A DNA stretch of 64,000 nucleotides, taken from positions 759,126 through 823,125 of the forward strand of contig NZ_JAGYXY010000001.1 in assembly GCF_018362775.1 (NCBI RefSeq), in the 5' to 3' direction. The DNA is from Alistipes montrealensis (GTDB lineage Bacteria; Bacteroidota; Bacteroidia; Bacteroidales; Rikenellaceae). The position numbers and the translations under genes were made by a program. The notes beneath the pieces are model-generated. The model saw only the letters and a program-made list of their open reading frames with translations, was not told the DNA's origin and searched no databases. Of the stretch, positions 1 through 64,000 are shown piece by piece (position 1 is the stretch's first letter; every line of letters begins with the position of its first letter).

Positions 1-383
1 AGCGCTTCAAGGCTTTCATCGCCCACTGCGGTATCTTCGATTTCGACTCGATGTACGGTGAAACCGAGGAATTGTTCTTCGTCAACAACGACTACGGAGG
101 CCCCTACTGGGACACGAAAAACGCCACGGCACAACGTTCCTATGCCAACTCGCCGCATAAGTTCGTCTCGAAGTGGGATACGCCGATCCTGATCTTCACC
201 GGCGAAAAGGACTTCCGCATCCCCTACACCCAGTCGCTCGAAGCCTTCACGGCCGCCCGCGTGCTGGGCATCCCGGCGCGGCTCGTAGCGTTTGAAAACG
301 AGGCGCACCAGGTCTTCAAACCCCAGAATGCGCTGGTCTGGAACCGAGAATTCTTCGGCTGGCTCGACAAGTACGTAAAATAG
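1..383 (+). CDS. S9-family serine peptidase / alpha-beta hydrolase, C-terminal fragment (5' end outside window)
   Basis: The reading frame is open from the first base (codons in phase with base 3), so this is the 3' end of a longer gene. The visible part is the end of an alpha/beta-hydrolase peptidase domain like that of prolyl-oligopeptidase/dipeptidyl-peptidase (S9) enzymes. FTGEKDFRIPY carries the expected catalytic Asp, and FENEAHQVFKPQN the expected catalytic His, close to the C-terminus. The nucleophile Ser would lie upstream of the window. Family members are periplasmic or secreted peptidases that release dipeptides or cleave oligopeptides. A strong terminator follows 20 bases after the stop, so this gene ends its transcription unit. 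The exact S9 subfamily cannot be set from the fragment. Confidence 0.85.
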   Translation, partial: RFKAFIAHCGIFDFDSMYGETEELFFVNNDYGGPYWDTKNATAQRSYANSPHKFVSKWDTPILIFTGEKDFRIPYTQSLEAFTAARVLGIPARLVAFENEAHQVFKPQNALVWNREFFGWLDKYVK

Positions 384-404
384 CAGCCGATCCGACCTGA
401 AAAA

Positions 405-434
405 GGCCGTCTGAGAATTCAGACGGCCCTTTTT
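405..434 (+). terminator. Rho-independent terminator after the S9 peptidase
   Basis: A perfect 10-bp stem GGCCGTCTGA / TCAGACGGCC closes on a GAAT loop and is followed by a run of T. Five A precede it, so it may also work on the other strand. It separates the peptidase from the lipoprotein cluster. Confidence 0.9.
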
Positions 435-497
435 CGCTATTTGCATACACAAATACGCTCTTTATTACAGCATTTCAGCCCTGTCGTTGTTTTTTAA

Positions 498-572
498 ATC
501 GGTCTGTTCGTTGAAAAGATCGGCCTGTTCGTTGAATTTATTTTCATCTGACCCATCACCTCCCTACATTTG
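498..572 (+). promoter_or_regulatory. Tandem 21-bp-period regulator site plus promoter of unit 1
   Basis: An 18-base sequence, ATCGGYCTGTTCGTTGAA, occurs at 498-515 and again at 519-536, exactly 21 bp apart with one mismatch. The GTTCGTTGAA cores start at 506 and 527. The -7 box TACATTTG (Bacteroidetes TAnnTTTG) is at 565-572, 38 bp after the start of the second core. The next start codon is at 601. The same arrangement precedes the unit at 3369. GTT-N-R-K half-sites spaced by two helical turns match the way LytTR-type regulators bind; the regulator itself is not in the window. A short inverted repeat, TATTTG-N6-CAAATA, lies upstream at 438-455. Confidence 0.65.
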
Positions 573-600
573 CTTTCGACGCAATTAACAGATTTTGACT

Positions 601-771
601 ATGAAGAAAGTAACCACCAACCGAGAGGGAGGGGGCCTGCGGTATGTCGCACCCCTGATTGAACAAATCGACGTACGGGTAGAAAAAGGATTTGCCGGAA
701 GCGGCGATCCCGAAAACGGAGGAGGGGGAGTAACGGAACTCTCGTCCTACGACGACTCCTACAACTATTAA
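601..771 (+). CDS. Small 56-residue peptide of unknown function, first gene of unit 1
   Basis: The frame from ATG 601 to TAA 769-771 encodes 56 residues: a basic start (MKKVTTNREGG), a central APLIEQIDVRVEKGFAGSG, then a Gly-rich acidic tail ending in SSYDDSYNY. It has no signal peptide or membrane segment. It sits 28 bases after a clear -7 box and 11 bases before the next gene, so it is very likely translated as the leader gene of that lipoprotein. I recall that short proteins with an I-E-V-x-V-E-x-GFA-x-S core are common near fimbrillin-type loci in Bacteroidales, but their role is unknown to me. It could be a secreted signal peptide precursor, a regulator or a chaperone. Confidence 0.6.
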   Translation: MKKVTTNREGGGLRYVAPLIEQIDVRVEKGFAGSGDPENGGGGVTELSSYDDSYNY

Positions 772-782
772 ACGGCGGAACC

Positions 783-3152
783 ATGAAAAAAATCTTCCGC
801 ACGTTGCCGGTTATCGCTGTCATGACAGCGGTGGCCGCCTGTTCCGACGGTATCGAGGAACAGAATCCCGACAGCCCCGAAACGGGCGACAAAATCCGCA
901 TCGAATTTACCGCCGAGAACCCGGATACCAGCAGCAGTTCGGCCCCCGCAGCCGAAACACGCACCAGCATCCACATCGGCGACGGAACGTTCGTCTCCCG
1001 CTGGGACGACGGGAATGAGATGACCCTGCTCTATGGAAATACACCCGCCAAGGCCACTTACAGCAGTGCAACCAAAAAATTCTCAACCGAAATCACACCC
1101 GGGTCGCAAAACTTCCATGCCTTCTCGCCCCACATCGAAAGTTCCTACTCGGGCAGTGACTTCAAGATTCCCTTCGGGAACCTACGCACGCAGGACGGCA
1201 ATAACTTCAACCACCGGTACGATCCGCTGGTCACCACGGCGACCCGGACCATCGACCCGGCGACCGAAGAACTGAATTTCACCCTCAAGCGACTGACCTC
1301 GATCCTGAAATTCGAAATCTCCGGAGGAAGCGACCAGGTAAAAGCGCTGCTGCTGACGGCCGATGAGAACCATCCCATCGCTTCGGCCCGGTTCAACAGC
1401 TCGACCGACGGCACAGGCAGTCTCGACACGAGCACCCAGGACGAAATTCCGGTAACGTCGAACGTGATTGCCATGACTTTCGACGAAGGTACGGCCCCGG
1501 CGCTGAACAACCTGCACGCCTATTTCAACCTGCCGGAAGGCCAATACGAAAGTCTGAAACTGGACATCATCACGGCAAATGACCAAATCGGGAGCATCGA
1601 CCTCTCCGGCCTGCCCGAATTCGCGGCCGGCGAGCTCTATCGCCTGAAACGAACCACTGTCCCGACTTTCACGGAGATCGAAAAGCCCTCCTTCGACTGG
1701 CCCGGACAGGATATGGACATACCGCACGAAATCCTCGACGAAAACGGCGACATGGAACTCGATTACCCCGCGGTAATCACGATCAACGCCCCGGCGGGTA
1801 TTGCGGAGTTGTACGTGGACGTAGTTTCCCCGGCCCTGAATGCCATGGAAATCGGACGCCTCGACCTGTTCAACGAAACCCAACTGCCCATCGGCATCAA
1901 TTATTCCAACCTGGGGCTGCATTGCACGACCCAGATCCAGTACAAAAAATCCACGCTGTTCGACATTACCCGGCTCGTTCCCATGATTCCCATGCTGAAG
2001 GACGGACTGGGCGACCTGATCTACGGCGATCACGCCTTCAACGTCACGGTCGTCGACCTGGCAGGCAATACGGAGACCCAATCCCTGGTTTTCAGGTGCA
2101 ACAAGGTGGAGTGTTCGGCAAGCGACCTGTGGGCCAATACGGCGACGCTGTCGATCCATGCCATCGATCCGGAGGCACAGTCGGTCTCGCTGAATTACAA
2201 GGTAAAAGGCACATCCGACTGGCATGAATTGACCGCTACGGCCGTCGACGCCGCCAACGGAAAATGGGAAGCCGCTATCACGGCGGACAACGTCTGGAGC
2301 CAGGGCACGAACGACAGCGGACACACGATATACATTCCGAATTCCAACGCCGGAGTCTTCGCACAAAAGACCTACGAATACGAACTTTTCGTCGACGGCG
2401 CTTTGGAAGAAACGGGAACGTTCAAACCGGAACAATCCGACGGAGACGTGATCGAGGGTTTCACATCGGGCAGTACCTGTTTCACGAAAGACAGTTCGAA
2501 AGCTACCTTCTGGGGCAGCGGTAACAATACCTTCGCCGCAACTCTCTGTACTTTTTCCTCTCCGTATGCCTACATGCAGGGACGGAAGAATTCGCTGATC
2601 GGAATTCTGGCCCCGGGCAACCTATTTACGGGCAGGTTCCAATTCGCATTGCTTCAACAGACCGGCACGGTCGAATTCGGGCAGAAATACACCTACACCT
2701 CCCGTCCGACAGGACTGAAACTGACCTACAAAGCGGCATTCGATGTTACGGGAAGCGGATTCTACAAAAAGTGGGAGGATTCCTACCATTCCTCGATTAC
2801 CTCGGGGCAGGACCAGGCAAGCATTATCGTATGTATTATCAACTGGAGTGCCCGGCACAATGTAGCCTCCGGGAACAAAGCGGCCCCGACGGGCGTATGG
2901 AATCCCGAATCCCTGTATGGATTGAGCGAAGCGGAAAAAAGCGGTCTGATCGCCTACGGTGTGGCCTACCCCGACGCGAATGCCAACTCCGACACGCTGC
3001 TGAACATTCCGCTCAATTACTACGACAAGGACGCTGCCGCTCCGGACGGAAACTACACTATCATCATCTCTTGTGCAACCAGCCGCTATGGCGATTACCT
3101 GAACGGCACAGAGAATGATTTATATGTCAAGGATATCGAGTGGATATACTAA
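783..3152 (+). CDS. Fimbrillin-like lipoprotein with C-terminal PCMD domain
   Basis: This 789-residue lipoprotein has a lipobox ending at VAAC followed by SDGIEEQ, an acidic stretch typical of surface export in Bacteroidetes. Residues 40-290 resemble fimbrillin/Mfa-type heads: an ETRTSI start, a WDDGNEMTLLY strand and the AFSPH turn. Residues 310-450 match a module that also occurs in the gene at 5936. The last 240 residues match the C-terminus of the protein at 7723 (GSGNN, GNLF.G.F.F, VEFGQKYTYTSRP, YGDYL...EWIY). They look like PCMD, the putative carbohydrate metabolism domain. The protein is therefore a mosaic of modules found separately in the next unit. It is probably displayed on the cell surface and is not a known enzyme. 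Confidence 0.7.
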   Translation: MKKIFRTLPVIAVMTAVAACSDGIEEQNPDSPETGDKIRIEFTAENPDTSSSSAPAAETRTSIHIGDGTFVSRWDDGNEMTLLYGNTPAKATYSSATKKFSTEITPGSQNFHAFSPHIESSYSGSDFKIPFGNLRTQDGNNFNHRYDPLVTTATRTIDPATEELNFTLKRLTSILKFEISGGSDQVKALLLTADENHPIASARFNSSTDGTGSLDTSTQDEIPVTSNVIAMTFDEGTAPALNNLHAYFNLPEGQYESLKLDIITANDQIGSIDLSGLPEFAAGELYRLKRTTVPTFTEIEKPSFDWPGQDMDIPHEILDENGDMELDYPAVITINAPAGIAELYVDVVSPALNAMEIGRLDLFNETQLPIGINYSNLGLHCTTQIQYKKSTLFDITRLVPMIPMLKDGLGDLIYGDHAFNVTVVDLAGNTETQSLVFRCNKVECSASDLWANTATLSIHAIDPEAQSVSLNYKVKGTSDWHELTATAVDAANGKWEAAITADNVWSQGTNDSGHTIYIPNSNAGVFAQKTYEYELFVDGALEETGTFKPEQSDGDVIEGFTSGSTCFTKDSSKATFWGSGNNTFAATLCTFSSPYAYMQGRKNSLIGILAPGNLFTGRFQFALLQQTGTVEFGQKYTYTSRPTGLKLTYKAAFDVTGSGFYKKWEDSYHSSITSGQDQASIIVCIINWSARHNVASGNKAAPTGVWNPESLYGLSEAEKSGLIAYGVAYPDANANSDTLLNIPLNYYDKDAAAPDGNYTIIISCATSRYGDYLNGTENDLYVKDIEWIY

Positions 3153-3193
3153 CAGCCCGATAACCGCCCGGAGCAAAGCTCCGGACAATCCTG

Positions 3194-3224
3194 CAAACCT
3201 CCCTGTCTCCGGCAGGGAGGTTTG
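3194..3224 (+). terminator. Terminator-like hairpin ending unit 1
   Basis: A 12-bp stem CAAACCTCCCTG / CAGGGAGGTTTG with a 7-base loop is followed by TCGTTT, a weak T tract. It lies 42 bases after the stop of the fimbrillin/PCMD gene and before the second promoter. Confidence 0.7.
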
Positions 3225-3271
3225 TCGTTTCCACACGCCGAAACAGGGTGTACGAGAAGATAAAAAGCAAC

Positions 3272-3340
3272 CTGTTCATGATGAAAATCATGGCGTTCGT
3301 TGAATTTATTTCCGGGAAACGGAATGCGTGCCTATTTTTG
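3272..3340 (+). promoter_or_regulatory. Tandem 21-bp-period regulator site plus promoter of unit 2
   Basis: Half-sites GTTCAT (3274) and GTTCGT (3295) are 21 bp apart. The second extends to GTTCGTTGAATTTATTTCC, identical at 18 of 19 positions to the sequence at 527-545. The -7 box TATTTTTG is at 3333-3340, exactly 38 bp after the start of the second core, as at the first site. Identical spacing at two promoters 2.7 kb apart argues for a functional operator or activator site. The start codon of the first gene is at 3369. Confidence 0.65.
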
Positions 3341-3368
3341 CACACATTCAGATAAAAGACTCTACTCT

Positions 3369-5108
3369 ATGCGAATAAATTTCCGGACAATTCTGCTCGC
3401 GCTGCCTCTGGCCTTCGCGTCATGCTCCGATTTTTCGGATGCAGACCCCCGGCCCGCGACCGGAACCATCAGCGTATCGGTAGGCTCCGGCCCGAAGATC
3501 GACATCGAATCCGAAGACAAAACCCGCACCGAACTCGGCGAAGACGGCGTATCGGTCAAATGGTCGTCGGACGACCAGATCGCCCTCTGGGCTGTCAACT
3601 CCCGGTCAGAGACTACACTCGACAAGCAGGTTTTCAAACTCTACCACTATAACGCCGCCTACAACACGGCCAGGTTCACAGGCAACATCGCACCGATGCC
3701 CGAGGACACTTATACGTATTATGCCGTATCGCCCGCTCCGGCCGAAAGTAACGGCACGGAGGCTACCTACCTGATCCCCGCCGTACAGAACGGTGCGTTC
3801 AACGGCGACTGGGATGTGATGGTCGCCGAACCTGTCACAGCCCCGGCCCTGGAAAAGGACGACACCGGCAATACGGTGCAATTCCAGTTCCGCCACAAGG
3901 TCCACGTGCTGAAAATCCGCATTCCGAAGAACGACCTCGGCGAAAAAGTCTCGGAAATCACCCTGGCCTTCCCGCAGCCCGTCACTGGACGCATGACCGT
4001 AGACGCGGCCAAACCCGATGCCGCACCGACCCTTACCAGCGGCAGCAGCACGCTGACGCTGCGTTTCGACGAGCCCAAGGATGCGGGCGACGTGGTCTTC
4101 GCCGTCATCGCGCCGACCGAACTCTCCGCCGATCAAGCAGTAACCGTCACCGCCATCTGCGAGGTCGGGGAATCCGAACCGCGCGACATCGCGGGCAAGA
4201 ACTTCGCTGCGGGCCACACCACCCCGATCGCCTACAACATTCCCGCCATCGGCCTCCTTTATACGCGCCTCACGTTCTCGCTGCCTGCGGACAAAGGCAC
4301 GGCGACGCTGGGCGAAGAAGTTAAAAAAATCACCCTCACGGCTCCCGAAGGTTCGCTGTTCGACAACGGTTCGAATGTCCGCGAATTTACGCCGGACGCC
4401 GACGGCAGTTACACGATGGTCCTCAAACCGTCGTGGACCGACAACCTTTCGGATAAAACCGTTACGGTGCAGTACGAATCTGAAAGCGCTGTCGTATCGG
4501 GAACATTACAGATCGGCACGATCAAACCCGAGGAGGCCAACGAGACACCCGCTTTCGCCGTACCCTATCTGCTGGCGGAGAATTTCAGCAAGGCAGCCTC
4601 GTTTACGGGCGGCAGTTCCACATCCGGTTCGGCGGCGGGCGACGACTTATCCAATCAAGGCCTTCCCGAATGGGTCGGAGGCCAGCGGCTGAAAATAGAG
4701 GCCGGGAAATCCGCAAACCTCAGAATGTACAATAACATCGGCGGTCCCTACCACTCACGCATCGACACACCTCCCTTTGCCTCCATCAAAGAGGGCAAGA
4801 CGCCCCGGATCAAGGTAACTTTCAACTGCGACTGGAAGAAAAACAAAAGCAAGGAGATGAAAATAACCGTAGGCCTTTCGACCGAAACGAATCTCAACTC
4901 CCCGATAAACAACAGTACAAGCATCACACTGACAGACAACAGATCGGCGTCGGCCGACAACATTCCGACTTCACACGAAACGACGATCTCCTCGTTCGGC
5001 AGAACAAGCCGTATCGCCTGGAAAACAAACGGGTCGAATACTGCGCTCGGATTCGCTTACGAAGATGTCTACCTCGACAATATCAAAGTATCCATCGTCA
5101 ACGAATAA
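3369..5108 (+). CDS. Fimbrillin-family surface lipoprotein
   Basis: The protein has 579 residues from the ATG at 3369. A TTG-started frame exists upstream from 3300, but it would place the promoter inside the gene and would bury the signal peptide. The start MRINFRTILLALPLAFASC is a lipoprotein signal with acidic SDFSDAD after the Cys. Residues 35-300 have the fimbrillin pattern: TRTEL, WSSDDQIALWAV, YYAVSPAP, FRHKVHVLKIRI. A second beta-rich region from about 390 has no clear family to me. It is the first gene of a seven-gene unit and is likely a surface structural or adhesive subunit. The next gene starts 5 bases after its stop. Confidence 0.7.
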   Translation: MRINFRTILLALPLAFASCSDFSDADPRPATGTISVSVGSGPKIDIESEDKTRTELGEDGVSVKWSSDDQIALWAVNSRSETTLDKQVFKLYHYNAAYNTARFTGNIAPMPEDTYTYYAVSPAPAESNGTEATYLIPAVQNGAFNGDWDVMVAEPVTAPALEKDDTGNTVQFQFRHKVHVLKIRIPKNDLGEKVSEITLAFPQPVTGRMTVDAAKPDAAPTLTSGSSTLTLRFDEPKDAGDVVFAVIAPTELSADQAVTVTAICEVGESEPRDIAGKNFAAGHTTPIAYNIPAIGLLYTRLTFSLPADKGTATLGEEVKKITLTAPEGSLFDNGSNVREFTPDADGSYTMVLKPSWTDNLSDKTVTVQYESESAVVSGTLQIGTIKPEEANETPAFAVPYLLAENFSKAASFTGGSSTSGSAAGDDLSNQGLPEWVGGQRLKIEAGKSANLRMYNNIGGPYHSRIDTPPFASIKEGKTPRIKVTFNCDWKKNKSKEMKITVGLSTETNLNSPINNSTSITLTDNRSASADNIPTSHETTISSFGRTSRIAWKTNGSNTALGFAYEDVYLDNIKVSIVNE

Positions 5109-5113
5109 CCGCC

Positions 5114-5914
5114 ATGAAAAAACTGCTTTATATCCTTGCATCGGCGGCCATCGCAGCCGGAGGATGCTCCCAAGAGAAAGACACGACGCCCCGGGGCGAC
5201 GGCGGTACGATCCGCATCGCCTGCGAGGCCGACCTCACGATCGATTCGTCGACGGCCTCTGCCCAGGGGATGACCCGTGCGGCGGCAACACCCGCCGGAG
5301 AGGACTTTGCCCTGCGCATCACGGGGGCCGATTTCGACCGCTCGTGGGCAACAGTTGCGGCCTACAACGCCGAAGAGACGGCCTACACGTTCGTCGAAGG
5401 CAGCTACACGGTTTCGATCACCTACGGCGATCCCGAAGCCGAAGGTCTGGACAAGGCCTATTACGCAGGTTCGGTCGACGTTGTAGTCCAGCCCCGCCGC
5501 GTCTGCGACGCAAAGATCACGGCGAAGGTCTGCAATTCACAGGCTTTGGTGCGCGCCACCGAGGCTTTCAAAAAGTACTACAACAACGCCGAGTTCACCC
5601 TGACGACCGGATCGGGCGGCGAATTCACATTCCGCCCCTGCGACGGGGAAGAGGAGGAGTCCGTCTGGGTGAAGGCCGGGACGACGCTCACCGTGAAAGG
5701 TACGGCCCGGGGCCAGAGCCAGGACGGCACGTCGGACGGTCCGCTCTACACCTTCACGCCCGAACCGCTCGAAGCGACCCGCCCAGCCACGCGCCACATC
5801 TTCACCCTCGACGCCAAGAAAGCCGGCAGTGCGACGCTGACCATCACCCTGGGCGAAGGATACACCGAAACGCAGGAGCTCGACCTCGAACTGAACGAGG
5901 GGGCCATCGAATAA
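5114..5914 (+). CDS. DUF4493-type lipoprotein (short)
   Basis: A 266-residue lipoprotein: the signal MKKLLYILASAAIAAGGC is followed by SQEKD. The remainder resembles DUF4493. It has the GTIRIACEADLTID opening strand, a TRAAATP segment, FALRITG, then an EGSYTVSITYGDPEAEGLDKAYYAG block and an ITAKVCNSQ strand. This EGSYTV...G..FTV block recurs in the next two genes, so the three are tandem paralogues of different length. DUF4493 has no known enzymatic function. The gene is 5 bases after its upstream neighbour and 21 before the next, so it is co-transcribed. Confidence 0.7.
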   Translation: MKKLLYILASAAIAAGGCSQEKDTTPRGDGGTIRIACEADLTIDSSTASAQGMTRAAATPAGEDFALRITGADFDRSWATVAAYNAEETAYTFVEGSYTVSITYGDPEAEGLDKAYYAGSVDVVVQPRRVCDAKITAKVCNSQALVRATEAFKKYYNNAEFTLTTGSGGEFTFRPCDGEEEESVWVKAGTTLTVKGTARGQSQDGTSDGPLYTFTPEPLEATRPATRHIFTLDAKKAGSATLTITLGEGYTETQELDLELNEGAIE

Positions 5915-5935
5915 CGCAAATAAAAATACCGAGAT

Positions 5936-7699
5936 ATGAAAACTTTTTCCAAGATTCTGACCGCATTCGCAGCGACGGCGCTGCTCGCGACAGGCTGTGT
6001 GAACGAAGATCCCGCCTACAAGAAAAACGACCCGGGAACGACACCCCCGGACCCGAACGCAAAAGGCTACCTGGCACTGGCCGACATGAGTATGCGCGTG
6101 GTGATCGACTCAGATACCGAGACCAAGCCCGGCGACACGTCGGACGAAACGGCGAAGCCTCAGACACGTGCGGACGAAGTGCAGCCCGATGTCGACGCCT
6201 ATATCGTCGAGATCCTCGACGCATCCAAGAAGTCGGTGCTTAAGGAGAAATACGGCGACCTGATGGCCTCGATCAACGAGACGGGCCGCCTGGAACTGGC
6301 CGTGGGCAGCTACACGATGGAGGTCCGTTCGGAAGAGGCCGCCTCGATGCAGGCCGCCGCCTGGGAGCACCCCGTTTATTTCGGTTCGCAGGAATTTGCG
6401 ATCGAAAAGAACAAAACCACCCCCATCGACGAGATCGTCTGCACGCTGAACAACATCAAGGTAACGCTGATGTGCTCGAAAGACCTCGCCGACAAACTCA
6501 CCGACGCCACCAAGTCGACCGTCACGCTGGGCGAGACGGCGATGACCTTCGAAAAGTCCGAGACCCGCGCGGCCTATTTCCTGCCGCAGGCCGAGAGCAA
6601 CACGCTCAAACTGCACCTCGAAGGCGCTTTCGCCGATGATCCCGACACCCCCGTGCGCATCAACAAAACGATCTCCGATGTCAAAGCCGGGCAATGGCGC
6701 AAACTTTCGATCGTGATCACCTACTCGGACAAGGGCGACATCAAGCTGGATATCACGGTCGACGGCTTCGTAGCGGACGACGAAATCCCGGTCGGCGACC
6801 CCGACAACGACGAAGAACCCGCCTTCCCCATCGCCCCGACCCTCGAATGCCCCGGATACGACCTCACGAAACCCTTCCGGCTCATGGCTTCGATGTTCGA
6901 CGCCGAAGGCAACTATACCCAGCCGTTCGTGTTCGACCTCACCTCGTCCAACGGCATCGAATCGTTCGTGCTGACAATCTCCTCGGACAATGCCCAGTTG
7001 ACCGGGATGGTAGCCTCCATCGGAGGCCCCGCATTCGACCTCTGCGCGATCGGCTCGTCGGATCCCGCCTACACGCTTCTATCGGGCCTCGGTTTCCCGC
7101 TGGGCGACGACCTGAAAGGCGCAAAGGCGAAGAGTTTCGACATCGCAGGCGCCATGAAACAACTCTACCCCGGTTTCGAGGGTACGCATACCTTTGCCTT
7201 CGCGATGACCGACGCCAAGGGCCTTACCTCCTCGGCATCGCTGACACTTATCGTCGATCCGGAGCATGAAAACAACGCCCCGACAGTCGTTTGGGAGGGA
7301 TATGACATCGATAAGCGATACACGATAAGCGAGGATACCCCCATCGACATCAACATCGCAGCCGAAGCCGGCATCAAATCGCTCGTAGTCAAGATCGTCT
7401 CCGAGAAACTGACGCCCGAAGAGCTGCTCAGCGTTGGTATCCCCGCCGAATTCGACCTATGCGACGTTCCCGGCGCAGGCCATAATTCGCCCGAAGAGGT
7501 CGCCAACGCTCTCAAGCAGTTCGGATTCCCCGTCAACGAAGAGGTAAAGGACAAGACCGTGCTTCCCACGATCTCCATCACACCGTTCGTATCGCTGCTG
7601 TTCATGGTTGCCAACGAGTGTAACAACGACTTTGTACTTACGATTACGGACAATGCAGGGCAGACGACGGAAAAGACCCTGATGCTTTACGTTCCCTAG
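5936..7699 (+). CDS. DUF4493-type lipoprotein with two tandem beta modules
   Basis: A 587-residue lipoprotein (LLATGC, then VNEDPAYKKNDPG). Residues 40-290 form the DUF4493-like part, with the block LAVGSYTMEVRSEE. Residues 300-445 and 446-587 are two diverged copies of one beta module: PTLECPGYDL...IESFVLTIS...AFDLC and PTVVWEGYDI...IKSLVVKIV...EFDLC. Each ends in a strand of the form FVLTITDNAG or FAFAMTDAKG. The same module occurs once in the fimbrillin/PCMD protein at 783. It is probably surface-exposed, with no catalytic motif, and is in operon with both neighbours. Confidence 0.68.
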   Translation: MKTFSKILTAFAATALLATGCVNEDPAYKKNDPGTTPPDPNAKGYLALADMSMRVVIDSDTETKPGDTSDETAKPQTRADEVQPDVDAYIVEILDASKKSVLKEKYGDLMASINETGRLELAVGSYTMEVRSEEAASMQAAAWEHPVYFGSQEFAIEKNKTTPIDEIVCTLNNIKVTLMCSKDLADKLTDATKSTVTLGETAMTFEKSETRAAYFLPQAESNTLKLHLEGAFADDPDTPVRINKTISDVKAGQWRKLSIVITYSDKGDIKLDITVDGFVADDEIPVGDPDNDEEPAFPIAPTLECPGYDLTKPFRLMASMFDAEGNYTQPFVFDLTSSNGIESFVLTISSDNAQLTGMVASIGGPAFDLCAIGSSDPAYTLLSGLGFPLGDDLKGAKAKSFDIAGAMKQLYPGFEGTHTFAFAMTDAKGLTSSASLTLIVDPEHENNAPTVVWEGYDIDKRYTISEDTPIDINIAAEAGIKSLVVKIVSEKLTPEELLSVGIPAEFDLCDVPGAGHNSPEEVANALKQFGFPVNEEVKDKTVLPTISITPFVSLLFMVANECNNDFVLTITDNAGQTTEKTLMLYVP

Positions 7700-7722
7700 C
7701 CCTAAAATAAGGTTGACGAATC

Positions 7723-9855
7723 ATGAAAAAACAACTGTCATATATGCTGTTGCTGTTGTGCACCGCGCTGACCGCCGCCTGCTCGAACGAGGGGGCCGGA
7801 AGCACCGACGCAGGCGACACGGGAGCACTCGAAATGCGGGTTTCGGCCACGCGCGCCGAAGCCGACGGGGAGTACGACCCGCTGCAACACCTTCTCGTAC
7901 GCATCTACCGCGGCAGCGACGAACTGCTCCGCCAGTATACCGAAGCGACGCTTCCCACACGGCTGGAACTCACCGCAGGCGAATACCGGGTGGAAGTCGA
8001 GGCCGGAGAAACAGTCCCGGCGTCGTTCACCAAGCGCTTCTACAAAGGAGACAAGAACTTTACGGTGGCGGCCGGACAGACGACCGTCGCCGAAGTCGAA
8101 TGCAAACGGCAGAACGTCGTCGCCGAAGTAAAATTCGACGCTACGGTTCCGACCGCTTTCGGTGAGAATTTCCACGCATGGGTAGTCGCCGCCGAGGCGT
8201 TCGACGCAGAAAAAGCCGAGGCAGGAAGTGTCCCGGCACTGAAATACCTGGCCGACGGCACGGGCTACTTCACCATGCCCGAAGGCGTAACGACGCTCAC
8301 GACGTATTTCGAAGGAACCCACCCCGAACGCGGCGTAATCACCAAAACGAGCAAATTCGAGGGTGTGCAGGCCGGCGGCAAATACAGCGTCTCGTTCAAA
8401 TTCTCGAAGGACCTGCCGGGCTTCATCGAATGTTTCGTCGTCAAGGTCGACACCTCGACCGACGATCACGACGACACGTTCCCGTTCAGCCCCGAACCGT
8501 CCATCGAAAGCGACGGATTCGACATGAGCCAACCCCAGGATTTCATCCCCGGAAAGACCGCCCCGAAACGTTATATGATAACGACGATGGCGGCAGTCCG
8601 CGATGTCGAAATCAGCATCGGCAACAATACCTACGACGCGCTCAACGGCACGACCGAAGGTATCGATGTCGTCAAGGAGAACGACCTCAGCCTGACGGTC
8701 ACGCTTTCCGACGCCTTCTTCGCCGGACGCCCGGGCGGCAATCAGCCGGTAACCATCCGTGTCGCCGACGCCGCCAATTCCGAAGCCTCGGCCATCTCGG
8801 AATATCGCCTGCAAGGTATCCTGCCGACCGAAAAGGCGGATTACGACCTCTGGACGAACAGCATCACGCTGCGCGCACTGATCCTCGATCCGGACATCAC
8901 GACGGCAACCTTCGGGCTGCGTGCCAAAGACGGACAATGGACCGACGCCGAGGGCGTAAGCGCCGGCAACGGCATCTATACAGCCGCGTTCAACGCCGGC
9001 TGGACCGAGTCGACCAACGACGCTGGACTGACAGTCTACACTCCGGTTGCCGGCACGGGCGTTTTCGCCAACAACAGCTATGAATCGCGGGCAGTTATCG
9101 GCGATACGCTTTATACCACGGACTTCACGACGGAAACAGGACAAATCATTCCCGGCGGAGATATGGAAAACAGTTCAATGAGTTGTTTCACTATCGATAA
9201 CACGTCAACGGAGACCTGGGGCAGCGGAAACAACTCGATGAAAGCAGGACTTTGTCTTGCAAGCGAATATACAGGAATGGGCGGCAGGCAATGCGCCAAA
9301 CTCACGGCCAGCGAGACCCTGGGCAACCTGGCCGCCGGAAACCTTTTCTTCGGCACGTTCGTCTTTTCAGGCTTCACGGGCCCCGGCACAGTCGGATTCG
9401 GACAGGAATACACCTATACGGCTCGGCCTAAGGCATTAAGTGTCAAATACCACGCCACAGTAGGCAAAGTCAACATCAACAAGCACAATGGTCCGCTTGC
9501 AATCGGGGAGGACGATTTCAGCCAGATATTTGTCTGCATCGTGGATTGGTCCGCCCGCCGCGAAGTAGTATCGGGTATGAGCACTCCGAGCGGCATGTGG
9601 AACCCCGCTGATCAGTCGAATCTCGAAGGTTCGGGCGCGATTATCGCTTACGGCATTCTGCCCATACACGAATCGACCGAGGGCGACACGCTGGTTCCTG
9701 CCGAAATTCCGCTTCTCTACTACGATAAGGAAGCGACAAGGCCACAAGGCAAATACACGTTAGTAATCTCGTGCTCGACAAGCGCTTACGGAGATTATAT
9801 GGACGGGTGTTCTTCCAACGTCATGTATGTCGATGATTTCGAATGGATATACTAA
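7723..9855 (+). CDS. DUF4493 plus PCMD-domain lipoprotein
   Basis: A 710-residue lipoprotein (LTAAC, then SNEGAGSTD). Residues 25-250 are DUF4493-like (LLVRIYRGSDELLRQY, LTAGEYRVEVEAGE, FYKGDKNFTV). A middle beta module is followed by a C-terminal PCMD-like domain from about residue 465: GGDMENSSM, WGSGNN, GNLFFGTFVF, VGFGQEYTYTARP, and the end YGDYM...VDDFEWIY. The PCMD part is clearly paralogous to the C-terminus of the gene at 783. PCMD is named for a possible role in carbohydrate metabolism, and no catalytic residues are established. It ends 17 bases before the barrel gene and fits a surface complex with it. Confidence 0.7.
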   Translation: MKKQLSYMLLLLCTALTAACSNEGAGSTDAGDTGALEMRVSATRAEADGEYDPLQHLLVRIYRGSDELLRQYTEATLPTRLELTAGEYRVEVEAGETVPASFTKRFYKGDKNFTVAAGQTTVAEVECKRQNVVAEVKFDATVPTAFGENFHAWVVAAEAFDAEKAEAGSVPALKYLADGTGYFTMPEGVTTLTTYFEGTHPERGVITKTSKFEGVQAGGKYSVSFKFSKDLPGFIECFVVKVDTSTDDHDDTFPFSPEPSIESDGFDMSQPQDFIPGKTAPKRYMITTMAAVRDVEISIGNNTYDALNGTTEGIDVVKENDLSLTVTLSDAFFAGRPGGNQPVTIRVADAANSEASAISEYRLQGILPTEKADYDLWTNSITLRALILDPDITTATFGLRAKDGQWTDAEGVSAGNGIYTAAFNAGWTESTNDAGLTVYTPVAGTGVFANNSYESRAVIGDTLYTTDFTTETGQIIPGGDMENSSMSCFTIDNTSTETWGSGNNSMKAGLCLASEYTGMGGRQCAKLTASETLGNLAAGNLFFGTFVFSGFTGPGTVGFGQEYTYTARPKALSVKYHATVGKVNINKHNGPLAIGEDDFSQIFVCIVDWSARREVVSGMSTPSGMWNPADQSNLEGSGAIIAYGILPIHESTEGDTLVPAEIPLLYYDKEATRPQGKYTLVISCSTSAYGDYMDGCSSNVMYVDDFEWIY

Positions 9856-9872
9856 TCACTAAACGCAAGCAG

Positions 9873-10685
9873 ATGCGCAAGCTATTCATCCGCACGCTCG
9901 CCCTCGCGCTGTGCCTCACGGGCACGGTGCAGGCGCTGCGCGCACAGGAAACAACGGTCGCCGGAACAACGGCGACCACCGACGAACGCCCGAAAACGAT
10001 CAACGAAATGCGCCGTGAGCGCGGACTTACCGATACGCACAACCTGTTCGTACCGAAAGGTCAGTGGATTTTCGGCGGTACGGCCTCCTACTCGACCCAT
10101 ACCAACAAAGGTTATCAGTTCCTCATCATCGAAGGCATCAATTCGAAGGGCTACACTTTCCGCGTCAGCCCGATGATCGCCTACGCTTTCCGCGACAACA
10201 TGGCCCTCGGAGGACGCTTCATCTATTCGCGCACGCTGCTCAAACTGGACGCCGCCGAACTGCACTTCGGCGACGAAGAATCGGGAACGAACATCGTGGC
10301 CAAGGATTACTACTCGCTCAGGCAGACCTATTCGGCTGCGGCGATCTGGCGGCAGTACATTCCGCTGGGGCGCAACAAGCGCTTCGCGCTGTTCAACGAG
10401 ATGCAGCTTTCGGCCGGAGGCACGCAGGCACGTTTTGCCAACGACTCGCCCGTAAAAGGAACTTACGAAACCGGCTATACCCTTTCGCTGGGTATTTCGC
10501 CGGGCATCGTGGCTTTCGCTACCAACAACATGGCCGTCGAAGTGAACGTGGGTGTGATGGGTATCACCTACAACCACACCAAGCAGGTTCACAACCAGGT
10601 CACTGTGGGCAAGCGCAACTCGAGCATGATGAACTTCAAGGTCAATATCTTCTCGATAGGCCTCGGCATGGCCTTCTATCTCTAA
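9873..10685 (+). CDS. Outer-membrane beta-barrel protein (paralogue A)
   Basis: A 270-residue protein from the ATG at 9873. A longer frame starts at 9843, inside the previous gene, and lacks a proper signal. MRKLFIRTLALALCLTG...LRAQ is a type I signal peptide. The mature part alternates amphipathic strands (WIFGGTASYSTHTNKG, FRVSPMIAYAFRDNMALGG, YSAAAIWRQYIPLG) and ends in a strand with terminal aromatic/Leu residues (LGMAFYL). This is the expected pattern of a small outer-membrane barrel. It is 12 bases before a paralogue that shares strand order and the YRDN/FRDN turn. It may anchor or export the neighbouring lipoproteins. Confidence 0.72.
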   Translation: MRKLFIRTLALALCLTGTVQALRAQETTVAGTTATTDERPKTINEMRRERGLTDTHNLFVPKGQWIFGGTASYSTHTNKGYQFLIIEGINSKGYTFRVSPMIAYAFRDNMALGGRFIYSRTLLKLDAAELHFGDEESGTNIVAKDYYSLRQTYSAAAIWRQYIPLGRNKRFALFNEMQLSAGGTQARFANDSPVKGTYETGYTLSLGISPGIVAFATNNMAVEVNVGVMGITYNHTKQVHNQVTVGKRNSSMMNFKVNIFSIGLGMAFYL

Positions 10686-10697
10686 AAACGGCATACT

Positions 10698-11909
10698 ATG
10701 ACACGAAGCATACTTTATTTCCTGCTGATCCTGACTTTCTCGTGCGGCAATGCGCTGCCTCCGCAAACGGAGGCTCCCAAAGCGCAGCCGGCAACCGAGG
10801 CCGCCGTTACGGAGACCCCTGCCCCCTCGGCGGCGAAATCCGAAGTCCGGGCCGAACCGGAGCAACCCGATGCGCCCAAAGCCGCGGCAATGCCTTCCCG
10901 CCGCCCCTCACGCAAACCCGCAGTTCCACAGCCGGCAGCCCCCGCTGTAATTGCAGCCGCCCCACAGGCTGAAACCGCCATCGAAGCCGAAACCACGGCT
11001 CCGGTTCCTGCCGCAGCAGAACCTGCCGGGCCCGCAGCCGAAACCGAGACCGCAGCGGCCCCCGCAACCGAAGTTTCAACGTCGGAAGCGACTCTTCCAT
11101 CCAGCGGGGAATCCTCTCCGGGCAAGGAGCATCTGCTCGCCCTCAAAGCCGCGGACGCCGATTCGCCGATCCGCACCAAAAAGCAGTTCCTGCCCACCCG
11201 CCAACGCATCGACCGCGAGATCAACAAGCTCAAGTTCGCGTATAAAGGCGAGGTGATGATGGGCCTGACGGCCTCCTACGGTACGATGTCGAGCGACGAC
11301 ACGGACATCATGCTGATCATCGACGGCATCGACGCCAGCGGTACGATGGCCACCGTCAAACCCTTCATCGGCTATTTCTACCGCGACAACAACTGCCTCG
11401 GCGTCCGCTTCGGTTACAACCACATGGGCGGCAAACTCAACAACGCCAGCTACGATTTCGGCGAGAGCAACGACACCTCGGGCGATCTTCCGAAGATCGA
11501 TTTCAACAGCGACAACTACTCGTTCGGCATCTTCCACCGCTCCTATGCGGGACTCGATCCCAAGGGTCGTTTCGGCCTGTTCGCCGAATTCGAACTCTCG
11601 CTGTCCACCGGTACGTCGAAGTTCTCCTACCAGCCGAACAGTTCGAGCGACGAGATGAAAACGACCCTCAGTGACAATACGCAAGTAAAACTCGCGTTTA
11701 ATCCGGGAGCTGCCGTCTATATTTTCCCCAACGTCTGCGCCACGCTTTCGTTCGGACTGGGCGGCATCCAGTATACCTCGGTCACACAGAAGGACGAAGC
11801 CGGGAACAAGATCGGTTCGCGTAAAGCCTCGAACATGAAGTTCAAGCTCAACATCGCGGCCATCAACATCGGCATGACGATACACATGTGGGACAAGAAA
11901 AAGAAGTAA
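10698..11909 (+). CDS. Outer-membrane beta-barrel with Pro/Ala/Glu-rich N-terminal extension (paralogue B)
   Basis: A 403-residue protein. The N-terminus MTRSILYFLLILTFSC may be a lipoprotein signal, although Phe before Ser-Cys is unusual. Residues 20-150 are low complexity, dominated by Ala, Pro, Glu and Thr (for example QAETAIEAETTAPVPAAAEP), as in linkers that span the periplasm or peptidoglycan. From about residue 170 a barrel follows that is paralogous to the preceding gene (GEVMMGLTASYG, FIGYFYRDNNCLGVRFGY, FGLFAEFELSLSTG, FKLNIAAINIGMTIHM). The four-base gap to the next gene shows tight coupling. It probably works with paralogue A as an outer-membrane pair. Confidence 0.68.
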   Translation: MTRSILYFLLILTFSCGNALPPQTEAPKAQPATEAAVTETPAPSAAKSEVRAEPEQPDAPKAAAMPSRRPSRKPAVPQPAAPAVIAAAPQAETAIEAETTAPVPAAAEPAGPAAETETAAAPATEVSTSEATLPSSGESSPGKEHLLALKAADADSPIRTKKQFLPTRQRIDREINKLKFAYKGEVMMGLTASYGTMSSDDTDIMLIIDGIDASGTMATVKPFIGYFYRDNNCLGVRFGYNHMGGKLNNASYDFGESNDTSGDLPKIDFNSDNYSFGIFHRSYAGLDPKGRFGLFAEFELSLSTGTSKFSYQPNSSSDEMKTTLSDNTQVKLAFNPGAAVYIFPNVCATLSFGLGGIQYTSVTQKDEAGNKIGSRKASNMKFKLNIAAINIGMTIHMWDKKKK

Positions 11910-11912
11910 TTT

Positions 11913-13577
11913 ATGATCAGATACCTGAAAACAGCACTCTTTGCAGCCGCAACGCTCCTTTCGGCATCGTGCATCCGCAACGACATCCCCTATCCCGTCG
12001 TCGAAATCTCGATTACGGGCATCGAAGGCGAGGGATTCAGCCTTTCGGAGATCGACCTTGCAAACCGGACGATCACCCTGACACTCGACGAGCAGACCGA
12101 CATCCGCGAGGTCAATATCCAGAAGGTGACCTACGACGTGACGGTGCACAGCGTCCAGCTCGACAAGGAGGCACTCATCGGCCAGATCCGCTCGTCGGAA
12201 CCGCTCGTCGGAACTTTCGATATGCGCAGTCCGATCTACACCACGCTGTCGATCTACCAGGACTACGCCTGGACAATCCGTGCCGAGCAGGCCATTGCCC
12301 GGGAATTCAAGGTCTCGGGGCAGATCGGCTCGACGGTCTTCGACACCAAAAACCGCGTCGCCACGGCCTACGTAGCCAAGACTGCCGACCTGACCAACGT
12401 CGCCGTCACGGCGCTTAAACTCGGCCCGGAGGAGATCACTACCTATTCGCCCTCGCTCGACGAACTTACGGGCACGAGCTTCGAATCGGTGCGTTTCGTC
12501 GACATCAGCTATCACGGCCAGAGCGAGCGGTGGCTGCTCTACGTGCTGCACACCGACAAAATCGTGGAACTGAAAGCATACGCCTGGTCGCGCGTCATCT
12601 GGCTCTACGGCGAAGGCATCGAAGGCACGGACATGGGCTTCCGCTACCGCAAGGAAGGGGATACGGACTGGATCGATGTCACGCCGACCATTTCAGGCGG
12701 TAATTTCGAGGCCAGCATCGCCGCCGAAGCCGAAACGAAATACGAAATAAAAGCTTACTGCGAGACCGAGGAGACGCCCGAAGGAGTGTTCTTCGAGACC
12801 CAGGCCGTCGTGCAGGTCCCGAACAGCAGTTTCGAGGAGTGGAGCACCGTCAACGACATTGTCTACCCCTATACCGACAAGGCCGACGCCTACTGGGGAA
12901 CGGGTAATCCGGGCGCCAAGATCGGCGGCGAAACGCTGACCCAGAGCTGTCCCCCGCGACCGGGAGGCACGGGCGTCGGGGCCAACCTCAAGTCGAAATT
13001 CGTCAACATCGTCGGATTGGGCAAATTCGCTGCGGGCAACCTTTTCGTAGGCGATTACGTCGCGACGAAGGGAACCAACGGCATCCTGACCTTCGGCCGT
13101 CCCTTCAAACAACGGCCCACGGCGCTGAAAGTCTGGGTGAAATACACCTGCGGCAAAATCGACCGGATCGACAAGATACCCGTCGGCAGCGATTTGAAAA
13201 AAGACGACCCCGACAACGGCATCGTTTATATCGCGCTGGGAACCTGGACGCCCGAAGAGTACGGCAAAGACAGCCAGGGTGAAATGCGCGGAACGCAGAA
13301 CTCACCGCTCTGCGTCGATACGCGCAGCGTCACGACTTTCTTCAAACCCAACAGCAAGGACGTGGTGGGCTACGGCGAGTATGTAATGGCTGCGAATGTC
13401 GACGAGTGGACCCAGGTGACCATTCCGATCGCCTACCCCGACAAGAGCATCGAACCCACGCACCTGATGATCGTCTGCTCGGCTTCGCGCTGGGGCGATT
13501 ACTTCACGGGCAGCACCAAGAGCGAGATGTGGGTCGACGACTTCGAACTCATCTACGATCCGTTGCCCGGGCAGTAA
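11913..13577 (+). CDS. PCMD-domain lipoprotein, last gene of unit 2
   Basis: A 554-residue lipoprotein (LLSASC, then IRNDIPYPVVEISITGIEG). The N-terminal half is beta-sandwich-like, with the FSLSEIDLANRTITLTLDE pattern seen in PCMD proteins. The C-terminal half, from about residue 300, is the PCMD domain: VPNSSFEEW, YWGTGNPG, KFAAGNLFVGDY, LTFGRPFKQRPTALKVWVKY, and the end SRWGDYF...VDDFELIYDP. This is the most typical PCMD protein in the window; the copies at 783 and 7723 are joined to other heads. It is probably a surface carbohydrate-binding or processing protein. It closes the operon and is followed by a strong terminator. Confidence 0.75.
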   Translation: MIRYLKTALFAAATLLSASCIRNDIPYPVVEISITGIEGEGFSLSEIDLANRTITLTLDEQTDIREVNIQKVTYDVTVHSVQLDKEALIGQIRSSEPLVGTFDMRSPIYTTLSIYQDYAWTIRAEQAIAREFKVSGQIGSTVFDTKNRVATAYVAKTADLTNVAVTALKLGPEEITTYSPSLDELTGTSFESVRFVDISYHGQSERWLLYVLHTDKIVELKAYAWSRVIWLYGEGIEGTDMGFRYRKEGDTDWIDVTPTISGGNFEASIAAEAETKYEIKAYCETEETPEGVFFETQAVVQVPNSSFEEWSTVNDIVYPYTDKADAYWGTGNPGAKIGGETLTQSCPPRPGGTGVGANLKSKFVNIVGLGKFAAGNLFVGDYVATKGTNGILTFGRPFKQRPTALKVWVKYTCGKIDRIDKIPVGSDLKKDDPDNGIVYIALGTWTPEEYGKDSQGEMRGTQNSPLCVDTRSVTTFFKPNSKDVVGYGEYVMAANVDEWTQVTIPIAYPDKSIEPTHLMIVCSASRWGDYFTGSTKSEMWVDDFELIYDPLPGQ

Positions 13578-13600
13578 CGACAGTCCGGACGAATCTGAAA

Positions 13601-13634
13601 AAGCGGCAGGCCGACGGGGCCTGCCGCTTTTTTT
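13601..13634 (+). terminator. Rho-independent terminator of unit 2
   Basis: A perfect 12-bp stem AAGCGGCAGGCC / GGCCTGCCGCTT with a 5-base loop runs into seven T. It ends the seven-gene lipoprotein/barrel unit. Confidence 0.93.
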
Positions 13635-13669
13635 GCCGGATAATCTTTTTTTTGCAAAAAAATATCCGG
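13635..13669. repeat. Imperfect inverted repeat ahead of the fecR gene
   Basis: CCGGATA (13636-13642) pairs with TATCCGG (13663-13669) around an inner T-run/A-run that can also pair, leaving a three-base bulge. It lies in the only leader region of the fecR-susC locus, 47 bases before the start codon. It could be an operator or an mRNA hairpin; no -7 box was recognised nearby. Confidence 0.4.
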
Positions 13670-13715
13670 AGGGGAGGGGTAGGGTTTCCGGGCCTTCGTT
13701 CGTGATATAGATAGA

Positions 13716-14912
13716 ATGAAGACACCCGAACATACCATTGAAGAACTGATAGCCCGCCAACTCGACGGTGCGCCCCTTACCGATGCGGAACGCCGGGAAC
13801 TGCAGGAGTGGCTCGGAGCGTCCGAGGCGAACCGCCGCGCCTTTCTCCGGACTTACGAAGCCTGGGGAGACGCCCGCCTTGCGGAAACCCGGTTCGACAC
13901 CGGCCAAGCCCTCGAAAACATCATGGCCCGGATCGCCGAAGCGTCCAAACCCCGGCCTCTGCTGCGGCCGCAACTGCGTCGCCTGAGCATCGGTATCGCA
14001 GCGGCAGCCTGCATCGTACTGGCCGTCACCGGCTATTACCGACTGCAACCGTCGACCGCCCCGGACATCGAAGCCTTTATCCGGCAGGCCGAAGTTCCCG
14101 TATTTACCCAGAAGGAGGTGCAACTGGTGCTTTCCGAACAGAAAACCCTCTTGCTCGAAACCAAAAAATCGACGATCCGCTACGATTCGACCGCCATCCA
14201 GATCAACAATGCCGAAAAAACCATTCCCAAAAAGGAGGCTGCGACGTTCAACCAACTGGTCGTTCCCTACGGCAAGCAGACCACGCTGACGCTCGCCGAC
14301 GGAACCCGCGTCTGGATCAACGCCGGGTCGCGGCTGGTCTACCCCGTCGTATTCGAAAAGCAGAAACGCGAAATATACGTCGAAGGCGAAATATACATGG
14401 AAGTAGCGCACGATGCCGAACGGCCCTTCTCGGTACATACGGGTAAGATGGATGTCTGCGTTCTGGGAACCAAATTCTACGTATCGTCCTACGGCCGCGA
14501 CCGTACGCAGGAGGTCGTCCTGCTCTCCGGCTCGGTCAGCGTGGCCCCCGCCGGACGATCCGACCGCGGAATCCGCATCGTTCCCGGCCAGCAGGCCGTC
14601 CTCGGCGCCTCGGAATCGCTGGAGGTCCGCGAGGTGGAACCCGAAAGCTACATCAGTTGGATTTACGGATACCTGCCCTTCGACAACGACCGGTTGTCAA
14701 ACATCCTCGAACGCCTTTCCCGCTATTACGACTGCCGGATCGAGTGTACGCCCGAAGCGGCGGCGCTGACGCTCTCGGGTAAACTCGAACTGAAGGACGA
14801 TCCCGCCGAAGTACTGAAGATCCTGAGCGTCACAGCCCCTATCAACCTGCAAATCGACGGATCCGGAAATTTCCGGATCGACTATAACCCGACTGCTAAC
14901 CACCCAAACTGA
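13716..14912 (+). CDS. FecR-family anti-sigma factor of SusCD locus 1
   Basis: A 398-residue inner-membrane protein. The cytoplasmic N-terminal part (IEELIARQLDGAPLTDAERR...LQEWL) is the sigma-binding region. One membrane segment lies near residues 88-108 (IGIAAAACIVLAVTGYY). The periplasmic FecR domain spans about 180-275 (VPYGKQTTLTLADGTRVWIN, GEIYMEVAHD, VLGTKFYVSSY), and a DUF4974-like C-terminus follows. Such proteins receive a signal from the STN domain of their partner SusC/TonB receptor and control an ECF sigma factor. The partner receptor follows directly. No sigma gene precedes it, and the likely partner is the convergent gene ending at 23373. Confidence 0.92.
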   Translation: MKTPEHTIEELIARQLDGAPLTDAERRELQEWLGASEANRRAFLRTYEAWGDARLAETRFDTGQALENIMARIAEASKPRPLLRPQLRRLSIGIAAAACIVLAVTGYYRLQPSTAPDIEAFIRQAEVPVFTQKEVQLVLSEQKTLLLETKKSTIRYDSTAIQINNAEKTIPKKEAATFNQLVVPYGKQTTLTLADGTRVWINAGSRLVYPVVFEKQKREIYVEGEIYMEVAHDAERPFSVHTGKMDVCVLGTKFYVSSYGRDRTQEVVLLSGSVSVAPAGRSDRGIRIVPGQQAVLGASESLEVREVEPESYISWIYGYLPFDNDRLSNILERLSRYYDCRIECTPEAAALTLSGKLELKDDPAEVLKILSVTAPINLQIDGSGNFRIDYNPTANHPN

Positions 14913-14950
14913 CCTGCCTATGTAACAGCCCGTCTCCCGCAAAAAAGAGA

Positions 14951-14978
14951 CCGGATGTCGTCCCACAACGACATCCGG
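14951..14978 (+). promoter_or_regulatory. Stable hairpin between fecR and susC
   Basis: A perfect 11-bp stem CCGGATGTCGT / ACGACATCCGG closes on a six-base loop and has no T run after it. A true terminator is therefore unlikely. It may protect or process the mRNA so that susC and susD are expressed more than fecR, as is common in Sus operons. Confidence 0.5.
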
Positions 14979-14992
14979 CGCGATTGAAAATC

Positions 14993-15009
14993 TAAAATAG
15001 CCTATTTTA
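14993..15009. repeat. AT-rich palindrome ahead of susC
   Basis: TAAAATAG-C-CTATTTTA is a perfect 8-bp inverted repeat with a one-base centre, 18 bases before the susC start. It could be an operator or part of an extra promoter. Confidence 0.35.
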
Positions 15010-15027
15010 AACTTCAAATCTTTACAA

Positions 15028-18000
15028 ATGTACAACAAAAATGGTAAAATCGGTCTTTCTGAGGCCGATAATGGGGGATTATTCCGCCTATTCCGGATAA
15101 CATTCCTGTTTTTGCTGGCAACAATCGGGTTCATCCGGCCCGTCGGTGCACAAACGGCAGAGACGGCGAAAACCATCACGCTCGACGTACAGAACCGCCC
15201 CATCAAGGAGGTATTCACACAGATCGAACGCCAGAGCGACTACATCTTCGTCTACTACGACAACATCCTGGACATCCACCGCAAAGTCACCCTGAAAGTC
15301 ACGAACCAGCCCATTTCGGCAGTGCTGAAACAGTTGTTCGCCGGAACCGTCAACACCTGGAAACTCTCGGGAAGGCAGATCGTCATCGGGCGCTCCGCGG
15401 CTGCGGCCACAGGTGCACCGCGGAAGATCGCGCGCATCACGGGTGTCGTCAAGGACCAGAACAACGATCCGCTCATCGGCGTCACGATCCGCGTCAAAGC
15501 CCGCCCGAGCATCGGTACGGCCACCGACATCAACGGTAAATACCTGCTCGACGTTTATCCCGACGAAGTGCTGGAATTCAGCTATGTGGGCTATAAACCG
15601 CAGGACGTTTCGGTCGCAGGGCAGGAAATCGTCGACGTAGTGATGCAGCAGAACGACGCCATCCTCGACGCCGTGGAGGTAGTGGGTTACGGCGTACAGA
15701 AAAAGATCAGCGTCATCGGTTCGCAGCAGACCATAGCGACCAAGGAACTGAAAGTCCCCGTCGCCAACCTCACGCAGGGCCTCGCAGGCCGCGTATCGGG
15801 CCTGGTCTCGGTGCAGCGGACCAGTGAACCGGGCTTCGACGACGCGAATATCTACATCCGCGGCATCTCGACGCTGACGGCCAGCATGAGCGCCCCGCTG
15901 ACGCTCGTCGACGGCGTTCCCCGTTCGTTCGCCAACGTCGACCCCGAAGACATCGAGAGTTTCTCGATCCTCAAGGATGCATCGGCAACGGCCGTTTACG
16001 GCGTTCGCGGCGCCAACGGCGTCATTATCATCAACACAAAAAACGGTCTGAAAGGACGCCCCAAATTCAGCGTACGCTATACCGAAGGCCTCACCAAGCC
16101 GACCAAGATCACCGATTTCGCCGACGGCGCGACCTACATGGAGATGTCGAACGAAGCCTCGCTCACCCGCGGCGGCGGCAGGCTTTACAGCCAGGACATC
16201 ATCGACAAGACCCGCCGCGGAGAGGACCCTTACCTCTATCCCGACGTAGACTGGATGAAACAGATTCTGCGTGACTTCAGCCACAACCGCTCGGCCAACG
16301 TCAACGTGCAGGGCGGTTCGGACAAAGCCGTCTACTACATCGGCCTGGCCTACTACGACGAAAACGGCATGTACAAGGACACGAAACTGGCCGATTACAA
16401 TTCGAACACGTTCTACCGCCGTTACAACGTCACCTCGAACCTCACGCTCAATCCGTTCCGCACCACCGAGATCAAACTGGGCATCCAGGGCTATTTGGCC
16501 AACGCCAACTACCCGGCATCTTCGCAGGCGAGCATTTTCGAATCGGCCTACTTCACGCCGCCGACCTACATCGCACCGCTCTATCCCGACGGCAAACTCG
16601 GCGCCTTTTCGGGCGGCAACCTCAATCCCGTAGCGCAGCTCGGCGCAACGGGCTATGCCAACCAGTGGCGCAGCCAGGTCTACTCGAACCTGCGCGTCAC
16701 GCAGCAGCTTTACAAAGGGCTTTCGGTCTCGGGCATGTTCTCGTTCGACACCTACAACTACACGAGCAACCGTTTCACCAAAACTCCGAACACCTTCCAC
16801 GCCACGGGGCGCGACGCCAACGGCAACCTGCTCTACGAACAGACCCGCCAAGGAACCGAAAACCTGGCCTACAACCTCAGCGCAAAGGGTAACCGCGCCA
16901 TCTACCTCGAAGCCGCGATCAACTACCGCAACACCTTCGGCCGCCACACCGTATCGGGCATGATGCTCTTCAACCAGAGCGACGAGATCAACACCAAAGC
17001 CTCGAACGTCGAAGAGGCGCTGCCCTACCGCTTCCGCGGCCTCGCGGGACGTTTCACCTACTCGTTCGACGACCGCTATTTCGGGGAGTTCAATTTCGGA
17101 TACAACGGTTCGGAGAACTTCGCCCCGAAAAACCGTTACGGATTCTTCCCGTCGGTCGGACTGGGCTGGGTAATCAGCAACGAACCCTTCTTCAAAGGAG
17201 CCACGGAGGTGGTCCAGTACCTCAAACTGCGCGGCACATGGGGCCGTGTCGGCAACAGCCAGATCAGCGGACGCCGCTTCGCCTACCTGGCCACCGTCAA
17301 GGACAACAACGACACGAGTTACCAGTTCGGCAAGAACATGGACCAAACCTACGGGACTACGGCCATCGACGAATACGCCGTCGACGTGACGTGGGAGATC
17401 GCCGACAAGACCAACCTCGGACTGGACATGCGCCTGCTGAACAACAAATTCAACCTGCAATTCGACGCCTTCAAGGAGTCGCGCAAGGGCATCTACCTGC
17501 GCCGTACGAGCATCCCGTCCTATTTCGGCATGATCAACAACCCCTACGGCAACATCGGCAAGGTCGAGAACAAGGGTATCGAACTGTCGGTCAGCTATGC
17601 CAATTCGTGGCGGGACTGGTCGCTGAGCATCATGGGCAACTACTCCTTCAACCGGAACAAGGTCCTCGAAGACGACAGCACCGTGGCTTATCCCTGGCAG
17701 AAAACCATCGGCAACAAGGTCGACCAACGGTTCGGGCTCATCGCACTGGGACTCTTCGAAAGTCCGGAGGAGATCGCCGCAGCACCCGTACAGGTCGGCG
17801 ACACGCGCCCGGGCGACATCCGCTACAAGGACATCAACGGCGACGGCAAGATCGACGAATACGACAAAGTGCCCATCGGCTGGGGAAGCGTTCCCGAGAT
17901 CATCTACGGCTTCGGATTCTCCGTAGGCTGGAAGGGCCTCTCGCTGTCGGCCATGTTCCAGGGCGCCGCACACGTCGATGCGATACTCAGCGGCGAAGGC

Positions 18001-18378
18001 GTACTGCCTTTCGCACAGGGATCGAGCCGCGGCAACCTGCTGAGCAACATCACCGACCGTTGGACCGAAGCCGATCCCCGCCAGGATGTCTTCTATCCGC
18101 GTCTCTCGATCGGCAACATGAACATGAACTACGAGGCCAGCACGTGGTGGCTCAAGAATACCAGCTACCTGCGTCTGAAAAACATCGAACTCTCCTATAC
18201 GCTCCCCGACCGCTGGATGAAACGCATCCACATCAACAATGCGCGCATTTTCATCCAGGGCGTCAACCTTCTAACGTTCAGCAAGTTCAAACTATGGGAC
18301 GTGGAACTGGGCGACGGCCGCGGCGCAAAATACCCCAACATCGGTTCCGTCAGCCTGGGTATCAACTTCAACTTCTAA
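15028..18378 (+). CDS. SusC/RagA-family TonB-dependent receptor with STN signalling domain
   Basis: A 1116-residue outer-membrane transporter. After a signal peptide that ends near VGAQ, residues 47-125 are an STN (secretin/TonB N-terminus) domain (ITLDVQNRPIKEVFTQIE). This domain contacts FecR, so the receptor is a signal transducer as well as a transporter. A carboxypeptidase-like regulatory domain follows (ITGVVKDQNNDPLIGVTIRV). Next are the TonB-box-like DAVEVVGYGVQKK, the plug with IRGISTLT and FSILKDASATAVYG, and a 22-strand barrel. The extracellular calcium-type loop KDINGDGKIDEYDKVPIG is intact. It is followed after 15 bases by its SusD partner. Confidence 0.96.
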   Translation: MYNKNGKIGLSEADNGGLFRLFRITFLFLLATIGFIRPVGAQTAETAKTITLDVQNRPIKEVFTQIERQSDYIFVYYDNILDIHRKVTLKVTNQPISAVLKQLFAGTVNTWKLSGRQIVIGRSAAAATGAPRKIARITGVVKDQNNDPLIGVTIRVKARPSIGTATDINGKYLLDVYPDEVLEFSYVGYKPQDVSVAGQEIVDVVMQQNDAILDAVEVVGYGVQKKISVIGSQQTIATKELKVPVANLTQGLAGRVSGLVSVQRTSEPGFDDANIYIRGISTLTASMSAPLTLVDGVPRSFANVDPEDIESFSILKDASATAVYGVRGANGVIIINTKNGLKGRPKFSVRYTEGLTKPTKITDFADGATYMEMSNEASLTRGGGRLYSQDIIDKTRRGEDPYLYPDVDWMKQILRDFSHNRSANVNVQGGSDKAVYYIGLAYYDENGMYKDTKLADYNSNTFYRRYNVTSNLTLNPFRTTEIKLGIQGYLANANYPASSQASIFESAYFTPPTYIAPLYPDGKLGAFSGGNLNPVAQLGATGYANQWRSQVYSNLRVTQQLYKGLSVSGMFSFDTYNYTSNRFTKTPNTFHATGRDANGNLLYEQTRQGTENLAYNLSAKGNRAIYLEAAINYRNTFGRHTVSGMMLFNQSDEINTKASNVEEALPYRFRGLAGRFTYSFDDRYFGEFNFGYNGSENFAPKNRYGFFPSVGLGWVISNEPFFKGATEVVQYLKLRGTWGRVGNSQISGRRFAYLATVKDNNDTSYQFGKNMDQTYGTTAIDEYAVDVTWEIADKTNLGLDMRLLNNKFNLQFDAFKESRKGIYLRRTSIPSYFGMINNPYGNIGKVENKGIELSVSYANSWRDWSLSIMGNYSFNRNKVLEDDSTVAYPWQKTIGNKVDQRFGLIALGLFESPEEIAAAPVQVGDTRPGDIRYKDINGDGKIDEYDKVPIGWGSVPEIIYGFGFSVGWKGLSLSAMFQGAAHVDAILSGEGVLPFAQGSSRGNLLSNITDRWTEADPRQDVFYPRLSIGNMNMNYEASTWWLKNTSYLRLKNIELSYTLPDRWMKRIHINNARIFIQGVNLLTFSKFKLWDVELGDGRGAKYPNIGSVSLGINFNF

Positions 18379-18393
18379 AATCCCCGACAAGCT

Positions 18394-20202
18394 ATGAAAC
18401 TTAAAACAATACTCACTTTACTGGCCGCCCTCGGCATCCTGACCGCCTGTAACGACGACTTCTTCGACCAGGTTCCCGACGACCGGATCACCATCGAGCA
18501 GGTATTCCAGCGCACCTCTTACTCCGAGAAATACCTGGCTACCGTTTACAGCTACATCCGCGACGAATCGCACCGCACCAACGGCGTGCCCTGGGACCCG
18601 TGCTCGGACGATCTGGACGTTACCTACGACCGCGAGGATTACAACTCCTTCAAGATGAACCTCGGCAACTGGAGCGCATCGTCGAACTACTACGAGTACT
18701 GGTCGCACTACTACCGGGGCATCCGCTCGGCGACCTATTTCATCCAGCACATCGGCTCGAACCAGGAGATGCTCAGCGATCCTACGCGCGGCCCTATCGT
18801 CGTCGAACAATACAAGAACGAAGCCCGCTTCCTGCGCGCCTGGTTCTACTACTGCCTGCTGCGCCAGTACGGCCCCTGCGTACTGCTGGGCGACGAAGTA
18901 CTGCCGGGCGACCTCGACCGCGACGACGTGAAGATGAACCTGCCACGCAGTTCCTACGACGAGTGCGTGGATTACATCATCGGCGAACTGGACGACATGA
19001 TCGACAACAACCGCCTGCCGCTGCACTTCACCGTGCAGGCCGACAAGGACTACGGCCGTGCGACACTGGCCATGTGCATGGGTCTCAAGAGCCGCGTACT
19101 GCTGCTGGCCGCCAGCGACCAGTTCAACGGCAACCCGGCCTACGCCAATGTGGTCAACACGGACGGAAAACACCTCTTTTCGACCCGGAAAGACCCCGAA
19201 AAGTGGAACAAGGCCGCCCAAGCTGCAAAAGATATCATCGACCTGGGAATTTTCGACCTCTACAAGGAGTACCACACCGACGGAACGATCGACCCTTACC
19301 TGTCGTGCCGCAACGTCTTCCTGGAAAACTGGAACAGCGAGGTGATGATGGTCCGCATCAGCAACTCCCTCAAGCACTGGGAACGTTCGGCTTCACCCCG
19401 ACAGTTCAGCGGCTATGAAAGCATGGGTGCGACCCAGCAACTGGTCGACGCTTTCCGCATGAAAGACGGCACGGCCATTACCCCGGACAAGGAGAGCGGT
19501 TATTCAACGGCGAACTACAAGGACGACAAGTCGGGCTGGGTATTCGCCCCCGCCGGCACGCGCAACATGTTCGTCAACCGCGAACCGCGTTTCTACGTCA
19601 ACATCTGCTTCAACGGCGCCTACTGGATCGGCGACCAGAAAACCCGCATCCAGCTCTACTACACCGGAGGATCGGGTAAAAAAGGCACGTGGGACTTTCC
19701 GCGTTCGGGCTACATCGCCATCAAAAACGTTTCGCCCTCGTCCAATCCCAAGAACGACAACTACATCAAGCGTCCCTTCGTCATCATGCGCTACGCCGAG
19801 ATACTGCTCAACTACGTCGAAGCGCTCAACGAATACGACTCCGGGAATGCGGACATCGAGACCTACCTGAACAAAATCCGCGAGCGCGGCGGTCTGGGTC
19901 CCGTCCAAAGCGACCTCAGCCAAGGCCAGATGCGCGAACAGATTCGCCTGGAACGCCGCATCGAACTCTGCTTCGAGCAACTGCGCTATTTCGACACCCG
20001 CCGCTGGCTGATCGCCGACCAGACCGACTCAGGGCCCTTCTACGGCATGAACGTCGACGCGGGCAACAGCTTCACCGACGACGCGTTCTACGAGAAAACC
20101 GTGTTCGAGACCCGCGTGTTCCGGCCCGAGTTCTACCTTTTCCCCATTCCCCAGTCCGAAATCAACCGCGATCCGCAGATCGTACAAAATCCCGGATGGT
20201 AA
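18394..20202 (+). CDS. SusD/RagB-family surface lipoprotein of locus 1
   Basis: A 602-residue lipoprotein (GILTAC, then NDDFFDQVPDD, an acidic surface-export tag). It has the SusD TPR-like helices: FLRAWFYYCLLRQYG near residue 145, a DYIIGELDDMI helix, and the C-terminal RLERRIELCFEQLRYFDTRRW with the closing YLFPIPQSEINRDPQIVQNPGW-type end. SusD proteins cap the SusC barrel and bind the ligand at the cell surface. The gene starts 15 bases after susC and is clearly co-transcribed. Its ligand cannot be read from the sequence, but the downstream enzymes are phosphohydrolases. Confidence 0.95.
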   Translation: MKLKTILTLLAALGILTACNDDFFDQVPDDRITIEQVFQRTSYSEKYLATVYSYIRDESHRTNGVPWDPCSDDLDVTYDREDYNSFKMNLGNWSASSNYYEYWSHYYRGIRSATYFIQHIGSNQEMLSDPTRGPIVVEQYKNEARFLRAWFYYCLLRQYGPCVLLGDEVLPGDLDRDDVKMNLPRSSYDECVDYIIGELDDMIDNNRLPLHFTVQADKDYGRATLAMCMGLKSRVLLLAASDQFNGNPAYANVVNTDGKHLFSTRKDPEKWNKAAQAAKDIIDLGIFDLYKEYHTDGTIDPYLSCRNVFLENWNSEVMMVRISNSLKHWERSASPRQFSGYESMGATQQLVDAFRMKDGTAITPDKESGYSTANYKDDKSGWVFAPAGTRNMFVNREPRFYVNICFNGAYWIGDQKTRIQLYYTGGSGKKGTWDFPRSGYIAIKNVSPSSNPKNDNYIKRPFVIMRYAEILLNYVEALNEYDSGNADIETYLNKIRERGGLGPVQSDLSQGQMREQIRLERRIELCFEQLRYFDTRRWLIADQTDSGPFYGMNVDAGNSFTDDAFYEKTVFETRVFRPEFYLFPIPQSEINRDPQIVQNPGW

Positions 20203-20224
20203 CCGTAAAAAACGAATAACGACT

Positions 20225-21217
20225 ATGAAACTTACGAAATACCTGGCTGTCCTCTGCTGCGGAACGCTCTTCGCAGCCTGCGAAAACCCGATTCAGGACG
20301 ACCTGAACATAGACAATCCCGAGAACTATACGCGTATCTACACGGTCAACGCCGCCGACGACACCTCCAAGAACACCCTCTCGTTCCCGCTCGAACGCGA
20401 CACCTCATTCATGGTCTACGCCAACCTGAGCGGCATCCGCAACCCGGGATGCGACGTGATGGTCAAATTCCGCGTCGCACCCGAACTGGTGGAGACCTAC
20501 AATCAAAAGAACCAGAGCGCCTACCCGATGATGCTCGACGGAAGCTACACGATCGAGAACCTCGAAACCGTGATTCCCAACGGGAAATACATCTCCTCGC
20601 CCATCCGGATCGCCATCAACAGCAAGGCGTTCGACGGCGTGGGCGTCTTCCTGATGCCTGTCCGGATCGAGAGCGTAACGCCCGACCTGACCATCAACGA
20701 AGCGTTGCAGACGGCTTACCTGCGCATCAACGGCTACTACACCGAAAACCCGTTCCCGAGATACGACAGGACCGGCTGGTCGATCGCCGGTTTCTCGACG
20801 CAGGAGGCCGAGGCGACATCGACCTACCCCAACCGCGGATTGGCCGTTTCGATCATCGACGGCGAAAACAACACCTATTGGGGCACGCAGTGGCGCAACG
20901 CCAAACCCGGCCCGCCGCACTGGATCGCCGTCGACATGGGCGCCCCCAAGGAACTGCACGGACTCACGATCCGCGGACGGGCCGACAAGGAAGGCTCCGA
21001 CGTTCCCAAGAGCAGCGGCAACCCGCGTATCTTCAACATCGACGTGAGCGACGATAACCTGAACTGGACCCATGCAGGGACCTTTACCGTCGAAAACCGG
21101 ATCGAGAACACGGTATACCTCGACCACAAGGCGACGGGACGCTATTTCCGCATCTTCGTCACCGCCACGCAGGCCGACCTCTACCAGACCTGCATCGCCG
21201 AAGTATGGGCTTTCTGA
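20225..21217 (+). CDS. DUF1735-like plus F5/8 type C (discoidin) lipoprotein
   Basis: A 330-residue lipoprotein (LFAAC, then ENPIQDDLNIDNPEN). Residues 40-170 resemble the DUF1735/BT_3987-like N-terminal fold found in SusE-position proteins (YTVNAADDT, VMVKFRVAPELVETYNQKN, YTIENLETVIPNGKYIS). Residues 185-330 are an F5/8 type C carbohydrate-binding domain (GLAVSIIDGENNTYWGTQW, WIAVDMGAPKELHGLTI, YFRIFVTATQ). It is probably a surface-exposed binding protein that presents ligand to the SusCD pair. It lies 22 bases after susD and has no catalytic motif. Confidence 0.85.
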   Translation: MKLTKYLAVLCCGTLFAACENPIQDDLNIDNPENYTRIYTVNAADDTSKNTLSFPLERDTSFMVYANLSGIRNPGCDVMVKFRVAPELVETYNQKNQSAYPMMLDGSYTIENLETVIPNGKYISSPIRIAINSKAFDGVGVFLMPVRIESVTPDLTINEALQTAYLRINGYYTENPFPRYDRTGWSIAGFSTQEAEATSTYPNRGLAVSIIDGENNTYWGTQWRNAKPGPPHWIAVDMGAPKELHGLTIRGRADKEGSDVPKSSGNPRIFNIDVSDDNLNWTHAGTFTVENRIENTVYLDHKATGRYFRIFVTATQADLYQTCIAEVWAF

Positions 21218-21253
21218 TCCGACTAACGAAATTTTAAAACAAAACGAGAGACT

Positions 21254-22135
21254 ATGAAAAAGACTATATGTCTGTGGGCGCTGCTCCTGATTGCCGTTTC
21301 ATGCACCAACGACGACAATTACAACGACGAGCACGGAGACAAGGCCGTCATTGAGCCCAAAGGCAGGATCATCCGCATAATGACCTACAACATCTACGGC
21401 GCACGCGCCACGAGCCCCGCCGATGCGGCCGACCTGGACGCACTGGCCGAGGTAATCCGCCGGCAGAATCCCGACTTCGTGACCCTCAACGAAGTGGATG
21501 TCTTCACCAACCGCACGGGAAAAGACGTACACCAGGCCCGCGACCTGGCGGCCAAACTCGGCATGGAGTGGCACTTCTCGAAGGCCATCGACCGCGACGG
21601 GGGCGAATACGGCGACGCCGTGCTGTCGAAGCACCCGATCCTCGAAACCCGCAGCTACCGGCTCCCCTGCGCCGCTTCGCAACCGGGCGAGGACCGTTCG
21701 CTGTGCGTCATCCGCGTCGAAATCGACGGCAAGGACCTCTACGTCGCCTCGACGCATCTCGACCATCTTTCGGGCGATGCGAGCCGCCTGGTGCAGGCCA
21801 ATGAAATCCGCCGTATCCGCGACACGGAACTGGGCGGGGACCTCATCCTCGCGGGCGACCTCAACGCCATTCCCAGCTCGAACGTCATCGCCACGATGAC
21901 CGCGTTCCTGACCAACGTCGGAACGATCGACCAGTACACCTTCCCCTCGGACAACCCCACCCGCAAGATCGACTACATCCTGTATGCCCCGATCGAACAC
22001 TTCGGCGTGCAGAACTGCACCGTGGTTCCGCGCGGCGACCAGCAGGTCGGGGGCGTCGACGCCTCGGACCACCGCCCCGTCGTGGCCGACATCCGGTTCC
22101 AGACCGAAGAGGACCTCCCCGAGACCCAGGAATAA
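21254..22135 (+). CDS. Lipoprotein phosphodiesterase/phosphatase of the endonuclease/exonuclease/phosphatase (EEP) family
   Basis: A 293-residue lipoprotein (LIAVSC, then TNDDNYNDEHGDK, a strongly acidic tag suggesting the cell surface). All EEP motifs are present: MTYNIYG near residue 40, the metal-binding Glu in TLNEVD (about 78), GDLNAIPSS (about 201), and the SDHRP Asp-His pair (about 271). The family hydrolyses phosphodiesters or phosphomonoesters such as sphingomyelin, inositol phosphates or nucleic acids. Its place in a SusCD operon argues for a nutrient phosphodiester, while a nuclease role cannot be excluded. It is followed after 12 bases by a secreted phosphoesterase that may take the product further. 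Confidence 0.88.
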   Translation: MKKTICLWALLLIAVSCTNDDNYNDEHGDKAVIEPKGRIIRIMTYNIYGARATSPADAADLDALAEVIRRQNPDFVTLNEVDVFTNRTGKDVHQARDLAAKLGMEWHFSKAIDRDGGEYGDAVLSKHPILETRSYRLPCAASQPGEDRSLCVIRVEIDGKDLYVASTHLDHLSGDASRLVQANEIRRIRDTELGGDLILAGDLNAIPSSNVIATMTAFLTNVGTIDQYTFPSDNPTRKIDYILYAPIEHFGVQNCTVVPRGDQQVGGVDASDHRPVVADIRFQTEEDLPETQE

Positions 22136-22147
22136 AACACCCGGACG

Positions 22148-23317
22148 ATGAAAAAACTACTGTTCACACTCCTCGGGCTGGCAGCGGCGCTGACGCTGCC
22201 GGCCCAGGATTTCAAGATCACCCACGGCCCGTGGCTGTGCGACATGACCGCGGAGGGCGTAACCGTCCTGTGGACTACCGACAAACCCGCATTGTCGTGG
22301 GTCGAGGTGGCCGAGGACGACGGACGCAGTTTCTACGCCGCCGAACACACCCGCCATTACGAGAGCGTCGCAGGCCGCAAGCAGGCGAACAAGACCCTGC
22401 ACGCCGTGCGGCTGAAAGGCCTGCGTCCCGGAACGAAATACTGCTACCGCATCTTCTCACAGGAGGTCCTCGAATGGAAACACGGAGACAACGTCCTCTA
22501 CGGCAGGACCGTCGCCAGCAATGTTTACAAACGCGCTCCGTTCCGGTTCCGGACATTCCCGGCAACGGGAACCGACGTCTCGTTCATCATCCTGAACGAC
22601 ATCCACGGACGCGCCGATGACATGACCCAACTGTGCCGGGAGGTCGATTTCGGCAAACACGCCTTCGTAATGTTCAACGGCGACATGGCAAACAGTATTG
22701 AAAGTGAGGAGCAGTTGTTCCGGGATTTCATCGACGCATCGGTAAGCCTTTACGCCTCGGAGACCCCGACACTCTACAACCGCGGCAACCACGAGACACG
22801 CGGCGTCTTCGCCGACCGCCTGCACGACTATTTCCCGACGCGCGACGGCCGCTACTACCAACTCCGCAAGGTCGGATCGGTCTGTTTTCTGCTGCTCGAC
22901 TGCGGCGAAGACAAACCCGACACGGACATCGAATACGGAGGGCTTGCCGACTACGACGCCTATCGCCGCGAAGAGTGCGAATGGCTCCGCGAGGCGGTGG
23001 CCTCCGAGACCTTCCGCAACGCCTCGGCGCGCGTCGTCTTCCTGCACATCCCGCTCGACGGCGGGACGTGGCACGGCAACAACCACCTCAGGGAATTGTT
23101 CCTGCCGATCCTCAACGAGGCCGGCATCGATGTCATGTTCTCGGGCCACACGCACCGGTACGGCTTCCACCCGGCGGACAGCGACATCCGTTTCCCGGTC
23201 GTAGTCAACGACAACCAGAGCTACGTACAATGCGACATGACGGCCGACCGGATTGCGGTCCGGATCGTCGGTCCCGGCGGACGCGTCGCACATACGCACG
23301 AATTCCCGCTCCGCTAA
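22148..23317 (+). CDS. Secreted metallophosphoesterase with purple-acid-phosphatase-type N-terminal domain
   Basis: A 389-residue protein with a type I signal peptide ending near LTLPAQ, so probably periplasmic. Residues 20-120 are a fibronectin-III-like domain (ITHGPWLCDMTAEGVTVLWT, LRPGTKYCYRIF) as in purple acid phosphatases. The calcineurin-like catalytic domain has every metal motif: NDIHGR (about 149), NGDM (177), GNHET (213), a His in FLHIPLDGG (300), and GHTHRYG (333). It is the last gene of the plus-strand unit and should remove phosphate groups from a product of the upstream phosphodiesterase. The substrate is inferred. Confidence 0.9.
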   Translation: MKKLLFTLLGLAAALTLPAQDFKITHGPWLCDMTAEGVTVLWTTDKPALSWVEVAEDDGRSFYAAEHTRHYESVAGRKQANKTLHAVRLKGLRPGTKYCYRIFSQEVLEWKHGDNVLYGRTVASNVYKRAPFRFRTFPATGTDVSFIILNDIHGRADDMTQLCREVDFGKHAFVMFNGDMANSIESEEQLFRDFIDASVSLYASETPTLYNRGNHETRGVFADRLHDYFPTRDGRYYQLRKVGSVCFLLLDCGEDKPDTDIEYGGLADYDAYRREECEWLREAVASETFRNASARVVFLHIPLDGGTWHGNNHLRELFLPILNEAGIDVMFSGHTHRYGFHPADSDIRFPVVVNDNQSYVQCDMTADRIAVRIVGPGGRVAHTHEFPLR

Positions 23318-23333
23318 CCGAAAGGGAGAAAGC

Positions 23334-23366
23334 AATGCCCTGCACCTTCGGGTACAGGGCATTTTC
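23334..23366. terminator. Bidirectional terminator between the phosphoesterase and the sigma gene
   Basis: AATGCCCTGCACC and GGTACAGGGCATT form a stem with one mismatch around a TTCG tetraloop. A T tract follows on the plus strand. It separates two convergent genes. Confidence 0.85.
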
Positions 23367-23372
23367 TGTTTT

Positions 23373-23942
23373 TCAGAGGAAAAGCCGCAAAAATCCGCTG
23401 CGGCTGAGCCGGAGCCGGAGTTTGGAAAGCGCCGCCCCGATATGCTTTTCGACGGTCTTGACGCTAATGTTGAGCTGCTCGGCGATCTCCCGGTTTTTCA
23501 GGCCTGTCGTGCGGCTCAGCAAAAATACCCGGCGGCACTGTTCGGAAAGTTCGGAAATGCAGAAATCGATCTCCTCGCTCAACTGCGACAACTGGAACTC
23601 CTCCTCGATATGGTCGGCGACAAGTGTACGGATGCAAACATCCAGTTCGTCCTGCCCGGACTCCCCGCCCCGCCATTTTTTAGAGCGCAGCAAATCGATG
23701 GCGCGGTTTTTCACGGCGACAAACAGCAGCGGCAGCAGCGGCCGGTCGAAGTCCACCTCCTCCCGCCGTTCCCACAAGGCGAGAAAAACATCCTGTACGA
23801 TGTCTTCCGACGCCTTGCGGTCATGGACCATCTGAAAAGCCCGTGCACACAAAGGTTCATAGTGATCGCGGAATAGCTGTTGAAAATGCGCCGAATGGTT
23901 TTCCACTGTTTTCTTAAAATACGCCGGAATACTCCGAATCAT
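23373..23942 (-). CDS. ECF RNA polymerase sigma factor, probable partner of the FecR of locus 1
   Basis: A 189-residue sigma-70 ECF protein. Region 2 is FQQLFRDHYEPLCARAFQMV through SEDIVQDVFLALWERR. Region 4 carries the helix-turn-helix CRRVFLLSRTTGLKNREIAE...VKTVEKHIG. It ends convergently with the phosphoesterase gene, about 10 kb from the fecR gene, an unusual place because Bacteroidetes usually put sigma immediately before fecR. The frame opens with ATG at 23942, but the promoter -7 box ends only 2 bases before that codon. A start at GTG 23906 (residue 13, just before region 2) may therefore be the real one. No other sigma or fecR lies between. Confidence 0.93.
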   Translation of the reverse strand: MIRSIPAYFKKTVENHSAHFQQLFRDHYEPLCARAFQMVHDRKASEDIVQDVFLALWERREEVDFDRPLLPLLFVAVKNRAIDLLRSKKWRGGESGQDELDVCIRTLVADHIEEEFQLSQLSEEIDFCISELSEQCRRVFLLSRTTGLKNREIAEQLNISVKTVEKHIGAALSKLRLRLSRSGFLRLFL

Positions 23943-23943
23943 C

Positions 23944-23974
23944 CAAATATAGCGATAATTCGGGAAACCGCAAA
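23944..23974 (-). promoter_or_regulatory. Consensus Bacteroidetes promoter of the ECF sigma gene
   Basis: On the minus strand TTTG (23974-23971), then exactly 19 bases, then TATATTTG (23951-23944) match the TTTG-N19-TAnnTTTG housekeeping consensus. Transcription should start near 23938, inside the first codons of the longest frame. Confidence 0.75.
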
Positions 23975-24065
23975 ATTCGAATTGTCAGTATCTTCTAAAG
24001 TGCGGTTTTCGAGCCGGTTCCACGCCGCAGGACATTCCGCAGCACTCACACTGCGCGGGACACGG

Positions 24066-24100
24066 ACACAAAAAAGCAGGACCTTTCGGGGTCCTGCTTT
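24066..24100 (-). terminator. Rho-independent terminator after the lytic transglycosylase
   Basis: An 11-bp stem AAAGCAGGACC / GGTCCTGCTTT closes on TTTCGG. On the minus strand it runs into a T tract (AAAAAA at 24070-24075 on the plus strand). It lies 18 bases after the stop of the transglycosylase gene and insulates the sigma gene downstream. Confidence 0.9.
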
Positions 24101-24117
24101 AATTATCCTGCCCGGCG

Positions 24118-24810
24118 TTACCTCCCGGTAATGCGGCAGTACTTGTCGTAGCGTCCTATCACGTCGTCCACGTAAGCCAGCGTCTGCCGGCTGCCGGTGA
24201 ATCGTCCGCACCTGACCACTTCGTTCTCGTAGAATTCCGGCTCGGCCTTCAGACTGAGGTAACGGGCCACCACCTCCCACGAGTTGGGGTTTTCGCCGTT
24301 CAGGCGGGCCAGGCGGCGGGCATCGTTCACATGGCCTATACCGCTGTTATACGAGGCCAGGATAATGCTCATGCGGTCCTTCTCGGGAGTTCCTTCCGGA
24401 AACCTAAGCGACGACATAATCTTCGACATCAGTTTGTTGGCCAGCCGGACATTGGTCTCCGGATCGGAGATCTTCGCCGTGGAAACATCGAACTGGCGCG
24501 CCACCGAAGGCATGATCTGCATCAGGCCGCGGGCCCCGCTGCGCGAGGTGATATCGGGCGTGAAGCGCGATTCGTGGTAAGCGATGGCGCTCATCAGGCG
24601 CCAGTCGTGGCCCTCTTCTTCGCTGATGTTGCGAATCAGGTTGTCGTAGGCCGAAATGACATAACTGCCCTCGGGGAGCAGCGAGTAGTGCATTCCGGCC
24701 AGGTCGTTCAGTGCGTCGTCCGTCGCGGGTGCGCTGAACTTAGCGTTGAAGCCGTAAAATGTCGTAAGAATGGTTAAGAACGCAAACGTTAATACGGTCT
24801 TTTTTAACAT
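24118..24810 (-). CDS. Lytic murein transglycosylase (SLT/MltF type)
   Basis: A 230-residue protein from the ATG at 24810; a longer frame to 24858 overlaps the neighbour and puts 16 residues before the signal. MLKKTVLTFAFLTILTTFYG is a signal peptide or anchor. The SLT fold is complete: catalytic Glu in SAIAYHESRF (about residue 80), SGARGLMQIMP, an LASYNSGIGHV motif and a C-terminal AYVDDVIGRYDKY. It cleaves peptidoglycan glycan strands to 1,6-anhydro products in the periplasm. It is shorter than MltF and lacks its solute-binding domain. It lies 44 bases downstream of the porin-like gene on the same strand and ends in a terminator. Confidence 0.93.
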   Translation of the reverse strand: MLKKTVLTFAFLTILTTFYGFNAKFSAPATDDALNDLAGMHYSLLPEGSYVISAYDNLIRNISEEEGHDWRLMSAIAYHESRFTPDITSRSGARGLMQIMPSVARQFDVSTAKISDPETNVRLANKLMSKIMSSLRFPEGTPEKDRMSIILASYNSGIGHVNDARRLARLNGENPNSWEVVARYLSLKAEPEFYENEVVRCGRFTGSRQTLAYVDDVIGRYDKYCRITGR

Positions 24811-24854
24811 AAAAGGTTGTTTTGCGGGCAGCTTACACCGCGCAGAACAGCACG

Positions 24855-26999
24855 TCAATCATAGAATCCCCACGAGATACCGATTTTGAACATGCCCGGA
24901 TTCAGCGGATAACGAGCCGCCGAGAAATATTCTCCGTTACCGAACAGTCCTTTATTCACATGCTGATATTTCAAGAATATCCGCATTCTCTTCCACTTTC
25001 CCATAACGAAAGCGTCCATGTAGGGATAATTCCCCACTTCGACCTCCCGTTGGTTGTAATACACCGACAGAGCCGGATTGTAACTGGGCGCATAATACCT
25101 GGTATTATAGCGTCCGTCCAGACCGATCTGCAAGCGCAGCACATCGCGCACGACCCAAAATTCGTAGTAATACGAAAGGAATGCGCTCAAAAGCGGAACG
25201 GGTACAACATCTTGATCCGTACTCCACTGCAACAATACCCTGTTGTCCAAATGAAGTCCGCCTAAGCGGAAATCTTTGCGAGCATACACACTCGTGAGGC
25301 TTACGTTTCCGCTGTGCTGGGCGACGTTACTGTCCGACGCGTAGTAAATCTTGTCGGAGATGACTCCCTGCCACGCCCCCGCTTCGAATGCGAAATCGGG
25401 AACCAAAAACTTGACCTCGAACCGAGTTTCATTCTCCTTACTTAAAGGAGTGTTCCATATATAATGGTTCGAGAATAGATTCTCCTGCCAGTAGTTCGGC
25501 GAACGGCGGTCCATCGAGAACCGGCCTTCGAGAATCAGGGGGTGTCCGCGGAGCGATCCTTTCAGCGCGAGGTGCGCGCCGATCGAAAGGTCTCCGCCTC
25601 TGTATCCCGACGGGTAGAATTTGAGATTTCCGTCCCAGTCGACATATTTCTTTATCTTTCCGCTGACGGAGCCGTAAAAGAAGTAACTCGTTTTGTTGAC
25701 CTTCGTATACTTTCCCGTCAGGAAATCTTTCAGTTCGAATTGCGAATAGGTATGCATGTCGATCCCGACGCCGGCGTCGAGTGTTCCCACGATCCCGTTC
25801 CGGTCCCAGGGCTGCGCCTGGACGAAGAACCGGTTCGAGATGTTACGCTCGTAGATCGAGTCGCGCGTCTCCAGCGGATTGATGTACCAGTTCTCGTAGT
25901 AATTGCCCTCCGCAGAGACGAAGTCGCCGTTTTCGTCCCGGTGGTCGCGTTCGTTCGTATAGGGTGCGTTCTTGTCGGTGTAGATTTTGCTCCACGAACT
26001 GTATTCGAACGAATGGCCGACGTACACCGCCGAAAGGTTCGCCATCGAAAAATCGCTCTCCGTAAGCCGCTGCAACGGGATACCGTAAGACTGCGTGACG
26101 AAGAAGGCGTTGTTGCGGTAAAGGTTCGTAGCCTCGGCGTCAGCCAGACGCATCGGCACGCCCGAAGGCATTTCGAACGTCGTGTCCGCAATGGCCCATT
26201 CACCGACCACGCCACCGTTTTCCTGCTGCTCGATATGGTTGTTGTAGTACCCCGCATGGACCGAATAGCGCTTGCCCGTGTGGCTGACCGCCACGGCGAG
26301 GTTGTGGTTCTTGGTTCGCGACCAGACATACTGGCCGCGCGTACCTCGCGATTTGTAATCGACGTTGAAACCCGTCGTCGGGGAGATGTTCTGCGCATGC
26401 ATGATCCCGAAATTCTCCTCGCGGAAACGCTTCTGCCCCGACTCTGCGTAGTTCATGCGGATTATCGGCTTCTTCGTATTGTAGAAGGGCACGTTTTCCA
26501 TATCGTAGGTATACGCATAATAGGGACTCGCAAAACTGAAGTCAAAGAACTGCGGACGCCGGAAATAGTTCAGCGGCAGCGACGTTTGGCCCAAAGCGCC
26601 CTGGGCGATGTCGCCCACGTCTTCCCGGTAGAACGGATAGTCGATCCGGTAATCGGTCAGCGTGGTGTCCAGCGGCCCGATCTCGACGCGGTTGAAATCG
26701 CGGCTCACGTGCCATTTGAAGTTGTTCAGCGCGCGGATCGAATCGCTGAAAAAATAAGATTCGAGCGGCTTGCGGATTTTACGCTCCTTTTTGGTGGTAT
26801 CCTGCGGCGGCTGGTCCTCCCCCTCCTCGCCTTCCGGGGTTTCGTAGGGGTTGTTACCGTAGAGATTGCCCGTCTGGCCGTTGCGCTGGGCACGCTGGAG
26901 GGTCTTCGCATCAAAGCCCTGGGAACGCACCCCCTGAGGTACTGCAAAAAACAGACCGAACAGGAGCGTCAGCAATATGCGGTTCGATAATCTCGACAT
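24855..26999 (-). CDS. Putative porin, large outer-membrane beta-barrel
   Basis: A 714-residue protein from the ATG at 26999; a TTG start three codons earlier is possible but not needed. The signal peptide ends near GVRSQ. Residues 45-70 are a charged, Pro/Glu-rich linker (TPEGEEGEDQPPQDTTKK). The rest is barrel-like with many aromatic strand ends (RRPQFFDFSFASPYYAYTYD, RGQYVWSRTKNHNLAVAVSH) and the closing PLNPGMFKIGISWGFYD. It resembles the 'putative porin' family (Porin_10) widespread in Bacteroidetes. It follows pssA by 57 bases on the same strand and precedes the transglycosylase, so an envelope-maintenance operon is likely. Transport substrate unknown. Confidence 0.82.
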   Translation of the reverse strand: MSRLSNRILLTLLFGLFFAVPQGVRSQGFDAKTLQRAQRNGQTGNLYGNNPYETPEGEEGEDQPPQDTTKKERKIRKPLESYFFSDSIRALNNFKWHVSRDFNRVEIGPLDTTLTDYRIDYPFYREDVGDIAQGALGQTSLPLNYFRRPQFFDFSFASPYYAYTYDMENVPFYNTKKPIIRMNYAESGQKRFREENFGIMHAQNISPTTGFNVDYKSRGTRGQYVWSRTKNHNLAVAVSHTGKRYSVHAGYYNNHIEQQENGGVVGEWAIADTTFEMPSGVPMRLADAEATNLYRNNAFFVTQSYGIPLQRLTESDFSMANLSAVYVGHSFEYSSWSKIYTDKNAPYTNERDHRDENGDFVSAEGNYYENWYINPLETRDSIYERNISNRFFVQAQPWDRNGIVGTLDAGVGIDMHTYSQFELKDFLTGKYTKVNKTSYFFYGSVSGKIKKYVDWDGNLKFYPSGYRGGDLSIGAHLALKGSLRGHPLILEGRFSMDRRSPNYWQENLFSNHYIWNTPLSKENETRFEVKFLVPDFAFEAGAWQGVISDKIYYASDSNVAQHSGNVSLTSVYARKDFRLGGLHLDNRVLLQWSTDQDVVPVPLLSAFLSYYYEFWVVRDVLRLQIGLDGRYNTRYYAPSYNPALSVYYNQREVEVGNYPYMDAFVMGKWKRMRIFLKYQHVNKGLFGNGEYFSAARYPLNPGMFKIGISWGFYD

Positions 27000-27056
27000 G
27001 TCAGCCAAAGAGCGGAAATCCGCGGCAAATATAATTAAAAAAATTTAAATATACAA

Positions 27057-27776
27057 CTATTCGGCTTTCCCACAGCCTTTTGTCCGGCAGGCAAGCCCCC
27101 GCACGAGCGAAACGAGAATATACAGCACGATGACCGCCGGCACGGCGTAACCGCGCAGGAGGACAGCCATCACGACGGCTGCGACAATAAATCCGTAACG
27201 CAGTTCGTTTCCTTTCCAACCGAAGCCGTGAAACTTGAGGGCGAACATCCTCACGTTCGAAATCATCAGCAGCCCCACGACCACCGCAATGGCCAGAATC
27301 GCCTCACGCGGAAGTTCCAACCCATTGGTTTCGAACAATAGCCCCAGCGAACCGCAGAGCATCGCCGCCGCCGGGCTGGGCAATCCGCAGAATTCCGTGC
27401 GCTGCGTATCGTCGATATTGAACTTCGCCAGCCGCAGCGCGGCGCAGGCCGTAAAAACAAAAACGATCAGCCCCGGATACCCCTCCGGCAGCCAGACGCC
27501 CGGCATCCGCTGATAAAGCGAATACATGATCGCCGCGGGAGCCAGTCCGAACGAAATATCGTCGGCCAGCGAATCGAGCTGCAACCCGATAGGCGAACTC
27601 TGGTTGAGCAGGCGCGCCACGAAGCCGTCGAAAAAGTCGAACACGGCGGCCAGAACCATCAGGCCGAAGGCCAGCTTCAGGTCGCCCCAAACCAGCGCCG
27701 AAACCACTGCGACCGAACCGCAGAGCAGGTTCGAAAGAGTCAGCAGATTGGGTATCGTGAATAATTTGATTTTCAT
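27057..27776 (-). CDS. pssA: CDP-diacylglycerol-serine O-phosphatidyltransferase
   Basis: A 239-residue membrane enzyme from the ATG at 27776; an upstream in-frame ATG at 27812 falls at the predicted promoter. The CDP-alcohol phosphotransferase signature is complete: DFFDGFVAR followed by SPIGLQLDSLAD, giving D-x2-D-G-x2-A-R...G-x3-D-x3-D. Several hydrophobic segments surround it. It makes phosphatidylserine from CDP-diacylglycerol and serine, the precursor of phosphatidylethanolamine. It is divergent from manC over 87 bases and leads the minus-strand unit with the porin and transglycosylase genes. Confidence 0.95.
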   Translation of the reverse strand: MKIKLFTIPNLLTLSNLLCGSVAVVSALVWGDLKLAFGLMVLAAVFDFFDGFVARLLNQSSPIGLQLDSLADDISFGLAPAAIMYSLYQRMPGVWLPEGYPGLIVFVFTACAALRLAKFNIDDTQRTEFCGLPSPAAAMLCGSLGLLFETNGLELPREAILAIAVVVGLLMISNVRMFALKFHGFGWKGNELRYGFIVAAVVMAVLLRGYAVPAVIVLYILVSLVRGLACRTKGCGKAE

Positions 27777-27809
27777 TCCCAGGGCGAAAATTAATTTTCC
27801 AATAGGCGG

Positions 27810-27817
27810 CAAAGTTA
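27810..27817 (-). promoter_or_regulatory. -7 box for pssA
   Basis: TAACTTTG on the minus strand fits TAnnTTTG, 34 bases before the chosen pssA ATG. No clear -33 TTTG was found at the usual distance. Confidence 0.5.
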
Positions 27818-27829
27818 CTAAAATATTTT

Positions 27830-27837
27830 TATCTTTG
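27830..27837 (+). promoter_or_regulatory. -7 box for manC
   Basis: TATCTTTG fits TAnnTTTG and lies 26 bases before the manC start, 12 bases from the divergent pssA box. Confidence 0.55.
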
Positions 27838-27863
27838 TCGAAGTTAACTCCATATAATAACTC

Positions 27864-28937
27864 ATGGCTAACAATAAATATTGTGTCATCATGGCGGGCG
27901 GCATCGGATCACGCTTCTGGCCCAAAAGCCGGCAGTCGATGCCCAAGCAGTTTCTCGACATCCTCGGAACAGGCAAATCCTTTATCCGCCACACCTACGA
28001 ACGCTTTGCAAAGATGGTTCCGGCGGAGAATTTCCTCGTGGTGACCAACGACAAATACAAGGGCCTGGTACTGGAACACATTCCGGAAATCGGCGAAAAA
28101 CAGATACTCTGCGAACCGGTAGGGCGCAACACGGCCCCGTGCGTCGCCTATGCGGCCTATACACTGATGAAGCAGAACCCCGACGCCGAAATGATCGTCA
28201 CCCCAGCCGACCACCTGATCCTCAACGAGGACGACTTCCGGGAGATCATCGCCGAATGCCTCGCCTTTGCATCGGAACACGATGCACTGATGACCGTGGG
28301 CATCAAGCCCACGCGTCCCGACACGGGCTACGGCTATATCCAGGTCTCGGACAACAATCCGATCAGCAAGGTCAAATGCTTCACCGAAAAGCCCGACCTC
28401 GAACTGGCCCAGGTTTTCCTGCAATCCGGGGAGTTCTATTGGAACTCGGGCATCTTCATCTGGAAGGTGCGCTCGATCGTCGAAGCCTTCGAAAAGTATC
28501 TCCCCGAACACCACGCACTGTTCAGCGGCGTGATGCGCGCCATCGGGACCGACGCCGAACGCAACGTCGTGGAGATCGCCTTCTCGGAGTGCCGCGCCAT
28601 CTCGATCGATTACGGCATCATGGAGAAGGCCGACAACGTCTATGTCCGCTGCGGCGAGTTCGGCTGGAGCGACGTAGGAACGTGGGGATCGGTCTACCAG
28701 CACTCGCGCAAGGACCGTTACGCCAATGCCATTCCCGAGAACGGCTGCTACCTCTACGAAACACGCAGTTCGATCGTCTCGCTCCCGAAGGACAAGATCG
28801 CCGTGATCAGCGGCCTGAAGGAGTATATCGTCGTCGACACGGACGACGTGCTGCTGATCTGTCCCCGCTCCGAAGAGCAGAACATCAAAAAATTCATCGA
28901 CGAAGTCAAGTTCCACAACGGAGACAAACACATCTGA
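27864..28937 (+). CDS. manC: Mannose-1-phosphate guanylyltransferase
   Basis: A 357-residue soluble nucleotidyltransferase. The GTP-binding signature MAGGIGSRFWPKSRQSMPKQ is at residues 10-29. FTEKP (about 173) and the FYWNSGIFIW substrate loop (about 191) are in place. It makes GDP-mannose from mannose-1-phosphate and GTP for surface polysaccharide, O-antigen or fucose synthesis. The length fits the single-domain form without the phosphomannose isomerase fusion. It is not in a polysaccharide cluster here; its neighbours are pssA (divergent) and murF. Its stop codon lies inside a perfect 35-bp palindrome. Confidence 0.96.
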   Translation: MANNKYCVIMAGGIGSRFWPKSRQSMPKQFLDILGTGKSFIRHTYERFAKMVPAENFLVVTNDKYKGLVLEHIPEIGEKQILCEPVGRNTAPCVAYAAYTLMKQNPDAEMIVTPADHLILNEDDFREIIAECLAFASEHDALMTVGIKPTRPDTGYGYIQVSDNNPISKVKCFTEKPDLELAQVFLQSGEFYWNSGIFIWKVRSIVEAFEKYLPEHHALFSGVMRAIGTDAERNVVEIAFSECRAISIDYGIMEKADNVYVRCGEFGWSDVGTWGSVYQHSRKDRYANAIPENGCYLYETRSSIVSLPKDKIAVISGLKEYIVVDTDDVLLICPRSEEQNIKKFIDEVKFHNGDKHI

Positions 28938-28959
28938 TTCAATGAATCAGATGTGTTTG
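28925..28959. terminator. 35-bp near-perfect palindrome over the manC stop codon
   Basis: Arms of 17 bases, CAAACACATCTGATTCA and TGAATCAGATGTGTTTG, flank a single central A. In RNA this makes a long hairpin that contains the TGA at 28935-28937. Only a short T stretch is present at its 3' side, so it may act as a terminator, as mRNA protection or as a protein site. Confidence 0.6.
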
Positions 28960-28984
28960 GACTCTATACGACATTCCTTCCGAA

Positions 28985-29008
28985 TCCCCCTTCCGCAGGG
29001 GGACTTTT
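28985..29008 (+). terminator. Terminator-like hairpin between manC and murF
   Basis: TCCCCCT and AGGGGGA pair around TCCGC and are followed by CTTTT. The hairpin ends 14 bases before the murF ATG, so it could also attenuate murF. Confidence 0.6.
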
Positions 29009-29021
29009 AACAAAACCTTCC

Positions 29022-30275
29022 ATGTCCGAACTATACGACCTTTTCAGCAAATACCCCCGTATCTCGACCGACACGCGCCGGATCGAACCGGATTCGATCT
29101 TTTTCGCCCTGCGGGGCGCCACGTTCGACGGCAACCGCTTCGTTCTGGAAGCGTTGGAAAAAGGCGCGGCATATGCCGTCTCCGACAGTCCGGAGGTCGC
29201 GGCTTCCGATGAACACCAGCGCATCCTGCTCGTCGACGACACGCTGAAAGCCTTGCAGGACCTCGCCCGCGAGCACCGCCGGGCACTCGGGATTCCGATC
29301 CTCGCCATCTCGGGCAGCAACGGCAAAACCACCACGAAGGAACTCGTCAGCCGCGTGCTGGCCGAGCGGTTCGAAGTCTACGCCACCCACGGCAACCTCA
29401 ACAACCACATCGGCGTTCCGCTGACGCTGCTCTCGATGACCCGCGACACGGAGTTCGGCGTGGTGGAGATGGGCGCGAGCGCCTGCGGCGAACTGGCCCT
29501 GCTGGCGTCGATCGCCGAACCGAACTACGGGACCCTGACCAACATCGGCATGGCCCACCTGCTGGGCTTCGGGGGACCAGAGGGCGTGCGCCGCGGCAAA
29601 GGCGAGTTGTTCGACTTCCTCGCGGCAAACGGAGGCCACGCCTTCGTTCCGGCCGACGACGAAATCCTGACGAGCATGGCCTCCGAGCGCGACTCGCTGG
29701 CTACCGAATATTACTCCGTATCGCTGGCCGACGGCGTCGAGAACCACCTGGACGGCAGCTACAACCGGTTCAACATCGCGGCGGCTGTCGCCATAGGACG
29801 CTATTTCGACGTTCCCGACGAACGCATCCGCCACGCCATTGCCGGCTACGTCCCCGACAACAACCGCTCGCAGCGGGTCGAAACGGCCCGCAACACGCTC
29901 GTTGCCGACTGTTACAACGCCAATCCGTCGAGCATGCGGGCTTCGGTCGGGAATTTTTTGGCCGAACCGCTCGGAGAACGCTGTCGCCGGGTGCTGATCC
30001 TGGGCGACATGCTCGAACTGGGCGAGTGGTCCGAACACGAACACGCCGCGATCATCTCGCTGGCGGCGCAGAATCCCGCGGCGGAACTGCTGCTCGTCGG
30101 CTCCGAATTTGCCAAAGCCTACGACAACCTCGCGGAAAAGCCGGCCAACGTCACGCTCTGCCCCACACGCGACGACCTGCTTTCGCTGCTGAAAGTCTCC
30201 CCCGTGGAGAATGCCCTCGTGCTGATCAAAGGCTCGCACGGCATAGGGCTAGACCGGGTACTGGAAGCTCTCTGA
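29022..30275 (+). CDS. murF: UDP-N-acetylmuramoyl-tripeptide-D-alanyl-D-alanine ligase
   Basis: A 417-residue Mur ligase from the ATG at 29022; a longer frame from 28953 would include both hairpins. The ATP loop ISGSNGKTTTKELV lies near residue 100. VVEMGASACGEL and NHIGVPLTLL follow, and the C-terminal domain has DNNRSQRVET and DCYNANPSSMRAS, typical of MurF. It adds D-Ala-D-Ala to the UDP-MurNAc-tripeptide in the cytoplasm. It stands apart from the usual mur cluster, and a GH123-like lipoprotein gene follows after 55 bases. Confidence 0.95.
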   Translation: MSELYDLFSKYPRISTDTRRIEPDSIFFALRGATFDGNRFVLEALEKGAAYAVSDSPEVAASDEHQRILLVDDTLKALQDLAREHRRALGIPILAISGSNGKTTTKELVSRVLAERFEVYATHGNLNNHIGVPLTLLSMTRDTEFGVVEMGASACGELALLASIAEPNYGTLTNIGMAHLLGFGGPEGVRRGKGELFDFLAANGGHAFVPADDEILTSMASERDSLATEYYSVSLADGVENHLDGSYNRFNIAAAVAIGRYFDVPDERIRHAIAGYVPDNNRSQRVETARNTLVADCYNANPSSMRASVGNFLAEPLGERCRRVLILGDMLELGEWSEHEHAAIISLAAQNPAAELLLVGSEFAKAYDNLAEKPANVTLCPTRDDLLSLLKVSPVENALVLIKGSHGIGLDRVLEAL

Positions 30276-30330
30276 CCGTATCCGGAAAAACGAATCGGAA
30301 AGCGAACCCCCAATAAACCGTTCTTATCTT

Positions 30331-32070
30331 ATGAAAACACACCTGCTTGCTCTGCCCCTGCTGGCATTGCTCTCCTGCACCGGGACCCCGTCGCAGACGG
30401 CCGTCTCGCATTTCGACTGGACGGAACCGGCCGATCCGCAGGGTGAGAATCCCGAAGCGTGGACCGGGATCGAAACTCCCGTCGTCTCGTTCGGCTCGAC
30501 AGACCTCCGCTATCCCCGCACGACGCCCTACGAAGACGCCGTTACGAACGAAGCGACCCTCACAGGCTGGCGCGGCGAGAAAGTCTCGGCCCAGGCGGTC
30601 GTCTCCGCTCCCGCGGCTGTCGACGGTTTGACCTGCACAGCAAGTGATTTTCGTGCGGCCGACGGCGCTAAACTCGCCGGCATCACCCGTGTGCGCTTCG
30701 TGAAATACGTCGTCAGCGACCGTTTCCTGCCCGATCAGGCGTGCGGCGCCCGGCCGGCAAACAATCCGGCGCACCTCGAAGCGGACCTGCTCGACGAGGC
30801 CGCCTCATTCGACATGCCCGCCCGGTCGACCCGTCCCCTCTGGATTACGGTCGACATCCCGCGCGACGCCGCCCCCGGACACTATACCTCCCAGATCAAC
30901 GTGAAGGGCAAAGGCGTCGACGAAACGCTGACCCTGCACCTGAACGTTACGGAACGTACCCTACCCGCTCCCTCCGAGTGGGCCTACCACCTCGACCTGT
31001 GGCAGCATCCGGCTGCCGTGGCGCGCGTCGAAGGGGTTCCCGTCTGGAGCGACGAACATTTCGAACGGATGCGGCCGACGATGCAACAACTCGCCGACGC
31101 CGGGCAGAAGGTCATCACGGCGACGCTCAACAAGGAGCCTTGGAACAACCAGTGCTATGACGCCTATGCCGATATGATCGTCTGGACACGTCTTGCGGAC
31201 GGTACGTGGGAGTACGACTTCACGGTTTTCGACCGCTGGGTAGAGTTTATGCTCGAACTGGGTATCGGCAAGTATATCAACTGCTACTCGATGCTGCCGT
31301 GGAACAACATGCTCCACTACAAGGACGCCGTAACGGGCGAATTCGTCGATGTCAAGGCCGATCCGGGCACGCCTGCTTTCCGCGAGATGTGGAGCCCGTT
31401 CCTGCCCGCCTTCGCCGATCACCTCCGCCGGAAAGGATGGCTCGACATCACCAACATCGCCATGGACGAACGCTCCCCCGAAGTAATGGCCGAAGCGACC
31501 GCCCTGCTCAAAGAGGTCGCCCCTGAACTGGGCATTGCGCTGGCCGACAACCACAAGATCTTCAAGCAGTATCCCTATATCAAGGACATGTGCGCCAGCA
31601 TCTTCGGCCCGATCGAACAGGCCGACATCGCCCAACGCCGCAGCGAAGGCCTCACGACCACGTTCTACGTCTGCTGCTCGTCGGGATTCCCCAATACCTA
31701 TACGTCATCGGCCCCGGCCGAGGCGACCTACCTGAGCTGGTACGCCGCAGCCGAAGATTACGACGGATTCCTGCGCTGGGCCTACAACTCGTGGGTCGAG
31801 GACCCGATCCGCGACTCGCGGTTCCGCACCTGGGCCGCCGGGGATACCTACCTCGTCTATCCCGAAGGCCGCTCGTCGATCCGTTTCGAACGTCTCGTCG
31901 AAGGCATCCAGGACTGGGAGAAAATCCGGTTGCTGAAAACGGAATTCAGCGGCGACGAAGCGAAACTGCAAACCCTCCATAACCTGCTGGAGCCGTTCCG
32001 CTCGTCCGTCGCCTTCGACGGTTGGGAACAAACCCTCCGCAATGCCCGGGCGACGCTGAACACGCTCTGA
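30331..32070 (+). CDS. GH123/DUF4091-type lipoprotein glycosidase
   Basis: A 579-residue lipoprotein (LALLSC, then TGTPSQT). An N-terminal beta-sandwich (residues 60-215, ending LHLNVTERTLPAPSEW) is followed by a TIM-barrel-like domain and the DUF4091-type end (DGFLRWAYNSW, AAGDTYLVYPEGRSSIRFERL, GIQDWEKIRLL). The barrel carries MDERSPE near residue 379. An adjacent Asp-Glu pair in this position is the catalytic pair of GH123 beta-N-acetylgalactosaminidases, which use substrate-assisted catalysis. It probably releases HexNAc residues from host glycans or glycolipids, though DUF4091 proteins with other specificities exist. No SusCD pair is next to it. Strong terminators follow. Confidence 0.8.
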   Translation: MKTHLLALPLLALLSCTGTPSQTAVSHFDWTEPADPQGENPEAWTGIETPVVSFGSTDLRYPRTTPYEDAVTNEATLTGWRGEKVSAQAVVSAPAAVDGLTCTASDFRAADGAKLAGITRVRFVKYVVSDRFLPDQACGARPANNPAHLEADLLDEAASFDMPARSTRPLWITVDIPRDAAPGHYTSQINVKGKGVDETLTLHLNVTERTLPAPSEWAYHLDLWQHPAAVARVEGVPVWSDEHFERMRPTMQQLADAGQKVITATLNKEPWNNQCYDAYADMIVWTRLADGTWEYDFTVFDRWVEFMLELGIGKYINCYSMLPWNNMLHYKDAVTGEFVDVKADPGTPAFREMWSPFLPAFADHLRRKGWLDITNIAMDERSPEVMAEATALLKEVAPELGIALADNHKIFKQYPYIKDMCASIFGPIEQADIAQRRSEGLTTTFYVCCSSGFPNTYTSSAPAEATYLSWYAAAEDYDGFLRWAYNSWVEDPIRDSRFRTWAAGDTYLVYPEGRSSIRFERLVEGIQDWEKIRLLKTEFSGDEAKLQTLHNLLEPFRSSVAFDGWEQTLRNARATLNTL

Positions 32071-32082
32071 TCCGCCCCACGA

Positions 32083-32120
32083 AACTAAACAGGCTGTGCA
32101 ATTGCACAGCCTGTTTAGTT
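32083..32120. terminator. 38-bp perfect palindrome after the GH123-like gene
   Basis: AACTAAACAGGCTGTGCAA is followed immediately by its exact reverse complement, with no spacer. As RNA it forms a long hairpin just after the stop, probably a terminator or 3' end protector. It is symmetric and so could act on either strand. Confidence 0.75.
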
Positions 32121-32200
32121 ATCAATGTTTCAGCACCCTTCCGGGCGGCAGGTCCCAACCGCCGCATCTAGCACCCGACCGCCTCTATTTACGACCCGCC

Positions 32201-32231
32201 GCCCCGTTTTCCGCAGGAACCGGGGCTTTTT
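32201..32231 (+). terminator. Second terminator after the GH123-like gene
   Basis: GCCCCG...TTCC pairs with GGAA...CGGGGC around a short loop with a small internal bulge and runs into TTTTT. The bases between this hairpin and the palindrome at 32083 show no gene. Confidence 0.7.
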
Positions 32232-32256
32232 ACTGCGTATTCTTAAATTATTTTGC

Positions 32257-32264
32257 TATTTTTG
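32257..32264 (+). promoter_or_regulatory. -7 box of the mazG-like/OPT/pepT/nadE unit
   Basis: TATTTTTG fits TAnnTTTG, 27 bases before the ATG at 32292 and just after the terminator at 32201. Confidence 0.6.
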
Positions 32265-32291
32265 TCTCTTGTAAACTTTCAAATCAAAGCC

Positions 32292-32618
32292 ATGACACTC
32301 AACGAATACCAGCAGCACGCCCTCGAAACGGCAATTTACCCCGACGACCGCCGCATCATCTACCCCACGCTCGGACTTACGGGCGAAGCGGGCGAAGTGG
32401 CCGACAAGGTCAAAAAAGTGATTCGCGACGCCCACGAGGAGTTCACCCCCGAGAAGAAACTCGAAATCGTCAAGGAAATCGGCGACGTGCTGTGGTACTG
32501 CGCCACCCTTTCGCGCGACCTTGGCTACGAACTGGACGAGGTGGCGCAGATGAATGTCGACAAACTCCGCTCGCGCATGCAGCGCAACCACATCACCGGC
32601 AGCGGCGACAACCGGTAA
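32292..32618 (+). CDS. MazG-like nucleotide pyrophosphohydrolase
   Basis: A 108-residue cytoplasmic protein from the ATG at 32292; an in-frame start at 32253 would lie upstream of the -7 box. It has the all-alpha NTP-PPase metal site: GLTGEAGEVADKVKK near residue 33 and EIGDVLWYCATL near residue 70 (E-x2-E...E-x2-D). The family hydrolyses nucleoside triphosphates to monophosphates and pyrophosphate, often as a house-cleaning enzyme. It is the single-domain short form. It lies 22 bases before the OPT transporter gene and shares its promoter. Confidence 0.9.
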   Translation: MTLNEYQQHALETAIYPDDRRIIYPTLGLTGEAGEVADKVKKVIRDAHEEFTPEKKLEIVKEIGDVLWYCATLSRDLGYELDEVAQMNVDKLRSRMQRNHITGSGDNR

Positions 32619-32640
32619 TCAAAATCAAAAACGAACATAC

Positions 32641-34644
32641 ATGGAACCGAACAAAATCCAGACTTCGCTGCCCGAAAACGCCTACCGCGAACTCAAGCCG
32701 GGCGAAGAGTACGTTCCCGTGATGCCCGCCTCGTCGAATCCGAAGGAGGTGACGCCTTATTCCGTCATCATGGGCATCGTCATGGCCATCGTCTTCTCGG
32801 CCGCCGCCGCATTCCTCGGCCTCAAGGTCGGCCAGGTCTTCGAGGCCGCCATCCCGATCGCCATCATCGCCGTGGGCATGGGATCGGTACTGGGCAAGAA
32901 AAACATGCTGGGGCAGAACGTCATCATCCAGTCGATCGGCGCCTCGTCGGGCGTGATCGTCGCCGGAGCGATTTTCACCCTCCCGGCGCTCTACATCCTG
33001 GGGCTCGACGCCGCCTTCTGGCAGGTGTTCCTCTCGTCGTTGTTCGGCGGCCTGCTGGGCATCGTGCTGTTGATCCCCTTCCGCAAATACTTCGTCAAGG
33101 AGATGCACGGCAAATACCCCTTCCCCGAAGCCACGGCGACCACCGAAGTCCTCGTCTCGGGCGAGAAGGGCGGTAACCAGGCCAAACTGCTGGCCGTCGC
33201 GGGACTCGTGGGCGGATTGTACGACTTCGTGGTCGGCACGTTCGGACTGTGGACCGAGTCGGTCTCGACACGCATCTGCGAATGGGGCAACGTCGCCGCC
33301 GACAAGTTCAAAGTAGTCTTCGGACTCAACACCTCGGCCGCCGTGCTGGGCCTGGGATACATCATCGGCCTGAAATACGCCATGATCATCACCGCAGGCT
33401 CGTGTCTCGTGTGGTTCATACTCGTGCCGATGGTCGGCTCGCTGGCCGACGCCGTCGACCCCGCCGCAATGGTCTCGCTGCTGGGCGTCACGCGTGCCGA
33501 CATCCTCGCCAACCCGCAGTCGATCTTCACGGCAGAAAATCTCTTCGCCTTCATCGGCAAACCCATCGGCATCGGCGGCATCGCCATGGCCGGTATCATC
33601 GGCATCATCCGCCAGTCGAAAATCATCCGCCAGGCCGTAGGCCTCGCAGTCTCGGAGTTCGGCGGCGGCAAAAGCGTGGTCGCGGCTCCCGAGCGTACAC
33701 AGCGCGACATTTCGATGAAACGCATCCTCACCATTCTGATCGCCACACTCATCTCGATCTTCGTCTTTTTCCACGTCGGGCTTCTCGACGGCTGGGCACA
33801 ATCCGTCACGGCCATCCTGATCGTCTTCGTCATCGCATTCCTCTTTACGACCGTTGCGGCCAACGCCATCGCCATCGTGGGTACAAACCCCGTTTCGGGC
33901 ATGACGCTGATGACGCTGATTCTCTCGTCGCTGGTGCTGGTGAGCGTCGGCCTGAGCGGCACGACGGGCATGACCGCAGCGCTCGTGATCGGCGGCGTGG
34001 TCTGCACGGCCCTTTCGATGGCGGGCGGCTTCATCACCGACCTCAAGATCGGCTACTGGCTCGGCACGACGCCCAAGAAGCAGGAAGCGTGGAAATTCCT
34101 CGGCACGTTCGTTGCTGCAGCAACCGTGGCCGGCGTAATGATCATCCTCAACAAATCCTACGGCTTCGTAGGCGAAGGGGCGTTGGTCGCCCCGCAGGCC
34201 AACGCCATGGCGGCTGTGATCCAGCCCCTGATGACCGGCGGCCAGACCCCGTGGATGCTCTACTTCTGCGGTGCGGCGCTGGCGCTGGTACTGACCTCGA
34301 TCGGCGTTCCGGCCCTGGCCTTCGCGCTGGGCATGTTCATCCCGATGGAGCTGAATGCCCCGCTGGTCGTGGGCGGACTGGTGGCCTGGTTCGTCTCGAA
34401 CCGTTCGAAGGACGAAGGGCTGAACAAGGCCCGCTTCGACCGCGGCACGCTGATCGCCTCGGGCTTCATCGCCGGCGGCGCGCTGATGGGTGTGGTAAGC
34501 GCCATCCTGAAATTTGTCGGCGTCGACTGGTTCCTCTCCGGCTGGGCTTCGTCGAACGCTGCCGAGTGGACCGGCCTTGCGATGTACCTCGTACTGATCG
34601 GCTACTTCGCATGGCACACCCTGCGGGCAAAAAAGGAAGAGTAA
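32641..34644 (+). CDS. OPT-family oligopeptide transporter
   Basis: A 667-residue inner-membrane protein from the ATG at 32641; an upstream frame start at 32554 lies inside the mazG-like gene. It has about 14-16 hydrophobic segments, with the OPT hallmarks VIMGIVMAIVFSAAAAFLGL near the start, a GKYPFPEATATTEVLV loop near residue 165 and a KIGYWLGTTPKKQEAWKFLG loop near residue 465. OPT proteins import oligopeptides or metal chelates with protons. pepT follows after 19 bases, which favours peptides as substrate: uptake followed by tripeptide cleavage. Confidence 0.93.
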   Translation: MEPNKIQTSLPENAYRELKPGEEYVPVMPASSNPKEVTPYSVIMGIVMAIVFSAAAAFLGLKVGQVFEAAIPIAIIAVGMGSVLGKKNMLGQNVIIQSIGASSGVIVAGAIFTLPALYILGLDAAFWQVFLSSLFGGLLGIVLLIPFRKYFVKEMHGKYPFPEATATTEVLVSGEKGGNQAKLLAVAGLVGGLYDFVVGTFGLWTESVSTRICEWGNVAADKFKVVFGLNTSAAVLGLGYIIGLKYAMIITAGSCLVWFILVPMVGSLADAVDPAAMVSLLGVTRADILANPQSIFTAENLFAFIGKPIGIGGIAMAGIIGIIRQSKIIRQAVGLAVSEFGGGKSVVAAPERTQRDISMKRILTILIATLISIFVFFHVGLLDGWAQSVTAILIVFVIAFLFTTVAANAIAIVGTNPVSGMTLMTLILSSLVLVSVGLSGTTGMTAALVIGGVVCTALSMAGGFITDLKIGYWLGTTPKKQEAWKFLGTFVAAATVAGVMIILNKSYGFVGEGALVAPQANAMAAVIQPLMTGGQTPWMLYFCGAALALVLTSIGVPALAFALGMFIPMELNAPLVVGGLVAWFVSNRSKDEGLNKARFDRGTLIASGFIAGGALMGVVSAILKFVGVDWFLSGWASSNAAEWTGLAMYLVLIGYFAWHTLRAKKEE

Positions 34645-34663
34645 CATTTAATCTGCAACGACA

Positions 34664-35881
34664 ATGGACTTGAAAGAACGTTTTCTGAAATACGTATCGT
34701 TCGACACGCAGTCGGACGAAAACAGCACGACATTCCCCTCGACCGAAAAACAGAAGGTCCTGCTCGCGGCCCTGCGCGACGAAATGGAGACCCTCGGCAT
34801 GACCGAGGTCACGATGGATCAATACGGCTATGTGATGGGCACGATCCCCGCCTCGAAAGGGTGTGAGAACGCCCCCGTCATCGGCTTCATCGCCCACGTG
34901 GACACCTCGCCCGACATGAGCGGCAAGGAGATCAAACCCCGTGTGATCGAAGAGTACGACGGCAGCGACATCCCGCTCAACGGACAACTCACGATGAAGG
35001 TTTCGGACTTCCCCGAACTGACCTTCTTCAAGGGCCACACGCTGATCCATACCGACGGCACGACGCTGCTCGGCGCCGACGACAAGGCGGGCGTCGCAGA
35101 GATCATGACTGCCGCGGAATACCTGCTCTCGCACCCCGAGATCAAACACGGCAAAATCCGCATCGGCTTCACCCCCGACGAGGAGGTGGGCCGCGGCGTC
35201 GATTTCTTCGACGTGAAGGCCTTCGGCGCCGACTTCGCCTACACGGTCGACGGCGGCATGGAGGGCGAACTGGAGTATGAAAACTTCAACGCCGCGAGCG
35301 CGAAGATCGAGATCCAGGGCCGCAACGTCCACCCGGGTTACGCCAAGGCGAAGATGATCAACGCCATCGACGTGGCATGCGAGTTGCAAAGTTTGCTGCC
35401 CGCCTCGGAACGCCCGCAGTTCACCGAAGGATACGAAGGATTCTACCACTGCGTCGGGCTCAACGGCACGGTCGAAAATGCCTCGGTAAGCTACATCATC
35501 CGCGACCACGACGCCGACAAGTTCGAGCAGAAGAAGGTCTTCATGTGGGCGTGCGTCGACCTGCTGAAAAAGAAATACGGCGACGACGTGCTGAAACTCA
35601 CGCTCAAGGACCAGTATTTCAACATGCGCAAGATGGTCGAGCCGCACCCGCAGGTGATCGACAAAGCCCTGAAAGCGATGGAGACGGCCGGCGTGAAACC
35701 GCTCGTAAGGCCCATCCGCGGCGGAACCGACGGCGCACGTCTCTCGTTCATGGGACTGCCCTGCCCCAATCTTTTCACCGGCGGCATGAACTTCCACGGC
35801 AAATTCGAATACTGCTCGCTCACGACGATGCACAAGGCCCAGCAGGTGATCCTGAACCTGGCGCAGCTGTGGTGCGAATAA
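34664..35881 (+). CDS. pepT: Peptidase T (tripeptide aminopeptidase)
   Basis: A 405-residue M20-family zinc peptidase. The metal ligands and catalytic acids are visible: FIAHVDTSPD near residue 75, LLGADDKAGVAEI near 137, FTPDEEVGRGVD near 171, and RGGTDGARLSFMGLP near 350. It removes the N-terminal residue of tripeptides in the cytoplasm. Start and length match the family. It sits between the OPT transporter and nadE with gaps of 19 and 11 bases, so they are one unit. Confidence 0.97.
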   Translation: MDLKERFLKYVSFDTQSDENSTTFPSTEKQKVLLAALRDEMETLGMTEVTMDQYGYVMGTIPASKGCENAPVIGFIAHVDTSPDMSGKEIKPRVIEEYDGSDIPLNGQLTMKVSDFPELTFFKGHTLIHTDGTTLLGADDKAGVAEIMTAAEYLLSHPEIKHGKIRIGFTPDEEVGRGVDFFDVKAFGADFAYTVDGGMEGELEYENFNAASAKIEIQGRNVHPGYAKAKMINAIDVACELQSLLPASERPQFTEGYEGFYHCVGLNGTVENASVSYIIRDHDADKFEQKKVFMWACVDLLKKKYGDDVLKLTLKDQYFNMRKMVEPHPQVIDKALKAMETAGVKPLVRPIRGGTDGARLSFMGLPCPNLFTGGMNFHGKFEYCSLTTMHKAQQVILNLAQLWCE

Positions 35882-35892
35882 AAAGATAACCT

Positions 35893-37818
35893 ATGGACAA
35901 TTTCGGTTTTCTGAAGGTAGCGGCGGCTATTCCGCACGTACGGGTCGCCGACTGCGACTACAACACCGAGCGGATGGTCGCGATGGCCGAGGAGGCCGCC
36001 CGGCGGGGCGTCGAGATCGTAGCATTCCCCGAACTGAGCGTCACGGCCTACACCTGCGGCGACCTCCTGTTACAGCCGACGCTGCTCGACGCAGCCGACA
36101 CGGCGCTGGAACGCCTCGTGCGCGCCACGCGTAAACTGCCCCTCACGCTGATCGCAGGCGTCCCCTTGCGCCACGGCTCGACACTCTACAACTGCGCCGT
36201 GGTCTTTACGCAGGGGCGTGTGCTGGGGGTAGTCCCCAAGACCCATATCCCCGACTACGGGGAATTCTACGAAAACCGCTGGTTCGCATCGGGCGCCGGA
36301 ATTTCCGAAGAACACATCGTCGTCGCAGGCCACGAGGCCGACTTCGGCGCCGACCTCACGTTCGAAATCAACGGCACGGAATTCGGCATCGAAATCTGCG
36401 AGGACCTCTGGACTGCCATGCCTCCGTCGTCGCAACTAGCGCTCAACGGCGCAAAAGTAATCTTCAACCTCTCGGCCTCGCCCGAAGCGGTCGGCAAGCA
36501 CGCCTACCTGCGGCAACTCGTGGCCCAGCAGTCGGCCCGCGCAATCGCGGCCTACGTCTACTGCTCGGCTGGCTTCGGCGAATCCTCCACCGACCTCGTG
36601 TTCGCCGGCAACGGCATCATCGCCGAAAACGGCGCAGTGCTGCGCGAGTCCGCACGCTTCTCGCCCGACGAACAACTCGTCGTCGCCGACGTGGACATCG
36701 AGCGGCTGGAATTCGAACGCCGCCGCAACACCTCGTTCCGCGCGAACGAAGGAGCTACGGAGAACACCGTCATCGAAATGGAGATTCCCGAAGGACTCCG
36801 CGGCGTGGTGCTCGACCGCGACATCGACCCGATGCCCTTCGTTCCCAAGGACGAGACGGACCGGAGCGAACGCTGCGAGGAAATCTTCCAGATCCAGTCG
36901 CACGGACTGGCCCAGCGGCTGACCCACACCCGTGCCGAAAAAGCCGTCGTCGGCATTTCGGGCGGACTCGATTCGACCCTCGCACTGCTCGTCACGGTCC
37001 GGACTTTCGACAAACTGCGGCTCGACCGCTCGGGCATCATCGGAATCACAATGCCCGGATTCGGAACCACCGACCGCACCTATAACAATGCGCTCTGCCT
37101 GATGCGCGGGCTGGGCGTCACCATCCGCGAAATCCCCATCCGCGACGCCTGCCTCCAGCACTTCAGGGATATCGGCCTCGACCCTGCGGACCGCTCGGCA
37201 GCCTACGAAAACGCCCAGGCGCGCGAACGCACGCAAATCCTGATGGACGTAGCCAACATGGAATGCGGACTCGTGGTCGGCACGGGCGACCTCTCGGAAC
37301 TGGCGCTGGGCTGGGCCACCTACAACGGCGACCAGATGTCGATGTACGGCGTCAACGCCTCGGTTCCCAAGACCCTGGTGCGCCATCTGGTGAAATGGGC
37401 CGCCCACACGGAGAAAGACGCCGCCACGCGCGCCGCGCTGCTCGACATCATCGACACCCCCGTCAGCCCCGAGTTGCTCCCGGCCGACGCCGAAGGGAAA
37501 ATCGCGCAGAAAACCGAGGACCTCGTGGGTCCCTACGAACTTCACGATTTCTTCCTCTACAATTTCCTGCGCGCGGGATACGGCCCGGCGAAAATCCTGC
37601 TGCTGGCCGAACAGGCCTTCGACGGGAGCTACGACCGCGCTACGATCCTCCGGTGGCTCACCGTCTTCTTCCGCCGCTTCTTCACCCAGCAATTCAAACG
37701 TTCGGCCATGCCCGACGGCCCGAAGGTGGGTTCGGTAGCCCTTTCGCCCCGCGGCGACTGGCGCATGCCCTCCGACGCCTCGGCGGCGGCGTGGCTGCGC
37801 GAACTCGACGAACTATAA
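35893..37818 (+). CDS. nadE: Glutamine-dependent NAD(+) synthetase
   Basis: A 641-residue two-domain enzyme. The N-terminal nitrilase-type glutaminase has its Glu in [14 protein letters not shown] (near 44), its Lys in [12 protein letters not shown] (near 116) and its Cys in GIEICEDLW (near 168). The C-terminal synthetase has the PP-loop [16 protein letters not shown] (near 353) and a [20 protein letters not shown] motif. It makes NAD+ from nicotinic acid adenine dinucleotide with ammonia channelled from glutamine. All catalytic residues are present. The DUF4923 gene follows after 15 bases. Confidence 0.97.
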
Positions 37819-37833
37819 CGGAACGCCCTATAG

Positions 37834-38436
37834 ATGATGAAAAAACTGCTATTACCCCTGCTCTCCCTGCTCCTGCTCGGCGGACCGACCGCAGCTCAGG
37901 ATTGGAAAGACGCCCTGAAAAAAGCCGCCACAGCGGCCGCTGACAAAGCCACCGACGGCAAACTGACGCAATATGCCCTTGCCGGAACATGGAACTATAC
38001 GGGTCCGGGCGTCAAGTTCGAAGGAGGCGACATCGCCTCGGAAGTCGGCGGTGCGGCCCTCGAAACCGCCGTCGTCAAACAACTCGAAAAAGCCTACGCG
38101 AAGGCGGGAATCCGGCCCGGCGCCGGTACGTTCACCTTCTCGAAGGACGACGACACCTTTACCGCAACGCTCGGGACCCACACACTCTCGGGGACCTACG
38201 AATACGACGCTCCGACGCACGTCGTAACGCTCCACTTCGCCAAGGGAAAATTCAACTTGGGATCGGTTCCCGGCCACGCCTACATCAGCGGCACGGAGCT
38301 GGTACTGGTCTTCCCGGTCACCAAACTCGTCGAAGTCGTAACGGCACTCGGCAGCAAGGTTTCTTACTTTTCAACGGCTACCGCATTGCTGTCGAAATAC
38401 AAGAACGTCTACGTCGGTTTTGCCTTTTCAAAATAA
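37834..38436 (+). CDS. DUF4923 family secreted protein
   Basis: A 200-residue protein with a type I signal peptide (MMKKLLLPLLSLLLLGGPTAAQ). The mature part starts with an Ala/Lys-rich helix (WKDALKKAATAAADKATDGK), then lipocalin-like beta strands (YALAGTWNYTGPGVKFEG, GTFTFSKDDDTFTATLGTHT, LSGTYEYDAPTHVVTLHFAKG). This matches the DUF4923 family, which is common in Bacteroidetes and has no known function. It is the last gene of the nadE unit and is followed by a terminator. A start three bases later (second Met) is equally possible. Confidence 0.8.
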   Translation: MMKKLLLPLLSLLLLGGPTAAQDWKDALKKAATAAADKATDGKLTQYALAGTWNYTGPGVKFEGGDIASEVGGAALETAVVKQLEKAYAKAGIRPGAGTFTFSKDDDTFTATLGTHTLSGTYEYDAPTHVVTLHFAKGKFNLGSVPGHAYISGTELVLVFPVTKLVEVVTALGSKVSYFSTATALLSKYKNVYVGFAFSK

Positions 38437-38484
38437 CACGGACTTTCCGGCGAAAAAAACAGAAAAAAAAATAAAAAAAATTTC

Positions 38485-38516
38485 AATGACGGATTTACTG
38501 CAAATCCGTCATTTTT
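38485..38516 (+). terminator. Rho-independent terminator of the nadE unit
   Basis: A 12-bp stem AATGACGGATTT / AAATCCGTCATT with a five-base loop is followed by TTT. It lies in the 250-base gap before gdhA, which otherwise holds only A-rich sequence and the gdhA promoter. Confidence 0.85.
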
Positions 38517-38614
38517 CATTACGGATTTTTATCCCTATAACCCAACTCTTTCGCAGACAGTAAGCAAATGGAGAATCTTCGTAAATAAAATATTTTACGA
38601 ATTTCTTAAAGAAG

Positions 38615-38645
38615 TTGCAAAACTCCGATAAATGTTCTATTTTTA
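38615..38645 (+). promoter_or_regulatory. Probable gdhA promoter
   Basis: TTG at 38615-38617, 20 bases, then TATTTTTA at 38638-38645, close to TTTG-N19/20-TAnnTTTG but with A for the last G. It lies 41 bases before the ATG. Confidence 0.5.
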
Positions 38646-38686
38646 GGGGCGAGAAATAACACAAACCCCTCAAAATCGAATCGCTT

Positions 38687-40042
38687 ATGAACGAACAAGC
38701 CCAACAGTACGTCGAAGATTTCATGGCCCGGTTGATTACACGTAATCCCGGAGAGCCGGAATTTCACCAGGCCGTCCGCGAGGTGGCCGAATCGCTGGCG
38801 CCCCACATCGTAACCAGCCCCATCCTGCAGAAAATGAAGGTGCTGGAACGCATTGCCGAACCCGAGCGCGTGATCATATTCCGCGTACCCTGGCTCAACG
38901 ACAAAGGCGAAATCGAAATCAACCGCGGTTACCGCATCCAGATGAACAGCGCCATCGGTCCCTACAAGGGAGGTATCCGTTTCCACCCCTCGGTGAACCT
39001 CTCAATCCTCAAATTCCTGGCTTTCGAGCAGACCTTCAAGAACAGCCTCACGACGCTCCCGATGGGCGGCGGCAAAGGCGGTTCTGATTTCAACCCGAAG
39101 GGGAAGTCAGACAACGAAGTGATGAAATTCTGCCAGTCGTTCATGACCGAACTGCAACGCCACATCGGCCAGGACACCGACGTTCCGGCAGGCGACATCG
39201 GCGTCGGCGGCCGTGAAATCGGCTTCATGTTCGGCCAGTACAAGCGCCTGCGCGACGAATTCACCGGCACGCTCACCGGCAAGGGCCGCGACTGGGGCGG
39301 CAGCCCGCTGCGCCCCGAAGCCACGGGCTACGGAACCTGCTATTTCGCCCAGGAAATGCTCGCCACGCGCAACGACTCGTTCAAGGGCAAGACGGTCTGC
39401 ATCTCCGGCTCGGGCAACGTCGCCCAGTATGCCTGCCAGAAGGCTACGGAACTGGGCGCCAAGGTCGTGACGCTCTCCGACTCGTCGGGTTACATCCACG
39501 ATCCCGAAGGCATCAGCCCCGAGAAACTGGAATACGTCATGGAACTGAAAAATATCTTCCGCGGCCGTATCAAGGAGTACGCCGACAAGTATCCGTCGGC
39601 AACCTACTACCCCGGCGAACGTCCGTGGAGCGTAAAGTGCGACATCGCCATGCCGTGCGCCACGCAGAACGAACTGAACGGCGACGAAGCGCAGGCATTG
39701 GTTTCCAACGGCTGCATGTGCGTAGCCGAAGGCGCCAACATGCCCTCGACGCCCGACGCCATCCGCATCTTCCAGCAGAACAAACTGCTCTATGCCCCGG
39801 GCAAGGCAGCTAATGCCGGCGGTGTGGCCACCTCGGGACTCGAAATGACCCAGAACTCGATGCGCCTCACCTGGTCGCCCGAGGAGGTCGACGCCAAGTT
39901 GAAATCCATCATGCAGAATATCCACTCAGTCTGTGTCCAGTACGGAACCCAGGCCGACGGTTACATCAACTACGTCGTGGGCGCCAACATCGGCGGTTTC
40001 ATGAAGGTTGCCAACGCCATGCTCGCCCAGGGCTGCGTTTAG
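38687..40042 (+). CDS. gdhA: NADP-type glutamate dehydrogenase
   Basis: A 451-residue hexameric-type enzyme. NSAIGPYKGGIRFHPSVN (near 87), the catalytic-lysine segment LPMGGGKGGSDF (near 124) and DVPAGDIGVGGREIGFMFG (near 165) are intact. The dinucleotide fold has VCISGSGNVAQYA (near 237). It interconverts 2-oxoglutarate plus ammonia and glutamate, the main ammonia-assimilation step in many Bacteroidales. The length and motifs match the NADP(H)-dependent E. coli-like class; coenzyme choice is inferred from that. It is monocistronic, with its own promoter and terminator. Confidence 0.95.
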   Translation: MNEQAQQYVEDFMARLITRNPGEPEFHQAVREVAESLAPHIVTSPILQKMKVLERIAEPERVIIFRVPWLNDKGEIEINRGYRIQMNSAIGPYKGGIRFHPSVNLSILKFLAFEQTFKNSLTTLPMGGGKGGSDFNPKGKSDNEVMKFCQSFMTELQRHIGQDTDVPAGDIGVGGREIGFMFGQYKRLRDEFTGTLTGKGRDWGGSPLRPEATGYGTCYFAQEMLATRNDSFKGKTVCISGSGNVAQYACQKATELGAKVVTLSDSSGYIHDPEGISPEKLEYVMELKNIFRGRIKEYADKYPSATYYPGERPWSVKCDIAMPCATQNELNGDEAQALVSNGCMCVAEGANMPSTPDAIRIFQQNKLLYAPGKAANAGGVATSGLEMTQNSMRLTWSPEEVDAKLKSIMQNIHSVCVQYGTQADGYINYVVGANIGGFMKVANAMLAQGCV

Positions 40043-40060
40043 ATCACGGCAACAACACAA

Positions 40061-40093
40061 AAAAACCGGTCGGGATACCCCGACCGGTTTTTT
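40061..40093. terminator. Bidirectional terminator between gdhA and the membrane-protein gene
   Basis: AAAAACCGGTCGGG and CCCGACCGGTTTTT make a 14-bp stem around a four-base loop, with A and T tracts on both sides. The flanking genes are convergent. Confidence 0.92.
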
Positions 40094-40109
40094 GTTTATA
40101 TACGGAACC

Positions 40110-40727
40110 TTACAGAAAAAGTACCGCAAGGAGGGCTACGGCAAAACCGCCGCAGAACCCGGCCAGCACCTGCCGGCCGTTATGGCATCCGAGGTAGAGG
40201 CGCGCCGATGCGAGCGCCCCCGCGCAGAGGATCGTGACCATGAGGGGAACAAGCATGTTGCCCACGCCGACGACGTTCATCACCACGAGCAGCGCCACGA
40301 CGGCCCCCATACCCGTAAGGTGGAGGCTGATTTTCCAGTAGAACGACACCACGAGGCACAGCACTTCGCAGCAGGCTGCGGCAATCATAAATTTACGCAG
40401 GAAAATCGCCGAAGGGATTTTTGCAATGGTAATGGCGCACAGCACATAGCAGACAGCCCCGACGAGCAGCGGCAGGAACCGCTCCCTCCGGTCGTCGACC
40501 CGGTAATCGGAGATGCGGCCCAGCGAGCGCAGCACGCCGAGCGACAGGATCGGAATAACAATCGCATAGAGCGCCACCACCCACAGCAGGTAGAACTTCA
40601 CATTGGGAGGATAGTGCGCGAAAGTGGTCATCGTCAGCAGCACCGCCATCAGGTAGACAGGCAGCAGAAACGGGTGCAGGACCCAGGATATGCCGGTCGA
40701 AAGTTTCGTGTAATTCATGCGTTCCAT
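40110..40727 (-). CDS. Integral membrane protein, PAP2-like
   Basis: A 205-residue protein, nearly all hydrophobic, with about six membrane segments. It has features of the phosphatidic-acid-phosphatase (PAP2) fold: a basic loop ISDYRVDDRRERFLP near residue 75, and SLHLTGMG and ARLYLGCHNGRQVLAG, which align with the SGH and SR-x5-H-x3-D motifs. The key residues are not canonical (Thr-Gly in place of Gly-His, Gly where the final Asp is expected), so activity is uncertain. It lies 152 bases after rpoN on the same strand. A second Met at 40718 could be the start. Confidence 0.65.
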   Translation of the reverse strand: MERMNYTKLSTGISWVLHPFLLPVYLMAVLLTMTTFAHYPPNVKFYLLWVVALYAIVIPILSLGVLRSLGRISDYRVDDRRERFLPLLVGAVCYVLCAITIAKIPSAIFLRKFMIAAACCEVLCLVVSFYWKISLHLTGMGAVVALLVVMNVVGVGNMLVPLMVTILCAGALASARLYLGCHNGRQVLAGFCGGFAVALLAVLFL

Positions 40728-40879
40728 TTATTTACATAATCCGGCGCGATCTTCACGGCGAAATTCCGGGTGCGTCGCGACAAAGCCCCGCCTGAGGCGT
40801 TTTTTGGGAGTAGGTCCGATTTGCAAACGACGCCAAAGGCGGCGGCAACAACGGCGGACAGCGATCCGACCGCCCACTT

Positions 40880-42304
40880 TTATATCTGCTTCCGCAAGCG
40901 TGCTACGGGTATTCCAAGCATCTCGCGGTATTTGGCTACGGTACGCCGCGCGATGCGGTAACCCTTCGAATTGAGGATATCCATCAGCGTCTCGTCGGTC
41001 AGCGGGCGGCGTTTGTCCTCCTCGTCGATGCACTGCTGGAGGATGTTCTTGATCTCGTAGCTCGATACCTCCTCGCCCGAATCGGTCTGCATGGCCTCCG
41101 AGAAGAGCGATTTGAGGAGGATGATCCCGAACTGCGTCTGCACATACTTGCTGTTCACCACACGCGAAATGGTCGACACGTCGAGCCCCGTGCGATCGGC
41201 GATGTCCTTGAGGATCATCGGGCGCAGTTTCGACTTGTCGCCGTCCTTGAAATACTCCTGCTGGTAGTCCAAGATGGTCTGCATCGTGCGCATCAGCGTA
41301 TCGTGCCGCTGCTTGATGGCCGAAATAAACCACTTCGCGGAGTCGATCTTGTTCTTCACGAACTGGATAGCCTCCTTGTCCTTCTCCTTGACCAGTCCGT
41401 CGGCCCCCACCATCTCGCGGATCATCTCCATATAGCGGCGGTTGACGCGCACCTCGGGAACGTTGTAGGAATTCAGCGAGAGGCTGAACCGCCCGTCCTG
41501 ATAGTCGAGGATAAAATCGGGAATGATATAAGGCGTGGTATCCATGCCGCCCCCGGTGTAGAGGTTCCCGGGCTTGGGCGACAGGTGCTTGATCTCGGCG
41601 ATCGCATCGCGGAAATCGTCCTCGGAAATTTGCAGCCGCGCCATCAACTTCTCGTAGTGCTTCTTGACGAATTCGTCGAAGTAGTTGGTGAGAATCTTTT
41701 TGGCCAGCCGCCGCGAACGGGTGTTGATCGGCATCTGGGCCATTTGCAACAGCAGGCATTCGCGCAGATCACGGGCCCCGATGCCCGCCGGTTCGAGTTC
41801 GTGGATGATTCCGAGCAGGTGCTCCAACTCTTCGGCCGTCGTTTCGAGGCCCATCGTGAAGGCGATGTCGTCGGCCACGGACTCCAGGTCGCGGCGCAGG
41901 TAACCGTCCTCGTCGATGCTGCCGATCAGGTAGACCGCCAGCCGCATGTCGCGCTCCGGAAGGTTGCGGTAGCCCAGTTGTTCGACGAGATATTCCTGCA
42001 TCGAACGCCCTTCGGTCAGGTAGACCGGGCGCTGCTTGTCGTCCTTCGAAAAATTGTTGATGCGACTCTTGTACGACGGCGTGTCGTCTTCACGGAGGTA
42101 TTCGTCGACGGAAATCTGCTGGGGCTGCTGCTCCTCGTCTTCCGTCGAACGCTCCTCTTCTTCCAGCACGATATTGTCTTCGATTTCCTGTTTGATACGC
42201 TGTTCGAGCTGCACGGTGGGCAGTTCCAACAGCTTGATCATCTGGATTTGCTGCGGAGAGAGCTTCTGCTGAAGCGAAAGTACCTGTTTCTGATTAATAG
42301 CCAT
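40880..42304 (-). CDS. rpoN: RNA polymerase sigma-54 factor
   Basis: A 474-residue protein. The Gln/Leu-rich N-terminal activator-binding region is clear (LSLQQKLSPQQIQMIKLLEL), followed by an acidic linker rich in Glu and Gln (residues 45-65). The core-binding region follows. The DNA-binding part contains DVSTISRVVNSKYVQT and ends with the RpoN box ARRTVAKYREMLGIP near residue 455. It directs transcription from -24/-12 promoters with the help of AAA+ activators, none of which are in the window. It is 67 bases downstream of asnS on the same strand. Confidence 0.97.
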   Translation of the reverse strand: MAINQKQVLSLQQKLSPQQIQMIKLLELPTVQLEQRIKQEIEDNIVLEEEERSTEDEEQQPQQISVDEYLREDDTPSYKSRINNFSKDDKQRPVYLTEGRSMQEYLVEQLGYRNLPERDMRLAVYLIGSIDEDGYLRRDLESVADDIAFTMGLETTAEELEHLLGIIHELEPAGIGARDLRECLLLQMAQMPINTRSRRLAKKILTNYFDEFVKKHYEKLMARLQISEDDFRDAIAEIKHLSPKPGNLYTGGGMDTTPYIIPDFILDYQDGRFSLSLNSYNVPEVRVNRRYMEMIREMVGADGLVKEKDKEAIQFVKNKIDSAKWFISAIKQRHDTLMRTMQTILDYQQEYFKDGDKSKLRPMILKDIADRTGLDVSTISRVVNSKYVQTQFGIILLKSLFSEAMQTDSGEEVSSYEIKNILQQCIDEEDKRRPLTDETLMDILNSKGYRIARRTVAKYREMLGIPVARLRKQI

Positions 42305-42371
42305 ATTGGGTCCAAATTAAGAATTACAGCATTCTAATTTGGTCTCTTCATCATTCGGGTTTGGTTTCTTC

Positions 42372-43760
42372 TTAAAAATCAGCGTGCTGCGGCGTACGCG
42401 GGAACGGCTGCACGTCACGGATATTGGTCATGCCCGTCACGAAAAGCAACAGCCGGTCGAAGCCCAGGCCGAAGCCCGAGTGGGGAGCGGAACCCCAGCG
42501 GCGGGTATCGAGATACCACCAGAGCTCCTTCTCGCTCATGCCTAATTCGGTAACTCTTGCATGAAGTTTGCCATAGTCGGCCTCACGCTCCGAACCGCCG
42601 ATAATTTCGCCGATTCCGGGGAACAATACGTCCATAGCGCGTACCGTCTTGCCGTCGTCGTTCTGCTTCATGTAGAACGCTTTGATATCCTTCGGGTAGT
42701 TGATCAGGATAACCGGACGCTTGAAGTGCTCCTCGACGAGGTAACGCTCGTGCTCGGACTGCAAGTCGCAGCCCCAGTCGCAGGGAAATTCGAACTTGCG
42801 GCCCGAAGCCTTCAGGATTTCGATACCCTCGGTATAGTCGAGGCGCTTGAAATCGTTGTGCAGCACGAAGTTCAAACGTTCCAGCAGTCCCTGGTCCCAC
42901 ATCTTGTTCATAAATTCGAGGTCCTCCCGGCAGTTGTCCAGTGCATACTGAATGAGGTATTTGAGGAAATCCTCGGCCAGTTCCATGTTGTCCTCCAACT
43001 CGTAGAAGGCCGCTTCGGGCTCGATCATCCAGAATTCCGACGCATGACGCGGGGTATTCGAGTTTTCGGCACGGAACGTGGGGCCGAAAGTGTAGATGCG
43101 GCCCAGCGACAGCGCCCCCAACTCGCCTTCGAGCTGGCCCGACACGGTCAGGTTGCACGACTTGCCGAAGAAGTCCTGTGCATAGTCGATCTTGCCCTCC
43201 TCGGTCCGGGGAAGGTTGTTCAGGTCGAGCGTGGTCACCTGGAACATCGCACCGGCGCCTTCGCAGTCCGAAGCGGTAATGATCGGGGTATGGAAGTAAT
43301 AAAAACCGTTTTTGTTGAAATATTCATGAATGGCGTAGGCCATGGCATGACGGATGCGGAGCACCGCCCCGAAGGTGTTGGTGCGCGGACGCAGGTAAGC
43401 GATATCGCGCAGGAACTCCAGCGAGTGGCCCTTCTTTTGCAAAGGATAGGTATCGGGATCGGCCGTGCCGTAAACCTCGATCTTTTCGGCCTGGACTTCG
43501 ACGCCCTGGCCCGAACCCGGAGATGCGACCAGACGACCGTCGACACGCAGACATGCGCCCGTAGTCACCGGCTTGAGCTGCTCCTCGGCGATCTTCGCCA
43601 GATCGACCACTACCTGTATATTACCTACGCACGACCCGTCGTTCAGGGCGATGAACGCCACGTTCTTGTTACCGCGCTTGGTGCGCACCCAACCTTTGAC
43701 GACGACATCGGTATCGACAGCGCCCGACTTCAGAATTTCTACGATTCTCTGCGTTTTCAT
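42372..43760 (-). CDS. asnS: Asparaginyl-tRNA synthetase
   Basis: A 462-residue class II synthetase. The N-terminal OB-fold binds the anticodon ([20 protein letters not shown]). Motif 2 ([20 protein letters not shown]) and motif 3 ([18 protein letters not shown]) are intact, and the C-terminus [14 protein letters not shown] is that of AsnRS and not AspRS. It charges tRNA-Asn in the cytoplasm. It has its own consensus promoter, divergent from the GH2-like gene, and is followed by rpoN. Confidence 0.97.
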
Positions 43761-43803
43761 ATCTTGATTATATCTGTATTTTCAGTGGTTTTTCCTGAAT
43801 TGA

Positions 43804-43834
43804 CAAAGTTAGCGATTATTTGTGATTTGTCAAA
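43804..43834 (-). promoter_or_regulatory. Consensus promoter of asnS
   Basis: On the minus strand TTTG (43834-43831), 19 bases, then TAACTTTG (43811-43804), an exact TTTG-N19-TAnnTTTG match. It overlaps the promoter of the divergent gene. Confidence 0.8.
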
Positions 43835-43849
43835 AAAAAAGTACCTTTG
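43819..43849 (+). promoter_or_regulatory. Consensus promoter of the GH2-like gene
   Basis: TTTG (43819-43822), 19 bases, then TACCTTTG (43842-43849). The -33 element lies between the boxes of the asnS promoter, so the two polymerase sites overlap and may compete. Confidence 0.8.
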
Positions 43850-43874
43850 TCCGAGTCATACACCCCTGTAAACG

Positions 43875-45212
43875 ATGAAACGAACGATATTGACGGCTGC
43901 ACTGGCAGCCTGCACACTCTCTGCGGCAGCGCAGATGGAGGAGAGGAACCCGGTCCCGATGGCAGCCGCAGGGGGCCGCGTCTACCGCACGGAAGTCGTC
44001 CCTTACGATGCACGCCACGACGCCGAAGCCCGCAACCGCGAGGCCGGAGGCTACTGGATGGCCTTTAATCCCGAAATAGCAGCGGCAGCAGACGCCGTGT
44101 CGATCGTGGGACAGGAGATCGAAATCCCCTACGTCTGGACCGACGGCGACGTTTACCTGCACCTCGAAAACACCCGTTCGGCCTATACGCTGTTGGTCAA
44201 CGACCAGGTCGTGGCCGAGGTCGAGGACTCTGCGACACCCGCTGAATTCGAACTTACGCCCTACATCCGCCAGGGCAAAAACTCGCTGAAACTGATCCTG
44301 CGCAACGCCGCAGCCGAGCAGCTCAACGCCATTCCCGCCAAACGCAAACCCTTCGAAAACAGCTACCTATACTACCAGAACAAACGTTCGATCGGCGACT
44401 TCGAAATCGCACTCGTCCCTGACTCGACCCGTAAGTTCGGCATCCTGGACCTGGCGATCGTGGCCCGCAACTCGTACAACTACGAGGAACCCGTCACCGT
44501 CGGCTACGACATCTACTCGCCGCAGGGCAAACTGCTCGAATTCAACATGACCGAGATCACGATCCCGGGCCGTTCGACCGACACGGTGCGTTTCAGTCCC
44601 TTTATTTACCACACCTACGAAAACAAATGGGAGGCCGGGAGTAAAACGCCGCCGCTCTACAAAGTGATGCTTTTCACGCGCCGCAACGGGGTTTACAAGG
44701 AGTACATGCCGATGAAGATCGGCTTCGGCAAGACCGAACTCATCGACGGACGCATCATGCGGCTGGGCAAGGAACTTAAACTGGTCAAGGCCGAATACAA
44801 CGCCGCCTCCGACCGCAAGACGACGCTCGCAGAACTCAAAGCGCTGAAAGCCGGCGGCAAAAACACCATTTGCCCGGATTATCCCCAGCCGGCATGGTTC
44901 TACGAACTGTGCGACGAACTGGGACTTTACGTCATCGACCGGGCCAATATCAACGCCCCGCAGCGGAGCGGCGACCGCACGGTCGGAGGCACACCCTCGA
45001 ACGACCCGAAACTCGTCGGCGACTACCTCGAACGCGTGAAGGCGATGTACTACCGTTCGCGTAATTTTACCTGCGTCATCGCCTATGAACTGGGCGGTCC
45101 TTCGGGCAACGGCTACAACATGTACAAAGCCTACGAATGGCTCAAATCGGTCGAAAAGTCGCGGCCGGTGATCTACGCCGACGCCGACGGCGAGTGGAAT
45201 TCGGACTTGTAG
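43875..45212 (+). CDS. GH2-like protein without catalytic residues (pseudo-beta-galactosidase)
   Basis: A 445-residue secreted protein (signal ending CTLSAAAQ). The architecture is that of a GH2 beta-galactosidase cut short: a jelly-roll sugar-binding domain (residues 30-165), an Ig-like domain (185-305) and the first part of a TIM barrel. The barrel keeps FYELCDELGLYVIDRANI and ELGGPSGNGYNMYKAYEWLK, which align with the GH2 segments FYELCDELGLYVIDEANIE and GNESGNG. The Asn-Glu acid/base pair is replaced by Gly-Pro, the Glu of DEANIE by Arg, and the His of SHYP by Asp. The frame ends before the nucleophile. There is no frameshift and the gene has its own promoter, so it is probably a non-enzymatic binding protein and not a decayed gene. 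Confidence 0.75.
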   Translation: MKRTILTAALAACTLSAAAQMEERNPVPMAAAGGRVYRTEVVPYDARHDAEARNREAGGYWMAFNPEIAAAADAVSIVGQEIEIPYVWTDGDVYLHLENTRSAYTLLVNDQVVAEVEDSATPAEFELTPYIRQGKNSLKLILRNAAAEQLNAIPAKRKPFENSYLYYQNKRSIGDFEIALVPDSTRKFGILDLAIVARNSYNYEEPVTVGYDIYSPQGKLLEFNMTEITIPGRSTDTVRFSPFIYHTYENKWEAGSKTPPLYKVMLFTRRNGVYKEYMPMKIGFGKTELIDGRIMRLGKELKLVKAEYNAASDRKTTLAELKALKAGGKNTICPDYPQPAWFYELCDELGLYVIDRANINAPQRSGDRTVGGTPSNDPKLVGDYLERVKAMYYRSRNFTCVIAYELGGPSGNGYNMYKAYEWLKSVEKSRPVIYADADGEWNSDL

Positions 45213-45254
45213 GGAACAGCTATCAAGCAATTAACAGACAACGCTTTAAGCTAC

Positions 45255-45293
45255 ATTGACCGACAGTTTTTGAACTGTCGGTCAATTTTTTTT
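45255..45293 (+). terminator. Rho-independent terminator after the GH2-like gene
   Basis: A 14-bp perfect stem ATTGACCGACAGTT / AACTGTCGGTCAAT with a TTTG loop runs into eight T. Confidence 0.95.
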
Positions 45294-45339
45294 ATCATTT
45301 TGTAACCCGATTGTGTTCCATCTTTGAAAAAATCTTTCA

Positions 45340-45347
45340 TATCTTTG
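45340..45347 (+). promoter_or_regulatory. -7 box of the sigma/FecR unit of locus 2
   Basis: TATCTTTG fits TAnnTTTG, 53 bases before the sigma gene ATG at 45401. No TTTG was found at the standard distance. Confidence 0.5.
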
Positions 45348-45400
45348 ATCACGGCCATCGACGGCTAAAACAGTACCGCAAACGACACAAACAGCGTACC

Positions 45401-45958
45401 ATGAAGTTCATTTTCGGCAGGCAGCAAAACGACAGCGAGTTGATCTCGGCGATCATCCGGGGCGACGTGAACGCTTACGAACAACTCTTCGTGCGCTACT
45501 ACCCCACGCTGCTGCACTTCATCCGCGGAATGCTCAAGGACGACCACATGTCGGAAGACATCGCCCAGAACATCTTCATGAAACTCTGGATTCACCGCGA
45601 GAAACTCGACAGCACCCAGTCGGTGAAGAACTACCTGTTCGTACTGGCCAAACACGAAATCTACAACATCTTCAAAGCCAAGCGGACCACCATGCTCTCG
45701 CTGCTGCCCCAACTGAGCGACCGCGACATCGCGGACCGCGCCGGTTCCGCAGAGGAGCAGTACAACTACACGGAACTGAATGCGCTGCTGATGCAGGGCA
45801 TCTCGAAAATGCCGCCCCAGCGGCAACTGATTTTCCGCATGAGCCGTTACGAGCACCTCTCCAACCGCGAAATCGCCGAGCGCCTGGGACTCTCGGTACG
45901 CACCGTCGACAAGCACATCGAACTGGCATTAAAGGACCTCCACAGCACGCTCTGTTGA
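45401..45958 (+). CDS. ECF RNA polymerase sigma factor of SusCD locus 2
   Basis: A 185-residue ECF sigma protein from the ATG at 45401; the frame stays open upstream to 45311, but that would precede the -7 box. Region 2: ISAIIRGDVNAYEQLFVRYY and SEDIAQNIFMKLWIHREKL. Region 4: MPPQRQLIFRMSRYEHLSNR and the helix-turn-helix EIAERLGLSVRTVDKHIE. It is followed after 126 bases by fecR and then an STN-type SusC, the standard trans-envelope signalling order. It should turn on this locus when the ligand occupies SusC. Confidence 0.95.
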   Translation: MKFIFGRQQNDSELISAIIRGDVNAYEQLFVRYYPTLLHFIRGMLKDDHMSEDIAQNIFMKLWIHREKLDSTQSVKNYLFVLAKHEIYNIFKAKRTTMLSLLPQLSDRDIADRAGSAEEQYNYTELNALLMQGISKMPPQRQLIFRMSRYEHLSNREIAERLGLSVRTVDKHIELALKDLHSTLC

Positions 45959-46084
45959 TTTTTCCGATTTTTTTCACTTTTTTTGTAGTTCCGGTTACGT
46001 AACAGGGGCCGCTTCGTTGTTCTTTATACAGCAGGATGACCGGAGGAAGGCTCCGCATCCGGCGGCGAACAGAGAAAAGGACCT

Positions 46085-47068
46085 ATGACCAAGTTAAACG
46101 AATATTTCGACAACGAACTCTCCGCACAGGAGCAGCTCGAAGTGCAGATGTGGCTCGCAGAGCACGGCGAAAACCCGGACCCGGAGACACAGTTGGCCGA
46201 ACTTTTCGACAGCCTGCACGTCGATGACGATACGGCAGCCCGTGCGGCTTTCGGACGCGTCGCCCACCGGCTGGGGATCGCCGGAGGGCAGAAGCCCGCA
46301 GCATCGCACCGCGCACGCATCGTTACATGGAGCCAGCGTATCGCCGCGGTGCTCGTCATTCCGCTGCTGTGCGCCGTTTGGCTGCTCTACACCGACCGCC
46401 AGCCCGGAGTCGAATGGCTCGAACAGCAGGTTCCCTGCGGCGAAACCGCCGAACTGGCGCTTCCCGACGGTACGCTCCTGCACCTGAACTCCGGCAGCCG
46501 CATCACCTACCCGTCGGCATTTACAGGCAAAGAGCGCCGCATCTTCGTCGAAGGCGAAATATTCGCCGACGTGGCGAAAAATCCCCGCAAGCCCTTCATC
46601 ATCCAATCGGGCGAAGTCGGCATCCGCGTCCTGGGGACCAAATTCAACTTCAAATCCTATGCGAACACCGATTGCGTCGAGGTGTTGCTGGTAGAAGGGT
46701 CCGTCCAGTTCGACATCAACACCAAAGCGCGCAAGCAGCAGTTGGTGATGAAACCGGGCGACATGGTGCAGTACGACCGCACCTCGGGCGACATCGACCT
46801 TACATCGTTCCGCCCCGGCTACTTCAAGTCCTTCGCCGAAAACAGGGCCATCCACTTCTTCAACCTGCGCATGCGCGACATTGCGGCCGACCTCGAACGC
46901 CTGTTCGGCACGCAGATCGTCATTCTCGATGAAACACTTGCCCAGGCGCGCTATTTCGCCTATTTCACCAACAACGAAAATCTGGACCAGATACTATCCG
47001 CTATCAATTCCAATCATAAGATGCAAGTCCTGCGTCGCGACGGAGTCATCTACCTCTCGTCAAACTGA
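46085..47068 (+). CDS. FecR-family anti-sigma factor of SusCD locus 2
   Basis: A 327-residue protein. A short cytoplasmic region (NEYFDNELSAQEQLEVQMWL) binds sigma. One membrane segment lies near residues 84-103 (RIAAVLVIPLLCAVWLLYTD). The FecR domain follows (VPCGETAELALPDGTLLHLN, GEIFADVAKNPRKPFII, VLGTKFNFKSY), and a DUF4974-like end (FFNLRMRDIAADLERLFG). It relays ligand status from the STN domain of the following receptor to the sigma factor just upstream. The 171-base gap to susC shows no gene or clear signal. Confidence 0.95.
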   Translation: MTKLNEYFDNELSAQEQLEVQMWLAEHGENPDPETQLAELFDSLHVDDDTAARAAFGRVAHRLGIAGGQKPAASHRARIVTWSQRIAAVLVIPLLCAVWLLYTDRQPGVEWLEQQVPCGETAELALPDGTLLHLNSGSRITYPSAFTGKERRIFVEGEIFADVAKNPRKPFIIQSGEVGIRVLGTKFNFKSYANTDCVEVLLVEGSVQFDINTKARKQQLVMKPGDMVQYDRTSGDIDLTSFRPGYFKSFAENRAIHFFNLRMRDIAADLERLFGTQIVILDETLAQARYFAYFTNNENLDQILSAINSNHKMQVLRRDGVIYLSSN

Positions 47069-47239
47069 TCCCGCTGAATTCTTCCCAAAACCAACCGAAC
47101 GCAAAAACCGAAACGCCTATGAATAATTAACGACAATTCCCTTCATCAGCTTCCTTTTCTGTTTCTTTTCTGTGACCCGCCCGGATGCCACCGACCCCGG
47201 CATGCCCGCACCTAAACTAGAACCTTAAATAAACCTATC

Positions 47240-50200
47240 ATGGGAAACGACTACAATCGTCGGGGAACTCGCTTTGCGAGACTCCTCTACCTGGTTATTC
47301 TCTGTATGTTACTCAGCCCTGCGGCAGCCCTTGCGCAGGAAAAGGGAATCAACCTCGAGTTGAAGAACGTGACCGTTCAGGAGGCCGTAGCCACGCTGAA
47401 CCGTACGGAAAACTACTCCATCATCATCAGTTCGGACGAAGTGGACCTCGGCAAACGCATCTCCGTTTCGGCCAAAAACGCAACCATCCGCGAAGTCCTC
47501 GACCAGGTATTCGCCGGGCAGAACGTAACCTGCACCATCGACGGACGCCGCATCTCCGTCACCAAGAAACAACCCGCGGCTCCCGCTAAAACGGCTGCGG
47601 CCGCAAACACCCTGCACGGACGGGTGACCGATGTCAAAGGACAGCCGATCATCGCCGCGACAGTCGCTGTCGAAGGGACTTCGAAAGGCACGCTGACGGG
47701 TATAGACGGCGATTTTGAACTGAAGGATGTAAAATTCCCGGCCAAAATCAACGTCTCCTACCTGGGTTATATCTCCCAGACCATAGAGATCAAGGCGGGA
47801 GGTGGAAACGCCCCGCTCGAAATCGTCCTGAAAGAGTCGGACAACCTGATGGACGAAGTGGTGGTCGTGGGCTACGGTACGCAGCGCAGGGCCAACCTCT
47901 CGGGCGCCGTAGCTACCATCAGCGGCAAAGACCTCAACGCCCGCCCGGTGGTTTCGGCCGCCAACGCCCTGCAGGGCGCCGACCCCTCGGTCAACATCAC
48001 CTTCGGCACGGGTTCGCCCGAATCGGCTTACAGCATCAACATCCGCGGTTCGGTGTCGCTCAACACCGGGTCGCCGCTCGTGCTGGCCGACGGTGTGGAG
48101 GTGAGCCTCAGCCAGATCAATCCCAACGACATCGAATCGGTATCGGTCCTCAAGGACGCCTCGTCGTGCGCCATCTACGGCGCCAAGGCTTCGGCCGGCG
48201 TAGTACTCATCACCACCAAGGCGGGTAAGAAAGGCGAACGTGCGCGCGTCTCCTACAACGGACGCTTCGGATGGGCCAAAAACACCACCTCGACCGACTT
48301 CATCACCACCGGCTACGACCACGTACGCATCGTCAACCAGTTTATGAACGACTCGTCGGACGGCACGATGAACATTTTCCGCTACACCGAGGAGAACGGC
48401 GGACTGCAGAAACTCTACGACCGCCGCAACGACCGTACGGAGCACCCGGACCGTCCATGGGTCGAAGTGGGCGACGACGGCAAGTACTACTATTACGGCA
48501 ATTTCGACTGGTACGGCTATTTCTATAACCGCGTGCGCACGCAGCAGGAGCACAACCTCTCGCTCTCGGGCGGCACGGACAAGGTGACCTATTACGCCAG
48601 CGGCCGTATCTACCAGCAGTACGGCATGTTCAACATCAACAAGGACAAGTACACCGACTACGCCTTCCGCACGAAGGTATCGGCCCAGATGACCCCGTGG
48701 CTGAAATACTCGAACAACATCAGCTTCGACACCTCCGGGTACAAATACGGCGGCCACTCGGATTACGAGGGCACGATCAACGCCCTGCAGTCGAACATCT
48801 GCGCTGCGTTCGTCCCGTTCAATCCCGACGGAACGATCGTACAGTATGTCAACCAGTTGGGCAAGAACTCCCCGATCGGCGCAGGCCGCGGCGGACAGAT
48901 GAGCGCCGACCGTTCGAAGAACTCGAAGGAGAACCGCTACCTGACGCTCTCGAACCAGTTCGACATCACGATCCTCAAAAAGCTCGTCGTCACGGCGGCC
49001 TACGACTACCGCCAGCGCGACCGGCTCTACAAATACCGCAACAACACGTTCGAATATTCGCGCCAGCAGGGTGTTATGGAGACCTTCACTTCGGGTTCGG
49101 TCGAGAACTCCTACCGCGAGGTGCACTACGGGTACAAAGGCCATAATGTCAACATCTACGGCACGTACGAAAATACGTGGGGCGGCCATCATTTCAAAGC
49201 TACCGCCGGCGGCCAGTACGAGGACTACCGCTCCACGTCGCTCGACGTGAAGCAAACCGGCCTGTCGAGCGACAACATCGACTCGTTCACCGTGGCAACG
49301 GGTCCCATTACCCTCTCGCAGTCGATCTCGGCCTATCGCACGCTGGGTTTCTTCGGCCGCGTGAACTACGACTACGACGGCAAATACATCTTCGAGGCGA
49401 GCGCCCGCGGCGACGGCTCGTCGCGCTTCGAGCCGGACCACCGCTGGGGCTTCTTCCCCTCGGCGTCGGCTGCGTGGCGTATCAGCGAGGAGTCGTTCTT
49501 CGAACCGGTGCGCGACGTGATGAACAACCTCAAGCTGCGTCTCTCGGTGGGCAGCCTGGGCAACCAGCAGGTAGCCAACTACGCCTACATCGAACAGATC
49601 AGCACCGACAACCAGATGTCCTACACCTTCGACGGATTGGAGAAAGGCTATTACGCCAACGTCTCCGACCCCTTGTCGTCGGGACTGACGTGGGAGACCG
49701 TGACCACCTATGACGTGGGTCTCGACGTGGGCCTGCTGAACGGCCGCCTCAACCTCACGGGCGATTACTACATCCGCGACACGAAGGACATGCTTACCAC
49801 TTCGCTCACCCTGCCCGACGTTTTCGGCGCCAAAACCCCGAAAGCCAACTGCGCCAACCTGCGCACCAAAGGCTGGGAGATCACCCTCGGCTGGCAGGAC
49901 GAATTCCAGTTGGCGGGAAGCGCCTTCTCGTACAACGTTTCGGCTTCGATCGGCGACTACATCACCAAAATCACCAAATACAACAACCCCGACCGGCTGA
50001 TCTCGGACCACTACGTGGGCAAGGCGCTGGGTGAAATCTGGGGTTACCATGTCGACGGACTGTTCAAGACCGACCGCGAAGCGGCCGAGTACCAGGCCAC
50101 GATCGACGACAAGGCGGTCAACAACCGCGTCTACCAGTGTAAGGGTCCGGCCGGCAACCGCCTGCGCGCCGGCGACGTGCGCTTTGCCGACCTCGACGGC

Positions 50201-50809
50201 GACAACGTCATCTCCGAAGGTTCGGGCACGGTGGACGATCCGGGCGACAAGCGCATCATCGGCAACTCGCTGCCGCGTTACAGCTACTCGTTCCGCCTGG
50301 GCTTCAACTGGATGGGCTTCGACGTGTCGGCCTTCTTCCAGGGCATCGGACGCCGCGACTGGTATCCGGCAGCCGGACAGGCATCCTACGACTTCTGGGG
50401 CCCCTACGCCTTCCCGCCCACCTCGTTCATCCACAAGGATTTCTATTCGAACTGCTGGTCGGAAGACAACCGCAACGCCTACTTCCCCCGTCCGCGTGGT
50501 TACAACGCCTATTCGGGCGGTTCGCTGGGTGAGAAAAACGACCGCTACATCCAGAATCTCGCCTACCTGCGCCTGAAAAACCTCACGATCGGTTACACCG
50601 TGCCGCAGAAACTCACGCGCAAAATCGGCATCGACCGCGCCCGTGTCTACTTCTCGGGCGAGAACCTCTGCTACTGGTCGCCGCTGAAACGATACAACAA
50701 GACCATCGACCCCGAACTGGCAGGATCGTCGAGCACCAACCAAAAGGATTCGGGAACGGGCTATGCCTACCCCAGGACCCTCTCGGTAGGCGTAGACATC
50801 AACTTCTAA
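47240..50809 (+). CDS. SusC/RagA-family TonB-dependent receptor with STN domain
   Basis: A 1189-residue outer-membrane transporter. A signal peptide ends near ALAQ. The STN domain is at residues 34-112 (INLELKNVTVQEAVATLNRT), followed by a carboxypeptidase-like domain (LHGRVTDVKGQPIIAATVAV), the TonB-box region DEVVVVGYGTQRR, and the plug with NIRGSVSLNTGSPLVLADG and SVLKDASSCAIYG. The barrel ends in YPRTLSVGVDINF. The calcium-like loop FADLDGDNVISEGSG carries an extra acidic insertion compared with the receptor at 15028. It signals to FecR and imports a large ligand with the SusD encoded 19 bases downstream. Confidence 0.96.
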   Translation: MGNDYNRRGTRFARLLYLVILCMLLSPAAALAQEKGINLELKNVTVQEAVATLNRTENYSIIISSDEVDLGKRISVSAKNATIREVLDQVFAGQNVTCTIDGRRISVTKKQPAAPAKTAAAANTLHGRVTDVKGQPIIAATVAVEGTSKGTLTGIDGDFELKDVKFPAKINVSYLGYISQTIEIKAGGGNAPLEIVLKESDNLMDEVVVVGYGTQRRANLSGAVATISGKDLNARPVVSAANALQGADPSVNITFGTGSPESAYSINIRGSVSLNTGSPLVLADGVEVSLSQINPNDIESVSVLKDASSCAIYGAKASAGVVLITTKAGKKGERARVSYNGRFGWAKNTTSTDFITTGYDHVRIVNQFMNDSSDGTMNIFRYTEENGGLQKLYDRRNDRTEHPDRPWVEVGDDGKYYYYGNFDWYGYFYNRVRTQQEHNLSLSGGTDKVTYYASGRIYQQYGMFNINKDKYTDYAFRTKVSAQMTPWLKYSNNISFDTSGYKYGGHSDYEGTINALQSNICAAFVPFNPDGTIVQYVNQLGKNSPIGAGRGGQMSADRSKNSKENRYLTLSNQFDITILKKLVVTAAYDYRQRDRLYKYRNNTFEYSRQQGVMETFTSGSVENSYREVHYGYKGHNVNIYGTYENTWGGHHFKATAGGQYEDYRSTSLDVKQTGLSSDNIDSFTVATGPITLSQSISAYRTLGFFGRVNYDYDGKYIFEASARGDGSSRFEPDHRWGFFPSASAAWRISEESFFEPVRDVMNNLKLRLSVGSLGNQQVANYAYIEQISTDNQMSYTFDGLEKGYYANVSDPLSSGLTWETVTTYDVGLDVGLLNGRLNLTGDYYIRDTKDMLTTSLTLPDVFGAKTPKANCANLRTKGWEITLGWQDEFQLAGSAFSYNVSASIGDYITKITKYNNPDRLISDHYVGKALGEIWGYHVDGLFKTDREAAEYQATIDDKAVNNRVYQCKGPAGNRLRAGDVRFADLDGDNVISEGSGTVDDPGDKRIIGNSLPRYSYSFRLGFNWMGFDVSAFFQGIGRRDWYPAAGQASYDFWGPYAFPPTSFIHKDFYSNCWSEDNRNAYFPRPRGYNAYSGGSLGEKNDRYIQNLAYLRLKNLTIGYTVPQKLTRKIGIDRARVYFSGENLCYWSPLKRYNKTIDPELAGSSSTNQKDSGTGYAYPRTLSVGVDINF

Positions 50810-50828
50810 CGCATAAAGAGAACGACAG

Positions 50829-52583
50829 ATGAAAACACTGTACAAAATACTAGCGACGATGCTGCTGGGAGCGGCATGCGCCGGCTGCGATTTGACCCTC
50901 ATCCCCGAAGATACGGTCACCCCGCAGACCTTCTTCAAGTCCGAAGTAGACCTACGCCTGTGGACCAACCAGTTCTACACGATGCTCGACTCGCCCGACA
51001 GCGCCGCCGGACTCAATGCCGACGACATGGTGGACAAGAGCATGGGCGACGTGATTTCGGGAACCCGCATGGCCTCCGACGAGTCCGGCTGGACCTGGAC
51101 CGCCCTGCGCAAGGTCAACTATTACCTGCAAAACTCGCACAACTGCACCGACGAGGCGGCCCGCACGAAATACGACGGTGTGGCCTACTTCTTCCGCGCC
51201 TACTTCTACTACGAGAAAGTGCGGCGTTACGGCGACGTACCCTGGTACGACAAAGTGATCGGCTCCGAGGAGGAGGACCTGCTGAAAAAGCCCCGCGAGG
51301 ACCGCGGAATCATCATGGACCATGTGATGTCGGACCTCGACAACGCCATCGCCATGCTGCCGCGAGACAAGGAGGTGGCACGCGTGACCCGCTGGTCGGC
51401 GCTGGCCCTCAAGTCCCGGGCGGCGCTTTACGAAGGCACATGGCGCAAATACCGCAACCTGCCCGACGCCGAGAAATACCTCGAACAGGCGGCCGACGCC
51501 GCAGCGACCTTCATCGCCGAGAGCGGTTATTCGATCTACAAAGAGGGCACGGAACCTTATCGCGACCTTTTCTGCAGCGACAACGCCAAGTCGTCCGAGG
51601 TCATCCTGGCTCGCCTCTACAACTTCGAAGGGCTGAACCTCGCGCATAGCCTGCAGTTCAACATCCGCAACGGCGCGCAGGGCTTCACCCGCCGCTTCAT
51701 GAACCATTACCTGATGGCCGACGGCTCGCGCTTCACCGAAAAACAGGGATATGAAACGATGTTCTACACCGAAGAGACCGAAGGGCGCGATCCGCGTATG
51801 GTGCAGACCGTGCTCTGCCCGGGCTATGTAGCCAAAGGCGAAAGTTCGGCCACGCCCAACGACATGACGGCGATGACGGGCTACGAGCCGATCAAGTTCG
51901 TATCGACGGCGGCCCACAGCGGCGCTTCGAAAGGCACGTCCGACTGGGCGCTGTTCCGCACGGCGGAGGTTTACCTCAACTACGCCGAAGCCAAAGCCGA
52001 ACTGGGCACGCTGACGCAGGACGACCTGACCATCTCGATCGACAAAATCCGCGACCGCATCGGAATGGACGGACTCGACATGGCGGCAGCCAACGCCGAT
52101 CCCGATCCGTTCCTCCTGGCCTGCTACCCCAAGGTCACCAAAAGCGCCAACACGGGCGTGATCCTCGAAATCCGCCGGGAACGCACCGTCGAAATGGTCA
52201 TGGAAGGCCAGCGCATGTGGGACATGTTCCGCTGGAAAGAAGGTGCGCAGATGGTCAACGAAACGACACCCTACTACGGCATCTACTTCCCCGGCCCGGG
52301 CCTTTACGACATGGACGGCGACGGCAAGAACGATCTGGAACTCTACGCCACACAGCAGACCAGCGTACCGGCCGACGGACTGACGGTGCTGAAGATCGGA
52401 TCGGACATCGTCCTTTCCGACGCAGCTAACAACCGCGGTTACGTCGTAGCCTGGAGCGCCCTGAAATACACCTGGACCGAGGAACGCGACTATCTGTGGC
52501 CGATTCCGGCCGACCAGCGCGTACTGACGGGCGGCCTGCTGACCCAGAACCCCGGATGGACCGACAGCACCAATTTCGACTGA
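50829..52583 (+). CDS. SusD/RagB-family surface lipoprotein of locus 2
   Basis: A 584-residue lipoprotein (GAACAGC, then DLTLIPEDTVTPQTFF). TPR-like helices include YDGVAYFFRAYFYYEKVRRY (near 117) and RWSALALKSRAALYEGTWRK (near 189). The C-terminal part has LEIRRERTVEMVMEGQRMWD and ends LWPIPADQRVLTGGLLTQNPGW, the SusD signature. It binds ligand on the SusC receptor. It is followed after 26 bases by the DUF4988/GLUG lipoproteins, which are likely its working partners at the cell surface. Confidence 0.95.
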   Translation: MKTLYKILATMLLGAACAGCDLTLIPEDTVTPQTFFKSEVDLRLWTNQFYTMLDSPDSAAGLNADDMVDKSMGDVISGTRMASDESGWTWTALRKVNYYLQNSHNCTDEAARTKYDGVAYFFRAYFYYEKVRRYGDVPWYDKVIGSEEEDLLKKPREDRGIIMDHVMSDLDNAIAMLPRDKEVARVTRWSALALKSRAALYEGTWRKYRNLPDAEKYLEQAADAAATFIAESGYSIYKEGTEPYRDLFCSDNAKSSEVILARLYNFEGLNLAHSLQFNIRNGAQGFTRRFMNHYLMADGSRFTEKQGYETMFYTEETEGRDPRMVQTVLCPGYVAKGESSATPNDMTAMTGYEPIKFVSTAAHSGASKGTSDWALFRTAEVYLNYAEAKAELGTLTQDDLTISIDKIRDRIGMDGLDMAAANADPDPFLLACYPKVTKSANTGVILEIRRERTVEMVMEGQRMWDMFRWKEGAQMVNETTPYYGIYFPGPGLYDMDGDGKNDLELYATQQTSVPADGLTVLKIGSDIVLSDAANNRGYVVAWSALKYTWTEERDYLWPIPADQRVLTGGLLTQNPGWTDSTNFD

Positions 52584-52609
52584 TGCTTTTTGCAACCCGA
52601 TAAAACTCA

Positions 52610-55600
52610 ATGGCAATGAAACGAACCATGATAACAACGCTTCTGGCATCGGTCCTCCTCTTCGCGGGCGGATGCAGCGACAATTTCGACGACTCCGCCC
52701 TGTGGAAAGGCGTCGACGAGATCTACAACCAACTCACCGAGCTCGAAAAGCAGACCGACGAAATAAACCGGCAGATCCAACTGCTTTCGGCAGTCGTCAA
52801 CGGCGGGGTCGTCACCTCGATCACGCAGGACGCCGAAGGCAACAACGTCGTGCGGTTCAAGGGCCCGGACAACGTCGAGCACAGCGTCACCGTCGCGACG
52901 AAGGACGACGTGACGACCGCACCGATCCTCGGCACGAAGGAAGAAGGCGGCGTACTCTACTGGACGACCACCGCCGGCGGCAAGACCGACTTTCTGAAAG
53001 ATACCGACGGGGCGAAAATCCCCGTCGCCGGACGTACGCCCGAAGTGGCCGTCGACAAGGAGGGCTACTGGACCGTCAACGGCAAACGCCTGACCGACGC
53101 AGCGGGCAATCCGCTGAAGGCCGAAGGCAAGGAGACATCGCTCATCACGGGCGTCACGCGCGATGCTAACGGCAACGCAGTCTTCACGCTGGGCGACGGC
53201 ACGACGGTATCGGCCCCGGTTTTCGACGCCTTCAATATCGTTTTCAAGGTCGGCGACACCGTCCTCGGTGACGAATACGTGGTCGAGGACACCTCGCAGC
53301 CGCTCACGATCGGCTACGAACTTACGGGCGAGAAAGCCGGCGAGACCATCCTGAAGATCATGCGCGCCGAAAAGCTCACGGCCGTGGCCGACACCGCTGC
53401 CGGAACCATCGCCGTCACCTTCGGCAATGCGTTCGAGGAGGGCAGCTTCACCGTGATGCTCTGCGACACGGAGGAGAACGTCCTGATCCGCGTCGTGCGC
53501 CTCGCAGCCAAAAGCGCCAAACCCGAATACTACGGCATCAAGACCGCCGAAGACCTCCGCAAATTCGCCGAGGCCGTCAACTCCTCGCGCAGCTACGACC
53601 GTTACCGCGACGAAAGCGGCGACGTAGTGCTGCTGAACGATGTCGACATGGCCGGCACGACGGAGTGGACGCCGATCGGCACGGCCGAGAATCCCTTTAC
53701 GGGCATATTCAACGGCAAGAATTTCGCGATCAAAAACATAAGCTGGACGGCCGACGCCGCAAAATCGACCGCACACGGACTGTTCGGCGTGCTGGAAAAG
53801 GCGACCGTCAAAAACCTCACGGTAGGCAGTACGGGCGACAAGATAACGGTAACAGGAACCGCCGGGGCCGGGACGGCCATAGCGGGCGTGGCGGCATTCG
53901 CCACCGAATCGGTTATCGAAAGCGTAACCAACAACGTTTCGATCTCGTTCGAGGCCGAAGACCCTGCCGGAACGCTCGTCATGCTTGCAGGCATCGCCGG
54001 GCAAATGTCCGGGACGACCATCGGCGGTACGTCCGCCGCAGTGAAATGCGCCAACAACGGCGACATCACCACGGGTCCCATCGCCAACACCGGAAACGGC
54101 GGCACAGGCATGCAGGTGGGAGGCATCTGCGCCTACATCAAGTCTGCCGAGAACAACCTCATCGGCTACTGCACCAACAACGGACGCGTGAACGCGCCTT
54201 CGGGACGCGGGGGCGGCCTGGCGGGAACCTTCGAGAAGGGAACCATCGCCAACTCGCTGAACAACGGACTCATCGAAGACGACGCTGCCGGGCAGTACGC
54301 CGGACAGAAAAACCAATACGGCATCAAGCGCATGGGCGGCCTGGTCGGCGGTTCGACTTCGACTGGCTGCGTCATCGAGAACTGTAACAACCTCGGCAAC
54401 GTAATCACCCACCTGGGATGCCGCACAGGCGGTTTCTCGGGCCATAACCTCGGCACGATCCAGAACTGCAAGAACACCGGGGCCATCATCGGCAACGTGA
54501 CCGTCGACGGCGCGAACTACCACGGTCCCGGCTGGGCCTGCGGCTACAACCAGAGTGCTTCGCTCATCAAAGGGTGCATCGGAAACGGCTTCGTCGGCGA
54601 CTACGACACCTATAAGGACGCTCCGAAGACAGCTCCGGCGGCGATGCACGCCACAGCCGTCTGCCACAAGCAGTCGAACTACAACACCGAGGAAAATACC
54701 GTGGACTGGTCGCTTCCGGCCTACTACGACTGGGAACTCAAACAGACGATCCAGCTCCATCCTGGCGTGAAATACACCTACTACGAGTTCACCAACCTGC
54801 CGCGCAAGATGCACGTGCTGGAACTCGACCTGACGAACGACGCCGTGGAGATCGCAACCTCGATTTCCAACGACCTCGTGCCCAACCCCAACGGCAACAA
54901 CAACAGCAACAACGGCAAGAACATCCGCGAGACCCTCTCGGAGAACTGCACCCGCAAGCGCGCCGAAGGGCAGGAGATCATCGCCGGCATCAACACCGGG
55001 TTCTTCAATTCGCACGACGGATTCCCGCGCGGCCTGCACATCGAGGACGGCCGCCCCGATTTCGTGAATAACAAGACCGTGCGCACGTCGCTGACCAACC
55101 ACCAGAACTGCTTCACCTTCTTCAAAGACCGTACGGTAAGCTGCGGCAAGAAGGTCTTCACGGGCAAGATCGAGGTCGACGGTGTCGAGTACGAATACCA
55201 CTCGATCAACGACACGATCCTGCGCCGGGGCAACGTATCGCAGGAGGCCAACCTCTATACGGCGCGCTACAAGAAGACGCCGCACCCCGGTACTCCCTCG
55301 CTGACCAACACGCTGCTCAAAAAAGCGCTCTACGTCGTGGCGAAGAACACCTCGGGCAACCCCATGACGGTCAACGACGGCTGGTTCGAAGCCACCGTGA
55401 CCCAGATCGCCGACGGACGCACGACGGAACTCGCCGAAGCGCCCTACCTCACGACCCTCGACCAGTGGGCCGTGCAGCTCACGGGAGCCGCCGCCGAAGC
55501 CTTCGCCGGAAAACTCTCCGTAGGCTCGACGCTCCGCATCCGCGCCGACGTGGCGGTGGACGGCGTTTCGACCCCCATCCTCGCGCAGAATTCGACGATG

Positions 55601-55930
55601 TACCACCTCCTGGACAACGGCGTGGATAAAAACCTCGCCTCGTCGGTTTACGATCCGATGACCTACGTGGGCGTCGACCAGCCCGGAACGAAAGTCTACT
55701 TCTTCGTCATCGACGGCCGCCAGAGTTGGGTTTCGATGGGCGTGAAGTTCTACGAAATGGTCCGCATCGCCCAGAAGTTCGGCTGCTGGAACGTAACCCG
55801 TTTCGACGGCGGAGGTTCGACGACCATGTGGCTCTACACCGACGGCGAGGGCAAGGTGGTCAACAAACCTTCCGACTCGAAAGGCGAGCGCAGTTGCATG
55901 AACTACATGCACGTGCGGATCAAAAAGTAA
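52610..55930 (+). CDS. DUF4988-GLUG lipoprotein with C-terminal phosphodiester glycosidase (NAGPA) domain
   Basis: An 1106-residue lipoprotein (LLFAGGC, then SDNFDDSALW, an acidic surface tag). Domain order: a DUF4988 head (residues 25-190) with the heptad helix IYNQLTELEKQTDEINRQIQ and beta part EGYWTVNGKRL; a beta module; GLUG-type repeats (about 320-690: TEWTPIG, FTGIFNGKNFAIKNI, HGLFGVLEKATVKNL, RMGGLVGG); then an NAGPA domain (about 720-1106). The NAGPA part has INTGFFNSHDGFPRG (near 795), FFVIDGRQSWVSMG (near 1030) and RFDGGGSTTMWL (near 1065). In the human uncovering enzyme this domain removes GlcNAc from a GlcNAc-phosphate-mannose diester. Here it should cleave a sugar-phosphodiester at the cell surface. 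A start two codons later (52616) is equally good. Confidence 0.85.
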   Translation: MAMKRTMITTLLASVLLFAGGCSDNFDDSALWKGVDEIYNQLTELEKQTDEINRQIQLLSAVVNGGVVTSITQDAEGNNVVRFKGPDNVEHSVTVATKDDVTTAPILGTKEEGGVLYWTTTAGGKTDFLKDTDGAKIPVAGRTPEVAVDKEGYWTVNGKRLTDAAGNPLKAEGKETSLITGVTRDANGNAVFTLGDGTTVSAPVFDAFNIVFKVGDTVLGDEYVVEDTSQPLTIGYELTGEKAGETILKIMRAEKLTAVADTAAGTIAVTFGNAFEEGSFTVMLCDTEENVLIRVVRLAAKSAKPEYYGIKTAEDLRKFAEAVNSSRSYDRYRDESGDVVLLNDVDMAGTTEWTPIGTAENPFTGIFNGKNFAIKNISWTADAAKSTAHGLFGVLEKATVKNLTVGSTGDKITVTGTAGAGTAIAGVAAFATESVIESVTNNVSISFEAEDPAGTLVMLAGIAGQMSGTTIGGTSAAVKCANNGDITTGPIANTGNGGTGMQVGGICAYIKSAENNLIGYCTNNGRVNAPSGRGGGLAGTFEKGTIANSLNNGLIEDDAAGQYAGQKNQYGIKRMGGLVGGSTSTGCVIENCNNLGNVITHLGCRTGGFSGHNLGTIQNCKNTGAIIGNVTVDGANYHGPGWACGYNQSASLIKGCIGNGFVGDYDTYKDAPKTAPAAMHATAVCHKQSNYNTEENTVDWSLPAYYDWELKQTIQLHPGVKYTYYEFTNLPRKMHVLELDLTNDAVEIATSISNDLVPNPNGNNNSNNGKNIRETLSENCTRKRAEGQEIIAGINTGFFNSHDGFPRGLHIEDGRPDFVNNKTVRTSLTNHQNCFTFFKDRTVSCGKKVFTGKIEVDGVEYEYHSINDTILRRGNVSQEANLYTARYKKTPHPGTPSLTNTLLKKALYVVAKNTSGNPMTVNDGWFEATVTQIADGRTTELAEAPYLTTLDQWAVQLTGAAAEAFAGKLSVGSTLRIRADVAVDGVSTPILAQNSTMYHLLDNGVDKNLASSVYDPMTYVGVDQPGTKVYFFVIDGRQSWVSMGVKFYEMVRIAQKFGCWNVTRFDGGGSTTMWLYTDGEGKVVNKPSDSKGERSCMNYMHVRIKK

Positions 55931-55949
55931 CCCTTAAACAGAGAGAACA

Positions 55950-58406
55950 ATGAGAAATATCCTGAACATCATAGTGCTTATGGCCGGCTTCGTCCTCCTC
56001 TGGGGGTGCGACGAATACGACGACGGGCAACTGCGCAAGAACATCGACGCCATCGAGGGAGAACTCACGGCGGCCGAACAGCGCGTCGCGGAACTCAACG
56101 ACCAGATGAGCTCGCTCACAGCGCTCGTCAACAGCAGCTTCATCTCCTACCTCAAGCAGGACGACAAAGGCAACTACGTCGTTTGCTACCGCGACCACGG
56201 CGGCGAGACCAAGACCATTACCCTCGCCACGCAGGGCGACGTAGTGACCGCCCCGATCGTCGGGGCCGGGGAATTCACCGACGGGAAACTCTACTGGCGC
56301 ACGACCGCCGACAACGGCGAAACGTACCAGTGGCTGCTCGATGGGTCGGGCGAGATGATGCCCGTAGGCGGCGTACCTCCCACGATGGGCATCGACGCCG
56401 AAGGATTCTGGACGGTCAACGGCGAGCGTTTCGTCGGCAAAGACGGCAAACCCGTACTGGCCAACGACACGAGCAACACGCTGTTCCAGTCGGTCGAGAC
56501 CGACGAGGAGAGCGGCATGGTCCGTTTCACGCTCGCCGACGGCAGCACGTTCGAAATTCCGGTTTTCGAAGCGCTGAACATCAGCTTCGACGCCGCCCCC
56601 GTAACGGCCATCGCCGACCGGGCAACGCCGGCCTACATCAAATACGCCATAGCGGGCAGCGAAGCCGAGAACGCCCATATCGACTACTTCACGGCTTACA
56701 ACGTAACGGTGGAGATCGACAAATACACCCGTACGATCTCCGTCCGGCTGGACGAAGACGCCGAAGAGGGCAACACGGTGATCCTGGTTACGGCCGGGGG
56801 CAACACCGTACTTAAACCCCTCTTTTTCACCTATGGAACGGCCCAGATCGAGCCCCCGACGTGGGACCCGCAGTTCGGGACCGGAACGGAAGTCGCCCTC
56901 GAAGGCGAATTTACCGAATTCGATATCAAAGTGTCGGCCAACATCGAATACGACGTTGCAATCGCCGAGGAGTGCCAATCGTGGCTCAAACCCACCCCCA
57001 CGACGCGCGCCCCGATGATTACGACGACGCATTCGTTTGTTGCCGACTATTATGAAAACGACAGCGGCGCCGACCGCAAGGGTTCGATCACCTTCTCGAA
57101 CCGCCCCTACGGCGTAACCGTCACGCTCGCCGTGCGCCAGTCGCCCGTCATTCCCGACGTGCCGACCGACCCGGGTATCTCCACAGGCGCCGACCTGGTG
57201 GCCTTCGCCAAGGCGGTCAACGCAGGCGGCAGCACGAGCCGCTGGCAGAACGCCTCGGGCGAAGTGGTGCTGCTGAACGATGTCGACCTGACGGGACTCA
57301 CCGAGTGGACTCCGATCGGATCGGGCAAAGCCACCGGAACGCCCTCCTACAACACGCTGGTCAACCCCTTCACGGGTGTATTCAACGGCCAGGGCTTCAC
57401 GATCAAGGGTATCCAGTGGACCTTCGACGCCGAAGACGAAACGACCCACCTGCACGGCCTGTTCGGCGCGCTGAAGGGCGCCACGGTCAAGAACCTCAAA
57501 CTGGGCGCCGCAGGCGACCAGATCTCCGTCACGGGCGCAAGTTCCAACGTCGTGGCCGTGGGTGCGCTGGCAGGTTACGCCGAGGGTTCGACGATCTCGA
57601 ACGTCACCAACAACGTTTCGGTGATCCTCACGGGCGACAATCCCGATGCGACGCTGATGATGCTCGCCGGCATCGCCGCCTGTGCGAAGTCGACGACTAT
57701 CGGCGGTGAAACGAAGGACCTCGCCGTCGTCAACAACGGCGACGTGAAGACCGGCCGCATCTCCAACACGGCCAACGGCGGTACGGGCATGAACGTAGGC
57801 GGCATCTGCGCCTTCACGCTCGGCGGAGGCATCAAGCTCGACTACTGCACCAACAACGGCGCAGTGAGCGCCCCGACAGGACGCGGCGGCGGTCTGGTAG
57901 GCACACTGGGCGGCCCGACGAGCGAAGAGAACGGCACTGCGGTCAGCAACTCGACCAACAACGGCACGGTGCAGGACGACGCCGTGGGCCAGTATGGCGG
58001 CAGCCGGGATTACTACAACAACAAGCGCATGGGCGGCCTGGTGGGCGGTACGGTGACCAACAACAACATCCGCATCGAATACTGCACCAACAACGGCAAT
58101 GTCTTCTCGCAACTGGGATGCCGCACGGGCGGTTTCGTGGGCCACAACCAAGCCACGATCGTAGGCTGCGTGAACAAGGGAATCATCCTGGCCAACATCA
58201 CCCTCGACGCCGGCGCTCCGCAGCACGGTCCCGGCTGGGCCTGCGGTTACAGCGCCAAGGGACTCGTCACGCAGTGCGCCAAGGGCGGCCGCGTCGGCGA
58301 ATGGGACACCTGGAAGGACAACCCGAGCGGCGCTCCCGAAGCCACGAACGACAACGCCCTGTGTTACCGCAACAGCGAATATTTCGATCCGTCGCAGAAC
58401 TACTAA
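55950..58406 (+). CDS. DUF4988-BACON-GLUG lipoprotein without an enzyme domain
   Basis: An 818-residue lipoprotein (VLLWGC, then DEYDDGQLRKNID). It has a DUF4988 head with the coiled coil IDAIEGELTAAEQRVAELND and the EGFWTVNGERF strand; a BACON-like domain near residues 310-400 (EFDIKVSANIEYDVAI, KGSITFSNRPYGVTVTLAV); then GLUG repeats from about 410 to the end (TEWTPIG, FTGVFNGQGFTIKGIQW, HGLFGALKGATVKNL). The GLUG part is paralogous to that of the gene at 52610, including HGPGWACGY, but stops just where that protein's glycosidase would begin. It is therefore probably a binding or scaffold member of the surface assembly. It lies 19 bases after its neighbour. Confidence 0.82.
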   Translation: MRNILNIIVLMAGFVLLWGCDEYDDGQLRKNIDAIEGELTAAEQRVAELNDQMSSLTALVNSSFISYLKQDDKGNYVVCYRDHGGETKTITLATQGDVVTAPIVGAGEFTDGKLYWRTTADNGETYQWLLDGSGEMMPVGGVPPTMGIDAEGFWTVNGERFVGKDGKPVLANDTSNTLFQSVETDEESGMVRFTLADGSTFEIPVFEALNISFDAAPVTAIADRATPAYIKYAIAGSEAENAHIDYFTAYNVTVEIDKYTRTISVRLDEDAEEGNTVILVTAGGNTVLKPLFFTYGTAQIEPPTWDPQFGTGTEVALEGEFTEFDIKVSANIEYDVAIAEECQSWLKPTPTTRAPMITTTHSFVADYYENDSGADRKGSITFSNRPYGVTVTLAVRQSPVIPDVPTDPGISTGADLVAFAKAVNAGGSTSRWQNASGEVVLLNDVDLTGLTEWTPIGSGKATGTPSYNTLVNPFTGVFNGQGFTIKGIQWTFDAEDETTHLHGLFGALKGATVKNLKLGAAGDQISVTGASSNVVAVGALAGYAEGSTISNVTNNVSVILTGDNPDATLMMLAGIAACAKSTTIGGETKDLAVVNNGDVKTGRISNTANGGTGMNVGGICAFTLGGGIKLDYCTNNGAVSAPTGRGGGLVGTLGGPTSEENGTAVSNSTNNGTVQDDAVGQYGGSRDYYNNKRMGGLVGGTVTNNNIRIEYCTNNGNVFSQLGCRTGGFVGHNQATIVGCVNKGIILANITLDAGAPQHGPGWACGYSAKGLVTQCAKGGRVGEWDTWKDNPSGAPEATNDNALCYRNSEYFDPSQNY

Positions 58407-58424
58407 CGCTAAACAAAGACATCC

Positions 58425-61400
58425 ATGAAACGATTCCTATATTTCCTGCTCCTGACGGCGATCGCCTTCGCCGCAGGATGCAGCGACTACGACGATTCGC
58501 AGCTCAGCGGCCGTATCGACGGCTTCAAGGAGCGCATCGCGAAGCTCCAGGGCCGCATCGCCTCGCTCAACAGCCAACTGGCGGACCTGAGCGAACTGAC
58601 CTCCGGCAACGTCATCACTGCGATGGCACAGGATTCCGAAGGCAACTACGTCATTACCTACAAGGACAACAAGAACGAAGAGAAGAGCGTCGTGCTGGCC
58701 ACGACCGACCAAATGCTCAACGTTCCGCTGCTGGGCGTCGAACTCGACGCGGAGAGCGGCCTCTATTACTGGACCGTAACCGTCGACGGCGAGACCTCGC
58801 CGCTGTCCGGCAACGACGGGGAGCGGGTTCCCGTGAGCGGCCACACCCCCGTGGTGTCGGTCGACGCACAGGGCTTCTGGACGGTCAACGGCGAACGGCT
58901 GAACGACGCCTCGGGACGCCCGATCGAAGCCAACGACGGCGAAAGCTGCCTGTTCAAAAGCATCGAACGCGACGCCAACGGCAACCTGTCGCTGACGCTC
59001 GGCAACGGGGAAGTCGTAACGCTGCCCATCCAACAGGTGCTGAACCTCACGCTCTCGACGGCGATCAACACCACGGTGGTCGATATTTCAGCTCCGATGA
59101 CGGTCAAATATACGCTTCACGGCGAACACGCCACCGATGCGCTGGTCGGCATCGCGGCGGCCGAGGGTCTCGAAGCTGCGCTCGACAAGCAGGAACAGCA
59201 GATTGCAGTCACCTTCCCGGCGGGCTTCCGCGAGGGACACCTGATCGTGGTGGCCTACGACATGCTGGAGCACACGGTGCTGCGTCCGGTCTTCTTCACC
59301 AAGGCGACGAGCGACCGCATCGAAATCGGCACGGCCGCCGAACTGGTGCAGTTCGCCGCCGATGTCAACGCCGGCACGGGCGCACAACTGATGACCGCCG
59401 TGCTGACCGGCGACATCGACATGACGGGCATCGCGTCGTGGACGCCGATCGGCAACGGCACGTTCGCCGCCACGACCGCCGTATCCACGCCCTCCGGGGC
59501 CGTCTTCGAAGGCACGTTCGACGGACAGGGCCATGCGCTGCGCAACTTCAGGATGGCCGCAACGCTCACGGGCGACAACCAGACCTACGGCCTGTTCGGC
59601 GTACTGAAAGGCGCAACGGTCCGCAACCTCGTACTGGGCGCCGAAACAGGCGACACGGGGTCGTTCACGGTTTCGGGCAACGGCGTCACCTCGACAGGCG
59701 TCATCGCCGGGGCCAGCATCGAATCGACGATCGAAGACTGCAGCAGTTACCTTCCGATGGAGTGCCTGGGCAACGGAACTTCGGGCAAACTGATGACCAT
59801 GGGTCTCGTGGGCTTCGTCTACGGAGCGGGCACGAGCGAGGAGACCGTCACACAGCTCATCGGGCTGAAGAACTACGGCACGCTCAAGGCCGTGCCGGGA
59901 GCCGCCAACGCCAACGGGTTCACTTCGACGCAGGTGGGCTGTATCGCAGGACTTTCGAACACCTCGCGCACGTCGACCTTCCAAAACAAGATCACGCGCT
60001 GCGTGAACTACGGCGACATGGAGACCTCGACGGGCCGCGCCTCGGGCATCATCGCCGCGGCAAACACCTTTACGGTGGTTTCCGAATGCGACAACCACGG
60101 CGACATGCTTAATACCTATGCCGAATCGGGCGGCGGACGCCTGGGCAACATCACCTGCATCCTCGGCACGGCGTCGAAAGTCGACGGCTGTACGAACTAC
60201 GGCGATGTCGTGGCCACGAACGCCAAGACCCACGCCGGAGGACTGGTCTGCCTGCTCAACGCAGCCGACGTGGAGTTCAACGACAACGCCAACTACGGCC
60301 GGGTAATCACCGACCTTGCGACCTACCGCGGAACGCTGGTGGCCAACATCAACACGTTCGCCAAGATGGACAACAACACAGCAGGCGGCGGTGTAGGATC
60401 GTACAACGGCGGAAACTACGTGATGGCCGACATCGACGAGACGAACTTCATGGACTACATCGGCCTGATCAAGACCGGCAATGAATCGAAGGTGACCAAC
60501 ACCAAATACGGTGGCGACATCTCCTCGGCCAAGGGCATCCGCACGGCCGACGACCTTGTGGCATTCGCCGCGGCGGTCAATGCCGGGACCTCGATTGAAG
60601 AATGGCAGAACGAGGACGGCGAGGTGTGCCTGCTGACCAACATCGACATGGCGGCGGTCACGGAGTGGACCCCGATCGGCAAGGCGGCCTTCACGTGGGG
60701 CAGCAACAAGCTCGCCCTCACGGGAACGCCCTTCGCCGGGCACTTCAACGGACAGGGCTACCGCATCCGCAACCTGAAAATGGTAGCCGCAGGCAGCGAG
60801 GAAGGACAGGCATACGGATTCTTCGGGGCGCTGGCCCCGGGGGCCGTGGTCGAGAACTTTTCGTTCGACTCGGGGTGTTCGCTGACCGTAACGGCCTCGG
60901 CGCGCTGCGCGGCGGGCCTGGTGGCCGGTGTCGTTTACGATGCTACGGTGCGCGACATCACCGGCTCGGCCCCGATGCTCTTCCAGGGCGCCGCCGGAGC
61001 GAGCGTTCCGATGTACATGGGCCTCATAGGCTTCGCCTTCGCCGAAACGGCGGGCGTCGTGATCGACAGCGTGAACAACAACGGCGAAATCACGGCGGAG
61101 AACCGGACTCCGAACCTCGAGGCCGGCGGCAACGCCTGCCATGCCGCGGGCATCGTCGCCTTCGCCACCAACGAGGCGTCGTCGCAGCAGAAGGTCATCA
61201 TCTCCGACTGCATCAACTACGGCGCGATGACCTCGGCGCTGGCCCGGACTTCGGGCATCGTCGCTGCGGCCAACCGCTACACCCAACTGACCAACTGCGT
61301 CAACCACGGCGATCAACTGAACACCTTCCCCAAGCAGGGCGGAGGCCGCCAGGGTCAGATCACCTGCATCACGGGCACGGGATCGTCGATGATCGGCTGC

Positions 61401-62666
61401 ACGAACTACGGCGACCTCACCTCGACCACCGGAGGCCGCACGGCAGGCATCGTCTCGCTGTCGAACACCGCGACGTTCGAGAACTGCGCCAACTACGGCA
61501 CGATCCTCAGCGACGACGCCAACCGCGGCGTATTCTGGGCCTACAACAACGGCGCAGCAGCATGGACCAACTGCACCGCAGGCGGCAAGGTGGGCACATA
61601 CAACAACGGTACGCCCGTCTTCGATTCCTATTCCGAAGCCGACCAGGCCAACTACCTGGGCAAGCAGGGCGCGACCAAATCGACGCTGACGAACATCGTC
61701 TACCAACTCGGCAACTCGGGCGGCGGCGATCCGGGCGGCGAAGCCCAACTGCGCATCCTCTTCATCGGCAACAGTTTCACCAAGGACGCCGTGGAGCACC
61801 TGCCGGGCCTGCTGAAAGCCGCAGGCATCGACAAGGTGAAAATGACGCACATGTACTACGGGGGCCGCACAGTTCCCGAGTACAACAACGGATTCGCCAC
61901 CGTGAGCGACTACCGCTGCTATGAGTGCGCCCCGGGAGCCGCCGGATGGACCGAACTGATGAACAAGACGATCAAGGAGGTCGCCGCATCGGACGAGTGG
62001 GACATCGTGACCATCCAGGAGCACACGGGCAAGGTCAACGCCTGGTCGTGGACCCCGACCGAAAAGGAGGCTTTGCAGGGACTGATCAACAACGTGAAAT
62101 CGACGCAGACCGGAGCCATGCCCAAATTCTGCTACATCCTGTCGCAGGCCTACGGCGACCCCGCAATCGTCAGTTATTCACAGCAGACGGTGATCGTCAA
62201 CAATTTCGCCTCGTCGCAGGCCGACATGTACGCCGCAATCGTCGCACAGGGCAAAAAGGTGATGGCCGAAGTCACGTTCGACGATCTGATCGCCACCGGG
62301 ACCGTCCTGCAAAACCTGCGTTCGTCGAAGCTCCAGAACGCAATGGACATGACCCGCGACGGGTATCACATGGACTACGGCATCGCACGCTACGCCGCTT
62401 CGTGCGCCGTTTTCGAAAAACTGATCTCCCCGGCGTTCGACGGCGTGACGCTCGACGGCAACCCGTTCCGCTACACGATTTCGAACACCACTGCGGGCAG
62501 TTACTCGACACCCGTCACCGACGCCAACGCCCCGCTCGCCCTGCAAGCGGCGCGCTACGCCCTCGCAACGCCCTATGCCGTGACTGACATGTCGGACATC
62601 GACCAGGAGAAGCCCGACAACGGCATCGAGGACACGGAATTCGACGACGACAAGAATAAAGAATAA
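58425..62666 (+). CDS. DUF4988 lipoprotein with duplicated GLUG module and C-terminal DUF4886/SGNH hydrolase
   Basis: A 1413-residue lipoprotein (AFAAGC, then SDYDDSQLSGRID). The DUF4988 head (residues 20-200) has the coiled coil IDGFKERIAKLQGRIASLNS. Two diverged GLUG modules cover about 298-698 and 703-1097. The C-terminal domain, from residue 1108, is DUF4886/SGNH-like: block I LRILFIGNSFTKDAVEHL with the likely nucleophile Ser, then WDIVTIQEHTG, and the closing block RDGYHMDYGIARYAA with the Asp-x2-His pair near 1312. This suggests an esterase acting on acyl or similar ester groups of a glycan. The tail is acidic (DTEFDDDKNKE). It follows after 18 bases and precedes the next gene by 12. 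Confidence 0.82.
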   Translation: MKRFLYFLLLTAIAFAAGCSDYDDSQLSGRIDGFKERIAKLQGRIASLNSQLADLSELTSGNVITAMAQDSEGNYVITYKDNKNEEKSVVLATTDQMLNVPLLGVELDAESGLYYWTVTVDGETSPLSGNDGERVPVSGHTPVVSVDAQGFWTVNGERLNDASGRPIEANDGESCLFKSIERDANGNLSLTLGNGEVVTLPIQQVLNLTLSTAINTTVVDISAPMTVKYTLHGEHATDALVGIAAAEGLEAALDKQEQQIAVTFPAGFREGHLIVVAYDMLEHTVLRPVFFTKATSDRIEIGTAAELVQFAADVNAGTGAQLMTAVLTGDIDMTGIASWTPIGNGTFAATTAVSTPSGAVFEGTFDGQGHALRNFRMAATLTGDNQTYGLFGVLKGATVRNLVLGAETGDTGSFTVSGNGVTSTGVIAGASIESTIEDCSSYLPMECLGNGTSGKLMTMGLVGFVYGAGTSEETVTQLIGLKNYGTLKAVPGAANANGFTSTQVGCIAGLSNTSRTSTFQNKITRCVNYGDMETSTGRASGIIAAANTFTVVSECDNHGDMLNTYAESGGGRLGNITCILGTASKVDGCTNYGDVVATNAKTHAGGLVCLLNAADVEFNDNANYGRVITDLATYRGTLVANINTFAKMDNNTAGGGVGSYNGGNYVMADIDETNFMDYIGLIKTGNESKVTNTKYGGDISSAKGIRTADDLVAFAAAVNAGTSIEEWQNEDGEVCLLTNIDMAAVTEWTPIGKAAFTWGSNKLALTGTPFAGHFNGQGYRIRNLKMVAAGSEEGQAYGFFGALAPGAVVENFSFDSGCSLTVTASARCAAGLVAGVVYDATVRDITGSAPMLFQGAAGASVPMYMGLIGFAFAETAGVVIDSVNNNGEITAENRTPNLEAGGNACHAAGIVAFATNEASSQQKVIISDCINYGAMTSALARTSGIVAAANRYTQLTNCVNHGDQLNTFPKQGGGRQGQITCITGTGSSMIGCTNYGDLTSTTGGRTAGIVSLSNTATFENCANYGTILSDDANRGVFWAYNNGAAAWTNCTAGGKVGTYNNGTPVFDSYSEADQANYLGKQGATKSTLTNIVYQLGNSGGGDPGGEAQLRILFIGNSFTKDAVEHLPGLLKAAGIDKVKMTHMYYGGRTVPEYNNGFATVSDYRCYECAPGAAGWTELMNKTIKEVAASDEWDIVTIQEHTGKVNAWSWTPTEKEALQGLINNVKSTQTGAMPKFCYILSQAYGDPAIVSYSQQTVIVNNFASSQADMYAAIVAQGKKVMAEVTFDDLIATGTVLQNLRSSKLQNAMDMTRDGYHMDYGIARYAASCAVFEKLISPAFDGVTLDGNPFRYTISNTTAGSYSTPVTDANAPLALQAARYALATPYAVTDMSDIDQEKPDNGIEDTEFDDDKNKE
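59317..61715 (+). repeat. Tandem duplication of a roughly 1.2-kb GLUG module inside one gene
   Basis: Copy 1 (59317-60520) and copy 2 (60533-61715) run in the same order: AAELVQFAADVNAG / ADDLVAFAAAVNAG, WTPIGNGTF / WTPIGKAAF, TYGLFGVLKGATVRNL / AYGFFGALAPGAVVEN, CVNYGDMETSTGRASGIIA / CINYGAMTSALARTSGIVA, and GGGRLGNITCI / GGGRQGQITCI. The first GLUG block of the gene at 62679 is closest to copy 2. Confidence 0.85.
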
Positions 62667-62678
62667 ACCCCGACCGAA

Positions 62679-64000
62679 ATGAAAAAACTACATATCCTGC
62701 TCTTCGGCGCGGCGCTGCTCTTCAGCAGTTGCACCCGGGAGCCAGAAATCACCGAACCGGCCCCGCCGCACGCCTCGTCGGGACTCGTCATCAAAGCCGC
62801 CTGCACCCCGGCGACCCGCACCGACATCAACGAGGGTAAAAGCACCTGGGAAGCCGGCGACCGCATTACGGTCGTCTACGACGGTGCGGCCTACGCCTAC
62901 ACGGCCGCCGAAACCGGCGTCACGACCACCTTCACCAGCGACGCAGGCATCGCCTCGTACGATGCGTCGAAACCGCTGACGGCCTACTACCCCGCCACAA
63001 CCGCCGAAGGCATCGTCAGCGTGGAGGCCGGGCGCACGATCGCCTTCCAGGGCACGGAGCAGGCCAACACGGCCTGCGCACCGCTGGTCGGCACGCCGCT
63101 CGAAAACAATCTTTCGGAAGGGGCGCTGCACGTCTCATTCCGCAACATCTTCTCGGTCATCGAACTGCGCATCGACGCCGGCGACCTGGAAAGCCCGGCA
63201 CGGTCGATTACGGTGGAACCCGCCTCGGAGGAGGGATTCGAAGGTTACCTGACTTTCACCGGCACGGTCGACCCCGCAACGCTCGCCCTCACCCCGGCCC
63301 CCGACGGAACCGGCACGAAACTGACGCTGGATTTTCCCGAGGGAGCCGACCTGACCCGTCCTCAGACGATCAAATTCCCCGTCGGGCGTTTCACCTCGCC
63401 GGCGGGCCTGAAACTGACGCTTTCGACAGCCGACGGCAAAAGCTACACGAAGAACGTCTACAAATCGGGCGTACGCACCTATAACGAAACCGACGGCACG
63501 TTCGCAGCCCGCCACCTGGCCAAGGCGCTTTACGCCTTCGCGCCTCCGGGAGGCATCTGGACGGCTGACGACCTCGTCGAATTCGCCGCAGCGGTCAACG
63601 CAGGCGAAACCCTCGCCCCGTGGCAGAACGACGAAGGCGTCGTGGTGCTGCTCGACGATATCGACATGACAGGCACGACGGCATGGACCCCGATCGGCGA
63701 TGCGACCTTCGCACTGGCGAGCAACGCCATCTCGATCAGTTCGGGACGCCCCTTCACGGGCTTTTTCGACGGACAGGACCATGCGATCTGCAACTTCAAA
63801 ATGGTGTGCGACAACGCCACGGCCAACCGTGCGTGGGGGCTGTTCGGCGCACTGGGTCCCGGAGCCGTCGTCGAGAACCTGATCTTCGACGCCTCCTGCT
63901 CGCTGGAGGTCAAGGCTTCGAAGGGTACGGACTGCGGCATCCTGGCCGGACTGGTCTACGACGCTACCGTGCGCAACGTCACCAATAACGCCCCGATGTC
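62679..64000 (+). CDS. Fimbrillin-like/GLUG lipoprotein, 3' end outside window
   Basis: The frame from the ATG at 62679 stays open to the end of the window (440 codons seen). It is a lipoprotein: MKKLHILLFGAALLFSSC, then TREPEITEPAPP. Residues 35-290 have the fimbrillin pattern (TPATRTDINEGKSTWEAGDR, TAYYPATTAEG, LHVSFRNIFSVIELRI, IKFPVGRFTS) and no DUF4988 head. From about residue 295 a GLUG block begins (ADDLVEFAAAVNAGE, WTPIGDATF, FTGFFDGQDHAICNFKM, WGLFGALGPGAVVENL), most like copy 2 of the previous gene. It may end in another enzyme domain beyond the window. It is 12 bases after the SGNH-bearing gene and surely in the same unit. Confidence 0.8.
   Translation, partial: MKKLHILLFGAALLFSSCTREPEITEPAPPHASSGLVIKAACTPATRTDINEGKSTWEAGDRITVVYDGAAYAYTAAETGVTTTFTSDAGIASYDASKPLTAYYPATTAEGIVSVEAGRTIAFQGTEQANTACAPLVGTPLENNLSEGALHVSFRNIFSVIELRIDAGDLESPARSITVEPASEEGFEGYLTFTGTVDPATLALTPAPDGTGTKLTLDFPEGADLTRPQTIKFPVGRFTSPAGLKLTLSTADGKSYTKNVYKSGVRTYNETDGTFAARHLAKALYAFAPPGGIWTADDLVEFAAAVNAGETLAPWQNDEGVVVLLDDIDMTGTTAWTPIGDATFALASNAISISSGRPFTGFFDGQDHAICNFKMVCDNATANRAWGLFGALGPGAVVENLIFDASCSLEVKASKGTDCGILAGLVYDATVRNVTNNAPM

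Follow-up and report, generated by a model that had tools for sequence, protein, structure and literature searches.

Closest described systems

In the GAG locus of Bacteroides thetaiotaomicron the lipoprotein genes adjoin SusCD, and BT3328 (PL29), BT3329 and BT3330 were co-immunoprecipitated at the cell surface, while the purified proteins showed no interaction in native PAGE (PMC6994673). Low conservation and mixed knock-out results were given for BT3328-BT3330 in the accessible text of two other papers, in which the word 'coiled' did not occur (PMC12877422, PMC9745678). The gene order of the GAG locus was kept in B. acidifaciens, where enzyme and binder (the BT3328-like and BT3329-like proteins) each carried a DUF4988 head and the BT3330-like protein had DUF5017 instead of DUF4988.

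SusCD also forms complexes with lipoproteins, named utilisomes, and those for levan and dextran were resolved by cryo-EM with four components; coil-based assembly was not mentioned in the available part of that paper, whose discussion left open mix-and-match assembly in complex loci (PMC7618045). In addition, the GH98 enzyme BACOVA_03433 of B. ovatus is a surface endo-acting enzyme according to PMC4491172. The entries 9h6f, 9h6g and 9h6h, which we infer to be BACOVA_03433 from the organism, the family and the E361 mutant, matched the DUF4988 head in sequence (9h6f, E 1.4e-17) and in fold (Z 12.7-13.1 over the three entries); the first 25 or so positions of the head profile, and with them most of the coil, are missing from the crystal construct.

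Organization of the SusCD locus

The window, a stretch of 64,000 nucleotides from Alistipes montrealensis, contained a SusCD locus followed by four lipoprotein genes, LP1 to LP4, all on the + strand. An ECF sigma factor (45311..45958, Pfam Sigma70_r4_2 1e-15), the probable regulator of the locus, and a FecR-type anti-sigma factor (46085..47068, Pfam FecR 1.7e-16 and FecR_C) preceded a SusC-type TonB-dependent transporter (47240..50809, NCBIfam TIGR04056 850 bits, cut-off 368) and a SusD-type lipoprotein (50829..52583, Pfam SusD_RagB 3.5e-43). The SusC and SusD genes were adjacent, as in a polysaccharide utilisation locus, and by Pfam prediction glycan-active surface enzymes (NAGPA, DUF4886) and a local regulator (ECF sigma/FecR) would be encoded together with them.

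Intergenic gaps from SusC to LP4 were 12-26 bp, and no terminator-like site was present on the + strand in the predicted-site list for the locus, terminator-like and promoter-like sites being no more frequent than in shuffles. Rfam gave no match at gathering thresholds in the window and in L006, the stretch in which LP4 is complete. A second SusCD locus of the same genome contained a DUF4886 lipoprotein and two NAGPA-like genes, and was without a DUF4988 match.

Domain composition of the lipoproteins

LP1 (52610..55930, 1106 aa), LP2 (55950..58406, 818 aa) and LP3 (58425..62666, 1413 aa) were built alike at the N-terminus: behind the lipobox Cys came an acidic stretch, then a heptad repeat of 34 residues, then DUF4988 (PF16378; 85, 78 and 76 bits, cut-off 30). 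The sequence-only reading had described three consecutive lipoproteins of this build with NAGPA, no enzyme and DUF4886 as their respective tails, and open reading frames and Pfam bore out both statements. The coil of LP1 (aa 31-64, 52700..52801) was located by heptad analysis and appeared as helix 7-41 in the AF2 model of the head (aa 31-203, 52700..53218, mean pLDDT 88.5); DUF4988 occupied 56031-56561 in LP2 and 58503-59027 in LP3.

A beta domain and a GLUG block separated the LP1 head from the C-terminal NAGPA domain (aa about 700-1106, 54707..55927), which was assigned by score (PF09992, 81.7 bits, cut-off 25) and by the fold of its model (Z 27.5 to 3ohg and 21.8 to guinea pig NAGPA), with DGGGST at aa 1066. 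It has the same fold as NAGPA/DUF2233 enzymes (3ohg; 6pku), from which LP1 differs in a long insertion, the fusion to a stalk and a beta-helix, and the SusCD gene context. For LP2, a Pfam scan (E up to 1) gave no enzyme domain and the PDB sequences gave no match; a BACON match (56958-57125) was weak, 21.3 bits against a cut-off of 25. LP3 ended in a DUF4886/SGNH domain (61752-62435; PF16227, 113 bits, cut-off 26.7; match to 4i8i at 6.5e-19).

The GLUG blocks of LP1 (aa 304-692, 53519..54685), LP2 (57162-58382), LP3 (59325-60494 and 60534-61703) and LP4 were mutually alike at 31-55% identity. GLUG repeats, which had been claimed for all of LP1-3, were upheld by this likeness and by a beta-helix model, whereas the Pfam cut-off of 20.5 was passed in LP2 only (29.3), with LP1 below it at 15.6 and LP3 not listed at E up to 1. 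The model of the LP1 block (m215af75336f2) was a beta-helix of the IgA1 protease type, as in IgA1 protease and BACOVA_03286 (Z 29.0 to 7uvk, 27.1 to 3n6z), and the LP2 block matched the M26 N-terminal region weakly (E 0.12). The catalytic domain of IgA1 protease was absent from the Pfam matches of LP1-4.

LP4 (62679..64000, on to L006:4015) ran past the window edge and was complete as L006:305-4015 (1236 aa), with an unclassified head, a GLUG block 49% identical to the second block of LP3, BACON (32.5 bits) and a DUF4886-like C-terminus. The latter scored 24.6 bits (G000), slightly below the cut-off of 26.7, and contained GNSF and DNKH, which we take to be catalytic motifs. Among orthologous tails, that of G570 reached 26.7 bits for DUF4886, that of G296 gave no DUF4886 match at E up to 0.1, and that of G572 was absent. 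The proposal that LP4 keeps the GLUG part was correct, while its supposed fimbrillin-like head found no counterpart: among seven orthologous heads no fimbrillin family of Pfam matched at E up to 5, the LP4 head had no match in the PDB by sequence, and LP4 gave no DUF4988 match. The sole Pfam matches of these seven heads, the best at E 0.0018, were to a carboxylase domain and to a lipoprotein-attachment site.

Conservation of the locus

An LP1-type gene was present in 10 of 180 genomes of the genus, own genome included. It was full-length in seven other genomes, split over two contigs in an eighth and a head-less NAGPA in a ninth, and its neighbours were conserved, so the observed arrangement is more than chance. 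SusD, the NAGPA lipoprotein LP1, LP2, LP3 and an S1/P1 nuclease were found at the locus in 9/9 genomes (own included), and SusC in eight of the nine, the contig of G320 starting inside SusD. The SusCD genes and the lipoprotein genes lay on different contigs in G586, and ran convergently in G570.

A GDPD gene was found at the locus in 7/9 genomes, two of these GDPDs being checked with Pfam. It was absent in the window's own genome, which had a 77% identical GDPD on a different contig, and in the stretch examined of G586. A GlpD-like gene adjoined the locus of G296. Across the family, 162 of the 250 genomes had S1/P1 matches, so S1/P1 alone is little informative on the substrate.

DUF4988 heads outside the locus

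DUF4988 heads occur widely in Bacteroidales, joined to tails that can be exchanged, and are also found on characterised surface enzymes, namely PL29 lyases of the BT3328 family and the GH98 xylanase of B. ovatus. Outside the locus the tails were DUF4955 (PL29-type), DUF4957, DUF5074, FGE-sulfatase-like, CotH, BspA-type LRR, peptidase M64 and DUF4465, besides GH98, and the idea of a common head with interchangeable C-terminal parts was thereby supported. Among the compared sequences, many of them short stretches, DUF4988 together with GLUG was confined to the locus and its orthologous loci, and the pair lacks support as a general scaffold. The profile of the BT3328 hyaluronan lyase family (NF058554) matched LP1-3 at 50-73 bits over the N-terminal 214-280 residues only; membership of that family requires a whole-protein score above 1100 bits and was rejected. 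A Pfam DUF4988 match above cut-off was also seen in Corynebacterium glutamicum, a control genome.

The earlier remark that no described system of this kind was known did not hold, since surface proteins of B. thetaiotaomicron co-precipitate and a system of this kind is thus already on record, as are utilisomes. The stalk-plus-enzyme design is known from the hyaluronan system. With the GAG locus the Alistipes locus shares lipoproteins beside SusCD and DUF4988 heads on enzyme and binder; with utilisomes, surface lipoproteins of the binder and enzyme kinds around a SusCD core; and with the B. ovatus GH98 endoxylanase, a DUF4988-type head on a surface enzyme. It differs from the GAG locus, whose tails are PL29 or none, without GLUG match, and whose substrates are GAGs, and from the endoxylanase in the tail. 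What is new is that the coils of LP1-3 are without the family-typical RhxxhE motif, and that the locus, with S1/P1 and in most relatives GDPD, seems to serve phosphate-linked polymers.

Proposed function and substrate

The main reading, to which we give a probability of about 0.55, is an ECF-sigma/FecR-controlled SusCD uptake locus in which LP1-3, on DUF4988 stalks, would present enzymes to a phosphodiester-linked glycopolymer. It is based on domain content, conservation of the locus, homology of the heads to the BT3328 family and GH98, and motif statistics. A lipid anchor with an acidic tag directs a lipoprotein to the cell surface, and LP1-3 would be placed there by theirs. The parallel coiled coil would join chains as an oligomer, most likely a trimer, and the beta head and IgA1-protease-like beta-helix could serve as rigid spacer or binder. 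The C-terminal enzymes would then meet the polymer before SusCD: by family, NAGPA would cleave sugar-1-phosphodiester and the SGNH/DUF4886 hydrolases would take off ester groups. The breakdown of phosphodiesters may be completed by the enzyme of the S1/P1 nuclease family, helped in most relatives by a glycerophosphodiester phosphodiesterase.

The S1/P1 (9/9) and GDPD (7/9) genes suggest phosphodiester-linked glycopolymers as food, perhaps teichoic acid. NAGPA-type enzymes hydrolyse phosphodiester-linked sugars generally (PMC12419801), the linkage unit of wall teichoic acid to murein is alpha-GlcNAc-1-phosphate (PMC7831098) and GlpQ is an exo-teichoicase (PMC7086022); wall teichoic acid would therefore fit chemically. 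The generality of NAGPA action favours another phosphodiester glycan, such as yeast phosphomannan, host phosphoglycans/GPI or a phosphate-bearing capsule of gut bacteria, which has almost an even chance of being the substrate. Teichoic-acid-specific genes (e.g. ribitol, D-alanine) were not noticed in the locus gene lists, a point for these other glycans, and neither was a mannosidase, a point against them, both from inspection of the lists. GDPD and the GlpD-like gene beside the G296 locus indicate glycerol phosphate, which argues against these other glycans. A limited literature search showed no report of a Bacteroidales SusCD locus for teichoic acid among the matches listed, and its best-ranked matches for NAGPA in Bacteroides were unrelated titles.

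Coiled coils and oligomeric state

The motif RhxxhE, R(g)-h(a)-x-x-h(d)-E(e), marks parallel trimeric coiled coils. It was found in 21 of 27 heads outside the locus (22/29 in a second set) and in 0/21 coils of the LP1-3 type, overall in 21/48 heads against four matches in 39,141 residues downstream of the coil. Both GAG-locus heads of B. acidifaciens retain it, unlike LP1-3. Collagen-like GXY runs were present in 16 of 54 DUF4988 heads and missing from LP1-3, and three of 50 aligned heads were without a proper coil. It is plausible from these motifs that DUF4988 coils oligomerise, although LP1-3 have neither mark of the other heads; with Leu at d and Ile/Val at a, dimers could also form. In G258, five DUF4988 genes stood in a row and RhxxhE was kept in two of three intact coils, so several heads in a row are not by themselves tied to loss of the motif.

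DUF4988 may also be an anchor or spacer only, each lipoprotein standing alone or homo-oligomeric without a common complex, a serious possibility although we lean against it. In the head tree LP1, LP2 and LP3 were each one clade and jointly one clade (99/97), so local duplication accounts for their likeness; relatives drop tails or GLUG blocks, and the negative native PAGE of the purified B. thetaiotaomicron proteins agrees. Charge gave evidence on both sides. As homotrimers the LP2 and LP3 coils scored <=0 in 15/15 heads, against >0 in 22/24 other heads, which opposes homo-oligomers, while a mixed LP1-3 trimer was mildly favoured but not significantly so (0.18 in G000, 0.24 in G572) against shuffles with g/e residues permuted within each coil. 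The hetero-minus-homo difference was 3 and 4 for the locus, and a difference of 2 was reached by none of 2024 triples of other heads, which mostly means that other heads favour homotrimers; the eight genomes compared are related and hence not independent. The co-immunoprecipitation of BT3328 with BT3329 and, in G556, the fusion of LP3 and the LP4 tail in a single reading frame also count against separate lipoproteins.

The stalks of the locus may be built for pairing with each other. We regard as unlikely the stronger proposal of an obligate heterotrimer of LP1, LP2 and LP3, in which complementary charges would have replaced the homotrimer motif after tandem duplication and one coil would show glycosidase, binder and esterase 1:1:1 before SusCD, as a mix-and-match utilisome for phosphodiester-linked wall polymers, e.g. 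teichoic acid. A cellulosome-like machine, with exchangeable enzymes docked on one shared scaffold protein, was suggested earlier and agrees with one N-terminal module common to several different tails, but it is highly improbable, as neither cohesin nor dockerin matched LP1-LP3 (E up to 1) or LP4 (E up to 0.1), and a separate scaffold is unnecessary where each of the lipoproteins is anchored by its own lipid and each of LP1-3 also brings its own stalk.

The DUF4988 coil offers a short handle on the mix-and-match question of utilisomes, most heads having the homotrimer motif and the heads of this locus being without it. Separately made homotrimers may not exchange, which could account for the interaction of BT3328 with BT3329 in cells and for its absence when the purified proteins are mixed. 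Should the proposed substrate prove correct, gut Bacteroidales would have in this locus a system for feeding on Gram-positive wall polymers.

Layout and domain content of the locus

In the window (G000:C5:759126-823125, G000 being the genome of this strain), an ECF sigma factor, a FecR-type anti-sigma factor, SusC, SusD and then four large lipoproteins (LP1, 52610-55930; LP2, 55950-58406; LP3, 58425-62666; LP4, from 62679) were encoded on the + strand starting at 45311, with intergenic gaps of 12-26 bp from SusC through LP4. LP4 extends beyond the window end and was complete in the overlapping stretch L006 (1236 aa), where an S1/P1 nuclease family protein followed 61 bp after it.

LP1 was composed of a coiled coil, DUF4988, a GLUG block and NAGPA, LP3 of a coil, DUF4988, two GLUG blocks and DUF4886, and LP4 of a different head, a GLUG block, BACON and a DUF4886-like part, all by Pfam together with block likeness; LP2 carried a coil, DUF4988, a weak BACON match and a GLUG block by Pfam. 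The shared GLUG part described in the sequence-only reading held in that alike blocks occurred in all four lipoproteins, while the Pfam GLUG motif exceeded its cut-off in LP2 only, the other blocks being placed by likeness. Identity between GLUG blocks was 55% for LP1-LP2, 49% for LP3b-LP4 and 31-45% for the remaining pairs, and that among the DUF4988 heads of LP1-3 was 36-39%.

Structure of the head and of LP1

A 276-residue model of the LP1 head (coiled coil plus DUF4988 beta part), built from an alignment of 50 heads, had a mean pLDDT of 88.5 and predicted a 35-residue helix with beta strands after it. Its fold matches in the PDB included three B. ovatus GH98 endoxylanase entries (Z 13.1, 12.9 and 12.7 over 147-150 residues), ranking ahead of the next row (Z 8.5), which matched a different part of the model, and a profile search agreed on the GH98 likeness of the DUF4988 head (E 1.4e-17). 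By the fold match (Z ~13) and the profile match, the structure of the DUF4988 head is thus already solved, as part of a surface enzyme. The GH98 crystal construct starts about 25 positions into the head profile, so most of the coil is missing from it. In a model of LP1 300-1106 from 16 sequences (pLDDT 81), residues ~4-361 of the model were predicted to resemble the beta-helix of IgA1 protease (Z 29.0 over 276 aligned residues) and BACOVA_03286 (Z 27.1), and the C-terminal part was predicted to adopt the NAGPA/DUF2233 fold (3ohg, Z 27.5, 255 aligned).

Coiled coil and charge pairing

Read in the register d-e-f-g-a-b-c, the coil had Leu mostly at d and Ile/Val mostly at a. The parallel-trimer motif RhxxhE (R at g, E at e) stood at one fixed place in 21 of the 48 heads ungapped there (2 of the 50, both from outside the locus, were dropped), being found in 21/27 heads outside the locus versus 0/21 of LP1-3 type. 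As background, the motif occurred 4 times across the 39,141 residues downstream of the coil in 54 collected proteins, and a second set gave 22 of 29 distinct heads, near-duplicates among them. Judged from the coil sequences, the motif is consistently absent from all three heads of the locus across its relatives, which was surprising. Collagen-like GXY runs of at least 3 triplets, which would be compatible with a trimer, lay within 16 of the 54 heads examined, none of them in the locus. In G000, the stretch L069:7358-10730 (contig C8) contained a divergent DUF4988 protein with a degenerate coil and, upstream of it, another S1/P1 nuclease (45% identical).

Homotrimer scores, taken as summed g-e' charges between coils, were 0 to 9 in 24 other heads (mean 4.9, 22 above 0), 0 to 3 in 6 LP1 heads, -3 to 0 in 8 LP2 heads and -6 to -3 in 7 LP3 heads. 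Where a genome had all three coils (8 genomes; G586 was left out, its LP2 coil not being detected), the ring LP1-LP3-LP2 scored +1 to +4 versus a mean homotrimer of -2 to 0, and the opposite ring -3 to +1; against within-coil shuffles, the preference for a mixed ring was not significant (0.18, 0.24). Coils joining the proteins had been envisaged from the start, and a mixed (heterotrimeric) stalk of LP1-3 may be put forward as a tentative proposal. The LP1, LP2 and LP3 heads formed three clades nested in one clade (99/97), therefore the duplications predate the species compared.

Spread of DUF4988 and its tails

DUF4988 matches occurred in 29 of the 295 Bacteroidales genomes (above the Pfam cut-off in 28) and, in a sample taken across the class, in 8 of 345 (above it in 6), own genome included in both, and in 81 of 158 genomes of the genus of G059, judged to be Bacteroides (75 over). 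By hand count, 54 reading frames exceeded the cut-off in the Bacteroidales set, and 16 of these were grouped in 6 neighbour clusters, the largest with five in a row (G258). The cut-off was also exceeded in the control genome Corynebacterium glutamicum, far from Bacteroidota.

Pfam scanning covered 30 DUF4988 proteins (6 being LP1-3 orthologues), 4 more and another 9 (one an LP3 orthologue). The tails outside the locus were DUF4955 (PL29-type), DUF4957, DUF5074, FGE-sulfatase-like, CotH, BACON, BspA-type LRR, peptidase M64, DUF4465 and Big_2, the last with Fib_succ_major alongside below cut-off; in several proteins no Pfam tail was found. Other C-terminal enzymes therefore do occur on DUF4988 proteins elsewhere, and the idea of exchangeable tails was borne out for DUF4988. 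It was not supported for DUF4988-GLUG as a general scaffold, as the two were seen together only in the locus and its orthologues, among compared loci many of which were ~3 kb stretches whose tails may be cut off. All 74 redundant frames with both came from the loci of nine genomes; 139 frames had DUF4988 only and 32 GLUG only, some of these being fragments of the locus itself. Two stretches (L216, L218) had DUF4988 heads on BspA-type LRR proteins, one also with peptidase M64, and both gave collagen-like matches, over the Pfam cut-off in L218 only.

Relatives of the locus

Of 180 genus genomes, 10 contained an LP1 relative, the window's own among them. In G571 this was a head-less NAGPA alone beside SusCD, and in all nine remaining genomes an S1/P1 nuclease gene was part of the locus: between SusD and LP1 (G296, G320, G572, G556), after GDPD (G596, G544), after LP4 (G000), on a different contig together with SusCD (G586) or with SusCD on the other strand (G570). 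GDPD followed LP4 or LP3 in 7 of the 9 loci, two of the genes being confirmed by Pfam (PF03009, 88 and 92 bits). It was not at the locus in G000, which had a 77% identical copy on another contig, and was not found within the stretch examined in G586. A GlpD-like gene adjoined the locus on the opposite strand in G296. Modules were gained or lost among the relatives: LP3 of G320 had a single GLUG block with no LP4 after it, and the DUF4886-like tail was missing from LP4 of G572.

A single frame of G556 (L144:7299-11621) joined LP3 to the C-terminal part of LP4 and had two DUF4886 stretches, a natural fusion linking both proteins. LP3 lay in two frames in G596 (L136:5567-9813) and G570 (L139:4588-8834), where either a genuine frameshift or an error of the assembly may be the cause. 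G000 also had a second small SusCD locus (L210, G000:C8:90000-109900), in which a DUF4886 lipoprotein was accompanied by a pair of NAGPA-like genes, one of them on the opposite strand; no DUF4988 match was found in it.

Precedents

The NCBIfam BT3328 hyaluronan-lyase family matched LP1-3 over their N-terminal 214-280 residues, at scores well under its cut-off, and a DUF4955-tailed G059 protein exceeded that cut-off. In B. acidifaciens, a sulfatase, SusC and SusD, all three assigned by eye, were followed directly by proteins of 359 aa (DUF5017), 658 aa (DUF4988) and 851 aa (DUF4988 + DUF4955), in the gene order described for BT3333-BT3328 of B. theta (PMC6994673). The likeness to the B. theta GAG locus rests on these genes and on published descriptions of the B. 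theta proteins. B. xylanisolvens and B. pyogenes had the DUF4988 pair without neighbouring SusCD. A BT3328-like pair also occurred in the window's genome (L068:8095-12967, G000:C5 ~524-529 kb), one protein being DUF4988-DUF4955 (858 aa) and the other, of 758 aa, having DUF4988 and a weak match to fn3, adjoining a sulfatase-like gene (by eye); both coils had RhxxhE.

For BT3328, BT3329 and BT3330 of B. theta, co-immunoprecipitation at the surface of the cell is reported, with only BT3329 in the precipitate of BT3330, though native PAGE of the purified proteins showed no interaction (PMC6994673); BT3329 is annotated as DUF4988 (PMC10434189). Utilisomes have also been described, their authors leaving open mix-and-match assembly in complex loci (PMC7618045). 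The sequence-only reading knew of no described system of this kind, but these surface proteins (PMC6994673) and utilisomes (PMC7618045) are precedents. The locus is a SusCD locus carrying DUF4988-stalk lipoproteins, a variant of a kind already described.

Possible substrate

NAGPA enzymes are reported to free phosphodiester-linked sugars (PMC12419801), wall teichoic acid to be attached to MurNAc via alpha-GlcNAc-1-phosphate (PMC7831098), and GlpQ, a glycerophosphodiesterase, to break down wall teichoic acid starting at the free end (PMC7086022). The apparent phosphodiester theme, read from the genes of the locus, was surprising; because of the NAGPA chemistry, the alpha-GlcNAc-1-phosphate linkage and the action of GlpQ, teichoic acid could be proposed as a candidate substrate.
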